IMG/VR virus record: IMGVR_UViG_3300010885_010083
Coordinates: 1 to 44,685 of that record
Length of the DNA: 44,685 nt
From: a virus
Reading direction: 5' to 3' (one strand)
Shown here one piece after another: positions 1-44,685 of this stretch (the stretch's first letter is position 1; each line of letters begins with the position of its first letter). The position numbers and the translations under genes are program-made. The notes beneath the pieces are model-generated. The model did not search any database and had not been told where the DNA came from. It saw nothing but the letters and a program-made list of their open reading frames with translations.

Positions 1-10
1 TATCTGCTTA

Positions 11-85
11 AAGTGAACTGCGTTCACTTGCTCTTTCGCTCACGCTCAGAGCATATTTGTAGTTATATGATTACTACGAAGTAGT
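11..85. repeat. Cluster of three short hairpins
   Basis: Three dyads follow each other: AAGTGAAC/GTTCACTT at 11-18 and 22-29, GCTCT/AGAGC at 30-34 and 48-52, and ACTAC/GTAGT at 73-77 and 81-85. The last is followed on the plus strand by TTTT, but no gene feeds into it from the left within the window. Their function is unknown. Confidence 0.55.
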
Positions 86-101
86 TTTAATATTATCTAG
101 A

Positions 102-320
102 TTAAGCGGTCACACTAAGCCCGCTAAGGGCAAAGTTAGTTGTGAACATTATCTGAGTTGCACAGTCACATAGCGTTAGAGCGGTTACAGTGGCGGTTGT
201 CCGGTACCACGAGCTCTGTCTTAACAACGGCGGCTTACAAATATACGCTATCATATTTGTAAAGCGTGGGGTTATGGTTAGTTCCCCATCCTTGGGCCTT
301 ATAAAATCTTCTTCAAACAA
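102..320 (-). CDS. Doubtful 72-aa ORF, TTG start
   Basis: This reading frame begins with TTG and has no visible ribosome binding site. I recognise no family. The composition (Trp, Cys, Tyr, several Thr) is not absurd for a protein, but a perfect 10-bp inverted repeat lies inside it and the region otherwise looks non-coding. It overlaps the end of another weak ORF (299-439) in a different frame. It could be a decayed gene fragment. Treat it as unproven. Confidence 0.15.
   Translation of the reverse strand: MFEEDFIRPKDGELTITPRFTNMIAYICKPPLLRQSSWYRTTATVTALTLCDCATQIMFTTNFALSGLSVTA
235..262. repeat. Perfect 10-bp inverted repeat
   Basis: TTACAAATAT at 235-244 and its exact reverse complement ATATTTGTAA at 253-262 flank an 8-base spacer. 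It could be an RNA hairpin or a dyad binding site for a protein. It lies inside the weak ORF at 102-320, which makes that ORF less convincing. Confidence 0.6.
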
Positions 321-439
321 TCAAACCGCGGCAGTTTAGCGATCTTCGTCCAGTGATGGATAGTGATTGAGTGCTTGCTTTCAGCGGCAAGGCTGCGGAT
401 CCCTGCGTAATGAAACCAGGTTTCTTCTGTTCGGCACAC
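299..439 (-). CDS. Possible 46-aa ORF with HTH-like stretch
   Basis: Downstream of the GIY-YIG gene, a frame opened by GTG at 437-439 reads to TAA at 299-301. An AGG lies about eight bases before the GTG. The peptide contains WFHYAG and then GIRSLAAESKHSITIHHW, which resembles a short helix-turn-helix. The frame stays open upstream to about base 510 without an ATG. It is offset by one base from the GIY-YIG frame, so it could also be a separated DNA-binding tail of that nuclease. I do not recognise a specific family; it may be chance. Confidence 0.3.
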   Translation of the reverse strand: MCRTEETWFHYAGIRSLAAESKHSITIHHWTKIAKLPRFDCLKKIL

Positions 440-468
440 GATATTAGCCTGTGCGAGCTTAAACTGAA

Positions 469-897
469 TTAAATTTTGTTGATTATGTGAGAGCCATGGA
501 CACGGACTGAGATCTGTCCGTTATAATATTCTTTTGATTCTAATACTTTGCGGTCGAATTGTTCACGGGCCTCAATGTAAGATGTTTCTGCTTTGCTTTT
601 ACAGTAGTGTAATATCTCGCGTGTGAAGTTTTCTTTGCCTAATAACTCGACATCTTTGTTAAGTTCTAAGTTTGAGCCATAATAATCTTGCCAGTCGCTG
701 TCTATTTTGCTTCTGATCTTCTTTTTCTTCTTTGTGCCGTTCTTTAACTTTACAGTCTTGTAGGTCGTTTTACTAAATTTTGCTAATTTTTTTCCAACAT
801 AGAGCCTGCCTGAAGTATTACACGAGATAAGATAAACAAATCCCACACAATCCTCGGGCAGTTCTGTAACTATAGCACCTTTATAGTACCAAGTCAT
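469..897 (-). CDS. SegE-like GIY-YIG endonuclease
   Basis: A protein of 142 aa. The N-terminus carries a GIY-YIG signature in the form FVY (residues 20-22) and YVG (33-35). A DYYGS element around residue 92 and an Arg/Glu-containing helix (AREQFDRK) near residues 110-117 follow, as in the SegE-type nucleases of T4-like phages. A Lys-rich stretch between the signature and DYYGS suggests DNA contact. The family comprises free-standing homing-type nucleases that cut related phage DNA and promote their own spread. It sits just downstream of the recombination genes and ends next to the repeat-rich region. The ribosome binding site is weak. The family call is good; homing activity is inferred. Confidence 0.75.
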   Translation of the reverse strand: MTWYYKGAIVTELPEDCVGFVYLISCNTSGRLYVGKKLAKFSKTTYKTVKLKNGTKKKKKIRSKIDSDWQDYYGSNLELNKDVELLGKENFTREILHYCKSKAETSYIEAREQFDRKVLESKEYYNGQISVRVHGSHIINKI

Positions 898-900
898 TGA

Positions 901-1098
901 TTATTTTGCAGCCTTGGCTTCCTTGCGAGCATTCTTCTCGGCAGTGATTTCATTACGACGAGCTTTAACAGCTTTACCTAGTTCAGCTAATGCTTTGCGA
1001 GCACGAGTACCTGCGGCGCTATTACCTGCTGTAAATTTTGCGTCCTCTGCTAAGAATTCTGCAAATGTTGCTTGTAGTTGTGTGTTAGTATCGTTCAT
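901..1098 (-). CDS. Hc1-like small basic DNA-binding protein
   Basis: A protein of 65 aa rich in Lys, Arg and Ala. The core pattern (a GN-AAGTRARKALAELGK motif followed by KARRNEI) resembles the N-terminal half of chlamydial histone H1-like protein Hc1 and its small bacterial and phage relatives. Such proteins bind nucleic acid non-specifically and can compact DNA. The ATG overlaps the stop of the upstream gene (ATGA), and an AGGAAAAG lies about seven bases before it, so translation is probably coupled. A role in packaging or masking phage or host DNA is inference. Confidence 0.6.
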   Translation of the reverse strand: MNDTNTQLQATFAEFLAEDAKFTAGNSAAGTRARKALAELGKAVKARRNEITAEKNARKEAKAAK

Positions 1099-1406
1099 TT
1101 TTTCTTTTCCTGTTTTGGTCTTCCTCGTTTAAGAGGATTGGCTTTTTTATAAGCAATTGCTTCTTCTTTGTCTAGCTTCTTTTGTAACTTGACATTTTCT
1201 TTGTTTTCTCTATACGATGAAAGACATTTTCTTTTTATCTCATCGCACAAATTAGACATTTCTCTAAGTTGTTCTCTTACTTTTTCTCCAGCTTCGTGAC
1301 TTTTATTTTTCACAAATAGGTAATGATAATTATGTAGATTTACAGACCTCTCTACATATTCTGAGTAGAGCTCCATATATCTATTAAATTCATCATGCTT
1401 CAACAT
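1095..1406 (-). CDS. Conserved phage protein, basic C-terminus
   Basis: I place the start at the ATG at 1404-1406, giving 103 aa. This overlaps the end of gene 46 by only 14 bases; the longer frame to 1463 would overlap it by about 70. The body is charged and helical, beginning LKHDEFNRYMELYSEY, and the end is basic with an AT-hook-like RGRPK. I associate the pattern with small unknown proteins near gene 46 in T4-like marine phages, but know no function. Nucleic-acid binding is plausible from the tail. Confidence 0.6.
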   Translation of the reverse strand: MLKHDEFNRYMELYSEYVERSVNLHNYHYLFVKNKSHEAGEKVREQLREMSNLCDEIKRKCLSSYRENKENVKLQKKLDKEEAIAYKKANPLKRGRPKQEKKK

Positions 1407-3174
1407 AATCTGTATCGTTACTATAGCTGGTAAAACCGTTTTCTTTGATAACCCGAAGTACATTGTTCACACGACCGACTAATTCGTCTTTGTGTGATAT
1501 CAAGTATATATTCTTTGACCGTTCTCTGGCCATCTTCTTTAGAACAGATAGACCGGATTCTACCCCCGCCGCATCCATGCCGGCGTCCATAAGCTCATCA
1601 ACAAATAATAAATTAATACTTTGATACAATCCTTCCCATACATCGCGGAAGGCAAAGCTCATACTTAAGATTAATCTGTTGCGTTCACCACGACTCAGAT
1701 TATCGAAATCGAGATCTTGTCCTAGTTGAGTAATCTCAACTGTGAGATCATTTTGGAAAACTACCCTATGCGGAAGTCCTAGCTTGTCGATATAGTAGCT
1801 CAGTCTCTTATTTAAGTAGGTCAGGTTCTGATCGATGATCTTTTTACGGATAAACGAATCTTTATTGGTTAACAACTTGTGTAAGAACTCTTGATGTTCT
1901 TTGAGTTTGGTTAGATTATTAACAGTATCCCAAGTAATTTCTTGAATAGCTGTATGTTTTAATTCTTCAATCTGCTCAGCATAAGGATTAACTTCAACAG
2001 CTTTGGCTTCTAATGATTTTTCTAAGCTGGCAAGATTGTTTTTATGACCTAATGCTTCCGCTTCTGTATCGTAAAAAGTGTTGGGCTTTTGTGGAATGTT
2101 GCCTGTACCTAACTCGTCTGCGATTTGTTTAAGTTGAGTACTCATCTTCTGAAAGTATTCGAGTGCTTCTTGATAATGTGTTGTAGCAATAGCAGTCATT
2201 TCTTCATGTTTGTGATCGTGAAGCTCTTGTTCACACGCATGACATGTCTTGTTTGCTAGACTTTCTAAGTCTTTTGTATACTTTGTTAGACTTTTTTCAG
2301 CTTGAATCACAGCAGATTCTAATGTAGCTTTTTGTTTGTTAAGATTACGGATCTTGGTATTAGCTTCATCCCACGCTTTTAAATCTATGTGTGCTTGTAG
2401 CTCAGATTCAATGTCAACTGATTCTAAACTAACAATTGCTCGACCTAGATTTTCTAAATCAGTCTGCTGTTTATTTTCCCAAGCACTACTTTTAAGTTGT
2501 AAACTATCTATGCTCTTTTGCACATTTGCGTTAGCAGTCTTAACAGCACTAATTGTAACTTCTTCTGCGGCAATGTCATCCTTGGTTTCTTTGACCAATA
2601 GTTTGAGGGCTTCTGCCTTTTCGCTGAGCTGAGTAATACCCAATAGTTGTTCAATGACTTCCCGTTGATCAGCAGCCTTCATTGACAAGAATGGTTCAGT
2701 ATATGTGTTTAATGCCACAAGATGTTTAAACATTGTATGTGACATTTCCAACATTTGTTCAATGGACTTCTGTGTTTCACGACTATCTCCTTGACTATCG
2801 TCTTCCGATTCCTCAGTTTTTAATTGATTATCATTGACATAAAGCCTCAATAGATTAGGTTTACGACCACGCTCGATACGATATCTAGTATTATTCTTTG
2901 CAAACTCAACGGTTACTAACATATTCTTGCCGTTAGTTTTATTGATCAAGTTTTCTTTCTTGATGTTTGTCAGTGCTTGTCCGTATAACGAATAACTTAG
3001 TGCGTTAACAATTGTTGTTTTACCTGTGCCATTGCGTGAACCTGTATCATCCCCACCTAGATCTAGGTTAGATCCAAGTACTAATGTTAGATTTTCTTTG
3101 TCAAAGTCTACTGCTTGGGTTTGATTACCCACGCTCATAAAGTTTTTTACTGTAAGGCTTTTTAATTTAAACAT
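1393..3174 (-). CDS. 46: gp46 recombination endonuclease subunit (Rad50/SbcC-like)
   Basis: A 593-aa SMC-type ATPase, close to T4 gp46. Walker A is GSRNGTGKTT at residues 45-54. A long coiled-coil region follows, interrupted by a zinc-hook CHAC at 311-314. The ABC signature LSRGE is at 493-497 and Walker B LLFVDE at 522-527. With gp47 it forms the Mre11-Rad50-like complex that resects DNA ends for recombination-dependent replication and degrades host DNA. Its start overlaps the glycosyltransferase stop (TAATG), so it should be co-translated in the 47-GT17-46 operon driven from the promoter near 5030-5057. All key motifs look intact. Confidence 0.96.
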   Translation of the reverse strand: MFKLKSLTVKNFMSVGNQTQAVDFDKENLTLVLGSNLDLGGDDTGSRNGTGKTTIVNALSYSLYGQALTNIKKENLINKTNGKNMLVTVEFAKNNTRYRIERGRKPNLLRLYVNDNQLKTEESEDDSQGDSRETQKSIEQMLEMSHTMFKHLVALNTYTEPFLSMKAADQREVIEQLLGITQLSEKAEALKLLVKETKDDIAAEEVTISAVKTANANVQKSIDSLQLKSSAWENKQQTDLENLGRAIVSLESVDIESELQAHIDLKAWDEANTKIRNLNKQKATLESAVIQAEKSLTKYTKDLESLANKTCHACEQELHDHKHEEMTAIATTHYQEALEYFQKMSTQLKQIADELGTGNIPQKPNTFYDTEAEALGHKNNLASLEKSLEAKAVEVNPYAEQIEELKHTAIQEITWDTVNNLTKLKEHQEFLHKLLTNKDSFIRKKIIDQNLTYLNKRLSYYIDKLGLPHRVVFQNDLTVEITQLGQDLDFDNLSRGERNRLILSMSFAFRDVWEGLYQSINLLFVDELMDAGMDAAGVESGLSVLKKMARERSKNIYLISHKDELVGRVNNVLRVIKENGFTSYSNDTDYVEA

Positions 3175-3998
3175 TATTTTGTTATTTCAATTAGTTTTGA
3201 ATTTATCTGTCCAAAGATTTTCATAAAATCCTCGGAAATTTCGTTTTCATTTACTAGTACATACTTGTTTTCATCTCTATTAAACATATCCTTACCTAGT
3301 TTTATTCTATTTTTAATATGTTCAGGATCTAAGAATTCTGAGGTGTTAAGTTCTTGGTGAGCAAAGCTATCAATTTTATATTGAATATCTTCAATAGCAC
3401 CCCAATAGGTTAAATGCCAACCGCCATTATCTATGATACCAAATCCGTGTCTAGCATTTCTTAGTCCTTGCGGAGTCTCTTCTCTTGCAACCTTATTAGT
3501 ACTAATGCTAGTACCTATCCAAGGTGCAACTTGTTTCTGTTTAAAGTTATAAGAAAAATGATCTTGTTGCACAACTAACCTATCCCATCCGTTTGAAAAA
3601 TAGTGTTTAGCAATGTCAATACATGACACATGAGGAATCTCATCTAGATCACTGATCATAATAATAGCATCGTTGTCGAATAATTCCAATGCTTTTGAAA
3701 TATAATTTCTTTGTGCGTGTTCGCACTTATGCGGCCCTGTGTTATAATCTCGATCGTGAGCAGGTTTGCGCTCGTAATTGTAATTTCTTCGATCTGTTAT
3801 AAACGGAAAATGCAATACTTTGTCTAGATATTTTTTATACCTGGACATATTATTCATAAAGTATAACGGTTTTGTATTACCGCTAAAGGTTAGATTTGAT
3901 TCTACAATCACAAAGTAATCTACATGATCGTAGAGATATTCTAATCTACCTTCAAGTATATCAAACTCGTTAAAAAATATAAAGCTGTCTACAATCAT
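3174..3998 (-). CDS. Glycosyltransferase family 17 protein
   Basis: A protein of 274 aa. It opens with the GT17 pattern DSFIFFNEFDILEGRLEYLY followed by VDYFVIVESNLTFSG (residues 4-40). It has HAQRNYI near 94-100 and an acidic DLDE at 117-120 that probably binds nucleotide-sugar and metal. Family members are related to beta-1,4-N-acetylglucosaminyltransferase III. The sugar acceptor is unknown; virion protein, modified DNA or host surface glycan are all possible. It is inserted between genes 47 and 46 and coupled to both by ATGA and TAATG overlaps, so it should be made with the recombination nuclease rather than with late structural proteins. Confidence 0.85.
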   Translation of the reverse strand: MIVDSFIFFNEFDILEGRLEYLYDHVDYFVIVESNLTFSGNTKPLYFMNNMSRYKKYLDKVLHFPFITDRRNYNYERKPAHDRDYNTGPHKCEHAQRNYISKALELFDNDAIIMISDLDEIPHVSCIDIAKHYFSNGWDRLVVQQDHFSYNFKQKQVAPWIGTSISTNKVAREETPQGLRNARHGFGIIDNGGWHLTYWGAIEDIQYKIDSFAHQELNTSEFLDPEHIKNRIKLGKDMFNRDENKYVLVNENEISEDFMKIFGQINSKLIEITK

Positions 3999-5008
3999 AG
4001 GTTATTATAAATTTCTAACAATGTATTTTTATCAAACTGTTCGCTCTCAATATTGATAAGTTGCTCAGTAACAATTTGATCAACACTTTCAAACTTAGTA
4101 TCTGGATTATCGTCTATAGTACCTTCTAAGTTTGTCTTATCTTGGATAAGACTAATTTCTCGGATATCATAATCTGCAATAAATGTTTCTTTGATAAAGT
4201 TCGCTTCTTCATAGCTAATATCGATATCAAGATGCACCTTTAAATGCATCTTTGATTTCATAATAGTATCTTTTTTATCAATCAAATCGCTGAGTTTAAC
4301 AGATCTGTACTTAGGACAGTTAGGCCAATTAATATAATTAGGTTCTCCGCCCCACTCTAGCGTCATCATGCCGCGATCGTCGTCCCATGTATCTGAGAAG
4401 TTGTGAGGAAAAGCATTTCCAATGTACTGTACTTTGCTATTAGTTTGCCGCTTATGGAAATGTCCGCTGAATACATAGTCTGGACTAGTAAAATCTTCGG
4501 CTCTGAGTTCGCCGTGATCGGGCATCTGTACCATTGCATTCATAAAGAACTTAGGTAATTCAAAATGACCGAATACATATTTGCTTTTAATATTCCGCAT
4601 ACCCTTCCACTCGTCGCCCACCAACCACGGTACAAGGGTAACATCGCCTAGAGTGGTGACAGAGTCTACGACAGTTACGCCAGGGATATGGCGTCCGAAC
4701 GCACTGCTATGGATGTCTCGCTTGTCCTTGTAGAACAAATCGTGGTTGCCTGGAAACCAATAGAACTGCTCAAAGGCAGCTCCTAGTTTTTCCAAACAAC
4801 GGAGGCTTGAATCTAATGTGAATAAATTTAGACTGTTACGGTTATGCGACCAATCTCCGAGAAAGATGCAAGTTTCCGCACCTTCTTGTTTAGCTTCTGC
4901 AATAAACCAGTCTACAAATTCTTCACAGTCTCGTAAATGTGTTGTTGAATTGGACTTAAGACCAAAATGTATGTCAGTAAAACACGCTACCTTCTTAAAC
5001 AAGGGCAT
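3995..5008 (-). CDS. 47: gp47 recombination endonuclease subunit (Mre11/SbcD-like)
   Basis: A 337-aa calcineurin-like phosphoesterase. Metal-binding motifs appear in order: TDIH (residues 11-14), GDWSH (51-55), GNHD (87-90), then FGHFE and SGHFHKR further on. It is the nuclease partner of gp46 for processing DNA ends during phage recombination and host DNA breakdown. The start is supported by an AGGAGA at 5015-5020, with a sigma70-like promoter just upstream. The 3' end overlaps the glycosyltransferase start (ATGA). Length matches T4 gp47. Confidence 0.96.
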   Translation of the reverse strand: MPLFKKVACFTDIHFGLKSNSTTHLRDCEEFVDWFIAEAKQEGAETCIFLGDWSHNRNSLNLFTLDSSLRCLEKLGAAFEQFYWFPGNHDLFYKDKRDIHSSAFGRHIPGVTVVDSVTTLGDVTLVPWLVGDEWKGMRNIKSKYVFGHFELPKFFMNAMVQMPDHGELRAEDFTSPDYVFSGHFHKRQTNSKVQYIGNAFPHNFSDTWDDDRGMMTLEWGGEPNYINWPNCPKYRSVKLSDLIDKKDTIMKSKMHLKVHLDIDISYEEANFIKETFIADYDIREISLIQDKTNLEGTIDDNPDTKFESVDQIVTEQLINIESEQFDKNTLLEIYNNL

Positions 5009-5028
5009 TAATAATTCTCCTAACTAAG

Positions 5029-5057
5029 AGTGTAGCAGGCCTTGATTTAAAAGTCAA
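5029..5057 (-). promoter_or_regulatory. Sigma70-like promoter for the 47-GT17-46 operon
   Basis: On the minus strand TTGACT (5052-5057), a 17-base spacer and TACACT (5029-5034) lie just before gene 47. The -35 hexamer overlaps the last bases of gene 55, and the start codon is about 20 bases beyond the -10. A 7-bp dyad (GCCTTGA/TCAAGGC at 5039-5045 and 5054-5060) covers the -35 and part of the spacer, so a repressor or an RNA structure could act here. Confidence 0.7.
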
Positions 5058-5968
5058 GGCAGTTTTTCTTCAGTTTCGCCATCTTCTTCGTCGCCGTAAT
5101 CTTCGCTCTTTGGCATACGCATATTTTTATATAGAATAGCTTGACGAGCAATCTCTCCTGCATATTCTTGCTGATTCTGTCTAGTTGAACTTGGAGTTAA
5201 TCCTGCCTCTTCTAGCAAATCGTCTCGAATATTTTGGCTCTTCTTTTCAATATTTAGAATACGAGTAAATGAGTTTGTTACTGCGGCAGTATAGTAAGCA
5301 AATGGGTTTTCTGATTTTGATTCGTCGAATTGTAATCCAATCTGACTTAGCTGTAGAATAGCTTGCCCACGCATTTCATCTATATAAGTATAACCTCGCC
5401 AATTACTACGCTGTGCGTAACGTTCGCTTAGTTTGATAAACATCTTACCTAAGTTTTCTGTAATGCGTCCGTGGTCCTTGCTAAAGTGTCCTGTATCTAA
5501 CGGACCTTTCCAATGACTCTTACCAACACAGAACAATTCTCCTTCGTCATTGAACTTCCAATGTTGGAACGGGGGAAAGTTTACTTTATCGTGACTATCT
5601 GCTGTAGTTTTGGTTGTCTTCTTACGACCGGGTGCTAGCGGAATATGATCAAATGTCATTATACGGATAATAATATCTGTTTTAGCAACAGTAGTGTAAT
5701 CCGGAGTGCATTCGATTAATTTGATTTTCTTATCGCCGCCGTTTCGAGCAATAGCAAATGCAATTAATCCTAATCTTTTAGCTCTTGCACGTTTAGCATC
5801 TGCTATAGTACGGATGTTAACCTTGTCTAAACTTGGTAAAATAATGTCGTGTTGGTTATAATCAGGGTTGGTAAAACTTGAATAACTGCATTTACTACGA
5901 TGTATTTCTGCTAGAAGATCTCGATTGTTTAAGTATTTTACTTTTCTTATTGTGGGTATAAGGTTCAT
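5054..5968 (-). CDS. 55: gp55 late-transcription sigma factor
   Basis: A protein of 304 aa. The second half carries the gp55 pattern: a region-2-like block around residues 181-245 (YAQRSNWRGYTYIDEMRG, then NPFAYYTAAVTNSF and TRILNIEKKSQ) followed by an acidic tail. gp55 binds host RNA polymerase core, recognises the TATAAATA late box and is activated by the sliding clamp. T4 gp55 is about 185 aa; here some 130 extra N-terminal residues precede the recognisable core. It has its own sigma70-like promoter (5994-6021), as expected for a gene needed before late transcription. The ribosome binding site is poor. Late-type boxes on both strands support a working late sigma. Confidence 0.88.
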   Translation of the reverse strand: MNLIPTIRKVKYLNNRDLLAEIHRSKCSYSSFTNPDYNQHDIILPSLDKVNIRTIADAKRARAKRLGLIAFAIARNGGDKKIKLIECTPDYTTVAKTDIIIRIMTFDHIPLAPGRKKTTKTTADSHDKVNFPPFQHWKFNDEGELFCVGKSHWKGPLDTGHFSKDHGRITENLGKMFIKLSERYAQRSNWRGYTYIDEMRGQAILQLSQIGLQFDESKSENPFAYYTAAVTNSFTRILNIEKKSQNIRDDLLEEAGLTPSSTRQNQQEYAGEIARQAILYKNMRMPKSEDYGDEEDGETEEKLP

Positions 5969-5993
5969 CTTTTTATTATTATTCCTTGTGTTT

Positions 5994-6021
5994 AGTATAG
6001 CACAGAAATGGCTAGTGTCAA
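5994..6021 (-). promoter_or_regulatory. Sigma70-like promoter for gene 55
   Basis: On the minus strand TTGACA (6016-6021), a 16-base spacer and TATACT (5994-5999), with the gene 55 ATG about 25 bases beyond the -10. The match to the host housekeeping consensus is strong and fits pre-late expression. Confidence 0.8.
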
Positions 6022-6046
6022 CCGTTTAGATATTAAAGTAGCAGAT

Positions 6047-6054
6047 TATTTATT
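6047..6054 (-). promoter_or_regulatory. Possible late-type box AATAAATA
   Basis: An AATAAATA octamer lies on the minus strand about 80 bases upstream of gene 55 in the divergent intergenic region. If used, gp55 would add to its own late transcription. It could be chance in AT-rich DNA. On the opposite strand, the weaker match GGTAAATA at 6055-6062 is the only candidate late box for the plus-strand tail operon. Confidence 0.3.
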
Positions 6055-6080
6055 GGTAAATAGCATATCAAGGAACAAAC

Positions 6081-6908
6081 ATGGCAGACTCCCCGATAAA
6101 TTTAGATAAGACAGCCGCCGCAAGTGCAGTAAAGATGTCTAAGACACAGATACTTGGTGATACCTCACCGGCATCTGGTAAATCTAGTTCAGGTTTTAAC
6201 GCTACTACAATATTAGGAGTTGTTGCCGGTGCTCGGTTGTTGTCTTCAATATTCAAAAAAGATAAACCGGCAGCTGCCGAAGTTAATATTACGAACGGTG
6301 AAGGCATGGATGATAGCCGTGTTAAGATTCGTGTTCCTCCTAAATATCTAGTAGATCTAACATCTGGAAGTCCGGGAAGAAACGAATTGAAAAAACTGGG
6401 AGGTATAATATTTCCCTACACTCCGAGCATAAGCTATGAACATAAAGCTGACTATTCAAATGTCCCTGTAATGCACAGTAACTTTGCATTAAACTTTTAT
6501 CAGCGTAGCTATGTTACCAACATTAGTATATCAGGGAAATTTACTGTACAAAATGATTATGATGCAAGCGTGTATCTGTCCACAGTTCATCTATTAAGAT
6601 CATTAACTAAGATGTTGTCCAGCGGTGAACCAAATAGCGGAAGTCCACCGCCAGTATGTAGATTAGATGCTTACGGGGATTTCATGTTAAAAAATGTCCC
6701 CGTTGCTATTTCTAATTTTAAATTTGAGTTACCCGACGGAGTTGATTATTTTACAATTAACGAGGGCCCTTTTAAACAAACTTCTGTTCCTACAGTTTCA
6801 ACAATTTCATTAACTCTAATACCAATGTACAGCAGAGCAGAAATGCAGAATTTTACAGTATCTGATTGGTTATCAGATGCTGGTGTTAGAAAATCAGGAA
6901 TCTTATAA
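6081..6908 (+). CDS. 48: Baseplate tail-tube cap/initiator protein (gp48/gp54-like)
   Basis: A protein of 275 aa. The N-terminal 60 residues are Ala/Ser-rich and include a short hydrophobic stretch. The body has the pattern IIFPYTPSISYEHKADYS and then PPPVCRLDAYGDFMLKNVP, typical of the beta-rich tube-like proteins that cap the baseplate hub and start tail-tube polymerisation. The position directly before gene 53 and the other baseplate genes fits gp48; gp54 is the alternative because the two are related in fold. An AAGGAA lies about seven bases before the ATG. It is the first gene of the plus-strand structural operon, and its stop overlaps the gene 53 start (TAATG). Confidence 0.6.
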   Translation: MADSPINLDKTAAASAVKMSKTQILGDTSPASGKSSSGFNATTILGVVAGARLLSSIFKKDKPAAAEVNITNGEGMDDSRVKIRVPPKYLVDLTSGSPGRNELKKLGGIIFPYTPSISYEHKADYSNVPVMHSNFALNFYQRSYVTNISISGKFTVQNDYDASVYLSTVHLLRSLTKMLSSGEPNSGSPPPVCRLDAYGDFMLKNVPVAISNFKFELPDGVDYFTINEGPFKQTSVPTVSTISLTLIPMYSRAEMQNFTVSDWLSDAGVRKSGIL

Positions 6909-7210
6909 TGGCCACAACCTATAATCAAACTAGCCCTTATTATTCTACAAGTAACAGCAATGGTTATCTTGATATAATCTCTTTTAGAGATATTGCAGCG
7001 CAAACAGATGATGTACTATTTGAAGTTACTAGTAATTATCATAACAGACCAGATTTACTTGCCTATGATTTATATGGGGATGTAAACTTATGGTGGGTAT
7101 TTTCGGTACGTAACAAGAGTATAATCAAAGACCCTACATTTGATCTAGTAGCAGGAGTTAAAATTTATCTTCCTACAATTGAAACTATTAAATCTTCGAT
7201 AGGGTTATAA
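6908..7210 (+). CDS. 53: gp53 baseplate wedge protein
   Basis: A protein of 100 aa. RPDLLAYDLYGDVNLWWVF (residues 47-65) followed by KDPTFDLVAGVKIYLP (74-89) is the LysM-like core of T4 gp53, which joins baseplate wedges around the hub. T4 gp53 is about twice as long; the C-terminal half is missing here. The start overlaps the stop of the gp48-like gene, so translation is coupled. Confidence 0.88.
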   Translation: MATTYNQTSPYYSTSNSNGYLDIISFRDIAAQTDDVLFEVTSNYHNRPDLLAYDLYGDVNLWWVFSVRNKSIIKDPTFDLVAGVKIYLPTIETIKSSIGL

Positions 7211-7211
7211 T

Positions 7212-9542
7212 ATGTCTCTTACGCTCGATACAGTGGTTATTACTCCAAAAGAAAATATTCTAAACAACTATAGATCGTACACCTATAATTTTACAATAGC
7301 CGCTGTACATGCTTCTGATGTTGCAAACAAAGAATACACTGGCAGTTCGTCTGATGTTGTTATTGCCAGGTCTGGCGGCAAAGGAACATCGGGAATATCG
7401 TCTCAGTCTACAGGCGATATAGCTAAAGCAAGCAGCGATTATGCAAAAGAATCGACTAGCTTATCTGCCACAAGTGAATCTGTGGCAGTTAAAAAATCAG
7501 CATTGAATACTGCTCTTGCAGCCGACGGATTTAATAAAAACAGTCCCGGTAGATTTGATTTCTTTATTGATAATGTTGAAATATCGACCGACATGGCATT
7601 TTCTTCAAAAGGAAGTGTAACACTGCCCGCCACGTTAAAGTTTGAAATTGTTGAGCCATATAGTATTAATGGTTTCTTAGAAGCAATGCACGTTGCGGCA
7701 CTAACAACAGGATTCCCTTCATACGCAGAAGCAACTTTTATTTTCAAAATGCAGTTTATTGGGTATCCTGACAGGGGAGCCCTTCCTGAACCTAAAGTAA
7801 TTCCTAAATCTACTAGAAATTTTATGTTCAAAATGTCTGAAATCCAAATAGATCTTACGGAAAAAGGGACAAGGTATAGATGTGCTGGCAACCCTCTTCC
7901 TGGTATGGCGTTAGGTCAGCCAGATGTATTACCAGAACCTGTAAGTTTACAAGGGCAAACTGTACAAGAAGCGTTAGAAAACTTTTTTAAGAATGTAAAT
8001 GAACAAAAAATTGCCGCCGACAAAACCGGCAAAGCAGGTGCTGACGCAGGAAATCATGATATCTATGAAATTAAATTTCCCGATATTGTTAAAGGTAAAG
8101 AAACTGGTTCAACAAACAAAATCTCACAATCTAAAATTGCAACTCCTCTTAGAGAAAACCAACTTTATGCGTTTTTAGATCCCGCCACATCTACAAAATC
8201 AAATGCAATGCAAACAGGAAATAGTGCAGCATCATCAATACCTGCTGACTATGTACTAAAAGATACGCAGATACAATTTGCAGACGGGCGACGGATTAGC
8301 GAAGCTATTTCCGCTGTGGTTAGAGATAGTAATTATACTAGAGATATATTGAGAGATGTCCCGGGTCACACTGACGATGCTGGTCTCATTAATTACTTTA
8401 CGATTATAACAGAAACTTATCCTCTTAAAAAATTTGATGCAGTATCTCGGAGACCTTATAAGAAATATGTTTTTAAGGTTGTACCATATAAAGTTCATCG
8501 TACTTCAATTCCGGGATATGAAGCAATTCCGTACAAAGCTGAAACACTAAATCAAATAATCTGGAGAAAATATAACTATCTATATACCGGAGATAATATA
8601 GATGTACTTAGTTTTAAGTTAAATTTTAATTTTGCATTTCAGTCCGAAATACCTCGGGGTAATGCTAATAATGATACCCCAGGTGCTACTAGAGGAGCAG
8701 CGCCTGATTCGACAGTTGATGTTAAACGTAAAGGTGTTAATGTAGAAAATCTTAAAACAGATCAAAATTCAGGAGGAACAGTTGCAACAACACCTACTGC
8801 TTACAGCATGAGTCGAGTAACTGACGGAACAGCCGGTCAAGTATCAGACGATCCTTATTGGACACTTGCTAGAAATATGCATGATTCAATTGTTAACTCT
8901 ACCGGAGGATCTCTACTTATAGGCGAATTAGAAATTTTAGGAGATCCGTTTTTTCTTGTTACAGGTGCATTTAGTAATAGTATTCCTTTAGAAGAAAGTC
9001 CCGGTATTACTATTAATGGAGAGGCTTCCTACATTACCGGCCTTATAGTAATTGGTCTTGAATTTAGAAATCCTCAGGATATTGGGACATTTAATGAAGG
9101 AGGATTATTAAAATTTCAAGATACTGAACGTGTTCCTTTCGGCGGCATATATAAAGTTTCTTCAGTAACTAGTACTTTCAAAGAAGGACAGTTCAGACAA
9201 ATACTAAAAATTGAAAGGTTGCCGGGTCAATTGCCGAACAATACTAAAACTGCTCCTGGAGATATCGCCGATGCTTCAGTTACAGAACCAAATAAAATAG
9301 ATAAACCAGTCGCAGATAGTACACAGGCAACAGGCAGTGCAGCATTGGATGGTACACAGTCTGGCTCGGGTTCTGCAACTACAATTCCGCCCGGACAGCC
9401 AGAAACAATTGCACCACCTGCTGAAATATCTGCTAAAGATATTGCAAATGCTGTCAGCTCGGCAGCTAACAAAATAATAAGTCCGTTGAGCTTACTTGTT
9501 AATAGCATTACTAGCTCGGTAACGAATAAATTTGGAAAATAA
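7212..9542 (+). CDS. Baseplate hub candidate (gp27 position)
   Basis: A protein of 776 aa, soluble and beta-rich by composition. A block around residues 115-200 contains GRFDFFIDNVEIS, then LKFEIVEPYSINGFLEAM, as in the membrane-independent hub proteins of contractile tails. A second block near residues 570-660 describes another beta-domain (LLIGELEILGDPFF, ITGLIVIGLEFRNP). The last 120 residues are low-complexity Ala/Ser/Thr/Pro. It sits between gene 53 and the spike gene 5, where T4-like phages place hub components, and is about twice the size of T4 gp27. A hub role (trimeric adaptor from wedge to spike) is inferred from place and texture, not from a clear homology call. Confidence 0.5.
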   Translation: MSLTLDTVVITPKENILNNYRSYTYNFTIAAVHASDVANKEYTGSSSDVVIARSGGKGTSGISSQSTGDIAKASSDYAKESTSLSATSESVAVKKSALNTALAADGFNKNSPGRFDFFIDNVEISTDMAFSSKGSVTLPATLKFEIVEPYSINGFLEAMHVAALTTGFPSYAEATFIFKMQFIGYPDRGALPEPKVIPKSTRNFMFKMSEIQIDLTEKGTRYRCAGNPLPGMALGQPDVLPEPVSLQGQTVQEALENFFKNVNEQKIAADKTGKAGADAGNHDIYEIKFPDIVKGKETGSTNKISQSKIATPLRENQLYAFLDPATSTKSNAMQTGNSAASSIPADYVLKDTQIQFADGRRISEAISAVVRDSNYTRDILRDVPGHTDDAGLINYFTIITETYPLKKFDAVSRRPYKKYVFKVVPYKVHRTSIPGYEAIPYKAETLNQIIWRKYNYLYTGDNIDVLSFKLNFNFAFQSEIPRGNANNDTPGATRGAAPDSTVDVKRKGVNVENLKTDQNSGGTVATTPTAYSMSRVTDGTAGQVSDDPYWTLARNMHDSIVNSTGGSLLIGELEILGDPFFLVTGAFSNSIPLEESPGITINGEASYITGLIVIGLEFRNPQDIGTFNEGGLLKFQDTERVPFGGIYKVSSVTSTFKEGQFRQILKIERLPGQLPNNTKTAPGDIADASVTEPNKIDKPVADSTQATGSAALDGTQSGSGSATTIPPGQPETIAPPAEISAKDIANAVSSAANKIISPLSLLVNSITSSVTNKFGK

Positions 9543-9544
9543 TA

Positions 9545-11104
9545 ATGGGAAGTTTTGATCAAAGACGAACAGGGACCTTACCATCTCCAGGGCCATTCCT
9601 TGCGGAAATTACTAGTCTACTAGATCCTACATATATGGGAGGAGTTGAAGTTGTACTTAAAAAAGGACTAACCGGGTCTATTACAAAGCAAAGCAATACT
9701 TATATTGTAAAATACATGACCCCGTTTTACGGTGCTACTTCTATTAGATATGAAGGTAATAACAGCGGAGACTTTAATGATGTACAAAAGTCATACGGAA
9801 TGTGGATGGTTCCGCCAGATGTCGGTACAACTGTACTCGTTATTTTCATTGACGGGGATCCAAATCAAGGATATTGGATAGGATGTGTTCCCGACGAGTT
9901 TCAAAATCATATGGTCCCGGGCATTGCTGCAACAGAAAATGTAATGGCAACTCCTGGCCAAAGAATAAAATATGAAACTTCCTCGCTGCCTACAGCAGAA
10001 TTTCATAAAAGTAGTCAAAAACTCAGTAATCCTAATGTTAACAAGTTTCCAAAACCTATACATCCCTTCGCTGATAGATTATTAGCGCAAGGGCTATTAC
10101 GAGATAATGTTAGAGGCATCACGTCTAGTTCCGCTAGACGTGAGCACCCTTCTCACGTATTCGGCATTAGCACTCCTGGACCACTAGATCTTAACGGTAA
10201 AAAAGGAAAAGTAGGCTATGAGGGAAATACACAAGCACCAATAAGTCGTCTAGGTGGCAGTACATTTGTCATGGATGACGGAGATTCTAAGGGATTAAAC
10301 GAGCTTGTAAGAATTAGAACACGCACAGGTCATCAAATTCTAATGCACAACAGTAGCGACTTGATCTATATTGCTAATAGTAAAGGAACCGCATGGATTG
10401 AATTGACCAGCAATGGAAAAATTGATATCTACGCCGAAGACTCAGTTAGTATTCATACTGAAGCAGATTTTAATTTCCGTGCTGATAGAGATATTAATAT
10501 TGAAGCAGGCAGAAATATTAATATGAATTCTGTTAGTAACTTAAACATAAATGCTAGAAAAGATTTTAATTTAATAGTTAATAAAGAAGGCAAGATTTTA
10601 ATCAACGGAACATTTGAACAGACAGTCAAACAGAATCTAAAAGTTTCAGTTACGGGAGGAATTTATCAATCTTCCAAAGGAAATCTAAACTTAACCTCTG
10701 ACAGTTCAGTAAATGTGACATCCGCCGCTAACATGAACTTAAAATCATCCGGAACAATGAATCAAACATCCGGTGGAAACTTCAATGTCAACTCCGCCGC
10801 ACAATATTTAGAAACTGCTAAAGTTATTCAGATGAACGGTGCTCCGGCTGCATTAGCAATTCCTGCTACGGCTGCAGAAATATCAGCAACACCTACATTA
10901 CTACCGTTGTTTACTCTACCTAACAGAGATAAAGATGCAGGATGGTCGGGCCAAAACTTTTATGCTACTGATTCTATCAAGAGTATTATGCAACGTGTGC
11001 CTACACACGAACCATGGGCTCAGCATGAAAACTTAAATCCTAAATCATTTAGTCCAAAAGGCACTGATACAATTGATGGAACAGCCAACAAAAGAGCAGG
11101 TTAA
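9545..11104 (+). CDS. 5: gp5-type baseplate central spike, no lysozyme domain
   Basis: A protein of 519 aa. An N-terminal OB-fold (about residues 17-125) contains YMTPFYGATSIRYEGNN and GTTVLVIFIDGDPNQGYWIG, as in gp5 and VgrG. From about residue 295 to 430 there is a regular two-to-three-turn beta-helix pattern of alternating short strands (DINIEAGRNINMNS, LNLTSDSSVNVTS), which forms the membrane-piercing needle. Between them I see no lysozyme catalytic region like that in T4 gp5. The spike must therefore pierce mechanically, or the muralytic function lies elsewhere. The C-terminus continues past the helix for about 80 residues (WSGQNFYATDSIK, HEPWAQHENLNP). Confidence 0.85.
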   Translation: MGSFDQRRTGTLPSPGPFLAEITSLLDPTYMGGVEVVLKKGLTGSITKQSNTYIVKYMTPFYGATSIRYEGNNSGDFNDVQKSYGMWMVPPDVGTTVLVIFIDGDPNQGYWIGCVPDEFQNHMVPGIAATENVMATPGQRIKYETSSLPTAEFHKSSQKLSNPNVNKFPKPIHPFADRLLAQGLLRDNVRGITSSSARREHPSHVFGISTPGPLDLNGKKGKVGYEGNTQAPISRLGGSTFVMDDGDSKGLNELVRIRTRTGHQILMHNSSDLIYIANSKGTAWIELTSNGKIDIYAEDSVSIHTEADFNFRADRDINIEAGRNINMNSVSNLNINARKDFNLIVNKEGKILINGTFEQTVKQNLKVSVTGGIYQSSKGNLNLTSDSSVNVTSAANMNLKSSGTMNQTSGGNFNVNSAAQYLETAKVIQMNGAPAALAIPATAAEISATPTLLPLFTLPNRDKDAGWSGQNFYATDSIKSIMQRVPTHEPWAQHENLNPKSFSPKGTDTIDGTANKRAG

Positions 11105-11111
11105 AATTTAC

Positions 11112-11119
11112 AATAAATA
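11112..11119 (+). promoter_or_regulatory. Late-type box AATAAATA before gene 25
   Basis: AATAAATA matches the (N)ATAAATA late-promoter box of T4-like phages. It ends five bases before the gene 25 ATG, so the expected transcription start would fall at or next to the start codon. This would give a leaderless or nearly leaderless mRNA. Confidence 0.5.
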
Positions 11120-11124
11120 TTAAT

Positions 11125-11562
11125 ATGGCCTATAAGAAACTTGAAATTAACAATAATACAGTGGAACAAAACCCACTAACTCAGTCTAGCCAATTTTATA
11201 AAGGGTTTAGCTCTGTGAATGAAACTACAGCAGAAACTCAACTCTACGATTTTGATTTAATAAAGCAGGACATCATTAATCATTTCAAGACAAAAAAAGG
11301 CGAGCGCCTAATGAATCCTACCTTTGGAAGCATTATCTGGGATTTGCTAATGGAACCGTTAACAAATGAAGTTAGAACTGCTCTCAAGGATGATGTTAAT
11401 ACTATTTGTACGTTCGACCCTAGAGTTACTCCTATACAAATGGATATAACAGAGTATGAAAATGGATTTCTTTTAGAACTGACATTGTTAATGAAAAAGA
11501 CTAACCAATCTACAAATATGCGGTTAGCGTTTGACCAACGTATAGGCTTACAGGTACAATAA
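11125..11562 (+). CDS. 25: gp25 baseplate wedge protein
   Basis: A protein of 145 aa, the usual size. The GPW/gp25 core is clear: KTKKGERLMNPTFGS (about residues 55-69), then IIWDLLMEPL and a later FDPRVTPIQMDI. In contractile machines gp25 lies at the inner baseplate, contacts gp6 and gp53, and starts the sheath handshake. There is no ribosome binding site before the ATG; a late box lies immediately upstream. Confidence 0.93.
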   Translation: MAYKKLEINNNTVEQNPLTQSSQFYKGFSSVNETTAETQLYDFDLIKQDIINHFKTKKGERLMNPTFGSIIWDLLMEPLTNEVRTALKDDVNTICTFDPRVTPIQMDITEYENGFLLELTLLMKKTNQSTNMRLAFDQRIGLQVQ

Positions 11563-11582
11563 AATACCAAGTTTATACACAC

Positions 11583-11590
11583 AATAAATA
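11583..11590 (+). promoter_or_regulatory. Late-type box AATAAATA before gene 6
   Basis: AATAAATA in the 48-base gap between genes 25 and 6, ending 20 bases before the gene 6 ATG. It has the same octamer as the box before gene 25. The predicted leader would be about 15 bases and lacks an obvious Shine-Dalgarno sequence. Confidence 0.55.
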
Positions 11591-11610
11591 CGGTACAGAA
11601 CAATAAAATC

Positions 11611-14600
11611 ATGATTCCATCAACAAATAACAAACTGCTGGTTTCTGAAGATTGGAAAAAAATCTATCAGAGCTACCGCAACGCAGATTTTCAAAGTTAC
11701 GATTTTGAAACTCTCCGTCGCACAATGATTCAGTATCTTCAAGAAAATTTTCCTGAAGATTTCAACGATTTTATTGACAGTAGTGAATATATTGCTCTTA
11801 TTGATCTTATTGCTTTTTTAGGTCAGAATTTAAGTTTCCGCATTGACTTAAATGCTCGTGAAAATTTCTTAGAAACAGCACAGCGCCGCGATAGTATTCT
11901 ACGTTTAGCACAGTTAGTAAGTTATGTTCCTAAGCGTAATACTCCTGCAAACGGATTCTTAAAAGTAACAGCAGTTTCTACAACCGACAATGTTATTGAC
12001 GGTAACGGAATCAATCTAGCAAATACAACAGTTGGCTGGAATGATCCTACTAACTCTAATTGGTATTCTCAATTCCTTGCTATCATGAATTCTTCAATGG
12101 CAGGTAGTTTTTCTTTTGGCAAGCCTTACGATAGACAAACGATCAATGGCATCTTAACAGAACAGTACAGGATTAACAGTGCTAACACTGATGTCCCAGT
12201 TTATGGATTTACTAAAAATATCGGTGGCACATCGATGGCATTTGAAATTGTTTCTTCCGGGTTCTCCGGTAAAACATCAATTTACGAAGAAGCACCGCGT
12301 CCAGCTAATCCGCTTGGCCTAATATATAAAAATGATAATCAAGGAAACGGTAGTAACAACACAGGATTCTTTGCACACTTCCGTCAGGGTAGTTTAAGTG
12401 TTGCAAATTTTGCAGTCGATAATCCAGTGCCTAATGAAATTGTAGGAGTTAACACTACAAATATTAATAACACCGATGTATGGTTATGGCAACTAGATTC
12501 TAATAATTCTTATTCAACTTTATGGACAAAAGTTTCCGATGTTATAGGCAACAATGTTATCTATAATAGTTTAAGTAATGATGTAAGAAATATTTACAGC
12601 GTAACTTCCCGTGATCAAGATCAAGTTGACTTAAATTTTGCAGACGGTAGCTTTGGTAATTTACCCAAAGGCAATTTTAGATTGTTCTATCGTCAAAGCA
12701 ATGGATTAACATATTCTATCAAACCAGAACAGATGAGCGGGATTGTTATTGATGTTCCTTATTACAATAAAAATAATCAACAACATACATTAACATTAAC
12801 TTTAACTTTAGAATATACTGTAAACAATAGTTCTGGTACAGAGTCTAATGCTAGTATTCAGAGCAAAGCGCCCCAGGCATACTATGTGCAAAATAGAATG
12901 GTCACTGCTGAGGACTATAACATTGCCCCGTTGACGCTGGGCAATGATATTCTTAAAGTTAAAAGTGTTAATAGAGTTTCTAGCGGATTAAGCAAGTATT
13001 TTGATCTAAGTGATGTTAGCGGCAAGTATAGTAAAACTAATATTTTTGCTACCGATGGTATTGTTTACAAAGATACTAAAGAAAATATTTTTGAATTTGA
13101 ATTTACAACTAGAAACGAAGTTTTTGCAGTAATTAAGCAACAGTTAGCTACAGTAATTTCATCTACCTCAATGAGATCTTTTTACTTTGATCAATATAGT
13201 AGACCGTTGCTGTTAGAATCAACATGGTTAGTTCCTGTTCCTAAACAACCCAGAGGATATTTTAATAAAGATAACGGCCCAGTTCCAGTTGGCACATTTA
13301 ATTCTGATAATTTTAAATATATCGAAGCTGGCGCACTAATTAAATTTGTTCCCCCTTCTGGAAAATTCTTTACAGCAAATGGAAACCTTACTAGTGCAGA
13401 ATCTACAACCACTCGAAAATATATTTGGTCTAAAGTTGTCCAAGTAGTTGGCACAGGTGCAGGTACATTAGATGATGGCACCGGTCCAGTAATTTTAAGC
13501 GATGTAATTCCAGCTAATTCAATTCCGGTGGAAGTAATCCCTAAATTTGTTAATGTATTTTCTTATGCATTTGAAACAGAATTAGTTAATTTATGTTTAG
13601 GCCAAAGAAACTTTGGTCTTAGTTTTGACAATGAATCTAGATCATGGAACATTATTTCTGATACAAACCTTGATATATTATCTTCTTTTAGTCTAGCATC
13701 TCAGGGAGATAAAACTAATAATAGTAAAGACGCAAGCTGGATGATTGCATTTATTTGGAATAGCAAGAAATACACTGTAAGATATAGAAACACCGATTTT
13801 ATATTTGAAAGTGAAAAAGAAACTGCGTTCTTTGTTGATGCTGATTCAATTAATTATGATTTTACTACTGACACAATTGTCAAAGACCAAGTTAATGTAT
13901 TGTCTATCAATCAATCAAACACATCAACTTATGTTTCTTTGGGCAAAGATTACACATGGCAAATTGATAACGCAGTAATAGAACCAGATGGCTATATTGA
14001 ACCTAAAAAAGTTAAGGTAAGTTTTTATGACTATAATAATTTAGGTCAGATTACTGATCCTGATACATTTAATAATATTGTTCAACCACTTACTACATCT
14101 ACAAACGGATATAGAGATAAGTTTGTTTATTTTAAAAGGCTATCAGACGGTTTGAGATATGTTTTAGTTGACGGAATTGAAGCTTACCCAACACCAGATG
14201 CTGTAGGTAATAATCCGGACCCTAGTGTATTATATTATTTCTATGATCAAAACTACAATGTAGTAAACACTTATTCTACTACAACTAATGCATGGGTATA
14301 TCAACCTGAATATTTTGCATACCCGGGGCGCAGTGGATTAAAATTCCACTATGTTCATAATAGCAGCGAAGATCGTAGGATTGATCCTAGTAAGAGTAAT
14401 TTAATTGATGTTTACTTATTAACATCGGCATACGATGCAGAATATAGAAACTGGTTAACAACTGGCATTGGGTACGAACCCCTTGCTCCGACAAGTCAAA
14501 GCCTAGAAGAAAATTTCTCATCATCGTTGGAAACAATTAAAACTGTCAGTGATGAAATTATTTTTCAACCTGTAAAATATAAAGTATTGTTTAGTAGCAA

Positions 14601-14970
14601 CGCAGATATTAATCTGCAAGCAACATTCAAGGCTGCAAAAAATTCTACAAGACCTGTTAGCGACAATGAATTAAAAACAAGAATCCTATCTGCAATCAAC
14701 GATTTCTTTAGCTTATCAAATTGGGATTTTGGTCAAACATTTTACTTTAGCGAATTATCGACCTATGTAATGAATCTATTAACACCAGATATCACAAACT
14801 TTGTAATAGTACCTAAATCAAACAACAATTTTGGAAGTTTATATGAGGTTGCTTGTGCAAGTAACGAAATTTTCATTAGCGGTGCAACTGTATTTGATAT
14901 AGAAATCATCGATGCAATTACATCATCACAATTAAAAACAACATCTATCGTAACTGGTACCGGAAGTTAA
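11611..14970 (+). CDS. 6: gp6 baseplate wedge protein
   Basis: A protein of 1119 aa. The N-terminal 120 residues carry the gp6 signature: DFQSYDFETLRRTMIQYL, EDFNDFIDSSEYIALIDL and RENFLETAQRRDSILRL. gp6 dimers form the continuous iris ring of the baseplate that changes diameter on contraction. T4 gp6 is about 660 aa, so this protein carries some 450 extra residues, mostly beta-rich sequence in the central and C-terminal parts. A second conserved-looking block near residues 415-440 (NRMVTAEDYNIAPL) is the gpJ-like core. Confidence 0.92.
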   Translation: MIPSTNNKLLVSEDWKKIYQSYRNADFQSYDFETLRRTMIQYLQENFPEDFNDFIDSSEYIALIDLIAFLGQNLSFRIDLNARENFLETAQRRDSILRLAQLVSYVPKRNTPANGFLKVTAVSTTDNVIDGNGINLANTTVGWNDPTNSNWYSQFLAIMNSSMAGSFSFGKPYDRQTINGILTEQYRINSANTDVPVYGFTKNIGGTSMAFEIVSSGFSGKTSIYEEAPRPANPLGLIYKNDNQGNGSNNTGFFAHFRQGSLSVANFAVDNPVPNEIVGVNTTNINNTDVWLWQLDSNNSYSTLWTKVSDVIGNNVIYNSLSNDVRNIYSVTSRDQDQVDLNFADGSFGNLPKGNFRLFYRQSNGLTYSIKPEQMSGIVIDVPYYNKNNQQHTLTLTLTLEYTVNNSSGTESNASIQSKAPQAYYVQNRMVTAEDYNIAPLTLGNDILKVKSVNRVSSGLSKYFDLSDVSGKYSKTNIFATDGIVYKDTKENIFEFEFTTRNEVFAVIKQQLATVISSTSMRSFYFDQYSRPLLLESTWLVPVPKQPRGYFNKDNGPVPVGTFNSDNFKYIEAGALIKFVPPSGKFFTANGNLTSAESTTTRKYIWSKVVQVVGTGAGTLDDGTGPVILSDVIPANSIPVEVIPKFVNVFSYAFETELVNLCLGQRNFGLSFDNESRSWNIISDTNLDILSSFSLASQGDKTNNSKDASWMIAFIWNSKKYTVRYRNTDFIFESEKETAFFVDADSINYDFTTDTIVKDQVNVLSINQSNTSTYVSLGKDYTWQIDNAVIEPDGYIEPKKVKVSFYDYNNLGQITDPDTFNNIVQPLTTSTNGYRDKFVYFKRLSDGLRYVLVDGIEAYPTPDAVGNNPDPSVLYYFYDQNYNVVNTYSTTTNAWVYQPEYFAYPGRSGLKFHYVHNSSEDRRIDPSKSNLIDVYLLTSAYDAEYRNWLTTGIGYEPLAPTSQSLEENFSSSLETIKTVSDEIIFQPVKYKVLFSSNADINLQATFKAAKNSTRPVSDNELKTRILSAINDFFSLSNWDFGQTFYFSELSTYVMNLLTPDITNFVIVPKSNNNFGSLYEVACASNEIFISGATVFDIEIIDAITSSQLKTTSIVTGTGS

Positions 14971-14971
14971 C

Positions 14972-17900
14972 ATGGCAAAACAAGTTATTAAATCGATCAA
15001 TCTACTACCTGAGATTTTTAGAACAGGTAAGAATTCAAAATTTTTAGCAAGTACAATTGATCAATTAATCCAACCTCCGGATCTAGAACGAATTGATGGA
15101 TATGTTGGATCTAAATTAACACCAACATATGTATCTACGACTGACAATTATATTCCTGAGTCTCTATCGTTACGCAGAAATTATCAATTAGAACCTGCGT
15201 TGGTTATTAAAGATAATGCTTCTAATGTAACAGATGTTATCGGGATTGATGACCTTGCCAACGAGATTTCTACCAAAGGCGGCAAAAGTGATAACTTTGA
15301 TAGGTTGTTTAGATCCGAAGTATACTCTTATGATCCGCATATTGATTGGGACAAGTTAGTTAACTACCAAGAATATTATTGGATGGTTACTGGACCCGAG
15401 ACTATTGTTATTACAGGCGAGCAACGCAATACCACTAGCACTTATACTGTGATAGACAATGGTACCGGATCTTCGTTTATTTTTAGTCCTGACGGGCTAA
15501 CTGAAGATCCTGTAATTGAATTGTACAGAGGTAATACTTACCATTTTGAAGTTAAATCTTCATTTAAGTTTTTTGTTAAAACATCTCCCACCACAGGCAA
15601 CGGTGATCAATATAACTATGGCATTACTAATAATGGAACATCTTCCGGTACCGTAACAATTGTTGTTGGTCAAAACACCCCTGACACATTATATTACACT
15701 AATGATAGTCAACAATTTATGCAAGGACAGTTTTCAATTAAATCTTTAGATCAAGATACTTCTATTGATATTGACTTAGCAATCGTAGGTAAGAAATTTT
15801 ACACATCCGGACTAGGAGTTGAGCTAACTAACGGAATGAAAATAAGGTTTGGCGGAACTATTACTCCTGAATCTTATAGAGAAAAAGAATATTTTGTAGA
15901 GGGCGTTGGCAAAGCAATCCAATTAATTGATTATTCATTATTAACTGCTTCACAAAGTATTAAAAATGTTTATAATGATAACTTTGATACTACTGCGTTC
16001 GATGACTACCCGTTTGACAATTATAAAAGTTTACCCCTTGTACCAGAATATATCACTATCAATCGTGCCAGCCAGGATTTAAATCCTTGGTCTAAATATA
16101 ATCGTTGGGTACACAGCAGTGCTATTAAAGCAAGTGCAGAAGCCAATAATCAAATCCCTGTATATCCTGCTAACCAGCGAGCAAAACGACCTATCATTGA
16201 ATTTGTACCAAATTTAAAATTGTTTAATTTTGGTTCAACTGGAATTGATGATGTTGATTATATTGATACAGTTACAACTGATGCATTTAGTAAAGTAGAA
16301 GGTTCTGCCGGTTATTATGTTGACGGAATTTTATTAGAGCAAGGTAATACAGTTATTTTTAGTGCAGACACTGATTCAATTGTTCGTAATAAAGTTTTTC
16401 GAGTTAACTATGTTAAATTAAAAGGTAGTACTTATTTAGAACTACAAACAGTTTCGTCACCCGAAGCCGAAGCTAGTGTTAGTGTAAATTTTGGAAAAAA
16501 ATATGCAGGTACTAACTGGTGGTTTGATGGATCTAATTGGAATTTTTCTCAACAGCACGATTCATTAAATCAAGCACCTTTGTTTGATCTGTTTGATAAA
16601 TTGGGAAATCGATACAGCGACACTGTACATTACCTAAGTAGTTTTAGCGGTAATAAAATATTTGGTTATGAAATAGGTACAGGATCGAATGATACTGTTT
16701 TAGGGTTTCCATTAAAATATAAAAATAGTTCTGGAGTAGGTAGCTACTTGTTTAAGAATTATTTCATGACTGATACTATTTCCATATCAGAAAGCAATCA
16801 AGTTGTTACTAAAATTTCTACTGCCGATACTTACCTTAAGTTTATAAACGACGAGACTTATACAAATGTATGGGCATTAACAGCTGATTATCAGATACCT
16901 ATTTTACAATTTCAAACAATTGAAAATCAATCTACTTCTACAATTGCAATAACAGCAGTTGATAATCCTGCTATTGTAGATTTGCAATTAGATGTATTTG
17001 TCAATAGCGTTAAAATAGATGCATACACAACTGCAATAACCGGACCTAATTATTTTGTTAAGTTTACAAATGTTTTAACTCCTGGGGACAACGTCTTATT
17101 CAAAATATACACAGATGTTCCGGTCAATAATAACGGCTATTATGAATTACCGTTGAGTTTGACTAATAATCCGTTAAACGGTCCAATTACTTCGTTAACA
17201 CTAAGTGAATTAAGCGACCATTTGCATACTGCAATTCATAAATCTCCCGACTTTGTTGGAAATTTTCCAGGAGTAAGTAATTTAAGAGATATTTCTAATA
17301 TTGTAGCGTATGGAGACAGATTAATTTCTAATGCTAGCCCACTGGCATTTGCTAGTTTCTTTATTGGAAAGAAAAATCACAGTGTTATCGATGCTACTGC
17401 TAAGGCCGCCGACCAATATAATCAATTTAAGATTTCTCTTCTAAAACAATTAGTTAAACTTGAAGATCAAACAGACCCGGTTGCCGCGCTTGACATTGCC
17501 TTAAAAGAAATTAATCTTGATAAAGATCTTTTATCTCCGTACTATCTCTCAGATATGATAGCCTACGGCACAGATAAAACTGTTAGAACATGGACGGTAA
17601 CAGATGTACGAAATACAGTCTATCCTATTACATCTGATTTTAGACTCGATAAATTAAGTTTACGGTCTGTCTTAGTTTATCTAAATGGTGTACAACTTAT
17701 TAATAGTGTTGATTACGAATTTGTAACTGACGATTCTACTATTCAAATGTTAACACCACTTGTAGTTGGTGATACAATTACTATTAATGATTATTATAGT
17801 ACAGCAGGTTCTTTTGTACCATCAACTCCTACGAAGTTGGGATTATTTCCTAAATTTACTCCTAGAATATTTGAAGACACATCATACATTAGTGCTCCTG

Positions 17901-20900
17901 TAAATGTTATACAAGGACATGACGGTAGTATTATGTTGGCCTACAACGATTTTAGAGATAACGTTATTCTTGAATTTGAAAAGCGTATCTATAACAACAT
18001 TAAAACTTTGTACAGAGAAGATTTAATAGATATAAATTCTGTTCTACCAGGTGCATTTAGATCAACCGACTACTCTGTTAATGAAATAAATGAAATACTT
18101 CAAAGCGACTTTATTAAGTGGGCAGGTTTTTACGGCATCGATTATTCTACAAATAATATCACCTTACCAGACGAGTCCCGTACATGGAATTTTCAAGGTG
18201 GGTACAGTGATGTAGTCGAAAAATCTGTTTCTGGATTCTGGAGAGCTGTGTTAAAATACTTCTATGACACTGACCGTCCGGACATATGTCCTTGGGAAAT
18301 GTTAGGATTTAGTGAAAAGCCAACCTGGTGGGAAAGAGAATATGGTCCTGCTCCGTATACCTCTGGCAACGAAATGCTATGGGACGATTTAAAAACAGGT
18401 ACAATCCGTCAAGGAACTCGAGCAGGAATACATTCAGTATATGCTCGACCTGGACTATATTCTATTTTACCAGTTGACAACTTTGGTAATCTAGTTGATA
18501 CATCATCTTTGCTTTCTACAATTACAGAATACAATAAACGTCAAGATTGGAAATTTGGCGACCAAGGACCTGCTGAAACTTCTTGGAGAAGAAGCAGTTA
18601 CTGGCCATTTGCGGTTCAACGGTTATTAGCATTAACCAAGCCTGCTGTATATGCATCATTGATGTATGATACAAGTCGAGTAACAAAGAATCTTGCAGGA
18701 CAGTGGACTTATGGTACCGATGGTGAATTTTTAAACATTAAAAATATTTTTATTCATGATGATAATAAAACTTTAACCAGCGGCTATAGTGTATTTGTTT
18801 CTGAAACAGGACAGCAACGTTCTAAAGATTATATTAATGAATTAAAAACTGATTTAAGTAATATTGATTTTAATTTATTTTACAAAGTTGGTGGGTTTGT
18901 TAGCAAAGATAAATTGCAGATTCTTATTGATGCATACGACCCTACAACTACCGGACCTGGCGCATTACTTCCACAAGAAGATTATAACTTAATCTTGAAT
19001 ACCAGTAACCCGGTTAAGTCTATTGGAATTTCTGGTATTATTATTCAGACTACTGACGATAAATTTACTGTACAAGGGTATGATACTGAGAATCCGTATT
19101 TTACAATTTATGAACCTACTAGAAATTCCTCTACACCTACTATTACTGTAGGTGGAGTATCTGAATCCTATGTAACATGGACTGCAGGGACCACTAGCGG
19201 AAATACTGGATTGTCTGATGCAGATACTACAACAGCAGTAGCAGCATCGTCTGGTAAATTCTATCAAGCCGGGCAGTTAGTTGCGTACGGTAATGATTTT
19301 TACAGAGTTAAAATTAGTCACCAAAGTGGCTCTACATTTAATACTGCATATTTTCAAGCCATAACAACTGTACCTTTAACTGGCGGAGCAACAGTACAAA
19401 CTGAAAATGGTTTTAATTTTACACCTAAACTTGTTCCTTATAAAACAGAATTTAACACTATTCAAGAAATCTACGATTTAATTATAGGTTATGGCAAGTG
19501 GTTAACAACTCAGGGATTTATATTTGACGAGTATAATGCTGATTTTAATTCTACCATTGATTGGTATTTTTCCGGGAAAGAGTTCTTATACTGGACTACT
19601 CAGAAATGGTCAGATCGTAGTATTATTACCCTAAGTCCGTTTGCAGGTAAAATCAAATATCAGCTAGCTGGAACAGTGGTAGATAATGTTTTTGATAGTT
19701 TCTATCAATACAGTTTATTAAATGCGTCTGGGTTATCTTTCCCACAAGGAAACATTTCTGTTAATCGAGATGACGGCGTCTGCTCAATCGAAACTGTTAA
19801 TTCAACAGATGGAATTTATTTTGCAGTAATACACTCTGTACAAAAAGAACATGCAATGGTCTTTAACAGTACTACAATTTTCAATGATACTATCTATGAT
19901 ATTGAAACAGGGTATCGTCAGCGTAGAATAAAATTATCAGGATTCCGTACAGCAAATTGGAATGGAGATTATTTCAGTCCCGGTTTTATATACGACACTG
20001 CTCAGATTGCAGATTGGCAACAATATAAAGATTACAAATCTGGCGACCTAGTTAGATTTGCAAGTTTTTATTATTCTGCAAATAACAATGTTTCGGGTAC
20101 CACCTCATTCGATTTTACTCAATGGACTAAGTTGGGTGAAAAACCAGTTGCTGGTCTATTACCTAATTTTGATTATAAGATTAATCAGTTTGAAGATTTC
20201 TATAGTTTAGATATTGATAATTTTGATTCTGCACAGCAGAAGATGGCACAACACCTAACTGGTTATACGCCCCGTGTTTACTTAAACAATATATTCACAA
20301 ATCCTATTTCACAATATAAATTCTATCAAGGATTTATCAAAGAAAAAGGTACCCGTAATGCTATCAACAAATTATCCAAAGCAACAGTACAAAATTTCCA
20401 AGGCGAAATTGATTTCAAAGAAGAATGGGCGTTCCGCATAGGCCATTACGGTGCATTTGAGACATATAACGAAATTGAAATTCCGTTAAATGAAGGCGGG
20501 TTTATAGAAAATCCTCAGGTAGTTAACTTTGTTAATTCAGTACCTACATCACCTAACGATTTAATTTATTATAGTGCTAGTGCTGATAGAGTAATCACTC
20601 CTGTAGATTACACAGCAAAGGATACCTTTCCAATTGACACAGATGATGATTTTGAATATCAGTTATCTACTGCGGGATATGTTAGACTTGACGATGTAAC
20701 AGCTACATCCTATGATGATGCAACACTTCTTGAAATTACCAACAATGGCAGCATACAAGAAGGCGATGTTATTTGGATAGGATTTAAGAAGAATGGAGAT
20801 TGGGGAGTATCTCGATATACCAGATCCGACGCAGGAGTTGTGGGTGTAACACTAGATACTAATACATCAGAGCTTACCTTTATAACTGATAATCTTCACA

Positions 20901-23900
20901 TGTTATCAGAAGGTGACATAGTTTCAGTTTCGCAATTTGGCAACACAGTTAACGGAATTTATACTGTTAAATCTGTGGTTGGAACTAACACTTTTATAGT
21001 AGATACTACCTTAACATTCATTGACAGCACTTTACTATCTGCAAAAGGTGCTTTATATTCTTTTGTATCTGCAAGATTTGACACATTTGATAATTTACCG
21101 TTAGACAATGATTTATTATCTTTACCTGATGGTACAAAATTCTGGGTAGATCGTGAAGAACTTGTTGCCGGAGAAAAAACTAATAAATGGAAAGTTTATC
21201 AAAAGGTAAACAACTTTACTGCAATCTCTAATACTGGTGCATATAGTAATGAACAAATTGGATACAGTATCAATAAGAAAAATGGCAACGATATGTTTGT
21301 CGTGGGATCTCCGGCATTTAACACTGGTACAGGTGTTTCGAGAATCTCTGGAAAAGTTGCACTATACGAAAAGATAGGAGATACCCACGCCGAAAGAGCT
21401 GAGTTTTTCTTAAATGATTTACCTGTTACATACTATAATGTTTCATCGGCACCAGTTTCAGAATTTGGCCGCTGTGTTGTCTATGACGACATTGAAACTA
21501 CTAATTGGCATCAATATTGGAAACCTTCTGTAACATATACTGCTGGCATTATTGTTCGATATGGTCGTTATTCTTACAGATGTATAACATCTCATACGTC
21601 AACGATTGATATAGATTTAACAAAATGGTATAAACTTAATTTTGGATTAATATTCTCTGGAGCACCTGGAGTTAGTTATGCTGGCACATCTACATATACA
21701 ACCTATGTTCAACAAGGGTTAGTAAAAATTAGTAGTATTAATTCTTCTTTGTTAGAAGAAGTTACAGAAAAGGTATTGTCTAATCCGGTAACAGCAGCCA
21801 GTTATCAACGATTTGGTTCTTCTATATTTGTACAACGTAGTACAGGTACTAAGGCAATGATAATTAGTGCTCCTGGTACAGCAAGTACAGGAACTGGCGC
21901 AGTGTATGCTTATAGTATTACTGCAAATACAAGTACAGTGGGCGTAACATACAGCAAGGTATTAACTCCGCCAGTGACATTAAATGTAGGTAGTCAGTGG
22001 GGTCATGCTATCAGCGGATCAGATGATGCAAGTATTATTGCAGTTGGTGCGCCTGGGTACTCAACTAGTACAGGTGTTGTTGCTATATTCACAGGTACAT
22101 CAGTATCCACACATTATCAAGCTATCACTTCACCGTTTGGTAAGTTAGCAAGATTTGGAGAAACAGTGTTTGTTTCTGCCGATGGTACAGAATTGTTTGT
22201 ATCTGCTCCTAATGTTAGAAACAGTGACCGATCTTTCGGAGCAGTTGTTGTCTATTCAAGAACAACTGGAACATTTAATACATCAACATATCAAATTATA
22301 GCTAACCCTGCAAAAGGTGCAGGCATGCACTTTGGTAAAGCAATTGATATTACCGCTGACGGCGGAATATTAGTAGTGTCTGCATTAGGAAACAGTAAAA
22401 ATGTACATACTACCTTTGATACCAGCACAACATTTGATGCTGGCTCAACAAGCTTCTTTGGAAACTTTAAAGACTCTGGTACTGTATATGTATTTGAGCG
22501 TGAACGAAAGTCTAGTAGATATGTACTAGCAGACGATCTAGAATCTACAGTAACCGTTGCCGGCTCGTGGTACGGCAATAGTGTAGCAGTTGATGACACT
22601 GCTATTTTGGTAGGTGCTCCTGCTATTACTGGTTTAACAACTTCGACAATGTATCAGTTTAATAAAATTGATAGTACTATTACAGGATTTGAAGTAGTTA
22701 GTGAAAAAGACGATCCAATAATGATCGATGCTATACAAAAAGTAACACTAATTAATGCGTTTACCGAAGAAGTTGTAGATTATCTTGATGTAGTTGATCC
22801 TCTAAAAGGAAAAATTGTAGGTATTGCAGATCAAGAATTAAAATATAAATCTGCGTTTGACCCAGCAGTTTATTCTGTAGGTACAACATCTACTGTTACT
22901 GATCCGGAGTCTTGTTGGGTAGATAATCATGTAGGTGAATTGTGGTGGGATTTAAGTACCTCAAAATATATGTGGTATGAACAAAGTGATTTAACATATA
23001 GAAAAAATAACTGGGGTAAACTATTTCCCGGAGCAACTATAGATGTTTATGAATGGGTAGTTTCTATCTATCTGCCAAGTGAGTGGAACACAAAATCTAA
23101 TTCTGCAGCCGGCCTAGCTGAAGGTGTAAGCGGTCAACCTAAATTTATTGACGATAGTACTGTATCTGTTAAACAAGTGTACGATCGAATGACTAATTCT
23201 TTTAGTAATTATTATTACTATTGGGTTAAAAATAAAATCACAGTACCTAATGCTAAGAATAGACGAGTAAGTGCTTATCAAGTTTCTTCGATGATTGCTG
23301 ATCCTACCGCTTACGGAATTAAATTTGCCGCAATTATTGATAGTGATGCAATTGCATTGGCTAATGTAGGACCTTTATTAGTTGACAATAGAATCCATTT
23401 AAATGTTTCCTTAGATTCAACAAATAAAAATGAAGCACTAAAGCATACAGAGTGGTTGCTATTACAAGAAGGGTCTGCTACAAGCACTCCAAACACACTA
23501 CTTGAGAAAAAACTTCTTGATAGTTTATTAGGACATGATAGTTTAGGTAATCCTGTACCTAATCCGACATTGTCTGCAAGAACAAGATATGGTATAGGAA
23601 TTCGACCACAACAAACTTTATTCAAAGATAGACTAGAAGCACTACGCAATCTTGTAGAATTTACAAATTCTGTGTTAATTAAAAATCTAATTACAGACAA
23701 TTATAGTTTTTCTAATCTAAACAAACAAGATAACATTCCTGACGAATATAGTCATCAGTACGATCAAGTTGTTGAAGATAACGAAGGTTTATTAATTATA
23801 GATACTAGATTATTTTCTAGACCAGTATTAACATGTACAGTTGCTAACGGAAAAATTCGTAGTGTTCAAATTGTAAATCCGGGATTTGGTTATAAGATTT

Positions 23901-26900
23901 CTCCTACAGTTTCTATTATCAGTGATGTTAAATCTGATGCATTAATTACAACTGAAATTGATGACCTAGGTAGAGTTACTTCGGTAAAAATTGATAATCC
24001 GGGTAACGGATTTACATCTGCGCCGACACTGGAAGTTCGCCAGTACACTGTAATTGTTCAGGCTGATACACAATTTAACGGAAAATGGTCTAAGTTTGTT
24101 TACAACTTAGATACACACGCATGGACTCGCATTGGTACACAAACTTATAATACACCGTTATACTGGAATTATATAGATTGGTCTAGCACTGAGTATAATC
24201 CTTACCTAGATTATACAGCAACAGTTGATGATGTTTATGAAGTTAATAAATTAGATTTAACAACAGGACAATATGTTAAAGTTAAAAACGGAGGATCTGG
24301 ATCGTATATTATTCTAGAAAAAGTCTCTGCAGATACAGTAGGAACATTTGATGCTGAATATAATATTGTTTACAGCGAAAACGGAACTATCCAAATAGCT
24401 AACAGTATCTGGGATACAAAAAATAGTACTCTTGGATTTGATCAAGTTGGAAGTTTTGATCAAACATTATACGATCAAACACCCGACATTGAATTACAAT
24501 ATATATTGGCAGCGTTAAAGAACGATATATTTGTCAACGAATTAAAAGTTAATTGGAATTTATTCTTCTTTAAGGCAGTTAAGTATGCACTAACAGAACA
24601 AAAATTATTAGACTGGGCTTTCAAAACATCATTTATTAATGTTGTTAATAATGCAGGTTTATTAGATCAACGACCTGTTTATAAATTATCAAATACTGAT
24701 TATTATGAACAATATTTAGAAGAAGTAAAACCATACCATACTAACATCCGTACATTTACTTCTAAGAACAGTGTCACAGACCCTACACATACTTACACAA
24801 CTGATTTTGATTTGCCATCTGTTTACAATAAAACAACCGGCTTGTTTGAATCAATTGAAATTGGCAGTGATAAATTATCACAATATCCTTGGAAGTCGTG
24901 GGCAGATAATAATACCTATGAAGTTGGGGCTATTAAAGTAGGTGTTAAGGGTAGCGGATATACTGTTCCTCCTACAATTGAAATTATAACTGCCCCCGGA
25001 GACACTGGATCTGGAGCAACGGCTAGGGCATTTATTAGTTCTGGACAGGTTACTGGAATCGAAGTTACAAATCCTGGATCAGGTTATATGAAATCTCCGA
25101 CAGTCTCTATTGTTGGCGGAGGTGATACTCAATTAACTAAAGCGGTAGCGTATGCTCAGTTATCTAATGGTAAGATTAGAACAAATCAAATTTCTATGAA
25201 ATTTGACAGAGTAAGTTCAGTTGATCAAATTGGCTCAAATACAGTAACAGATAAATTTATTTGCAACGGAGCAATAAGTGAATTTACATTAAATTGGTTA
25301 GCAAAAGCAAGCAAACTTGATATAACTATTACTCTTGATGGTAATATTGTTTTAAGTTCTGATTATACCCTTGAATATTTTACAGAAGACTATAATGGTT
25401 ACAATAAAAAGTTTTCTAAGATTGTTTTCTTAAGTTATGTTCCTGCAAGTAATCAATTATTAGAAGTTACTTACTTAAAAAATACAGACTTATTCAATGC
25501 AACTGAAAGAATATTAAATTATTATACTGCAACTTCTGGAATGCCTGGGCTTGATCTAGGCCAACTAATGTTAGGTATTGATTATCCTAAGACTAAAATT
25601 GAAGGATTGTTGTTTGATAAAACTCAATCATGGGATTTAGTATTTCCTAACGGTGAAGGAACACCATTTGGGCAAAGTTCCTATGCTGACAGTATTAGTT
25701 ATTATACTAAGACAACTTCAAGTTTTACATCTACTATTGTTAATGCAGGAACACAGACTAGTGTTGTATTAAGTACTACAACTGGCATTGCAGTAGGACA
25801 ATTTGTTAATGTTATTAGTACCACTACAAATGCATTTACATCTTCAACTGTTAAAGTTAGTAGTGTTAACAAAGCTACTAGAACAATTGTTCTTAATACA
25901 ACAACGGTGGCTACACTTAATACTGGATCTATATTTGAGTTCTGGACATACGATACAAACTCTAGTTTATTAGATAGTGCAATTGATGGTGGTAATCTAT
26001 CATATTCAACTGCGTTAGGTATTAATCCTGCCGACATCAACATTGACGGAGATAGTTTCTTTTCTGCAAATACAAGTCATGCTCCGGAAGAGTTTGTTCC
26101 TGGACAAGCATCTGAAAGTATCGGTATTAATGTCTACACTAAAAATCCACAAGGTGCTCCGTTAGTATTTTCAGGATCAATTCCTATTCAATCTAATACA
26201 GTAACAACGTTTGCATTAGGTATGCGACCTATTAGCATTAATAATATTTCAGTTAGTTTTAATCATCAATTGTTATCATATGCTACTAATTTGCAGTTTT
26301 TAACAAATGTTGGTACACCCGAATATCAAATTAATTGGGAAACAAATGAAATTATTATTGGTCCACAAGGACCTTCAGGATATGTGGGATATACTATTAC
26401 TAGTATAGGCGGTGGCCGCCCAGATATCGAAGCCGGTGTGATTGATACTGCGGTCAGCGTTGGTCAACCATATGTTGGGTTTGAAGATATTAATAGCCCT
26501 GCTATACAAGTAGTAAGTTTGTCTTCATACGATACTGTTAAGAGTGTATATGTAACATTAAATGGTATACCAATTGCTCAAGGACCTTCAAATACAACTT
26601 ATTATGTTCTCACTTATGCTAATGAAAATGATAACAGAGCAGCAGTTAATGTTAGAAATCTTCCTAGCAATCAAATCAATACAGTTCAAGCATGGTTTTT
26701 TGGAACGCAATACGATTATTATAACGAAATTAGAGAACAGATAATTCCAATTTCGACAACTACCTACGAGTACACGTTACTATACCCTCCGGGCCCAACC
26801 GAACCCGCTGCCGCTTCTGCAATTATTGAACATCATTTTGCTACTGGTTTAACAAAACGGTTAATACCACCTCACATTAATTATTATCAAATAACTACAT

Positions 26901-28552
26901 CAACTGAAACAACTTTTGTTATTGATAATAATGGAGTGTTTAACGCCTTAGATGGTACAGTAAGAGTTTACATTAATGGCAGACTGTTAGTAGGCGGTTT
27001 TGATTTTACTGTTGTATTAAAAGTTGTTACAATTATTGCCCCATTAACTGCCGGTGACTTAGTTGCAATACTCAATACGCCTTTACCTGGTCCTAATTTG
27101 GATTATGATTATGACATTGACGGTACTACTCTTTATTTTAACCCAAATAGAAGCCCGACAAGTTTCTCAACAACTGCAACTAATGGCTATCTTCGAGTTC
27201 TTACTTACAAAGATCACGACGAAATGCTAATGAGAACAGAACGATTTGATGGTAATCCTAATAGAAGATTTAAGATTTCTCGTCCAATAGAAGATAGCAA
27301 ATATGTATGGGTTGATATCAACGGAGTACCATTAACTAGCGGTCTTGATTTTGAAATTCTTGATGATAAGGTAACTATTCAAATTAGTGATGATTATCGT
27401 CTTACACCTGGAGACAATATTGTTATTACTAGTATGGTACAACAACGTTTTGCTACAACAATTGTTGGATATAGAATCTTCAATGACATGTTTAATAGAA
27501 CACATTTTAAACGTTTGTCAAAACAAAACACTTCATTCTTAATCCAGCCATTGAAATTTACAGATACTGAAATTCATGTAAACGATGCAACAGTATTTGC
27601 ACCGCCGTTAGTTGCCATGAATATTCCCGGAGTTGTAATTATTGATGGAGAAAGAATTGAGTTCTTTACTGTCACTGATACTACATTAGGACAACTAAGA
27701 AGAAGTACATTAGGGACGGCACCTAGTTTCTATTCAGATGTTGGCACAAAAGTAATTGATCAAAGTCCTGCACAGACTATTCCTTTCAGTGAAACTATTA
27801 AAAATCAATATCACTATATTTCAACATCGACTAGCACAGTTGTTTTAAATACGTCTACTAGTTCGTATACATTTATTATTAATACAGCTTCGACCGCAAC
27901 AATAATTCCTTTAAGTATTAATACATCTACTATAACTAGTAACGGTATTACTTTATCTACTGTAACTTCTGTAAATGCTGTTGATCAAATTCAAATATTC
28001 TACGGTGGACGACTGTTGAGAAAAGCAGGATATTATAAACACGACACTACAATGTCCTATGATAGTCCCGATACTAAAGGTATTGAAATTAACTTTACAT
28101 CCACTGTAGCAGCGTTACCGTATGCATTTGTACCTGGAACTGCGTATGTTGTAACCGCAACAAATCAAGTCTGGGTTTATACTGATTCTCATGAATCAGA
28201 TGCCGTTAAAGGATATGTTTATAGAGGAATGGATTATGTTCCTCCTGAATTTACTATTAACACCTCTACACAAGCAGTAACATTAAATATTGAAGGCGGT
28301 ATAAGCAGCAATGTTAAATTACAAATTGTAAAGAAAGAATTTAATAAAGCAGAAGTTTGGAACGACGTTGATCCGTCAGACGCTAAAAGAACACTATCTA
28401 TCATGGATAGTACCTCTACTCAAGCAACATTCCTACAATCTGAACCTGCAGAATTACCAGATAAGTACTATTTTGGAGGAGACATTACACTAGTTACTAG
28501 CGGCGGATCTCCACTAACTGATATTAATAACGAACCATTAGAAGGATTTTAA
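14972..28552 (+). CDS. Giant 4526-aa virion/tail structural protein
   Basis: One uninterrupted 13.6-kb gene directly after gene 6. T4 has gene 7 in this place, but this product is more than four times longer. Near residue 125 is DWDKLVNYQEYYWM, a pattern I associate with giant marine T4-like virion proteins. Three short aromatic modules resembling CBM5/12 carbohydrate-binding domains lie near residues 1428-1450, 1681-1715 and 2178-2220. FG-GAP-like blades (for example FGSSIFV...IISAPG and WGHAISG...AVGAPG) run from about 2095 to 2560, consistent with an integrin-alpha-like beta-propeller. NPGxGY-PTV repeats lie near 2960, 3000, 3318 and 3357. Repeats of the form NG-L-S-DY/F occur near 906, 4000 and 4114. 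A GERIEFF module is near 4226. GGAAG precedes the ATG. Likely a peripheral baseplate, fibre or sheath decoration that binds host surface glycans. Confidence 0.8.
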   Translation: MAKQVIKSINLLPEIFRTGKNSKFLASTIDQLIQPPDLERIDGYVGSKLTPTYVSTTDNYIPESLSLRRNYQLEPALVIKDNASNVTDVIGIDDLANEISTKGGKSDNFDRLFRSEVYSYDPHIDWDKLVNYQEYYWMVTGPETIVITGEQRNTTSTYTVIDNGTGSSFIFSPDGLTEDPVIELYRGNTYHFEVKSSFKFFVKTSPTTGNGDQYNYGITNNGTSSGTVTIVVGQNTPDTLYYTNDSQQFMQGQFSIKSLDQDTSIDIDLAIVGKKFYTSGLGVELTNGMKIRFGGTITPESYREKEYFVEGVGKAIQLIDYSLLTASQSIKNVYNDNFDTTAFDDYPFDNYKSLPLVPEYITINRASQDLNPWSKYNRWVHSSAIKASAEANNQIPVYPANQRAKRPIIEFVPNLKLFNFGSTGIDDVDYIDTVTTDAFSKVEGSAGYYVDGILLEQGNTVIFSADTDSIVRNKVFRVNYVKLKGSTYLELQTVSSPEAEASVSVNFGKKYAGTNWWFDGSNWNFSQQHDSLNQAPLFDLFDKLGNRYSDTVHYLSSFSGNKIFGYEIGTGSNDTVLGFPLKYKNSSGVGSYLFKNYFMTDTISISESNQVVTKISTADTYLKFINDETYTNVWALTADYQIPILQFQTIENQSTSTIAITAVDNPAIVDLQLDVFVNSVKIDAYTTAITGPNYFVKFTNVLTPGDNVLFKIYTDVPVNNNGYYELPLSLTNNPLNGPITSLTLSELSDHLHTAIHKSPDFVGNFPGVSNLRDISNIVAYGDRLISNASPLAFASFFIGKKNHSVIDATAKAADQYNQFKISLLKQLVKLEDQTDPVAALDIALKEINLDKDLLSPYYLSDMIAYGTDKTVRTWTVTDVRNTVYPITSDFRLDKLSLRSVLVYLNGVQLINSVDYEFVTDDSTIQMLTPLVVGDTITINDYYSTAGSFVPSTPTKLGLFPKFTPRIFEDTSYISAPVNVIQGHDGSIMLAYNDFRDNVILEFEKRIYNNIKTLYREDLIDINSVLPGAFRSTDYSVNEINEILQSDFIKWAGFYGIDYSTNNITLPDESRTWNFQGGYSDVVEKSVSGFWRAVLKYFYDTDRPDICPWEMLGFSEKPTWWEREYGPAPYTSGNEMLWDDLKTGTIRQGTRAGIHSVYARPGLYSILPVDNFGNLVDTSSLLSTITEYNKRQDWKFGDQGPAETSWRRSSYWPFAVQRLLALTKPAVYASLMYDTSRVTKNLAGQWTYGTDGEFLNIKNIFIHDDNKTLTSGYSVFVSETGQQRSKDYINELKTDLSNIDFNLFYKVGGFVSKDKLQILIDAYDPTTTGPGALLPQEDYNLILNTSNPVKSIGISGIIIQTTDDKFTVQGYDTENPYFTIYEPTRNSSTPTITVGGVSESYVTWTAGTTSGNTGLSDADTTTAVAASSGKFYQAGQLVAYGNDFYRVKISHQSGSTFNTAYFQAITTVPLTGGATVQTENGFNFTPKLVPYKTEFNTIQEIYDLIIGYGKWLTTQGFIFDEYNADFNSTIDWYFSGKEFLYWTTQKWSDRSIITLSPFAGKIKYQLAGTVVDNVFDSFYQYSLLNASGLSFPQGNISVNRDDGVCSIETVNSTDGIYFAVIHSVQKEHAMVFNSTTIFNDTIYDIETGYRQRRIKLSGFRTANWNGDYFSPGFIYDTAQIADWQQYKDYKSGDLVRFASFYYSANNNVSGTTSFDFTQWTKLGEKPVAGLLPNFDYKINQFEDFYSLDIDNFDSAQQKMAQHLTGYTPRVYLNNIFTNPISQYKFYQGFIKEKGTRNAINKLSKATVQNFQGEIDFKEEWAFRIGHYGAFETYNEIEIPLNEGGFIENPQVVNFVNSVPTSPNDLIYYSASADRVITPVDYTAKDTFPIDTDDDFEYQLSTAGYVRLDDVTATSYDDATLLEITNNGSIQEGDVIWIGFKKNGDWGVSRYTRSDAGVVGVTLDTNTSELTFITDNLHMLSEGDIVSVSQFGNTVNGIYTVKSVVGTNTFIVDTTLTFIDSTLLSAKGALYSFVSARFDTFDNLPLDNDLLSLPDGTKFWVDREELVAGEKTNKWKVYQKVNNFTAISNTGAYSNEQIGYSINKKNGNDMFVVGSPAFNTGTGVSRISGKVALYEKIGDTHAERAEFFLNDLPVTYYNVSSAPVSEFGRCVVYDDIETTNWHQYWKPSVTYTAGIIVRYGRYSYRCITSHTSTIDIDLTKWYKLNFGLIFSGAPGVSYAGTSTYTTYVQQGLVKISSINSSLLEEVTEKVLSNPVTAASYQRFGSSIFVQRSTGTKAMIISAPGTASTGTGAVYAYSITANTSTVGVTYSKVLTPPVTLNVGSQWGHAISGSDDASIIAVGAPGYSTSTGVVAIFTGTSVSTHYQAITSPFGKLARFGETVFVSADGTELFVSAPNVRNSDRSFGAVVVYSRTTGTFNTSTYQIIANPAKGAGMHFGKAIDITADGGILVVSALGNSKNVHTTFDTSTTFDAGSTSFFGNFKDSGTVYVFERERKSSRYVLADDLESTVTVAGSWYGNSVAVDDTAILVGAPAITGLTTSTMYQFNKIDSTITGFEVVSEKDDPIMIDAIQKVTLINAFTEEVVDYLDVVDPLKGKIVGIADQELKYKSAFDPAVYSVGTTSTVTDPESCWVDNHVGELWWDLSTSKYMWYEQSDLTYRKNNWGKLFPGATIDVYEWVVSIYLPSEWNTKSNSAAGLAEGVSGQPKFIDDSTVSVKQVYDRMTNSFSNYYYYWVKNKITVPNAKNRRVSAYQVSSMIADPTAYGIKFAAIIDSDAIALANVGPLLVDNRIHLNVSLDSTNKNEALKHTEWLLLQEGSATSTPNTLLEKKLLDSLLGHDSLGNPVPNPTLSARTRYGIGIRPQQTLFKDRLEALRNLVEFTNSVLIKNLITDNYSFSNLNKQDNIPDEYSHQYDQVVEDNEGLLIIDTRLFSRPVLTCTVANGKIRSVQIVNPGFGYKISPTVSIISDVKSDALITTEIDDLGRVTSVKIDNPGNGFTSAPTLEVRQYTVIVQADTQFNGKWSKFVYNLDTHAWTRIGTQTYNTPLYWNYIDWSSTEYNPYLDYTATVDDVYEVNKLDLTTGQYVKVKNGGSGSYIILEKVSADTVGTFDAEYNIVYSENGTIQIANSIWDTKNSTLGFDQVGSFDQTLYDQTPDIELQYILAALKNDIFVNELKVNWNLFFFKAVKYALTEQKLLDWAFKTSFINVVNNAGLLDQRPVYKLSNTDYYEQYLEEVKPYHTNIRTFTSKNSVTDPTHTYTTDFDLPSVYNKTTGLFESIEIGSDKLSQYPWKSWADNNTYEVGAIKVGVKGSGYTVPPTIEIITAPGDTGSGATARAFISSGQVTGIEVTNPGSGYMKSPTVSIVGGGDTQLTKAVAYAQLSNGKIRTNQISMKFDRVSSVDQIGSNTVTDKFICNGAISEFTLNWLAKASKLDITITLDGNIVLSSDYTLEYFTEDYNGYNKKFSKIVFLSYVPASNQLLEVTYLKNTDLFNATERILNYYTATSGMPGLDLGQLMLGIDYPKTKIEGLLFDKTQSWDLVFPNGEGTPFGQSSYADSISYYTKTTSSFTSTIVNAGTQTSVVLSTTTGIAVGQFVNVISTTTNAFTSSTVKVSSVNKATRTIVLNTTTVATLNTGSIFEFWTYDTNSSLLDSAIDGGNLSYSTALGINPADINIDGDSFFSANTSHAPEEFVPGQASESIGINVYTKNPQGAPLVFSGSIPIQSNTVTTFALGMRPISINNISVSFNHQLLSYATNLQFLTNVGTPEYQINWETNEIIIGPQGPSGYVGYTITSIGGGRPDIEAGVIDTAVSVGQPYVGFEDINSPAIQVVSLSSYDTVKSVYVTLNGIPIAQGPSNTTYYVLTYANENDNRAAVNVRNLPSNQINTVQAWFFGTQYDYYNEIREQIIPISTTTYEYTLLYPPGPTEPAAASAIIEHHFATGLTKRLIPPHINYYQITTSTETTFVIDNNGVFNALDGTVRVYINGRLLVGGFDFTVVLKVVTIIAPLTAGDLVAILNTPLPGPNLDYDYDIDGTTLYFNPNRSPTSFSTTATNGYLRVLTYKDHDEMLMRTERFDGNPNRRFKISRPIEDSKYVWVDINGVPLTSGLDFEILDDKVTIQISDDYRLTPGDNIVITSMVQQRFATTIVGYRIFNDMFNRTHFKRLSKQNTSFLIQPLKFTDTEIHVNDATVFAPPLVAMNIPGVVIIDGERIEFFTVTDTTLGQLRRSTLGTAPSFYSDVGTKVIDQSPAQTIPFSETIKNQYHYISTSTSTVVLNTSTSSYTFIINTASTATIIPLSINTSTITSNGITLSTVTSVNAVDQIQIFYGGRLLRKAGYYKHDTTMSYDSPDTKGIEINFTSTVAALPYAFVPGTAYVVTATNQVWVYTDSHESDAVKGYVYRGMDYVPPEFTINTSTQAVTLNIEGGISSNVKLQIVKKEFNKAEVWNDVDPSDAKRTLSIMDSTSTQATFLQSEPAELPDKYYFGGDITLVTSGGSPLTDINNEPLEGF

Positions 28553-28553
28553 C

Positions 28554-28808
28554 ATGCCAAATATCACACAACTTCCTGTCATTGACACCGCAGGCGATCA
28601 AACTTACTTTTTAACAGTTGATAGTAAACTAGCAAGACGCATAAAAGCTAGTTCACTAATTGATCAACTATCTGCTTCTAGAGCAGTACCAGTCCCTTCA
28701 ACTTCATTATCTGCCGGAACAGTTGGAGATATCGCATACGATGACAGATATGTTTATATATGTGTTGCTGAAAATACTTGGCGTAGATTGTCTGCAGGCA
28801 CATTTTAA
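28554..28808 (+). CDS. Small tail-associated protein
   Basis: A protein of 84 aa with AAGGA about seven bases before the ATG. The C-terminal half (GDIAYDDRYVYICVAENTWRR) is a beta-hairpin module often found at the ends of phage tail fibres. Here it stands alone between the giant protein and another structural gene. It may be a fibre tip or an adaptor. Its exact role is unknown. Confidence 0.65.
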   Translation: MPNITQLPVIDTAGDQTYFLTVDSKLARRIKASSLIDQLSASRAVPVPSTSLSAGTVGDIAYDDRYVYICVAENTWRRLSAGTF

Positions 28809-28813
28809 TACAG

Positions 28814-28821
28814 TATAAATA
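28814..28821 (+). promoter_or_regulatory. Late-type box TATAAATA
   Basis: A perfect T4 late-promoter octamer just after the 84-aa gene. It ends four bases before the first ATG of the next gene (28826), so the transcript would begin around that ATG. The second in-frame ATG at 28844, with GGA about 13 bases before it, may be the real start for transcripts made here. Confidence 0.65.
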
Positions 28822-28825
28822 CCAT

Positions 28826-29491
28826 ATGGAACCGACCGAAACTATGAAAAGCCAACAACCTCAACAACAAAATACCCCAGAATCAAAGCCTAACGAGCTT
28901 GGATCCGTTAGAGTTCAGGGCCATATTAAAATCTTTGATCCCGAAACTAAAGAAGTGTTTATTGATAAGCGTAATGCTATCCATTATGAAAACTTCAGTA
29001 TTGCAATGGCCCGTAGTTTAAGTAACCAAGGTTATGGTACTATCGGAGAAATGTGCTTTGGTAATGGCGGGACCCGAGTTGACCAAACTGGAATTATCAC
29101 ATATCTTACTCCGAACGTAGTAGGAACAAGTGCTAGTTTATATAATCAAACTTATTATAAAACAGTTGATGCTAGACAGTCGAGTGACTTAGATCCTGCT
29201 AGAAATTTCATGGAGACTCGACACGTTGCTGGAACTTCTTATTCAGATATCTTAGTTAGTTGCTTATTAGATTTTGGTGAGCCCAGCGGCCAAAGTGCAT
29301 TTGATAATGCTACAAATTCAGACGGTGATTTTGTATTTGATGAATTGGGTCTTAGATCCTACAGTCCAGACGGAGCAGGTACAGGAGACTTATTAACACA
29401 TGTTATCTTCCACCCTGTTCAAAAGTCGTTAAACAGAATGATTCAGATCGATTATACAGTGAGAGTTCAGAGCCTTACTAGTGGAGTTTAA
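28826..29491 (+). CDS. Conserved T4-like virion structural protein
   Basis: A protein of 221 aa from the first ATG, or 215 aa from the ATG at 28844, which is better placed relative to the late box. The first 25 residues are Gln/Pro/Glu-rich and probably disordered. The conserved part begins GSVRVQGHIKIFDPETKEVF and continues IDKRNAIHYENFS. I associate this with a widespread but functionally undefined structural protein of T4-like cyanophages. It lies between the giant protein and the fibre genes and may link fibres to the baseplate. A 2-base gap separates it from the first fibre gene. Confidence 0.7.
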   Translation: MEPTETMKSQQPQQQNTPESKPNELGSVRVQGHIKIFDPETKEVFIDKRNAIHYENFSIAMARSLSNQGYGTIGEMCFGNGGTRVDQTGIITYLTPNVVGTSASLYNQTYYKTVDARQSSDLDPARNFMETRHVAGTSYSDILVSCLLDFGEPSGQSAFDNATNSDGDFVFDELGLRSYSPDGAGTGDLLTHVIFHPVQKSLNRMIQIDYTVRVQSLTSGV

Positions 29492-29493
29492 CA

Positions 29494-31083
29494 ATGACAT
29501 ATACACTACGATACTCAGATCTTACTAAAGACAAAACTGTTACAGTCCCTAATATGCCCCCTGGCATTAATACTGTTGACACAAGTTTGAGTCTAGTTGG
29601 GAGAGGTTATCCTAATTATGGTGAAAAGATTGCTGAAAATTTTTTGCATTTATTAGAAAATTTTTCCGGACCTATCCCTCCCGAGAACCCAATTGAAGGA
29701 CAACTGTGGTACGATACTAGCGATATATCTAGGAAAGTTCTGCGTGTTATGGACGGTACTGCTTCGGCTACTCGCTGGCCTAGTGCCGCTGGAATATACC
29801 AACAAAATAGCGATCCTAAAGATACTTCGACTGCGGGGTTAAAAGACGGAGATATTTGGGTAGACACTGCTGCTGTCCAACTTAGAATTTATAAAAATGG
29901 TGCTTGGACCACAGTTGGTCCTACTATTGCTTCTGGTTCTACAAAAACAGGAATGGAAGCAACTACCCGTGAAAGCAGTACAGGCACAACTTCAACTGTA
30001 ATATTAAATTATGTAGACGGGGTAATTGTATCTGTTGTTTCAAATGATGAATTTATCCCGCAACCTTCTATCGAAGGTTTCAGTGTAATTCGTCCGGGCC
30101 TTAATATTAGACCTACTGAAGTTACTAAAAATTATAGAATTTGGGGAGATGCTGATAGAGCAGTAAACTTAAAGGTATCTGGCGTAAATTATTCAGGTGC
30201 TGAATTTTTAAGAAAAAATGATTATTCAAATCGTGGACAAGTTGTTAAAGGCCATATAGTATTCACACAAAGTAATGCAGCACTTAGAGATGCTAATTCC
30301 GTTAATAACGGTCTTGTTATTGACAGCGGAACAGGTAGTGAGTATGTTCAGTTTGCTAAAGAAAATGATAATGCAGTATTATACACTAGTGTTCTTGCTG
30401 GTAAACTTATTTTTAGAACAAATAATTTAGGAACGTCGTTTGATGCAATTTCTGTAGGAAGTTCATCAGTTGATATTATTACAACAACCACAGTTAGCAA
30501 AGATGTAACTATTGCTGGAACACTTTCAATTAGCAATACATCTACTACTTCGATACAAACCGCGGGCGGATTAAGCATTGCTAAAGATATTATTGCAGGT
30601 AGTTCTATTTCTGTGTCCAAAGTAATATCTGCTAATACAGTAACGGTAGGGACTGCATCTGGAAACGGCGTTGCAATTGCAGTCAACAATGCTGGTACAT
30701 ACGATATTGGAACAGCAAGTAATAAATTTAGAAGTATATATGCATCAAATGTTTATTCTACTGTTGCAATCTATACTACAGCAGTTAATGCAGTTTCAGT
30801 AAGTGCATCATCTATATCTGCTACTACTGCTACTGTAAATAATTCATTTGTTAATATTACTGGAGAAGTAAAATCTTTTGCAGGATCATCAATTCCATCT
30901 GGCTGGCTTACTTGTAATGGTGCAACTTTTTCAACATCTACTTATGCAGGGTTGTTTAGTGTAATAGGTTACACATATGGTGGTTCTGGAAGTAGTCCTA
31001 AAGTTCCAAATATGTCTACTTCGACATATATTACAACAGGAACAAGTACAGGAACATACCTAACATATATCATAAAGACATAA
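29494..31083 (+). CDS. Tail fibre with C-terminal collar domain
   Basis: A protein of 529 aa. The N-terminus has the fibre module shared by the next three genes (SLVGRGYPNYGEKIAENFLHLLENF, then GQLWYDT around residue 66 and a second copy GDIWVDT near 118). The middle is Ser/Thr/Val-rich with GGLSIAKDI and GTLSISN repeats typical of trimeric fibre shafts. The end, from about residue 456, is a phage tail-collar domain (GEVKSFAGSSIPSGWLTCNG), as in gp12-type short fibres, which binds receptors. GGAG lies about seven bases before the ATG. Confidence 0.82.
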   Translation: MTYTLRYSDLTKDKTVTVPNMPPGINTVDTSLSLVGRGYPNYGEKIAENFLHLLENFSGPIPPENPIEGQLWYDTSDISRKVLRVMDGTASATRWPSAAGIYQQNSDPKDTSTAGLKDGDIWVDTAAVQLRIYKNGAWTTVGPTIASGSTKTGMEATTRESSTGTTSTVILNYVDGVIVSVVSNDEFIPQPSIEGFSVIRPGLNIRPTEVTKNYRIWGDADRAVNLKVSGVNYSGAEFLRKNDYSNRGQVVKGHIVFTQSNAALRDANSVNNGLVIDSGTGSEYVQFAKENDNAVLYTSVLAGKLIFRTNNLGTSFDAISVGSSSVDIITTTTVSKDVTIAGTLSISNTSTTSIQTAGGLSIAKDIIAGSSISVSKVISANTVTVGTASGNGVAIAVNNAGTYDIGTASNKFRSIYASNVYSTVAIYTTAVNAVSVSASSISATTATVNNSFVNITGEVKSFAGSSIPSGWLTCNGATFSTSTYAGLFSVIGYTYGGSGSSPKVPNMSTSTYITTGTSTGTYLTYIIKT

Positions 31084-31087
31084 CAAA

Positions 31088-32662
31088 ATGGCATATACAA
31101 TTTATAACACCGATGGAACAACTCTGCTATTATTAGCAGACAATACTGTAGATCAATCTGCTACTAGTTTAAATCTTGTTGGCAAGAATGTTAATGGGTA
31201 TGGTCAGTATGTGAACAACAACTTTATAAAGTTGTTAGGTAGTTCTGCAAGTGCAGCAGGTAGTCCTCCTAGAAGTCCATTAACGGGTCAATTATGGTTT
31301 GACACTACTGCTCGTAGGTTAAAAGTATATGATGGATCTTTTAAGCCAGTAACTGGTGCAAGTGTTTCGGGAAGTGCTCCTGCAAATCCTGTGTCCGGCG
31401 ACCTATGGTTTGACTCAATTAACTATCAATTAAACGCATACAACGGAGCAGTTTGGACTATTGTTGGACCTCCATTCCAGGCCCGTGTTGGAGAAAACGG
31501 ATGGATTGTTCCTCCCGGTTCTTTCCTTGACACTTATCAAAATAGACAATTAGTTACTTTGATGAAGAACTACGGTAGGACACTGGGAATCATTTCTACT
31601 GCTTCTTTTACAACAACTGAGTTTACAACATCTACTACATTGTTGTCGACTAGTACAACTGATATAGTTAACGGATTAACAATATTTGGGTCTATACAAG
31701 CAACTGGCAATATGAAAGTGTATAATACACTTACTACTAAATTACTTCTTTCTACAAATATAATAAATTCTGGAACACTTACTACCATAGATCTTGATAC
31801 AAGAACAATGTTAGCTAGCTCTACCGCAACATTTACAAAGACTACTAATAGTACTAGCACTACAACCGGGGCATTAATAATTTCTGGCGGTGTTGGTATT
31901 GGTAAAGATTTATATGTTGGTGGTAAGATTGTTGCACAAGAATTAGACATTCAATATACAACAGTAACCACAACTTTAATAATTACAGATGATGTAATTT
32001 CTACATACAATACAACTCCTGCATATTCAACAAATACCGGAGCATTGGTAATTGGTGGAGGTATAGGTGTAAATGGTGGTGTATTTGTTGGTGCCGCATT
32101 AACTGCAACAACAGTGGTTGCAACTCATTCAACAACTACTAATGCAGTAATATCTAAACTAACAGCAACAAATGTACTAGTTACAACTATTACTGCTACT
32201 AATTCATTGGTTACAAATTTCACTGCTACTAATTCAACTCTTACTAATGTTGTAATAGGTGCCGCACTGAATATGGGGACCAATAAAATTACCAATATGG
32301 CTGACCCTGTTGCTGATACAGATGCAGTAACCAGACAATTCTTATATGGTAGAAGCATTGTATTAAGTATGGATGTCTCAGACGGAATAAGCAATGCTAA
32401 TATTATTACTTACCTTGCTCAGATTGCTCCTGTTGCTGAATATAAAAATGGTACAAATGCTAGAATTTTGTGCTCAACAATTACCCTTAGTTCTGGTACA
32501 GTATCTGTAAGTACAACAAACGGTACATTCTTGATAACAACTTCAACTTCCGGAACAGCATTAACTGGTGCAACTGCTAGTGCAACTGCACCTACTGTGA
32601 GTGTTTCAAGAGTTGTAAAGACATTTACAATATCCAGCGGAGCATGGACTTTTGTATCGTAA
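31088..32662 (+). CDS. Tail fibre, shaft repeats
   Basis: A protein of 524 aa. It shares the N-terminal module with its neighbours (NLVGKNVNGYGQYVNNNF, GQLWFDT near residue 69, GDLWFDS near 106). The shaft contains GALIISGGVGIGKDLYVGG and a shorter GALVIGGGIGVNGG copy. A 10-residue repeat based on (L/I/F)TATN follows near residues 358-390. The C-terminal 120 residues lack the collar and G2-like ends seen in the other fibres and may be the tip. Probably a receptor-binding side fibre. No clear ribosome binding site is visible; the start is four bases after the previous stop. Confidence 0.78.
   Translation: MAYTIYNTDGTTLLLLADNTVDQSATSLNLVGKNVNGYGQYVNNNFIKLLGSSASAAGSPPRSPLTGQLWFDTTARRLKVYDGSFKPVTGASVSGSAPANPVSGDLWFDSINYQLNAYNGAVWTIVGPPFQARVGENGWIVPPGSFLDTYQNRQLVTLMKNYGRTLGIISTASFTTTEFTTSTTLLSTSTTDIVNGLTIFGSIQATGNMKVYNTLTTKLLLSTNIINSGTLTTIDLDTRTMLASSTATFTKTTNSTSTTTGALIISGGVGIGKDLYVGGKIVAQELDIQYTTVTTTLIITDDVISTYNTTPAYSTNTGALVIGGGIGVNGGVFVGAALTATTVVATHSTTTNAVISKLTATNVLVTTITATNSLVTNFTATNSTLTNVVIGAALNMGTNKITNMADPVADTDAVTRQFLYGRSIVLSMDVSDGISNANIITYLAQIAPVAEYKNGTNARILCSTITLSSGTVSVSTTNGTFLITTSTSGTALTGATASATAPTVSVSRVVKTFTISSGAWTFVS
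32192..32236 (+). repeat. 30-bp-period coding repeat in fibre shaft
   Basis: The 15-mer ACTGCTACTAATTCA occurs at 32192-32206 and 32222-32236, exactly 30 bases apart, encoding TATNS units of a 10-residue repeat. Repeats of this kind let fibre shafts change length by slippage or recombination. Confidence 0.7.
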
Positions 32663-32676
32663 ACTAGGAATAAAAA

Positions 32677-33705
32677 ATGGCTTCATATGATTTGAATAAA
32701 AAAGACGGAACAGTATTAACAACATTGTCAGATGGGGCAATAGACACTACCCATGCAAGTCTAACGTTTGTTGGAAAGAATGTCGTTAATTATGGTCCTA
32801 TACAAAACGAAAACTTTTTATACCTATTAGAAAATTTTGCAAATGGTGCTGCACCTTCGCTACCGGTAGCTGGACAATTATGGTATGATAGTGGTCCTGG
32901 CACATTAAAAATTTATGATGCTACTCGATGGAATCAATTACCTAAAGTTGTATATAACACGACAGCAACTAACCAAGCAAACGGTGACCTATGGTTCAAT
33001 ACAACCACTGGGCAACTATTTGTAAAAGCAGGATCTTCATATACATTAATTGGTCCCAAAACTTCGGCAACCACAGCAGGATCATTAGAAGCTTCTGTTA
33101 ATATTAATAATGTTCCTTTTACTGGAACAGCTAGTATTACAGTTTCTTCAACTACAACCAATGTGTTATCTACTGGATCATATATTACTGGTAGTAACTT
33201 TAATGGATCTGCCGCTACTACTTGGTCAGTATACACAGGTCAAGCAGGCGCCGCAACCGGCAATGCAGTCGTTGCTAGAGATGTTTCAGGAGATATTTGG
33301 TATGCTGTTGGGCACGGAATTGCATCATCTGCTCGTTATGCTGACCTTGCAGAAAAATATTTGGCTGATAAAGAATATGAAGTTGGAACAGTTATGTCAG
33401 TTAATGATTCTGGCGAGTCTGAAATTAGAGCTTCAAACATTGGAGAGCGGGCAATAGGCGTAGTTTCTGCAAACCCAGCTTATCTAATGAATACTGATTT
33501 AGAAGGTGGTACAGCAGTTGCATTAAAAGGTCGTGTGCCTGTTAAAGTATTTGGTCCTGTTAAAAAAGGAGATCGATTAGAAGCATTTAGCGATGGGTTA
33601 GCTACAAAGGCTGCAGATAACTCTACTAATGTGTTTGCTGTTGCATTAGAAAGTAATATTGATACTAATCTAAAAATTAATTTAATCGAATCTGTTATAC
33701 TGTAA
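32677..33705 (+). CDS. Tail fibre with peptidase-G2-like C-terminus
   Basis: A protein of 342 aa. The N-terminal module (LTFVGKNVVNYGPIQNENFL, GQLWYDS near residue 67, GDLWFNT near 103) matches the other fibres. The last 120 residues run ARYADLAEKYLADKEYEVGTV, then AIGVVSANPAYLMN and ALKGRVPVKVFGPVKKGD. This resembles the intramolecular-chaperone/autoproteolytic (peptidase G2) ends of phage appendages, although no cleavage site can be shown. AGGA precedes the ATG by about eight bases. The next gene has a paralogous end. Confidence 0.78.
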   Translation: MASYDLNKKDGTVLTTLSDGAIDTTHASLTFVGKNVVNYGPIQNENFLYLLENFANGAAPSLPVAGQLWYDSGPGTLKIYDATRWNQLPKVVYNTTATNQANGDLWFNTTTGQLFVKAGSSYTLIGPKTSATTAGSLEASVNINNVPFTGTASITVSSTTTNVLSTGSYITGSNFNGSAATTWSVYTGQAGAATGNAVVARDVSGDIWYAVGHGIASSARYADLAEKYLADKEYEVGTVMSVNDSGESEIRASNIGERAIGVVSANPAYLMNTDLEGGTAVALKGRVPVKVFGPVKKGDRLEAFSDGLATKAADNSTNVFAVALESNIDTNLKINLIESVIL

Positions 33706-33717
33706 ATTGGAATAATT

Positions 33718-34965
33718 ATGCCTTATATCTTAAACAAAACAAATGGAAATGTACTTGCAACAGTTAATGATGCTGCGGTAGATCTTACTACAAATTTAAC
33801 ATTTGTGGGTAGAAATTATTCCGGGTACGGAGAAATTGTCAACGAAAATTTTCTAAAACTTCTAGAAAATTTTTCAAGCATTACAGATAATGCTCCTAGT
33901 AAACCTATTCAAGGACAACTTTGGTTTGATAGTACCGCACAACAATTAAATATTTCTTATGATGGTAAATCTTGGAAAGGAATTGCTAACTTAAGAGCTC
34001 AATCAAACACACCTTCGGCTAACGCTTCTGCAAACGGGGACATCTGGTGGGATACATCTAATTCTCAACTAAAAGTATTTGACGGCACTGCCTATCAATT
34101 AATCGGTCCTCCGACATCTTCTTCTGCCAAAGCATTTTGGTCAGCTGTTGATGAACCTAAAACTACAACTCTTACCATTCCGATCCTTAAAGCAAAGATT
34201 GGCTCAGTACCAGTTGCTGTTATTTCTAATTACGGTGATACTGCTTTTACACCATTGGAGTCGTCCGATCTTTATAATACCTTTGGTACAATTAAAAAAG
34301 GTATAACATTACCCGGTGCTGATGCTGTAACAGGATCATCTACTTCTTCTGGTTATTACTTTTGGGGAACAGCAGCTGAGTCGTTAGTAACTTCTACAGC
34401 AAATAATTCTAATCGAGCAACTACTGCAACTAATGTTGTTACTACTTCTACTTTAATTAGTGGACAGACTAGATTTAATGTGCCGTTCCTCGGTACTGCA
34501 ACTAACGAAAGTTCGGTAATGACTACCAATGCTTTCTACTTTACTCCTGCTACCAATGTACTAACTGTGACTGCTTCACAAGCTCGTTATGCTGATTTGG
34601 CGGAGCGTTATGAAGCTGATGCAGTATATGAGCCGGGCACTGTTGTAGTAATTGGCGGCGATAAAGAAGTTACTGTGACTGACAAATATGCAGATACAAG
34701 GGTAGCGGGCATAGTGTCTAAAAACCCTGCCTATATGATGAATTCCGAGGCTGGATCAGACGAAACTCACCCCTTTATTGCTTTAAAAGGCCGTGTTCCG
34801 TGCAAAGTTGTTGGGTCTATAAACAAGGGTGATCTGTTAGTAACAAGTACCTTTCCGGGGTATGCCGCAAGTTGGGCATCTCATGCTGAAGAAGGTTCTG
34901 TAATAGGAAAAGCCCTAGGAACTCAATCCGAGGGCTTTGGTGTTATTGAAGTATTGGTAGTCTAA
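33718..34965 (+). CDS. Tail fibre with peptidase-G2-like C-terminus, paralogue
   Basis: A protein of 415 aa, the fourth fibre in the array. The N-terminal module (LTFVGRNYSGYGEIVNENFL, GQLWFDS near residue 68, GDIWWDT near 104) and the C-terminal ARYADLAERYEADAVYEPGT with ALKGRVPCKVVGSINKGD pair it with the preceding gene, while the central 100 residues differ. Different middles between shared ends are what fibre diversification by recombination would produce. The stop overlaps the thymidylate synthase stop by three bases, tail to tail. Confidence 0.78.
   Translation: MPYILNKTNGNVLATVNDAAVDLTTNLTFVGRNYSGYGEIVNENFLKLLENFSSITDNAPSKPIQGQLWFDSTAQQLNISYDGKSWKGIANLRAQSNTPSANASANGDIWWDTSNSQLKVFDGTAYQLIGPPTSSSAKAFWSAVDEPKTTTLTIPILKAKIGSVPVAVISNYGDTAFTPLESSDLYNTFGTIKKGITLPGADAVTGSSTSSGYYFWGTAAESLVTSTANNSNRATTATNVVTTSTLISGQTRFNVPFLGTATNESSVMTTNAFYFTPATNVLTVTASQARYADLAERYEADAVYEPGTVVVIGGDKEVTVTDKYADTRVAGIVSKNPAYMMNSEAGSDETHPFIALKGRVPCKVVGSINKGDLLVTSTFPGYAASWASHAEEGSVIGKALGTQSEGFGVIEVLVV
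34909..34938 (+). terminator. Hairpin near the end of the fibre operon
   Basis: AAAGCCCT (34909-34916) and its exact complement AGGGCTTT (34931-34938) form an 8-bp stem with a 14-base loop about 25 bases before the last fibre stop codon. No U-run follows, so it is not a canonical intrinsic terminator, but it could mark or protect the 3' end. Confidence 0.3.
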
Positions 34966-35846
34966 ACAGCCATTGGAGCCTTAATGGCTTCGTGACTTTG
35001 ATAATCTACTAGATTAATATCAGACATATCAAACTCAGTAATAACCTCTATTTCTTTATTCAACTCTAAAGTTGGTAAAGGTAGGGGTTTTCTTTTGAGT
35101 TGTTCTTTTACTTGGTCGATGTGATTATTATAGATATGTGCATCGCCTATGGTAATAATTAAATCACCTACTTCTAAATTGCACACTTGTGCGAGCATGT
35201 GCGTGAATAATGCGTATGAAGCAATGTTAAATGGCACTCCGAGAAACATATCTGCTGAACGTTGATACATCTGGCAACTTAGTTTACCGTTGTTAACATA
35301 GAACTGCGACATCATATGGCATGGGGGCAATGCCATTAAGTCAAGTTCGCCCGGGTTCCATGCTGTAATGATATGCCTCCGGCTGTAAGGATCATCTTTA
35401 ATTCCGTTAATCAATTCAATTAATTGATCATGATTTTGTAAGATGACTTTATTAACACGGACCAAAGGCTTACGCCACCTACGCCATTGTACTCCGTATA
35501 CTCTTCCAAGGTCGCTAGGATGTCTCTGTAATCGCTTCTCTACCCAATAAGGTGCTTGAGCATTATCTGTCCATATAGTTTTTTTATCAGTGTATCTTTC
35601 TCCGTGGAGGATTTCACGCAACCGACCTTCATCACCACTACCTTCGATAAACCAAATTAGCTCACTTACAACAGCTTTCCATGCCAGCTTTTTTGTAGTA
35701 ATAGCAGGGAAGCCCTCGGTAAGATCAAATCTCATCTGTAATCCAAAAATACTTTTTGTACCAGTACCAGTCCGATCAGGACGGTCATCGCCGTTTTCTA
35801 AAATATTTTTTAATGCGTCTAGATAAACTTTTTCTGGATGTGTCAT
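34962..35846 (-). CDS. thyA: Thymidylate synthase
   Basis: A 294-aa ThyA-type enzyme converting dUMP to dTMP with methylenetetrahydrofolate. Visible landmarks are DRTGTGT (residues 24-30), the catalytic Cys176 in LPPCHMMSQFYV, and QRSADMFLGVPFNIASYAL (195-213). Phage copies (T4 td) boost dTMP for replication. The start overlaps the DHFR stop (ATGA), and DHFR regenerates the folate that this enzyme oxidises. No intron interrupts it, unlike T4 td. Confidence 0.97.
   Translation of the reverse strand: MTHPEKVYLDALKNILENGDDRPDRTGTGTKSIFGLQMRFDLTEGFPAITTKKLAWKAVVSELIWFIEGSGDEGRLREILHGERYTDKKTIWTDNAQAPYWVEKRLQRHPSDLGRVYGVQWRRWRKPLVRVNKVILQNHDQLIELINGIKDDPYSRRHIITAWNPGELDLMALPPCHMMSQFYVNNGKLSCQMYQRSADMFLGVPFNIASYALFTHMLAQVCNLEVGDLIITIGDAHIYNNHIDQVKEQLKRKPLPLPTLELNKEIEVITEFDMSDINLVDYQSHEAIKAPMAV
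34968..34989. terminator. Hairpin at the convergent gene junction
   Basis: AGCCATT (34968-34974) and AATGGCT (34983-34989) form a 7-bp stem with an 8-base loop just past the fibre stop, inside the end of thymidylate synthase. There is no T-run on either strand. A bidirectional end signal is possible but unproven. Confidence 0.3.
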
Positions 35847-36319
35847 AGGTTGTACTCTTTTATAGTATATTTTATTGGTTCATTAAATGTAACATGTTCT
35901 TTAACTTTTGTAAAGTATTTTTGAACATAAGTCAAATTAAAATATTTGTCGCATTGGTATTCTGCATCAATTTCTGTTACATAGAATCTATCAATAATGT
36001 CAAGATACTGTTCATAAATGGCACCTCCGCCTATGATGAATATGTCTTTGTCGGGATATTCTACAGAACAATAATCTAATGCACTTCCGCAATCGTCGAA
36101 GGTGTGATCGCCTAATACTTGCTTTCGGCTTATTACTACATTGATACGATTAGGTAAAGGCTTGCCTATACTTTTGTAAGTAGTGGATCCCATAATAACA
36201 ACCTGTCCAGTTGTCATTCTTTTAAACCATTGCATGTCGTCCTTAAGGTGCGGCCAGGGCATTTGCCCTTCAAATCCAATACCTTGGTTCTTATCTACTG
36301 CTACTAAACAGCTAATCAT
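35843..36319 (-). CDS. folA: Dihydrofolate reductase
   Basis: A 158-aa protein of normal DHFR length (T4 frd equivalent). It reduces dihydrofolate with NADPH. Motifs are AVDKNQGIGFEGQMPW (residues 7-22), the substrate-binding acidic residue around D28 in HLKDDMQWFKRMT, VIMGSTTYKSIGKPLPNR (41-58) and IIGGGAIYEQYL further on. It is coupled to the upstream methyltransferase by an ATGA overlap and to thymidylate synthase downstream, giving a complete thymidylate cycle. Confidence 0.96.
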   Translation of the reverse strand: MISCLVAVDKNQGIGFEGQMPWPHLKDDMQWFKRMTTGQVVIMGSTTYKSIGKPLPNRINVVISRKQVLGDHTFDDCGSALDYCSVEYPDKDIFIIGGGAIYEQYLDIIDRFYVTEIDAEYQCDKYFNLTYVQKYFTKVKEHVTFNEPIKYTIKEYNL

Positions 36320-36957
36320 TTACCTGACCATACATCTCTTTTTGAATAAGGATTGCCCTTTTCAAATACAGCAATACTATCGTAAAAACTAATTCCAAAA
36401 GTACTATCTAACAATGGATTTCTTTCTAACTCGCCCTTAGTATGTTGTAGATTAAGTTGATCTATGTAAGTCTTACTCTTATTAAGAAATGTATGTGGAT
36501 TAGTTAATCCACCTTGCCATTCCGGCCAATATGCAGTATGCAGGTCTTCAACCATGTAAACTGCATTCTTATCCATTTTAGGATAAAGGAATTCAAAAGT
36601 AGCATTAACATGATGTTGTTGGTGGCTACCATCGTCTAACACAATATCTGGTACACCAAACTCGTCTATAATAGATTGTAGGAATTGAGGATCTGATTGA
36701 TCACCAATACGAACAGACACATTATTTTGTTCGTGTTGCTTACAAGTTGGATCAATGTCGATGCCTATAATCTTTGTCATAGGTCCAAAGTACTTACTCC
36801 ACATTTTTGAAGAGCCTCCCCACGCAACACCAATTTCTAAAAATGTTAAACTACGATTTCTATGTTGAGCAAAGTGTCTCTCGTAGATTGGAAAGTAGTG
36901 CGCCCATTTGTAAATAGGCGGATCAGATTGAGCAAGGAACGTTTCCCATAAACTCAT
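36316..36957 (-). CDS. MycE-like SAM-dependent methyltransferase
   Basis: A 213-aa class I methyltransferase. KWAHYFPIYERHF (residues 17-29) and the SAM-binding FLEIGVAWGGSSKMW (39-53), then IIGIDIDP (63-70), VRIGDQSD (82-89), DIVLDDGSH (104-112) and VEDLHTAYW (136-144) match the metal-dependent O-methyltransferases related to MycE and cephalosporin-hydroxylase-like proteins. The DD and ED residues probably bind the metal. The substrate is unknown; sugars on phage or host glycans are a reasonable guess given the family and the phage's glycosyltransferase. It is translationally coupled at both ends (TAATG with the gene before, ATGA with DHFR). Confidence 0.82.
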   Translation of the reverse strand: MSLWETFLAQSDPPIYKWAHYFPIYERHFAQHRNRSLTFLEIGVAWGGSSKMWSKYFGPMTKIIGIDIDPTCKQHEQNNVSVRIGDQSDPQFLQSIIDEFGVPDIVLDDGSHQQHHVNATFEFLYPKMDKNAVYMVEDLHTAYWPEWQGGLTNPHTFLNKSKTYIDQLNLQHTKGELERNPLLDSTFGISFYDSIAVFEKGNPYSKRDVWSGK

Positions 36958-37538
36958 TAGTCGGCTTCTACAGAAACTTTCTTTTTGCTCTTTGGAGGAT
37001 CAATAGCATCTGCTTGTTTACGCAAAACTTGAGCCTGTTTGAACAATGCATCTGCTTTACTACGCAGTTCTGCTGGAGTCATGTCCTCTGTAGATTCTAC
37101 TGCCACCACCTCTGTAGATTCTTTCTTTGCAACCTTAGTTTTAGGATTAGGTTTTGAACCATCAGTAATAGCTAGCTCGTCGACAGTTATACCTTTTTGT
37201 TCTGCAATCAATTGATTAAGTTCATCTAAAGGTACACTTGATTGATTAGTTGGTGTTACTATCACTCCATTTGTGGGAACTTTCTTAAGATGACCACGAG
37301 TATGCAACCATTCTAACATATTGCTTCCGTCGGGGAATCGACGAACTGCAAGTATATCTGCTAGTTCATTTGCCTGTTGAGCATTTTCATCTTGCAATAA
37401 ACTCATTAATGCATCATGATAAGTATCACCTAGGTTGCTTGTACCAATAACCAATGCGCTTAATGCATCACCTGGTATAGTACGATAAGCAATGGCAATC
37501 TTTGCTCCGTTGTTTTTCATTTTTCCCACATGTTTCAT
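36957..37538 (-). CDS. Conserved T4-like phage protein, 193 aa
   Basis: I recognise the pattern (MKHVGKMKNNGAK, then RTIPGDALSALVIGTSNL, YHDALMSLLQDE and FPDGSNMLEWLH) as common in T4-like marine phages, but no function is known to me. The N-terminal 110 residues look folded. The C-terminal 80 are Lys/Glu/Ala-rich with a likely coiled coil (PAELRSKADALFKQAQVLRK). A strong AAGGAGA lies seven bases before the ATG. The start codon sits in a 6-bp palindrome (37527-37541) that could hide it in the mRNA. A virion or assembly role is possible. Confidence 0.7.
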   Translation of the reverse strand: MKHVGKMKNNGAKIAIAYRTIPGDALSALVIGTSNLGDTYHDALMSLLQDENAQQANELADILAVRRFPDGSNMLEWLHTRGHLKKVPTNGVIVTPTNQSSVPLDELNQLIAEQKGITVDELAITDGSKPNPKTKVAKKESTEVVAVESTEDMTPAELRSKADALFKQAQVLRKQADAIDPPKSKKKVSVEAD

Positions 37539-37541
37539 GTG
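37527..37541 (-). promoter_or_regulatory. Hairpin over a start codon
   Basis: CACATG (on either strand) and CATGTG form a 6-bp stem with a 3-base loop; the ATG of the 193-aa gene lies in the stem, directly after its AGGAGA. The structure could slow initiation or serve a translational repressor. Confidence 0.35.
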
Positions 37542-37550
37542 ATTCTCCTT

Positions 37551-37814
37551 TTAGGCCTGTGTTACAGGTTGTTCTGGTGTAGCGGCAGGTGTCGGCGTTA
37601 CTGCAACTAAAAATGCACTAAGTCGATCATACACACTGCCTACTGCTGAAATCTCACCAGCGCCAAACGCACCGCGCTTAACTGCTACATCGATAATAGC
37701 TTTTAAATTTTGAAGATCAGCAATGCTCAACTCTGGCTGAGCGGCCGGCGCTTGAGGAGCCTCGCCTCCTACACCTTCTGTTCCTGCTACTTGTGCTTGT
37801 TCTTGATTTTCCAT
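37551..37814 (-). CDS. Conserved small phage protein, Ala/Pro-rich ends
   Basis: I choose the ATG at 37812-37814 (87 aa), because AAGGA lies about 11 bases before it. The ATG at 37826 is fused to that Shine-Dalgarno sequence. The middle (SIADLQNLKAIIDVAVKRGAF, then GEISAVGSVYDRL) is a helical core that I associate with T4-like cyanophage unknowns, flanked by disordered Ala/Pro/Gln tails. Function unknown. It shares the transcript of the 93-aa protein upstream. Confidence 0.68.
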   Translation of the reverse strand: MENQEQAQVAGTEGVGGEAPQAPAAQPELSIADLQNLKAIIDVAVKRGAFGAGEISAVGSVYDRLSAFLVAVTPTPAATPEQPVTQA

Positions 37815-37830
37815 GTTAAAATTCATCCTT

Positions 37831-38112
37831 TTATTTTTTATGTAAGTAAGGGCAACCTAAAGATAGCATAGTTAATTCTCTAGGATCTTCTATGCCAATT
37901 TCAATAACTTCGATCATCTTTTTATGTTGATCTAATGTTAACCTCTTTTTAATTGCGTACCTGCTATTTAAGTTGTAGCTAATCCAGTGATCTAAAAGTT
38001 TGGCGTCTATTAAACGGTCTACTGATAGTTTACTAAAGTGTTCTGGAATAAAGGAAAGTTTCCTTAGTCCCAAAACACCTAACGGGTTTATTTCCCCTCT
38101 GCTTAATGACAT
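37831..38112 (-). CDS. Conserved T4-like phage protein, 93 aa
   Basis: The sequence MSLSRGEINPLGVLGLRKL, followed by FIPEHFSKL and DHWISYNLNSRYAIKKR, looks like a widespread T4-like marine phage family of unknown function. It is the first gene of the coupled run that leads to the methyltransferase, DHFR and TS. A TATAAATA late box lies 12 bases before the ATG, suggesting late expression and possibly a virion role. The leader would be very short. Confidence 0.68.
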   Translation of the reverse strand: MSLSRGEINPLGVLGLRKLSFIPEHFSKLSVDRLIDAKLLDHWISYNLNSRYAIKKRLTLDQHKKMIEVIEIGIEDPRELTMLSLGCPYLHKK

Positions 38113-38123
38113 TAACTACCTAC

Positions 38124-39377
38124 TTATTTATAGTATGCAGTTTGCCCGAAGGGAGAAATGATACTGTCATTTCCATGAATAATAAACAGGCTTTCACAAT
38201 AATCTTCATCGCCCCAACTACCGCAAGGATAACCGTCTGTAAACATAATAAATCGTTTTGGCTCAATGCCCTCGTCTTTCATAAACTGGTAATTTACATC
38301 AAAGTCAGTACCGCCACCACCTTTTGGTTCGTAGCCCATAATCTCGTCGGCAGTATCGCCTGTGAAACGAGCATAGTTATACACTTGAGTATCAAAACAC
38401 CACAAGTCTAGTTTGAAGTCCACATACTCATCCATAATGCCCTTGACTTCGCTTAGGAAGTCTTTAGCCATTGCGTCACTAATAGAGCCAGACATATCAA
38501 TAGCTACACTCACATCAATAGTTTCCTCGTTCATCATGCCCGGAAGCACAGCACCACAATGTTGGCTCTTACGATTAGGGCGTTGGAAACTAAAATTGCT
38601 CTTGATAATACTTTGGATGTTCATACGCAACAGTTGGCGCCAGTCCATTTTAGGTTCTGTGAAGTCTTGAATAAGACGACGAACACCTGCAGGAACTCTG
38701 CCGGCACCTGCTGCCTGAGCAGCCGCTACCATTGCTTCTTTAATTTCGTCTTTGATTGCTTTCTTTTCTTCTGCAGTCAACCGTGGACGACCTTTGCCTT
38801 CTTTGTCCCCACCGTCACCTTCACTATCTCCGTCACCTTCCCCGTCCAAATGTTCGTCTAACAACTCGCCCAATGAACCGATATCAATTTTATCAGCTTT
38901 TTCGTACAAGTCATCGTAGATTTGTTCGTAGCTCAAGCCGCGATATTTGTTATCTCGATAGATCTTAATCCAGCTAGGAACTTCGCCGATCTTTTCATCT
39001 TTAAGAATTTGATTAACAGCATAGTCAGCGGCAATGTTTGACAATGTAGGATCTCGATGATCGCGGCGACCAATGTGATCAAATACATTGTGTAATACTT
39101 CGTGAGCAAAACCAAACTCTGCTTCTTTAGGTTTGAGTTTATTTACAAAGTCGTTATTGTAATAGAAGTTACGACCATCTGTGGCTAGTGTAGCACACCA
39201 CTCACTGGCATCGATTAGTTTAAGGCGTGTAGCAAGATTGCCAAAGAATGGATGACGCAACAGCAATCCAATACGAGCTGTAACTAATTTCTCTACAATT
39301 TTAGATTTTTCTGCCGCAGTATATTCTTTAGTAGCAACAGGTTTTTTAATTTTTTCAGTTTTCATTACAGAAGTCAT
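38124..39377 (-). CDS. VWA protein with HExxH domain (DUF2201-like), MoxR partner
   Basis: A protein of 417 aa. The N-terminal metallopeptidase-like domain contains FAHEVLHNVFDH (residues 90-101, HEVLH zinc motif) and NIAADYAVNQIL (114-125). An acidic Gly/Asp/Glu linker (about 175-195) and a basic-helical stretch follow. The C-terminal VWA domain has a complete-looking MIDAS: DMSGS (294-298), Thr in GGGTDF (about 357) and TDGYP (about 379). Such proteins pair with MoxR AAA+ ATPases as chaperone-like remodelling systems, and the ATPase lies immediately upstream. AAGGACC precedes the ATG by five bases. Targets in phage infection are unknown. Whether the HExxH is an active protease cannot be told from the sequence. 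Confidence 0.88.
   Translation of the reverse strand: MTSVMKTEKIKKPVATKEYTAAEKSKIVEKLVTARIGLLLRHPFFGNLATRLKLIDASEWCATLATDGRNFYYNNDFVNKLKPKEAEFGFAHEVLHNVFDHIGRRDHRDPTLSNIAADYAVNQILKDEKIGEVPSWIKIYRDNKYRGLSYEQIYDDLYEKADKIDIGSLGELLDEHLDGEGDGDSEGDGGDKEGKGRPRLTAEEKKAIKDEIKEAMVAAAQAAGAGRVPAGVRRLIQDFTEPKMDWRQLLRMNIQSIIKSNFSFQRPNRKSQHCGAVLPGMMNEETIDVSVAIDMSGSISDAMAKDFLSEVKGIMDEYVDFKLDLWCFDTQVYNYARFTGDTADEIMGYEPKGGGGTDFDVNYQFMKDEGIEPKRFIMFTDGYPCGSWGDEDYCESLFIIHGNDSIISPFGQTAYYK
38125..38132 (-). promoter_or_regulatory. Late-type box TATAAATA for the 93-aa protein operon
   Basis: A perfect TATAAATA octamer on the minus strand at the end of the VWA gene, 12 bases before the 93-aa gene ATG. Downstream genes through thymidylate synthase have no other obvious promoter, so this box may put nucleotide-metabolism genes under late control. 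Confidence 0.6.
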
Positions 39378-39405
39378 AACGGTCCTTGTTAGTGTCTAAG
39401 TATAT

Positions 39406-39434
39406 ATTATACATTAAATTTATCAAAAGAGCAA
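39406..39434 (-). promoter_or_regulatory. Sigma70-like promoter for the VWA gene
   Basis: On the minus strand TTGCTC (39429-39434), a 17-base spacer and a perfect TATAAT (39406-39411), about 28 bases before the VWA ATG. It begins right after the terminator of the ATPase gene, so the two partners can be expressed at different levels. Confidence 0.65.
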
Positions 39435-39436
39435 GC

Positions 39437-39456
39437 AAAAAAGGCCCTTGCGGGCC
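39437..39456 (-). terminator. Rho-independent terminator of the MoxR gene
   Basis: On the minus strand GGCCC-GCAA-GGGCC (39443-39456) forms a strong stem capped by a GNRA tetraloop and is followed at once by TTTTTT (39437-39442). It starts four bases after the ATPase stop codon. It is the clearest terminator in the window. Confidence 0.9.
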
Positions 39457-39460
39457 AATT

Positions 39461-40540
39461 TTACTCCATTGCTTGGATAATGTATTTGCCAAACTTGTCG
39501 TGGAAACGATCAAAGTTCTTCAATTTAGAAGCATCAAACGGCAGTTGATAATTTGTGAGAGCCACTTTGGCGCCCATAACAACCAGCTCTGTGGGGAAAT
39601 TATCCATCATAAATCCAAAGAAGTTGTCTGCCATAGCATCCCAATCCTTGGCTTTTTTCTGATCGGCGCTCTGGAGTTCGTAGCACAACGACACTGTCAA
39701 TGAATACATTGCAGAGATTTCTTTAATGTTGCACTTTTGAACCTTGCCGGACAAGATGTCCTCGGGCTTAGGCATCTGTTTTGCCACTTTGCGGTGTGCC
39801 ATAAACTTAACAGCCAACCCTTCACCAATTGCACCCGCCACCAAATCAGTCAATGTACCTTCGTCCAAGTCGTCGTCTGTTAACAGTTCGCTAACAAACA
39901 TCCATGAACGAGGAGTAGCGAACGCCTTTGAGCTAGACTTTGGATCAAAGTCGTACAAGTCTTGTTTGGCAAAGCCAATATAACCTACAACCTGTTCGTG
40001 AACACGGTTGTTAGTAGCCCACTGCAACCAATCTTCGTAGTCGGATTTTAGTTCAATGTGAACAAAACGGTTAGCCAACGGAGCAGGCATACGATAAGTT
40101 ACGCCTTTGTCACCTTCACGGTTACCAGCGGCAACAATGCTAACACCGTCCGGCAACTTATATGTACCAACACGACGGTTCAACACCAATTGGAAAGCCG
40201 CCGCCTGTGTAGCAGGAGCCGCAGAGTTCAACTCGTCCAAGAACAGGATAGCAGTAGACTCTGGATCTGTGGGCAATTCTGCAGGAGGAGCCCATGTCAT
40301 AGTGTTTTCTATGCTATTAAAATATGGAATACCTTTAATGTCAGTAGGTTCCCAAAGGCTCAAGCGAACATCAATAACTTCGCGGCCTTGCTCGTCGCCA
40401 ATTTGTTTAACAATATCGGATTTACCAATACCGGGAGGACCCCACATGAATACTGGACGCTTAATTTTAACGCACTTGCGAATAGAGCGTTTTGCTTCGT
40501 TAGGAGTAACTGTACGATTAGATGAAATTTGTTCTGCCAT
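39461..40540 (-). CDS. MoxR-type AAA+ ATPase
   Basis: A protein of 359 aa. Walker A is GPPGIGKS (residues 34-41), Walker B ILFLDE (98-103), sensor-1 region AAGN (137-140) and the arginine-finger context LANRF (155-159); a C-terminal lid domain follows. MoxR ATPases work with VWA proteins to remodel or activate target complexes, and a VWA/HExxH protein is encoded next. It has a perfect consensus sigma70 promoter and its own terminator, so it forms a separate, probably strongly transcribed unit. Related ATPases occur in T4-like marine phages, but I know of no defined target. Confidence 0.9.
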   Translation of the reverse strand: MAEQISSNRTVTPNEAKRSIRKCVKIKRPVFMWGPPGIGKSDIVKQIGDEQGREVIDVRLSLWEPTDIKGIPYFNSIENTMTWAPPAELPTDPESTAILFLDELNSAAPATQAAAFQLVLNRRVGTYKLPDGVSIVAAGNREGDKGVTYRMPAPLANRFVHIELKSDYEDWLQWATNNRVHEQVVGYIGFAKQDLYDFDPKSSSKAFATPRSWMFVSELLTDDDLDEGTLTDLVAGAIGEGLAVKFMAHRKVAKQMPKPEDILSGKVQKCNIKEISAMYSLTVSLCYELQSADQKKAKDWDAMADNFFGFMMDNFPTELVVMGAKVALTNYQLPFDASKLKNFDRFHDKFGKYIIQAME

Positions 40541-40602
40541 TTTTAACTTTCAGTGTATAGTTGAGTTAATTTACTGACTGCCTTATGCTTCAGTATGTAT
40601 TA

Positions 40603-40631
40603 ATTATACACGGTTTCTGTCTTTGTGTCAA
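40603..40631 (-). promoter_or_regulatory. Perfect consensus sigma70 promoter for the MoxR gene
   Basis: On the minus strand TTGACA (40626-40631), exactly 17 bases, then TATAAT (40603-40608). This is the ideal sigma70 promoter. The -35 overlaps the end of the upstream 125-aa gene. The 5' leader to the ATPase ATG is about 55-60 bases, long for this genome, and could hold regulation. Confidence 0.9.
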
Positions 40632-41005
40632 GCAGATTTTAAGTTTTTTGCTTTTGCAGAGGAAAATTTTGCAATGTTGCCGGAAAACAACACTAGCTGT
40701 ACAGCCATTTTTTCAGAAAATACAAAGATTTCCTTGTTGGACACATACCAAGGGCAATCTATAAAGTTATCCAATTGGATTATTAGCTGATTTGTATATT
40801 CTACAGGATGATCAAACCGGACTCTGTGTGCTTTAACTTGGGTAGTGAGTCTGGCAAATCCTTCGTCAGTTAATCGTAGCCCACCCTTTTCTTTTTTGCG
40901 GGGATTCTGCCACCACTGGGCAACGAGCTTTCTAATGGATTTTTCGTCAGTTGGTAATCCAGAGTGTTCTGCTATGTATTTGGTAAGATCAATCTTTTGA
41001 TTCAT
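40628..41005 (-). CDS. Conserved T4-like phage protein, 125 aa
   Basis: Contains WWQNPRKKEKGGLRLTDEGF (about residues 31-50), EYTNQLIIQLDNFIDCPWY (about 69-87) and EKMAVQLVLFSGNIAKF, a pattern I know from T4-like marine phage unknowns. The basic N-terminal half and compact beta/alpha C-terminal half suggest a small nucleic-acid-associated protein, but no function is established. Its start lies inside the end of the 99-aa gene (17-base overlap), so the two should be co-translated. Confidence 0.7.
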   Translation of the reverse strand: MNQKIDLTKYIAEHSGLPTDEKSIRKLVAQWWQNPRKKEKGGLRLTDEGFARLTTQVKAHRVRFDHPVEYTNQLIIQLDNFIDCPWYVSNKEIFVFSEKMAVQLVLFSGNIAKFSSAKAKNLKSA

Positions 41006-41288
41006 TGGTCAACTTATCCCCAGTTACCAATTTGAAAACAGCAAATTCTGTAGTGTTGAATTGCTTATTGAGCTTTTCGGCAAGGTTAATAGCATGTCCA
41101 GAATTTGAGAAACTAACTTTTTTGTATTTTGGGCCCAATTGCTGTGCCACAATGCTACTAGTTTTTAAGTTAATAGGCTTGTCCTGATAGAAAACAGCCC
41201 AGATAGCATCAGCTTCTAGAACTTGTTCTGTTTTGTAAGTCTTTTTGCTAGTAACTTCTAGCAAGACTTTGGGTTTTGGCCTACTCAT
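40989..41288 (-). CDS. Conserved T4-like phage protein, 99 aa
   Basis: MSRPKPKVLLEV, then EADAIWAVFYQDKPINLKT and GPKYKKVSFSNSGHAINLAEKLN (about residues 52-74) are typical of a small unknown family in T4-like cyanophages. No function is known to me. Its Shine-Dalgarno GGAG lies in the loop of a 9-bp AT-rich hairpin (41287-41319) whose 3' arm reaches the ATG, so translation may be controlled by RNA structure. Confidence 0.7.
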   Translation of the reverse strand: MSRPKPKVLLEVTSKKTYKTEQVLEADAIWAVFYQDKPINLKTSSIVAQQLGPKYKKVSFSNSGHAINLAEKLNKQFNTTEFAVFKLVTGDKLTNESKD

Positions 41289-41319
41289 ATATACGTTTCT
41301 CCGAAAAGTGCGTATATAT
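41287..41319 (-). promoter_or_regulatory. Hairpin enclosing Shine-Dalgarno and start codon
   Basis: ATATATACG (41287-41295 on the plus strand) and its perfect complement CGTATATAT (41311-41319) form a 9-bp stem with a 15-base loop. In the minus-strand mRNA the loop holds GGAGAAA and the 3' arm ends in the AU of the AUG of the 99-aa gene. The stem is AU-rich apart from one closing CG pair and so would melt easily. Confidence 0.6.
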
Positions 41320-41332
41320 TTAGCAGGTTTTG

Positions 41333-41554
41333 TTAGAATTTTCCCCCGTTCATCCTAACTTCAATATTGCCTGTAGAGTCTGCAGATACGGATTGATCTA
41401 TTTCTCCAGACAGTCTAGTCATTACAACAGCTAAACTATTTTGAAGATCTGTTGCTTCTTTAATAGTAAGTGTTAGATTCTTTTGATTTGACTTGATTGC
41501 AACTCTAGTCTTATCTAAAAAGTCTTCAATCGGTAATGTGTTTAACGGTTTCAT
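41333..41554 (-). CDS. Small phage protein, 73 aa, unknown
   Basis: An N-terminal helical half (PIEDFLDKTRVAIKSNQK, LTIKEATDLQNSLAVVMTRL) is followed by a short beta-like end (TGNIEVRMNGGKF). No family function is recognised. The ATG overlaps the stop of the 158-aa gene (ATGA). It belongs to the small-gene operon downstream of rnh. Confidence 0.6.
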   Translation of the reverse strand: MKPLNTLPIEDFLDKTRVAIKSNQKNLTLTIKEATDLQNSLAVVMTRLSGEIDQSVSADSTGNIEVRMNGGKF

Positions 41555-42027
41555 TCTTTATTTACAGCCGATAAAGCTGATTTCATTTCAGTTTCTGTCT
41601 TAAACGGCCCGTGGAAGGGGTATCGTTCTAATGTAATCAACTTAGGACAGAAGCTTTTAACCCAGCCCTTTTTAAACTTAATAATATAATGCCCTGCACA
41701 GTACTGACTTTTACTTTTAGCACTCTTTGCATATAACGGAAGGCGCTTTTTTACACTATAAACGGATTCGTAGGGCTTGCTACTGCACGGAAAGTCATAA
41801 ATGTAATAACCTTCTGTGTTATCCTTTTTAACTTTCTTAATACTTTCTTCAAAGATAGCAATGCCAAATTGTGCATTAACGTCTGCTAGATTATCAAAGT
41901 TAATTTGTCTACCATTCTTAAAGAATACATAACCTTTTTTAGCTTTGGCTACGCTACCTATCTTTGTTTTTTCGTCTCTAAGTAACCACTCTTTATTAGG
42001 GATTACTACTTTAGCTGTTGAGTTCAT
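41551..42027 (-). CDS. Conserved T4-like phage protein, 158 aa
   Basis: A basic protein with a conserved-looking core: GYYIYDFPCSSKPYESVYSV, KKRLPLYAKS, SQYCAGHYIIKFKKGW and VKSFCPKLITLERY. Three Cys and many Lys suggest metal or nucleic-acid binding, but no function is known to me. The ATG overlaps the rnh stop (ATGA), and the rnh end supplies GCGAGG as Shine-Dalgarno, so it is coupled to the replication nuclease. Confidence 0.66.
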   Translation of the reverse strand: MNSTAKVVIPNKEWLLRDEKTKIGSVAKAKKGYVFFKNGRQINFDNLADVNAQFGIAIFEESIKKVKKDNTEGYYIYDFPCSSKPYESVYSVKKRLPLYAKSAKSKSQYCAGHYIIKFKKGWVKSFCPKLITLERYPFHGPFKTETEMKSALSAVNKE

Positions 42028-43016
42028 TGTACGTACCTCGCATTTAATGGTTCAGCATAGCTTTGTACTTGTTCACTGATCTTATTAAGATCGTACTCGG
42101 CACAGAGTTTAAGCAAACGGACTCCTACCTGTGGAATATTCTTATTAGCAGTTGTTGCAGTATTGATTGTTTCTTGTATCAATGATTTAATGTCATCTGG
42201 TTGTGCTGTAAGATCGCATAATAGTTTATTACGAGTATAATCATCCAAAACACGATGTTCAACACCCTCGTGGTCGGACCACTTTTGGAGCATCATATTG
42301 TTCCAATTGTACCCTTTGTTGTTTCTATCGGCAAAAGCATCACGGAGACCAACTTTATTCTTTGTCCCCTTCTCACGTACTCCCGGATAAGCAGAGAAGA
42401 TGTTATCGGAGGTGTCGCCACGCATACACTTCTCAAAGAGTAACCATTCTGGGTCCGGTGCGGGTTTGACTTGTTTAGTCTTTTTATCAACGACATGCTT
42501 GCCCTTTTCATCAAAGTATCCCTCGTGTGTAGTTGTGATTGCCATAACTCCGTTATACTGCTTGACATTGGGTGCAATTAATTGTGCAAAATCTCCATCT
42601 GTGCTTACAATAACATGTGTATCTTCTGGATGACTTTGAATCCATCCTGCAATTAGGTCATCTGCCTCAAGGCGAGGATGTTGTAGAACAGTTGTATTTG
42701 TTTTCTCTGTAATAAAGCCTTTGAACTCGTCAAACGTTTCCCAGAATACCCGATCTTCTTCTGCTTCGCGTGGGCTCTGTGCCGCACGAGCTTCTGTACG
42801 TTGTCGTTTGTACGGAGCATATACATCTTTGCGCCAGCTACGCCCCTCTAAAAAGAAGATTACATGGTCACCTTTGAAGTCGCGCCATGCTTTACGCACA
42901 CTACCTAATACTGTAGCTAGACTCATACCAATCTTATCTTCCAATGTACCACGAATGGCGTGACGAGCACGAAAGAAAGTATTTGCTGTATCTACAAGAA
43001 TATATGTCTTTGACAT
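42024..43016 (-). CDS. rnh: RNase H / 5'-3' flap exonuclease (T4 Rnh-like)
   Basis: A 330-aa PIN/FEN-fold nuclease, close in size to T4 Rnh (305 aa). Acidic metal-binding motifs appear in order: ILVDT (residues 6-10), LEADDLIAGW (about 119-128), STDGDF (about 141-146) and RGDTSDNI (about 196-203). The arch region RSWRKDVYAPYKRQR also matches. It removes RNA primers and flaps from lagging-strand fragments. The start overlaps the previous stop (TAATG), with GAGG seven bases before. Confidence 0.92.
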   Translation of the reverse strand: MSKTYILVDTANTFFRARHAIRGTLEDKIGMSLATVLGSVRKAWRDFKGDHVIFFLEGRSWRKDVYAPYKRQRTEARAAQSPREAEEDRVFWETFDEFKGFITEKTNTTVLQHPRLEADDLIAGWIQSHPEDTHVIVSTDGDFAQLIAPNVKQYNGVMAITTTHEGYFDEKGKHVVDKKTKQVKPAPDPEWLLFEKCMRGDTSDNIFSAYPGVREKGTKNKVGLRDAFADRNNKGYNWNNMMLQKWSDHEGVEHRVLDDYTRNKLLCDLTAQPDDIKSLIQETINTATTANKNIPQVGVRLLKLCAEYDLNKISEQVQSYAEPLNARYVQ

Positions 43017-43387
43017 TAAGAAACCTCAGTTCTGCCGTTGCCTAAATTGTTTACATTGATAAATCCGCTGCCTCTACGATCCATTTCGATTCCGTCGGCT
43101 GCCCCAACGTTGCGACATAGTTCGGAAAACCATTGATCTACAATTGCCTCATCCGATTCACCATTGTATCCGGATGCTCTTAATTGTAACACAAAGTATT
43201 CATTCCAGTCAAGCTCAAAAAATCCGTTGCGGATATTGTCTTTGTTTACATGAGTATCTAATACAGCTACCCAAGGCTCTTTATTAGCAGTTGCTTGTTC
43301 TTTGGGGGAAAGTCTTACAGGTTCTACTTTTTTAACAATTGGTTCTGGATCTTTAATGCCAAATAGTTTTTTAATAATTTGTTTCAT
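43016..43387 (-). CDS. Conserved phage protein, 123 aa
   Basis: I choose the ATG at 43385-43387 (MKQIIKKLFG); a GTG-started form would overlap queE slightly. The core PWVAVLDTHVNKDNIRNGFF, then ELDWNEYFVLQLRASGY and VDQWFSELCRNVG, is a pattern common in T4-like marine phages without a known function. The first 45 residues are charged and probably flexible. It is placed between queE and rnh in the same transcript. Confidence 0.68.
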   Translation of the reverse strand: MKQIIKKLFGIKDPEPIVKKVEPVRLSPKEQATANKEPWVAVLDTHVNKDNIRNGFFELDWNEYFVLQLRASGYNGESDEAIVDQWFSELCRNVGAADGIEMDRRGSGFINVNNLGNGRTEVS

Positions 43388-43389
43388 TT

Positions 43390-44247
43390 TCAAGTACCCC
43401 ACTCATTCTTAAACAACGGCACCTGCAATCGATCACTGTAGCGGAGACCGTGTTTCATGGCCGCTAGTGCCACTGTTTTATTATTTAAAGCGTAAACACT
43501 CTCAATACCGCCCACTGGCATCAAATATACAAGACCTGTAAATCCTTCAGCACGGAATTCTTCTGTGGCCTTTAGTGCATCTTCAATATCTTGTTCTGTT
43601 GCTACCACAAATTTCAAATACACATATCCGTAATCTTGATAGTCAACAACTACCTTAGGCTTAATTGCATCTTTCCACGGCTCGCCACTTGCCGGAAGTT
43701 TAGCACTAACGCTGAATGTAATTTCACGCATAAAATCTTTAGTGTGATGGTGTGCCCAGGTATGTAAGTATTGTTTAAACTCTTTTGTTAAACGCATTGT
43801 GCCGTTTGTTTCAAAAGTAATTTCTTTTAATCCTTGCATACAAGGTTGCTCTAGCAAGTTCGGATACGCCTTTTGCCAACCTAGCAACGGCTCGCCACCT
43901 GTAATAACTAGATGCTCATCACGCCATGCACCAAAGGGCAATGTTTCTACAATGCTCTTAGCAAGACCATCTACGTTAATCATAGGACTTAGGTCCTTAA
44001 ATGCAGGATGCCAGCTTGCATAACTATCACAACCTGTACTAACTAACGGCAATGATTTGTATTCTGTAAATTCAACAGCACGTTCTGCAACCTTATCTGC
44101 TTCCGTGCTTAGTTCCCCACGGGGCATACCAAATCCTTGACAGGTAAAGTTACAACCAAATGTACGCAGAAACACAGAAGGGACACCCATAAAACGTCCT
44201 TCACCTTGGATGGAATAAAATAATTCTGATACTTTAATTTTGTTCAT
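43390..44247 (-). CDS. queE: 7-carboxy-7-deazaguanine synthase QueE, phage type
   Basis: A 285-aa radical-SAM protein. SIQGEGRFMGVPSVFLRTFGCNFTC opens the family pattern in two parts (residues 12-26 and 27-36); GGEP is at 117-120 and FETNGT near 145. The cluster cysteines appear to be C32, C36 and C73 (TGCDSYASW), with a 36-residue insert between the second and third instead of two residues. QueE makes CDG, the precursor of preQ0, for queuosine or for 7-deazaguanine DNA modification. Other pathway genes (folE, queD, queC) are not in the window. The product may also act on a host process, as some QueE proteins do. Confidence 0.87.
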   Translation of the reverse strand: MNKIKVSELFYSIQGEGRFMGVPSVFLRTFGCNFTCQGFGMPRGELSTEADKVAERAVEFTEYKSLPLVSTGCDSYASWHPAFKDLSPMINVDGLAKSIVETLPFGAWRDEHLVITGGEPLLGWQKAYPNLLEQPCMQGLKEITFETNGTMRLTKEFKQYLHTWAHHHTKDFMREITFSVSAKLPASGEPWKDAIKPKVVVDYQDYGYVYLKFVVATEQDIEDALKATEEFRAEGFTGLVYLMPVGGIESVYALNNKTVALAAMKHGLRYSDRLQVPLFKNEWGT

Positions 44248-44512
44248 AAATGTTTGACCACTTTTTTAGTTTTTCAATTTTTGCTCTTTTAGCAATTTCT
44301 AAATGTTCTAATGATATTACACTCTTTTCTAGCATGATGTCAATCATTGCAAGCATATCTCCAAGTTCTTCTTCCAAATGTTCTCTATTTGTTTTTGGCT
44401 TACCTGGTTTAAGATTATCAATTCCGAATCTACTAATCTTACTAACTGCTTGGATAACTTCTGCACATTCTTCTTGCAGGATATCCATTACTTCTTTTAA
44501 CTTATTATCCAT
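44234..44512 (-). CDS. MazG-like nucleotide pyrophosphohydrolase
   Basis: A 92-aa all-alpha protein. EECAE (residues 14-18) and EEELGDMLAMID (47-58) give the EExxE and ExxD metal-binding pattern of the MazG/dUTPase-like superfamily. Enzymes of this kind hydrolyse nucleoside triphosphates to monophosphates. In phages they are thought to adjust nucleotide pools or alarmone levels. It overlaps the start of queE by 14 bases and the preceding partial gene by eight. Confidence 0.8.
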   Translation of the reverse strand: MDNKLKEVMDILQEECAEVIQAVSKISRFGIDNLKPGKPKTNREHLEEELGDMLAMIDIMLEKSVISLEHLEIAKRAKIEKLKKWSNIYEQN

Positions 44513-44684
44513 TTGTTTTTCTATTTTCTAAATATTTGTCGTTGTGAATCCATTTGTTGTCGACAAGGAATCCCCATTCACGCCTTTGTGGACCAGGCAT
44601 GAACATTGTCCAGCAGTCTGTTCCTTCTTTAAGCTCAACACGGTGATAGCTATTAGCAGGGCAAATACGGAAGTGCCCAGGACC
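44505..44684 (-). CDS. Partial phage protein, cupin-like, cut by window edge
   Basis: An open frame enters from the right edge and ends at TAA 44505-44507, leaving the last 59 residues. HFRICPANSYHRVELKEG, then WTMFMPGPQRREWGF and VDNKWIHNDKYL, matches a phage family with a cupin-like pattern (His/Glu-rich turn, PGP-REWGF end). Function unknown. Overlap with the MazG-like start implies the same operon. The start lies outside the window. Confidence 0.7.
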   Translation of the reverse strand, partial: GPGHFRICPANSYHRVELKEGTDCWTMFMPGPQRREWGFLVDNKWIHNDKYLENRKTNG

Positions 44685-44685
44685 A

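Follow-up and report, generated by a model that had tools for sequence, protein, structure and literature searches.

How does a 4526-residue protein encoded directly after a gp6-type gene compare with the proteins known from this place in other phages? In T4, the annotated gene order leads from gp6 directly to gp7 and then to gp8, and gp7 (PF21427/PF21428/PF21456) carries the Pfam domains Gp7_helical, Gp7_5th and Gp7_6th together with a weak fn3. Among the Kyanoviridae, giant proteins stand in the post-gp6 position: 6817 aa in ACG-2014d, where YHYH and laminin-G-like domains are also present, 6378 aa in S-RIM2, 6198 aa in S-ShM2 and 3032 aa in S-CAM1. In PA5oct, 121Q and Atu_ph07, a gene for a giant 'virion structural protein' comes after a gp6-type baseplate wedge gene, and PA5oct gp355, next to gp6, is annotated ESI-MS/MS. 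The virion proteome of phAPEC6 contains gp245, a protein of 381.88 kDa detected with 17 unique peptides and 7.6% coverage, whose gene comes after that of gp244, a 'baseplate wedge' (PMC7247149). CBB_236, detected with 21 peptides and 7.72% coverage, adjoins CBB_237, also a 'baseplate wedge' (PMC5259590).

The locus and its protein family

The window, that is, the whole 44,685-base stretch of virus DNA analysed here, is a record that is probably a fragment, and a DNA-level search of isolate phages with it found no match. A single forward frame with an ATG start and no internal stops runs from 14972 to 28552, encodes 4526 aa (predicted mass 501.7 kDa, pI 4.8) and fills 30% of the window, much as a sequence-only reading of this DNA had described it. 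The giant ORF and the genes 5' of it are:

6908-7210, gp53-type gene (PHROG)
7212-9542, structural protein gene (PHROG)
9545-11104, gp5-type hub (PHROG)
11125-11562, gp25-type gene (PHROG)
11611-14970, + strand, gp6-type baseplate wedge subunit of 1119 aa, immediately 5' of the giant (phrog_10646, E 1.4e-283)
14972-28552, + strand, giant ORF, phrog_10938-family virion structural protein (ORF scan, PHROG profile)

Judged by these sequence matches, the upstream genes are a T4-type baseplate operon, and with gp53-, gp5-, gp25- and gp6-type genes just 5' of it the giant does occupy the place of gene 7, as had been proposed, T4 gp7 likewise coming after gp6. Downstream of the giant follow an 84-aa ORF, a 221-aa ORF and four fibre-like proteins. 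The fibre-like ORFs, in tandem at 29494-34965 (529, 524, 342 and 415 aa), have a common phrog_14394 N-terminal domain and different C-termini, that of the first (529 aa) being a Phage Tail Collar domain; they look like a cassette of fibres on one anchor. The window also holds genes for a QueE-like radical SAM protein and a thymidylate synthase (43390-44247 and 34962-35846), which are usual metabolic cargo of large phages.

The phrog_10938 profile matches the giant with 1085 bits in 4 stretches across the conserved core, and it matched 22/22 N-termini. Relatives found by tblastn, mostly at 25-33% identity, belong to PA5oct-like, 121Q/PBECO4-like, RaK2-like and Agrobacterium jumbo phages, and an IMG/VR search yielded 108 loci, some of them on contigs of 320-425 kb. 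A gp6-sized ORF lies immediately before the giant in most of the loci that extend far enough upstream. The annotated relatives, in PA5oct, 121Q/phAPEC6, CBB and Atu_ph07, are 'virion structural protein' (phrog_10938), and PA5oct gp355, 121Q gp582, Atu_ph07 gp180, CBB_236 and phAPEC6 gp245 agree with the window protein in family, length class, core and post-gp6 place. We take phAPEC6 gp245 to be the orthologue because its size, its position and the phAPEC6 tblastn match agree; CBB_236, from its position, appears to be the CBB sequence matched in the search. The giant had been called a virion protein, which mass spectrometry bears out for the orthologues PA5oct gp355, phAPEC6 gp245 and CBB_236 only, and the peptide coverage of 7.6% and 7.72% in orthologues does not show an intact chain. 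The phrog_10938 giants are a widespread baseplate-protein family of large phages, catalogued without a function.

In one relative, L014, the giant ORF is broken near residue 1865 (L014:11040-11140) by one frameshift, which is either real or an error; a natural gene fission at residue 1865 was ruled out, the homology changing frame at one point. Relatives L127-L134 lie on MAG contigs labelled Pelagibacter, Neomarinimicrobiota, Methanoregulaceae and others, titles that name unrelated organisms and were dropped as a guide to the host; these are probably contigs of large phages that were wrongly binned with GTDB species genomes.

The family alignment comprises 73 non-redundant sequences, 3.1-5.4 kaa in length, one of which is the window protein. 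Conservation, scored in 50-residue bins and per module, delimits a core at about residues 1-148, 263-600, 726-1865, 2600-2950 and 3050-3300, the segments of which mostly have a median identity of about 58-64% with 28 close relatives. AlphaFold2 (AF2) modelled residues 1-1200 with a mean pLDDT of 84.7. The resulting map distinguishes the fixed core of these 3-5.4 kaa virion proteins from their optional surface modules; databases have so far listed members of this large class under 'virion structural protein' or 'hypothetical protein'. All parts lie on the + strand:

14972-15415, +, N-terminal conserved segment, residues 1-148 (found in almost every relative; median identity to close relatives 64%)
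15416-15757, +, predicted cupredoxin-fold module, residues 149-262, optional (Foldseek, phrog_677)
16940-17137, +, NG module 1, residues 657-722 (HMM)
17147-19171, +, conserved core, residues 726-1400, containing NG module 2 at 883-957 (conservation)
19247-19384, +, CBM5/12-like module 1, residues 1426-1471 (Pfam; kept in most of the family)
20015-20155, +, CBM5/12-like module 2, residues 1682-1728 (Pfam; kept in most of the family)
21266-22711, +, predicted integrin-alpha-type seven-bladed FG-GAP propeller, residues 2099-2580 (Pfam, AF2, Foldseek)
21500-21637, +, CBM5/12-like module 3, residues 2177-2222, in propeller blade 2 (Pfam, strand grouping)
22769-23821, +, post-propeller conserved core, residues 2600-2950 (conservation)
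23834-24091, +, NPGxGY block 1, residues ~2955-3040 (motif/HMM)
24929-25171, +, NPGxGY block 2, residues ~3320-3400 (same module in cyanophage gene-7-site giants and phiM7 gp92)
25280-27457, +, C-terminal stalk of five NG modules, residues 3437-4162 (variable in distant relatives)
27944-28156, +, last NG module, residues 4325-4395 (HMM)

The NPGxGY and NG repeats noticed earlier could be located as three motifs, at residues 2969, 3009 and 3367, and eight modules, starting at residues 657, 883, 3437, 3742, 3844, 3981, 4099 and 4325, the last six belonging to the C-terminal region; the NG-module HMM was seeded from the window itself, so its E-values are not independent. A match of residues 3233-3406 to phrog_460, 'head closure Hc2', overlaps the NPGxGY module and was not taken as functional, because the matched module also recurs in cyanophage giants and phiM7 gp92.

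The propeller and its inserted module

In some integrins, an alphaI domain is inserted in the propeller of the alpha chain. An integrin-alpha-type, seven-bladed propeller is a well-supported prediction for residues 2099-2580 of the window protein, and it too contains an extra inserted domain. The AF2 model of residues 2064-3263, built from a 36-sequence alignment, has a mean pLDDT of 80.6, with the blades mostly at 80-95, and a pTM of 0.49, so that the arrangement of the domains is not fixed by the model. DSSP assigns 28 strands between residues 2099 and 2580, which fall into seven sets of four, the sorting into blades being our own grouping. In a blind Foldseek search of the predicted model against the PDB, integrin entries accounted for 50/50 of the best matches listed, at E-values of 1.9e-13 to 5e-10 and 11-17% identity; the TM-score to the target reached 0.65 (0.64 at E 1.9e-13), and the rmsd of the alignments, in which the query is a predicted model, was mostly 6-9 A. 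Pfam FG-GAP_2 (PF14312) matches in 3 stretches with E 5.7e-5, over the gathering score on a 700-aa sub-region and under the cut-off on the window's own 1200-aa piece, and it matches 30/36 sequences of the regional alignment, the best at 3e-19. The sequence-only reading had seen FG-GAP blades at about residues 2095-2560 and predicted an integrin-alpha-type propeller from them; AF2 and DSSP place seven blades at 2099-2580, and the predicted structure does contain a seven-bladed propeller.

Integrin alpha chains (alpha5, alphaV, alphaIIb) share the predicted seven-bladed FG-GAP fold and are the best PDB matches, but identity to them is only ~15%, no calcium DxDxDGxxD loops were seen in the blade sequences when read by eye, the insert is a CBM5/12-like module in blade 2, and the window protein has no known leg domains or beta partner. 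The earlier reading had overlooked that some family members do without the propeller. The sequence between the flanking cores is non-propeller in PA5oct (281 aa), 121Q (139 aa) and the environmental relative L006 (207 aa), and the propeller is therefore optional; Atu_ph07 has 1371 aa at this place, rich in NPGxGY-like repeats. In contrast to PA5oct and 121Q, the majority of environmental members possess the integrin-type propeller. Its identity in close relatives (31-44%) is below that of most core segments, a divergence that may reflect relaxed packing instead of host contact. A literature search of limited coverage, by title and abstract, found no paper that deals with a phage baseplate carrying an FG-GAP propeller.

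Three CBM5/12-like modules, two of them upstream of the propeller, had been proposed, and Pfam finds three, at residues 1426-1471, 1682-1728 and 2177-2222. The CBM5/12 family (PF02839, cut-off 26.2 bits) matches the whole protein with E 3.5e-9 and 37 bits, and a sub-region with the three copies with E 6.9e-12 and 45.6 bits in 3 stretches. Whole protein and module 3 alone (27.4-28.4 bits) exceed the curated cut-off, and modules 1 and 2 together, at 20.1 bits, are under it. Of the 44 positions in the profile, the matches cover only 2-30 or so, and binding is putative. At least one copy occurs in 72/73 family proteins, the exception being 121Q, and modules 1 and 2 are each present in 28/28 close relatives; fixed in nearly all members, these two therefore look structural rather than host-specific.

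Module 3 is different. The sequence-only reading had put it after the first blade; the strand grouping places its ~45 residues within blade 2, between strands 1 and 2. It is absent from all of the 28 closest relatives, in which the site is empty. In 11/12 relatives aligned at this site, an FG strand (..VVYDD.. or similar) is joined by a short linker to a GLIF.GAP strand, and the twelfth, L013, is similar with a less clear alignment. Other relatives carry CBM copies at different propeller or C-terminal positions. The simpler reading is that module 3 was gained by the window phage and not lost by the others, a module insertion caught with the empty site in the nearest relatives. Its AF2 confidence is low (pLDDT 33-47) because few aligned sequences span the module. 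Insertion and empty site allow a direct test, in which cell binding by the propeller is compared with and without the CBM.

A further module, at residues 149-262, was overlooked in the earlier list of domains. Foldseek matches it to rusticyanin (TMt 0.43-0.46) and multicopper oxidases, and a cupredoxin fold is therefore predicted; phrog_677, the family of the cyanophage gp9 'tail fibre connector', also matches (E 6.8e-9). The module is present in 12/28 close relatives. By eye, the copper ligands His-Cys-His-Met are substituted in the window module. A multicopper oxidase function was ruled out, there being one cupredoxin fold only and the ligand positions being substituted. One relative, L039, retains a canonical-looking ligand set by eye (CGNHIAM), and some family members, going by such residues, may bind copper.

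Role at the baseplate and relation to gp7

We put at roughly 60% the probability that the giant is a wedge-associated baseplate protein in the gene-7 place of a T4-superfamily (jumbo-type) phage, consisting of a core and exchangeable surface modules, with the propeller and CBM probably touching the host. The core would anchor the giant in the baseplate beside gp6, as gene order and the virion proteomics of orthologues suggest. Threaded on this core would be the exchangeable modules, namely the cupredoxin fold, the seven-bladed propeller and the NG and NPGxGY beta modules, the beta modules presumably building stalks. In the window phage, the CBM5/12-like module would sit in a blade-2 loop of the propeller, and propeller and inserted CBM would most likely contact glycans or proteins of the host surface close to the baseplate, with primary recognition performed by the separate fibres. 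The long adhesin with possible glycan recognition that the sequence-only reading had suggested is thus a putative role. The propeller is probably exposed on the surface; the modules are optional and variable and the CBM site differs among relatives, which fits surface contact. More tentatively, the integrin-alpha-type baseplate propeller of jumbo phages could be viewed as an interchangeable cell-surface-binding head, varied by small CBMs gained in its loops, and the CBM insert would then be reminiscent of the inserted I domain of some integrins. If this is true, an integrin-type adhesion head evolved, or was captured, in viruses of bacteria.

Might the propeller instead work inside the virion? 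It could be a docking platform for the downstream fibre paralogues (29494-34965) or for neighbouring wedges, with the CBM-like inserts as structural spacers. The common phrog_14394 N-termini of the paralogues would suit such a platform, as would the fixation of CBM5/12-like modules 1 and 2 across most of the family and the occurrence of the NPGxGY module in other gene-7-site proteins, but PA5oct retains similar downstream virion and fibre genes without a propeller, the propeller is more variable than the core, and the position of the CBM insert differs among relatives. We consider docking possible, with the odds against it. That assembly or annotation produced the ORF artificially, or that its product is no virion protein, is scarcely credible: although the contig is a 44.7-kb fragment, dozens of independent full-length relatives have the same neighbour gene, and orthologues were found in the virions of three phages.

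A different matter is descent from gp7, which can hold jointly with either the host-contact or the docking account. The giant would then be a true gp7 orthologue that, enlarged by inserted domains and too diverged to be recognised by sequence, serves mainly to initiate the wedge with gp6. The two proteins have the same place right after gp6 and the same baseplate module, but the giant is ~4.4 times longer and shares no detectable sequence homology with T4 gp7. Despite the gene-7 place, the comparison with gp7 profiles suggested by the sequence-only reading was negative by hhalign, HMM and Pfam. No Gp7_helical, Gp7_5th or Gp7_6th domain was found in the giant by Pfam to E 1 on the whole protein and to E 10 on pieces, hhalign of all giant segments against gp7 gave a probability of ~1% or less, compared with 95% for the positive control, and a gp7-family HMM had no significant match in the giant family. 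Searches with PHROGs, and with a core profile that joined T4-type gp7s to Desulfovibrio phage 7757 and phiM7 and was checked with reversed-profile controls, were also negative. Neither modelled part (residues 1-1200 and 2064-3263) had gp7 among its 50 best listed PDB matches, lists that were swamped by cupredoxins and integrins. A likeness of residues 91-128 to the 'STKG...LF' region of gp7, noticed by eye, was rejected at an hhalign probability of 0.6%. What favours descent, beyond the identical gene place, is that the Kyanoviridae gene-7-site giants (3.0-6.8 kaa) combine weak gp7-core matches, which are not found in the window family, with the NPGxGY module that they share with it, and that in phiM7 gp92 a gp7-core match (1.7e-10) occurs alongside an NPGxGY module (7e-5). 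On balance, we regard orthology with gp7 as rather doubtful. Going by these motifs, NPGxGY modules in a large protein at the gene-7 site are a theme found more widely in the T4 superfamily. The Kyanoviridae loci L123, L124 and L125 encode structural proteins of 6198-6817 aa right after gp6, with many NPGxGY modules.
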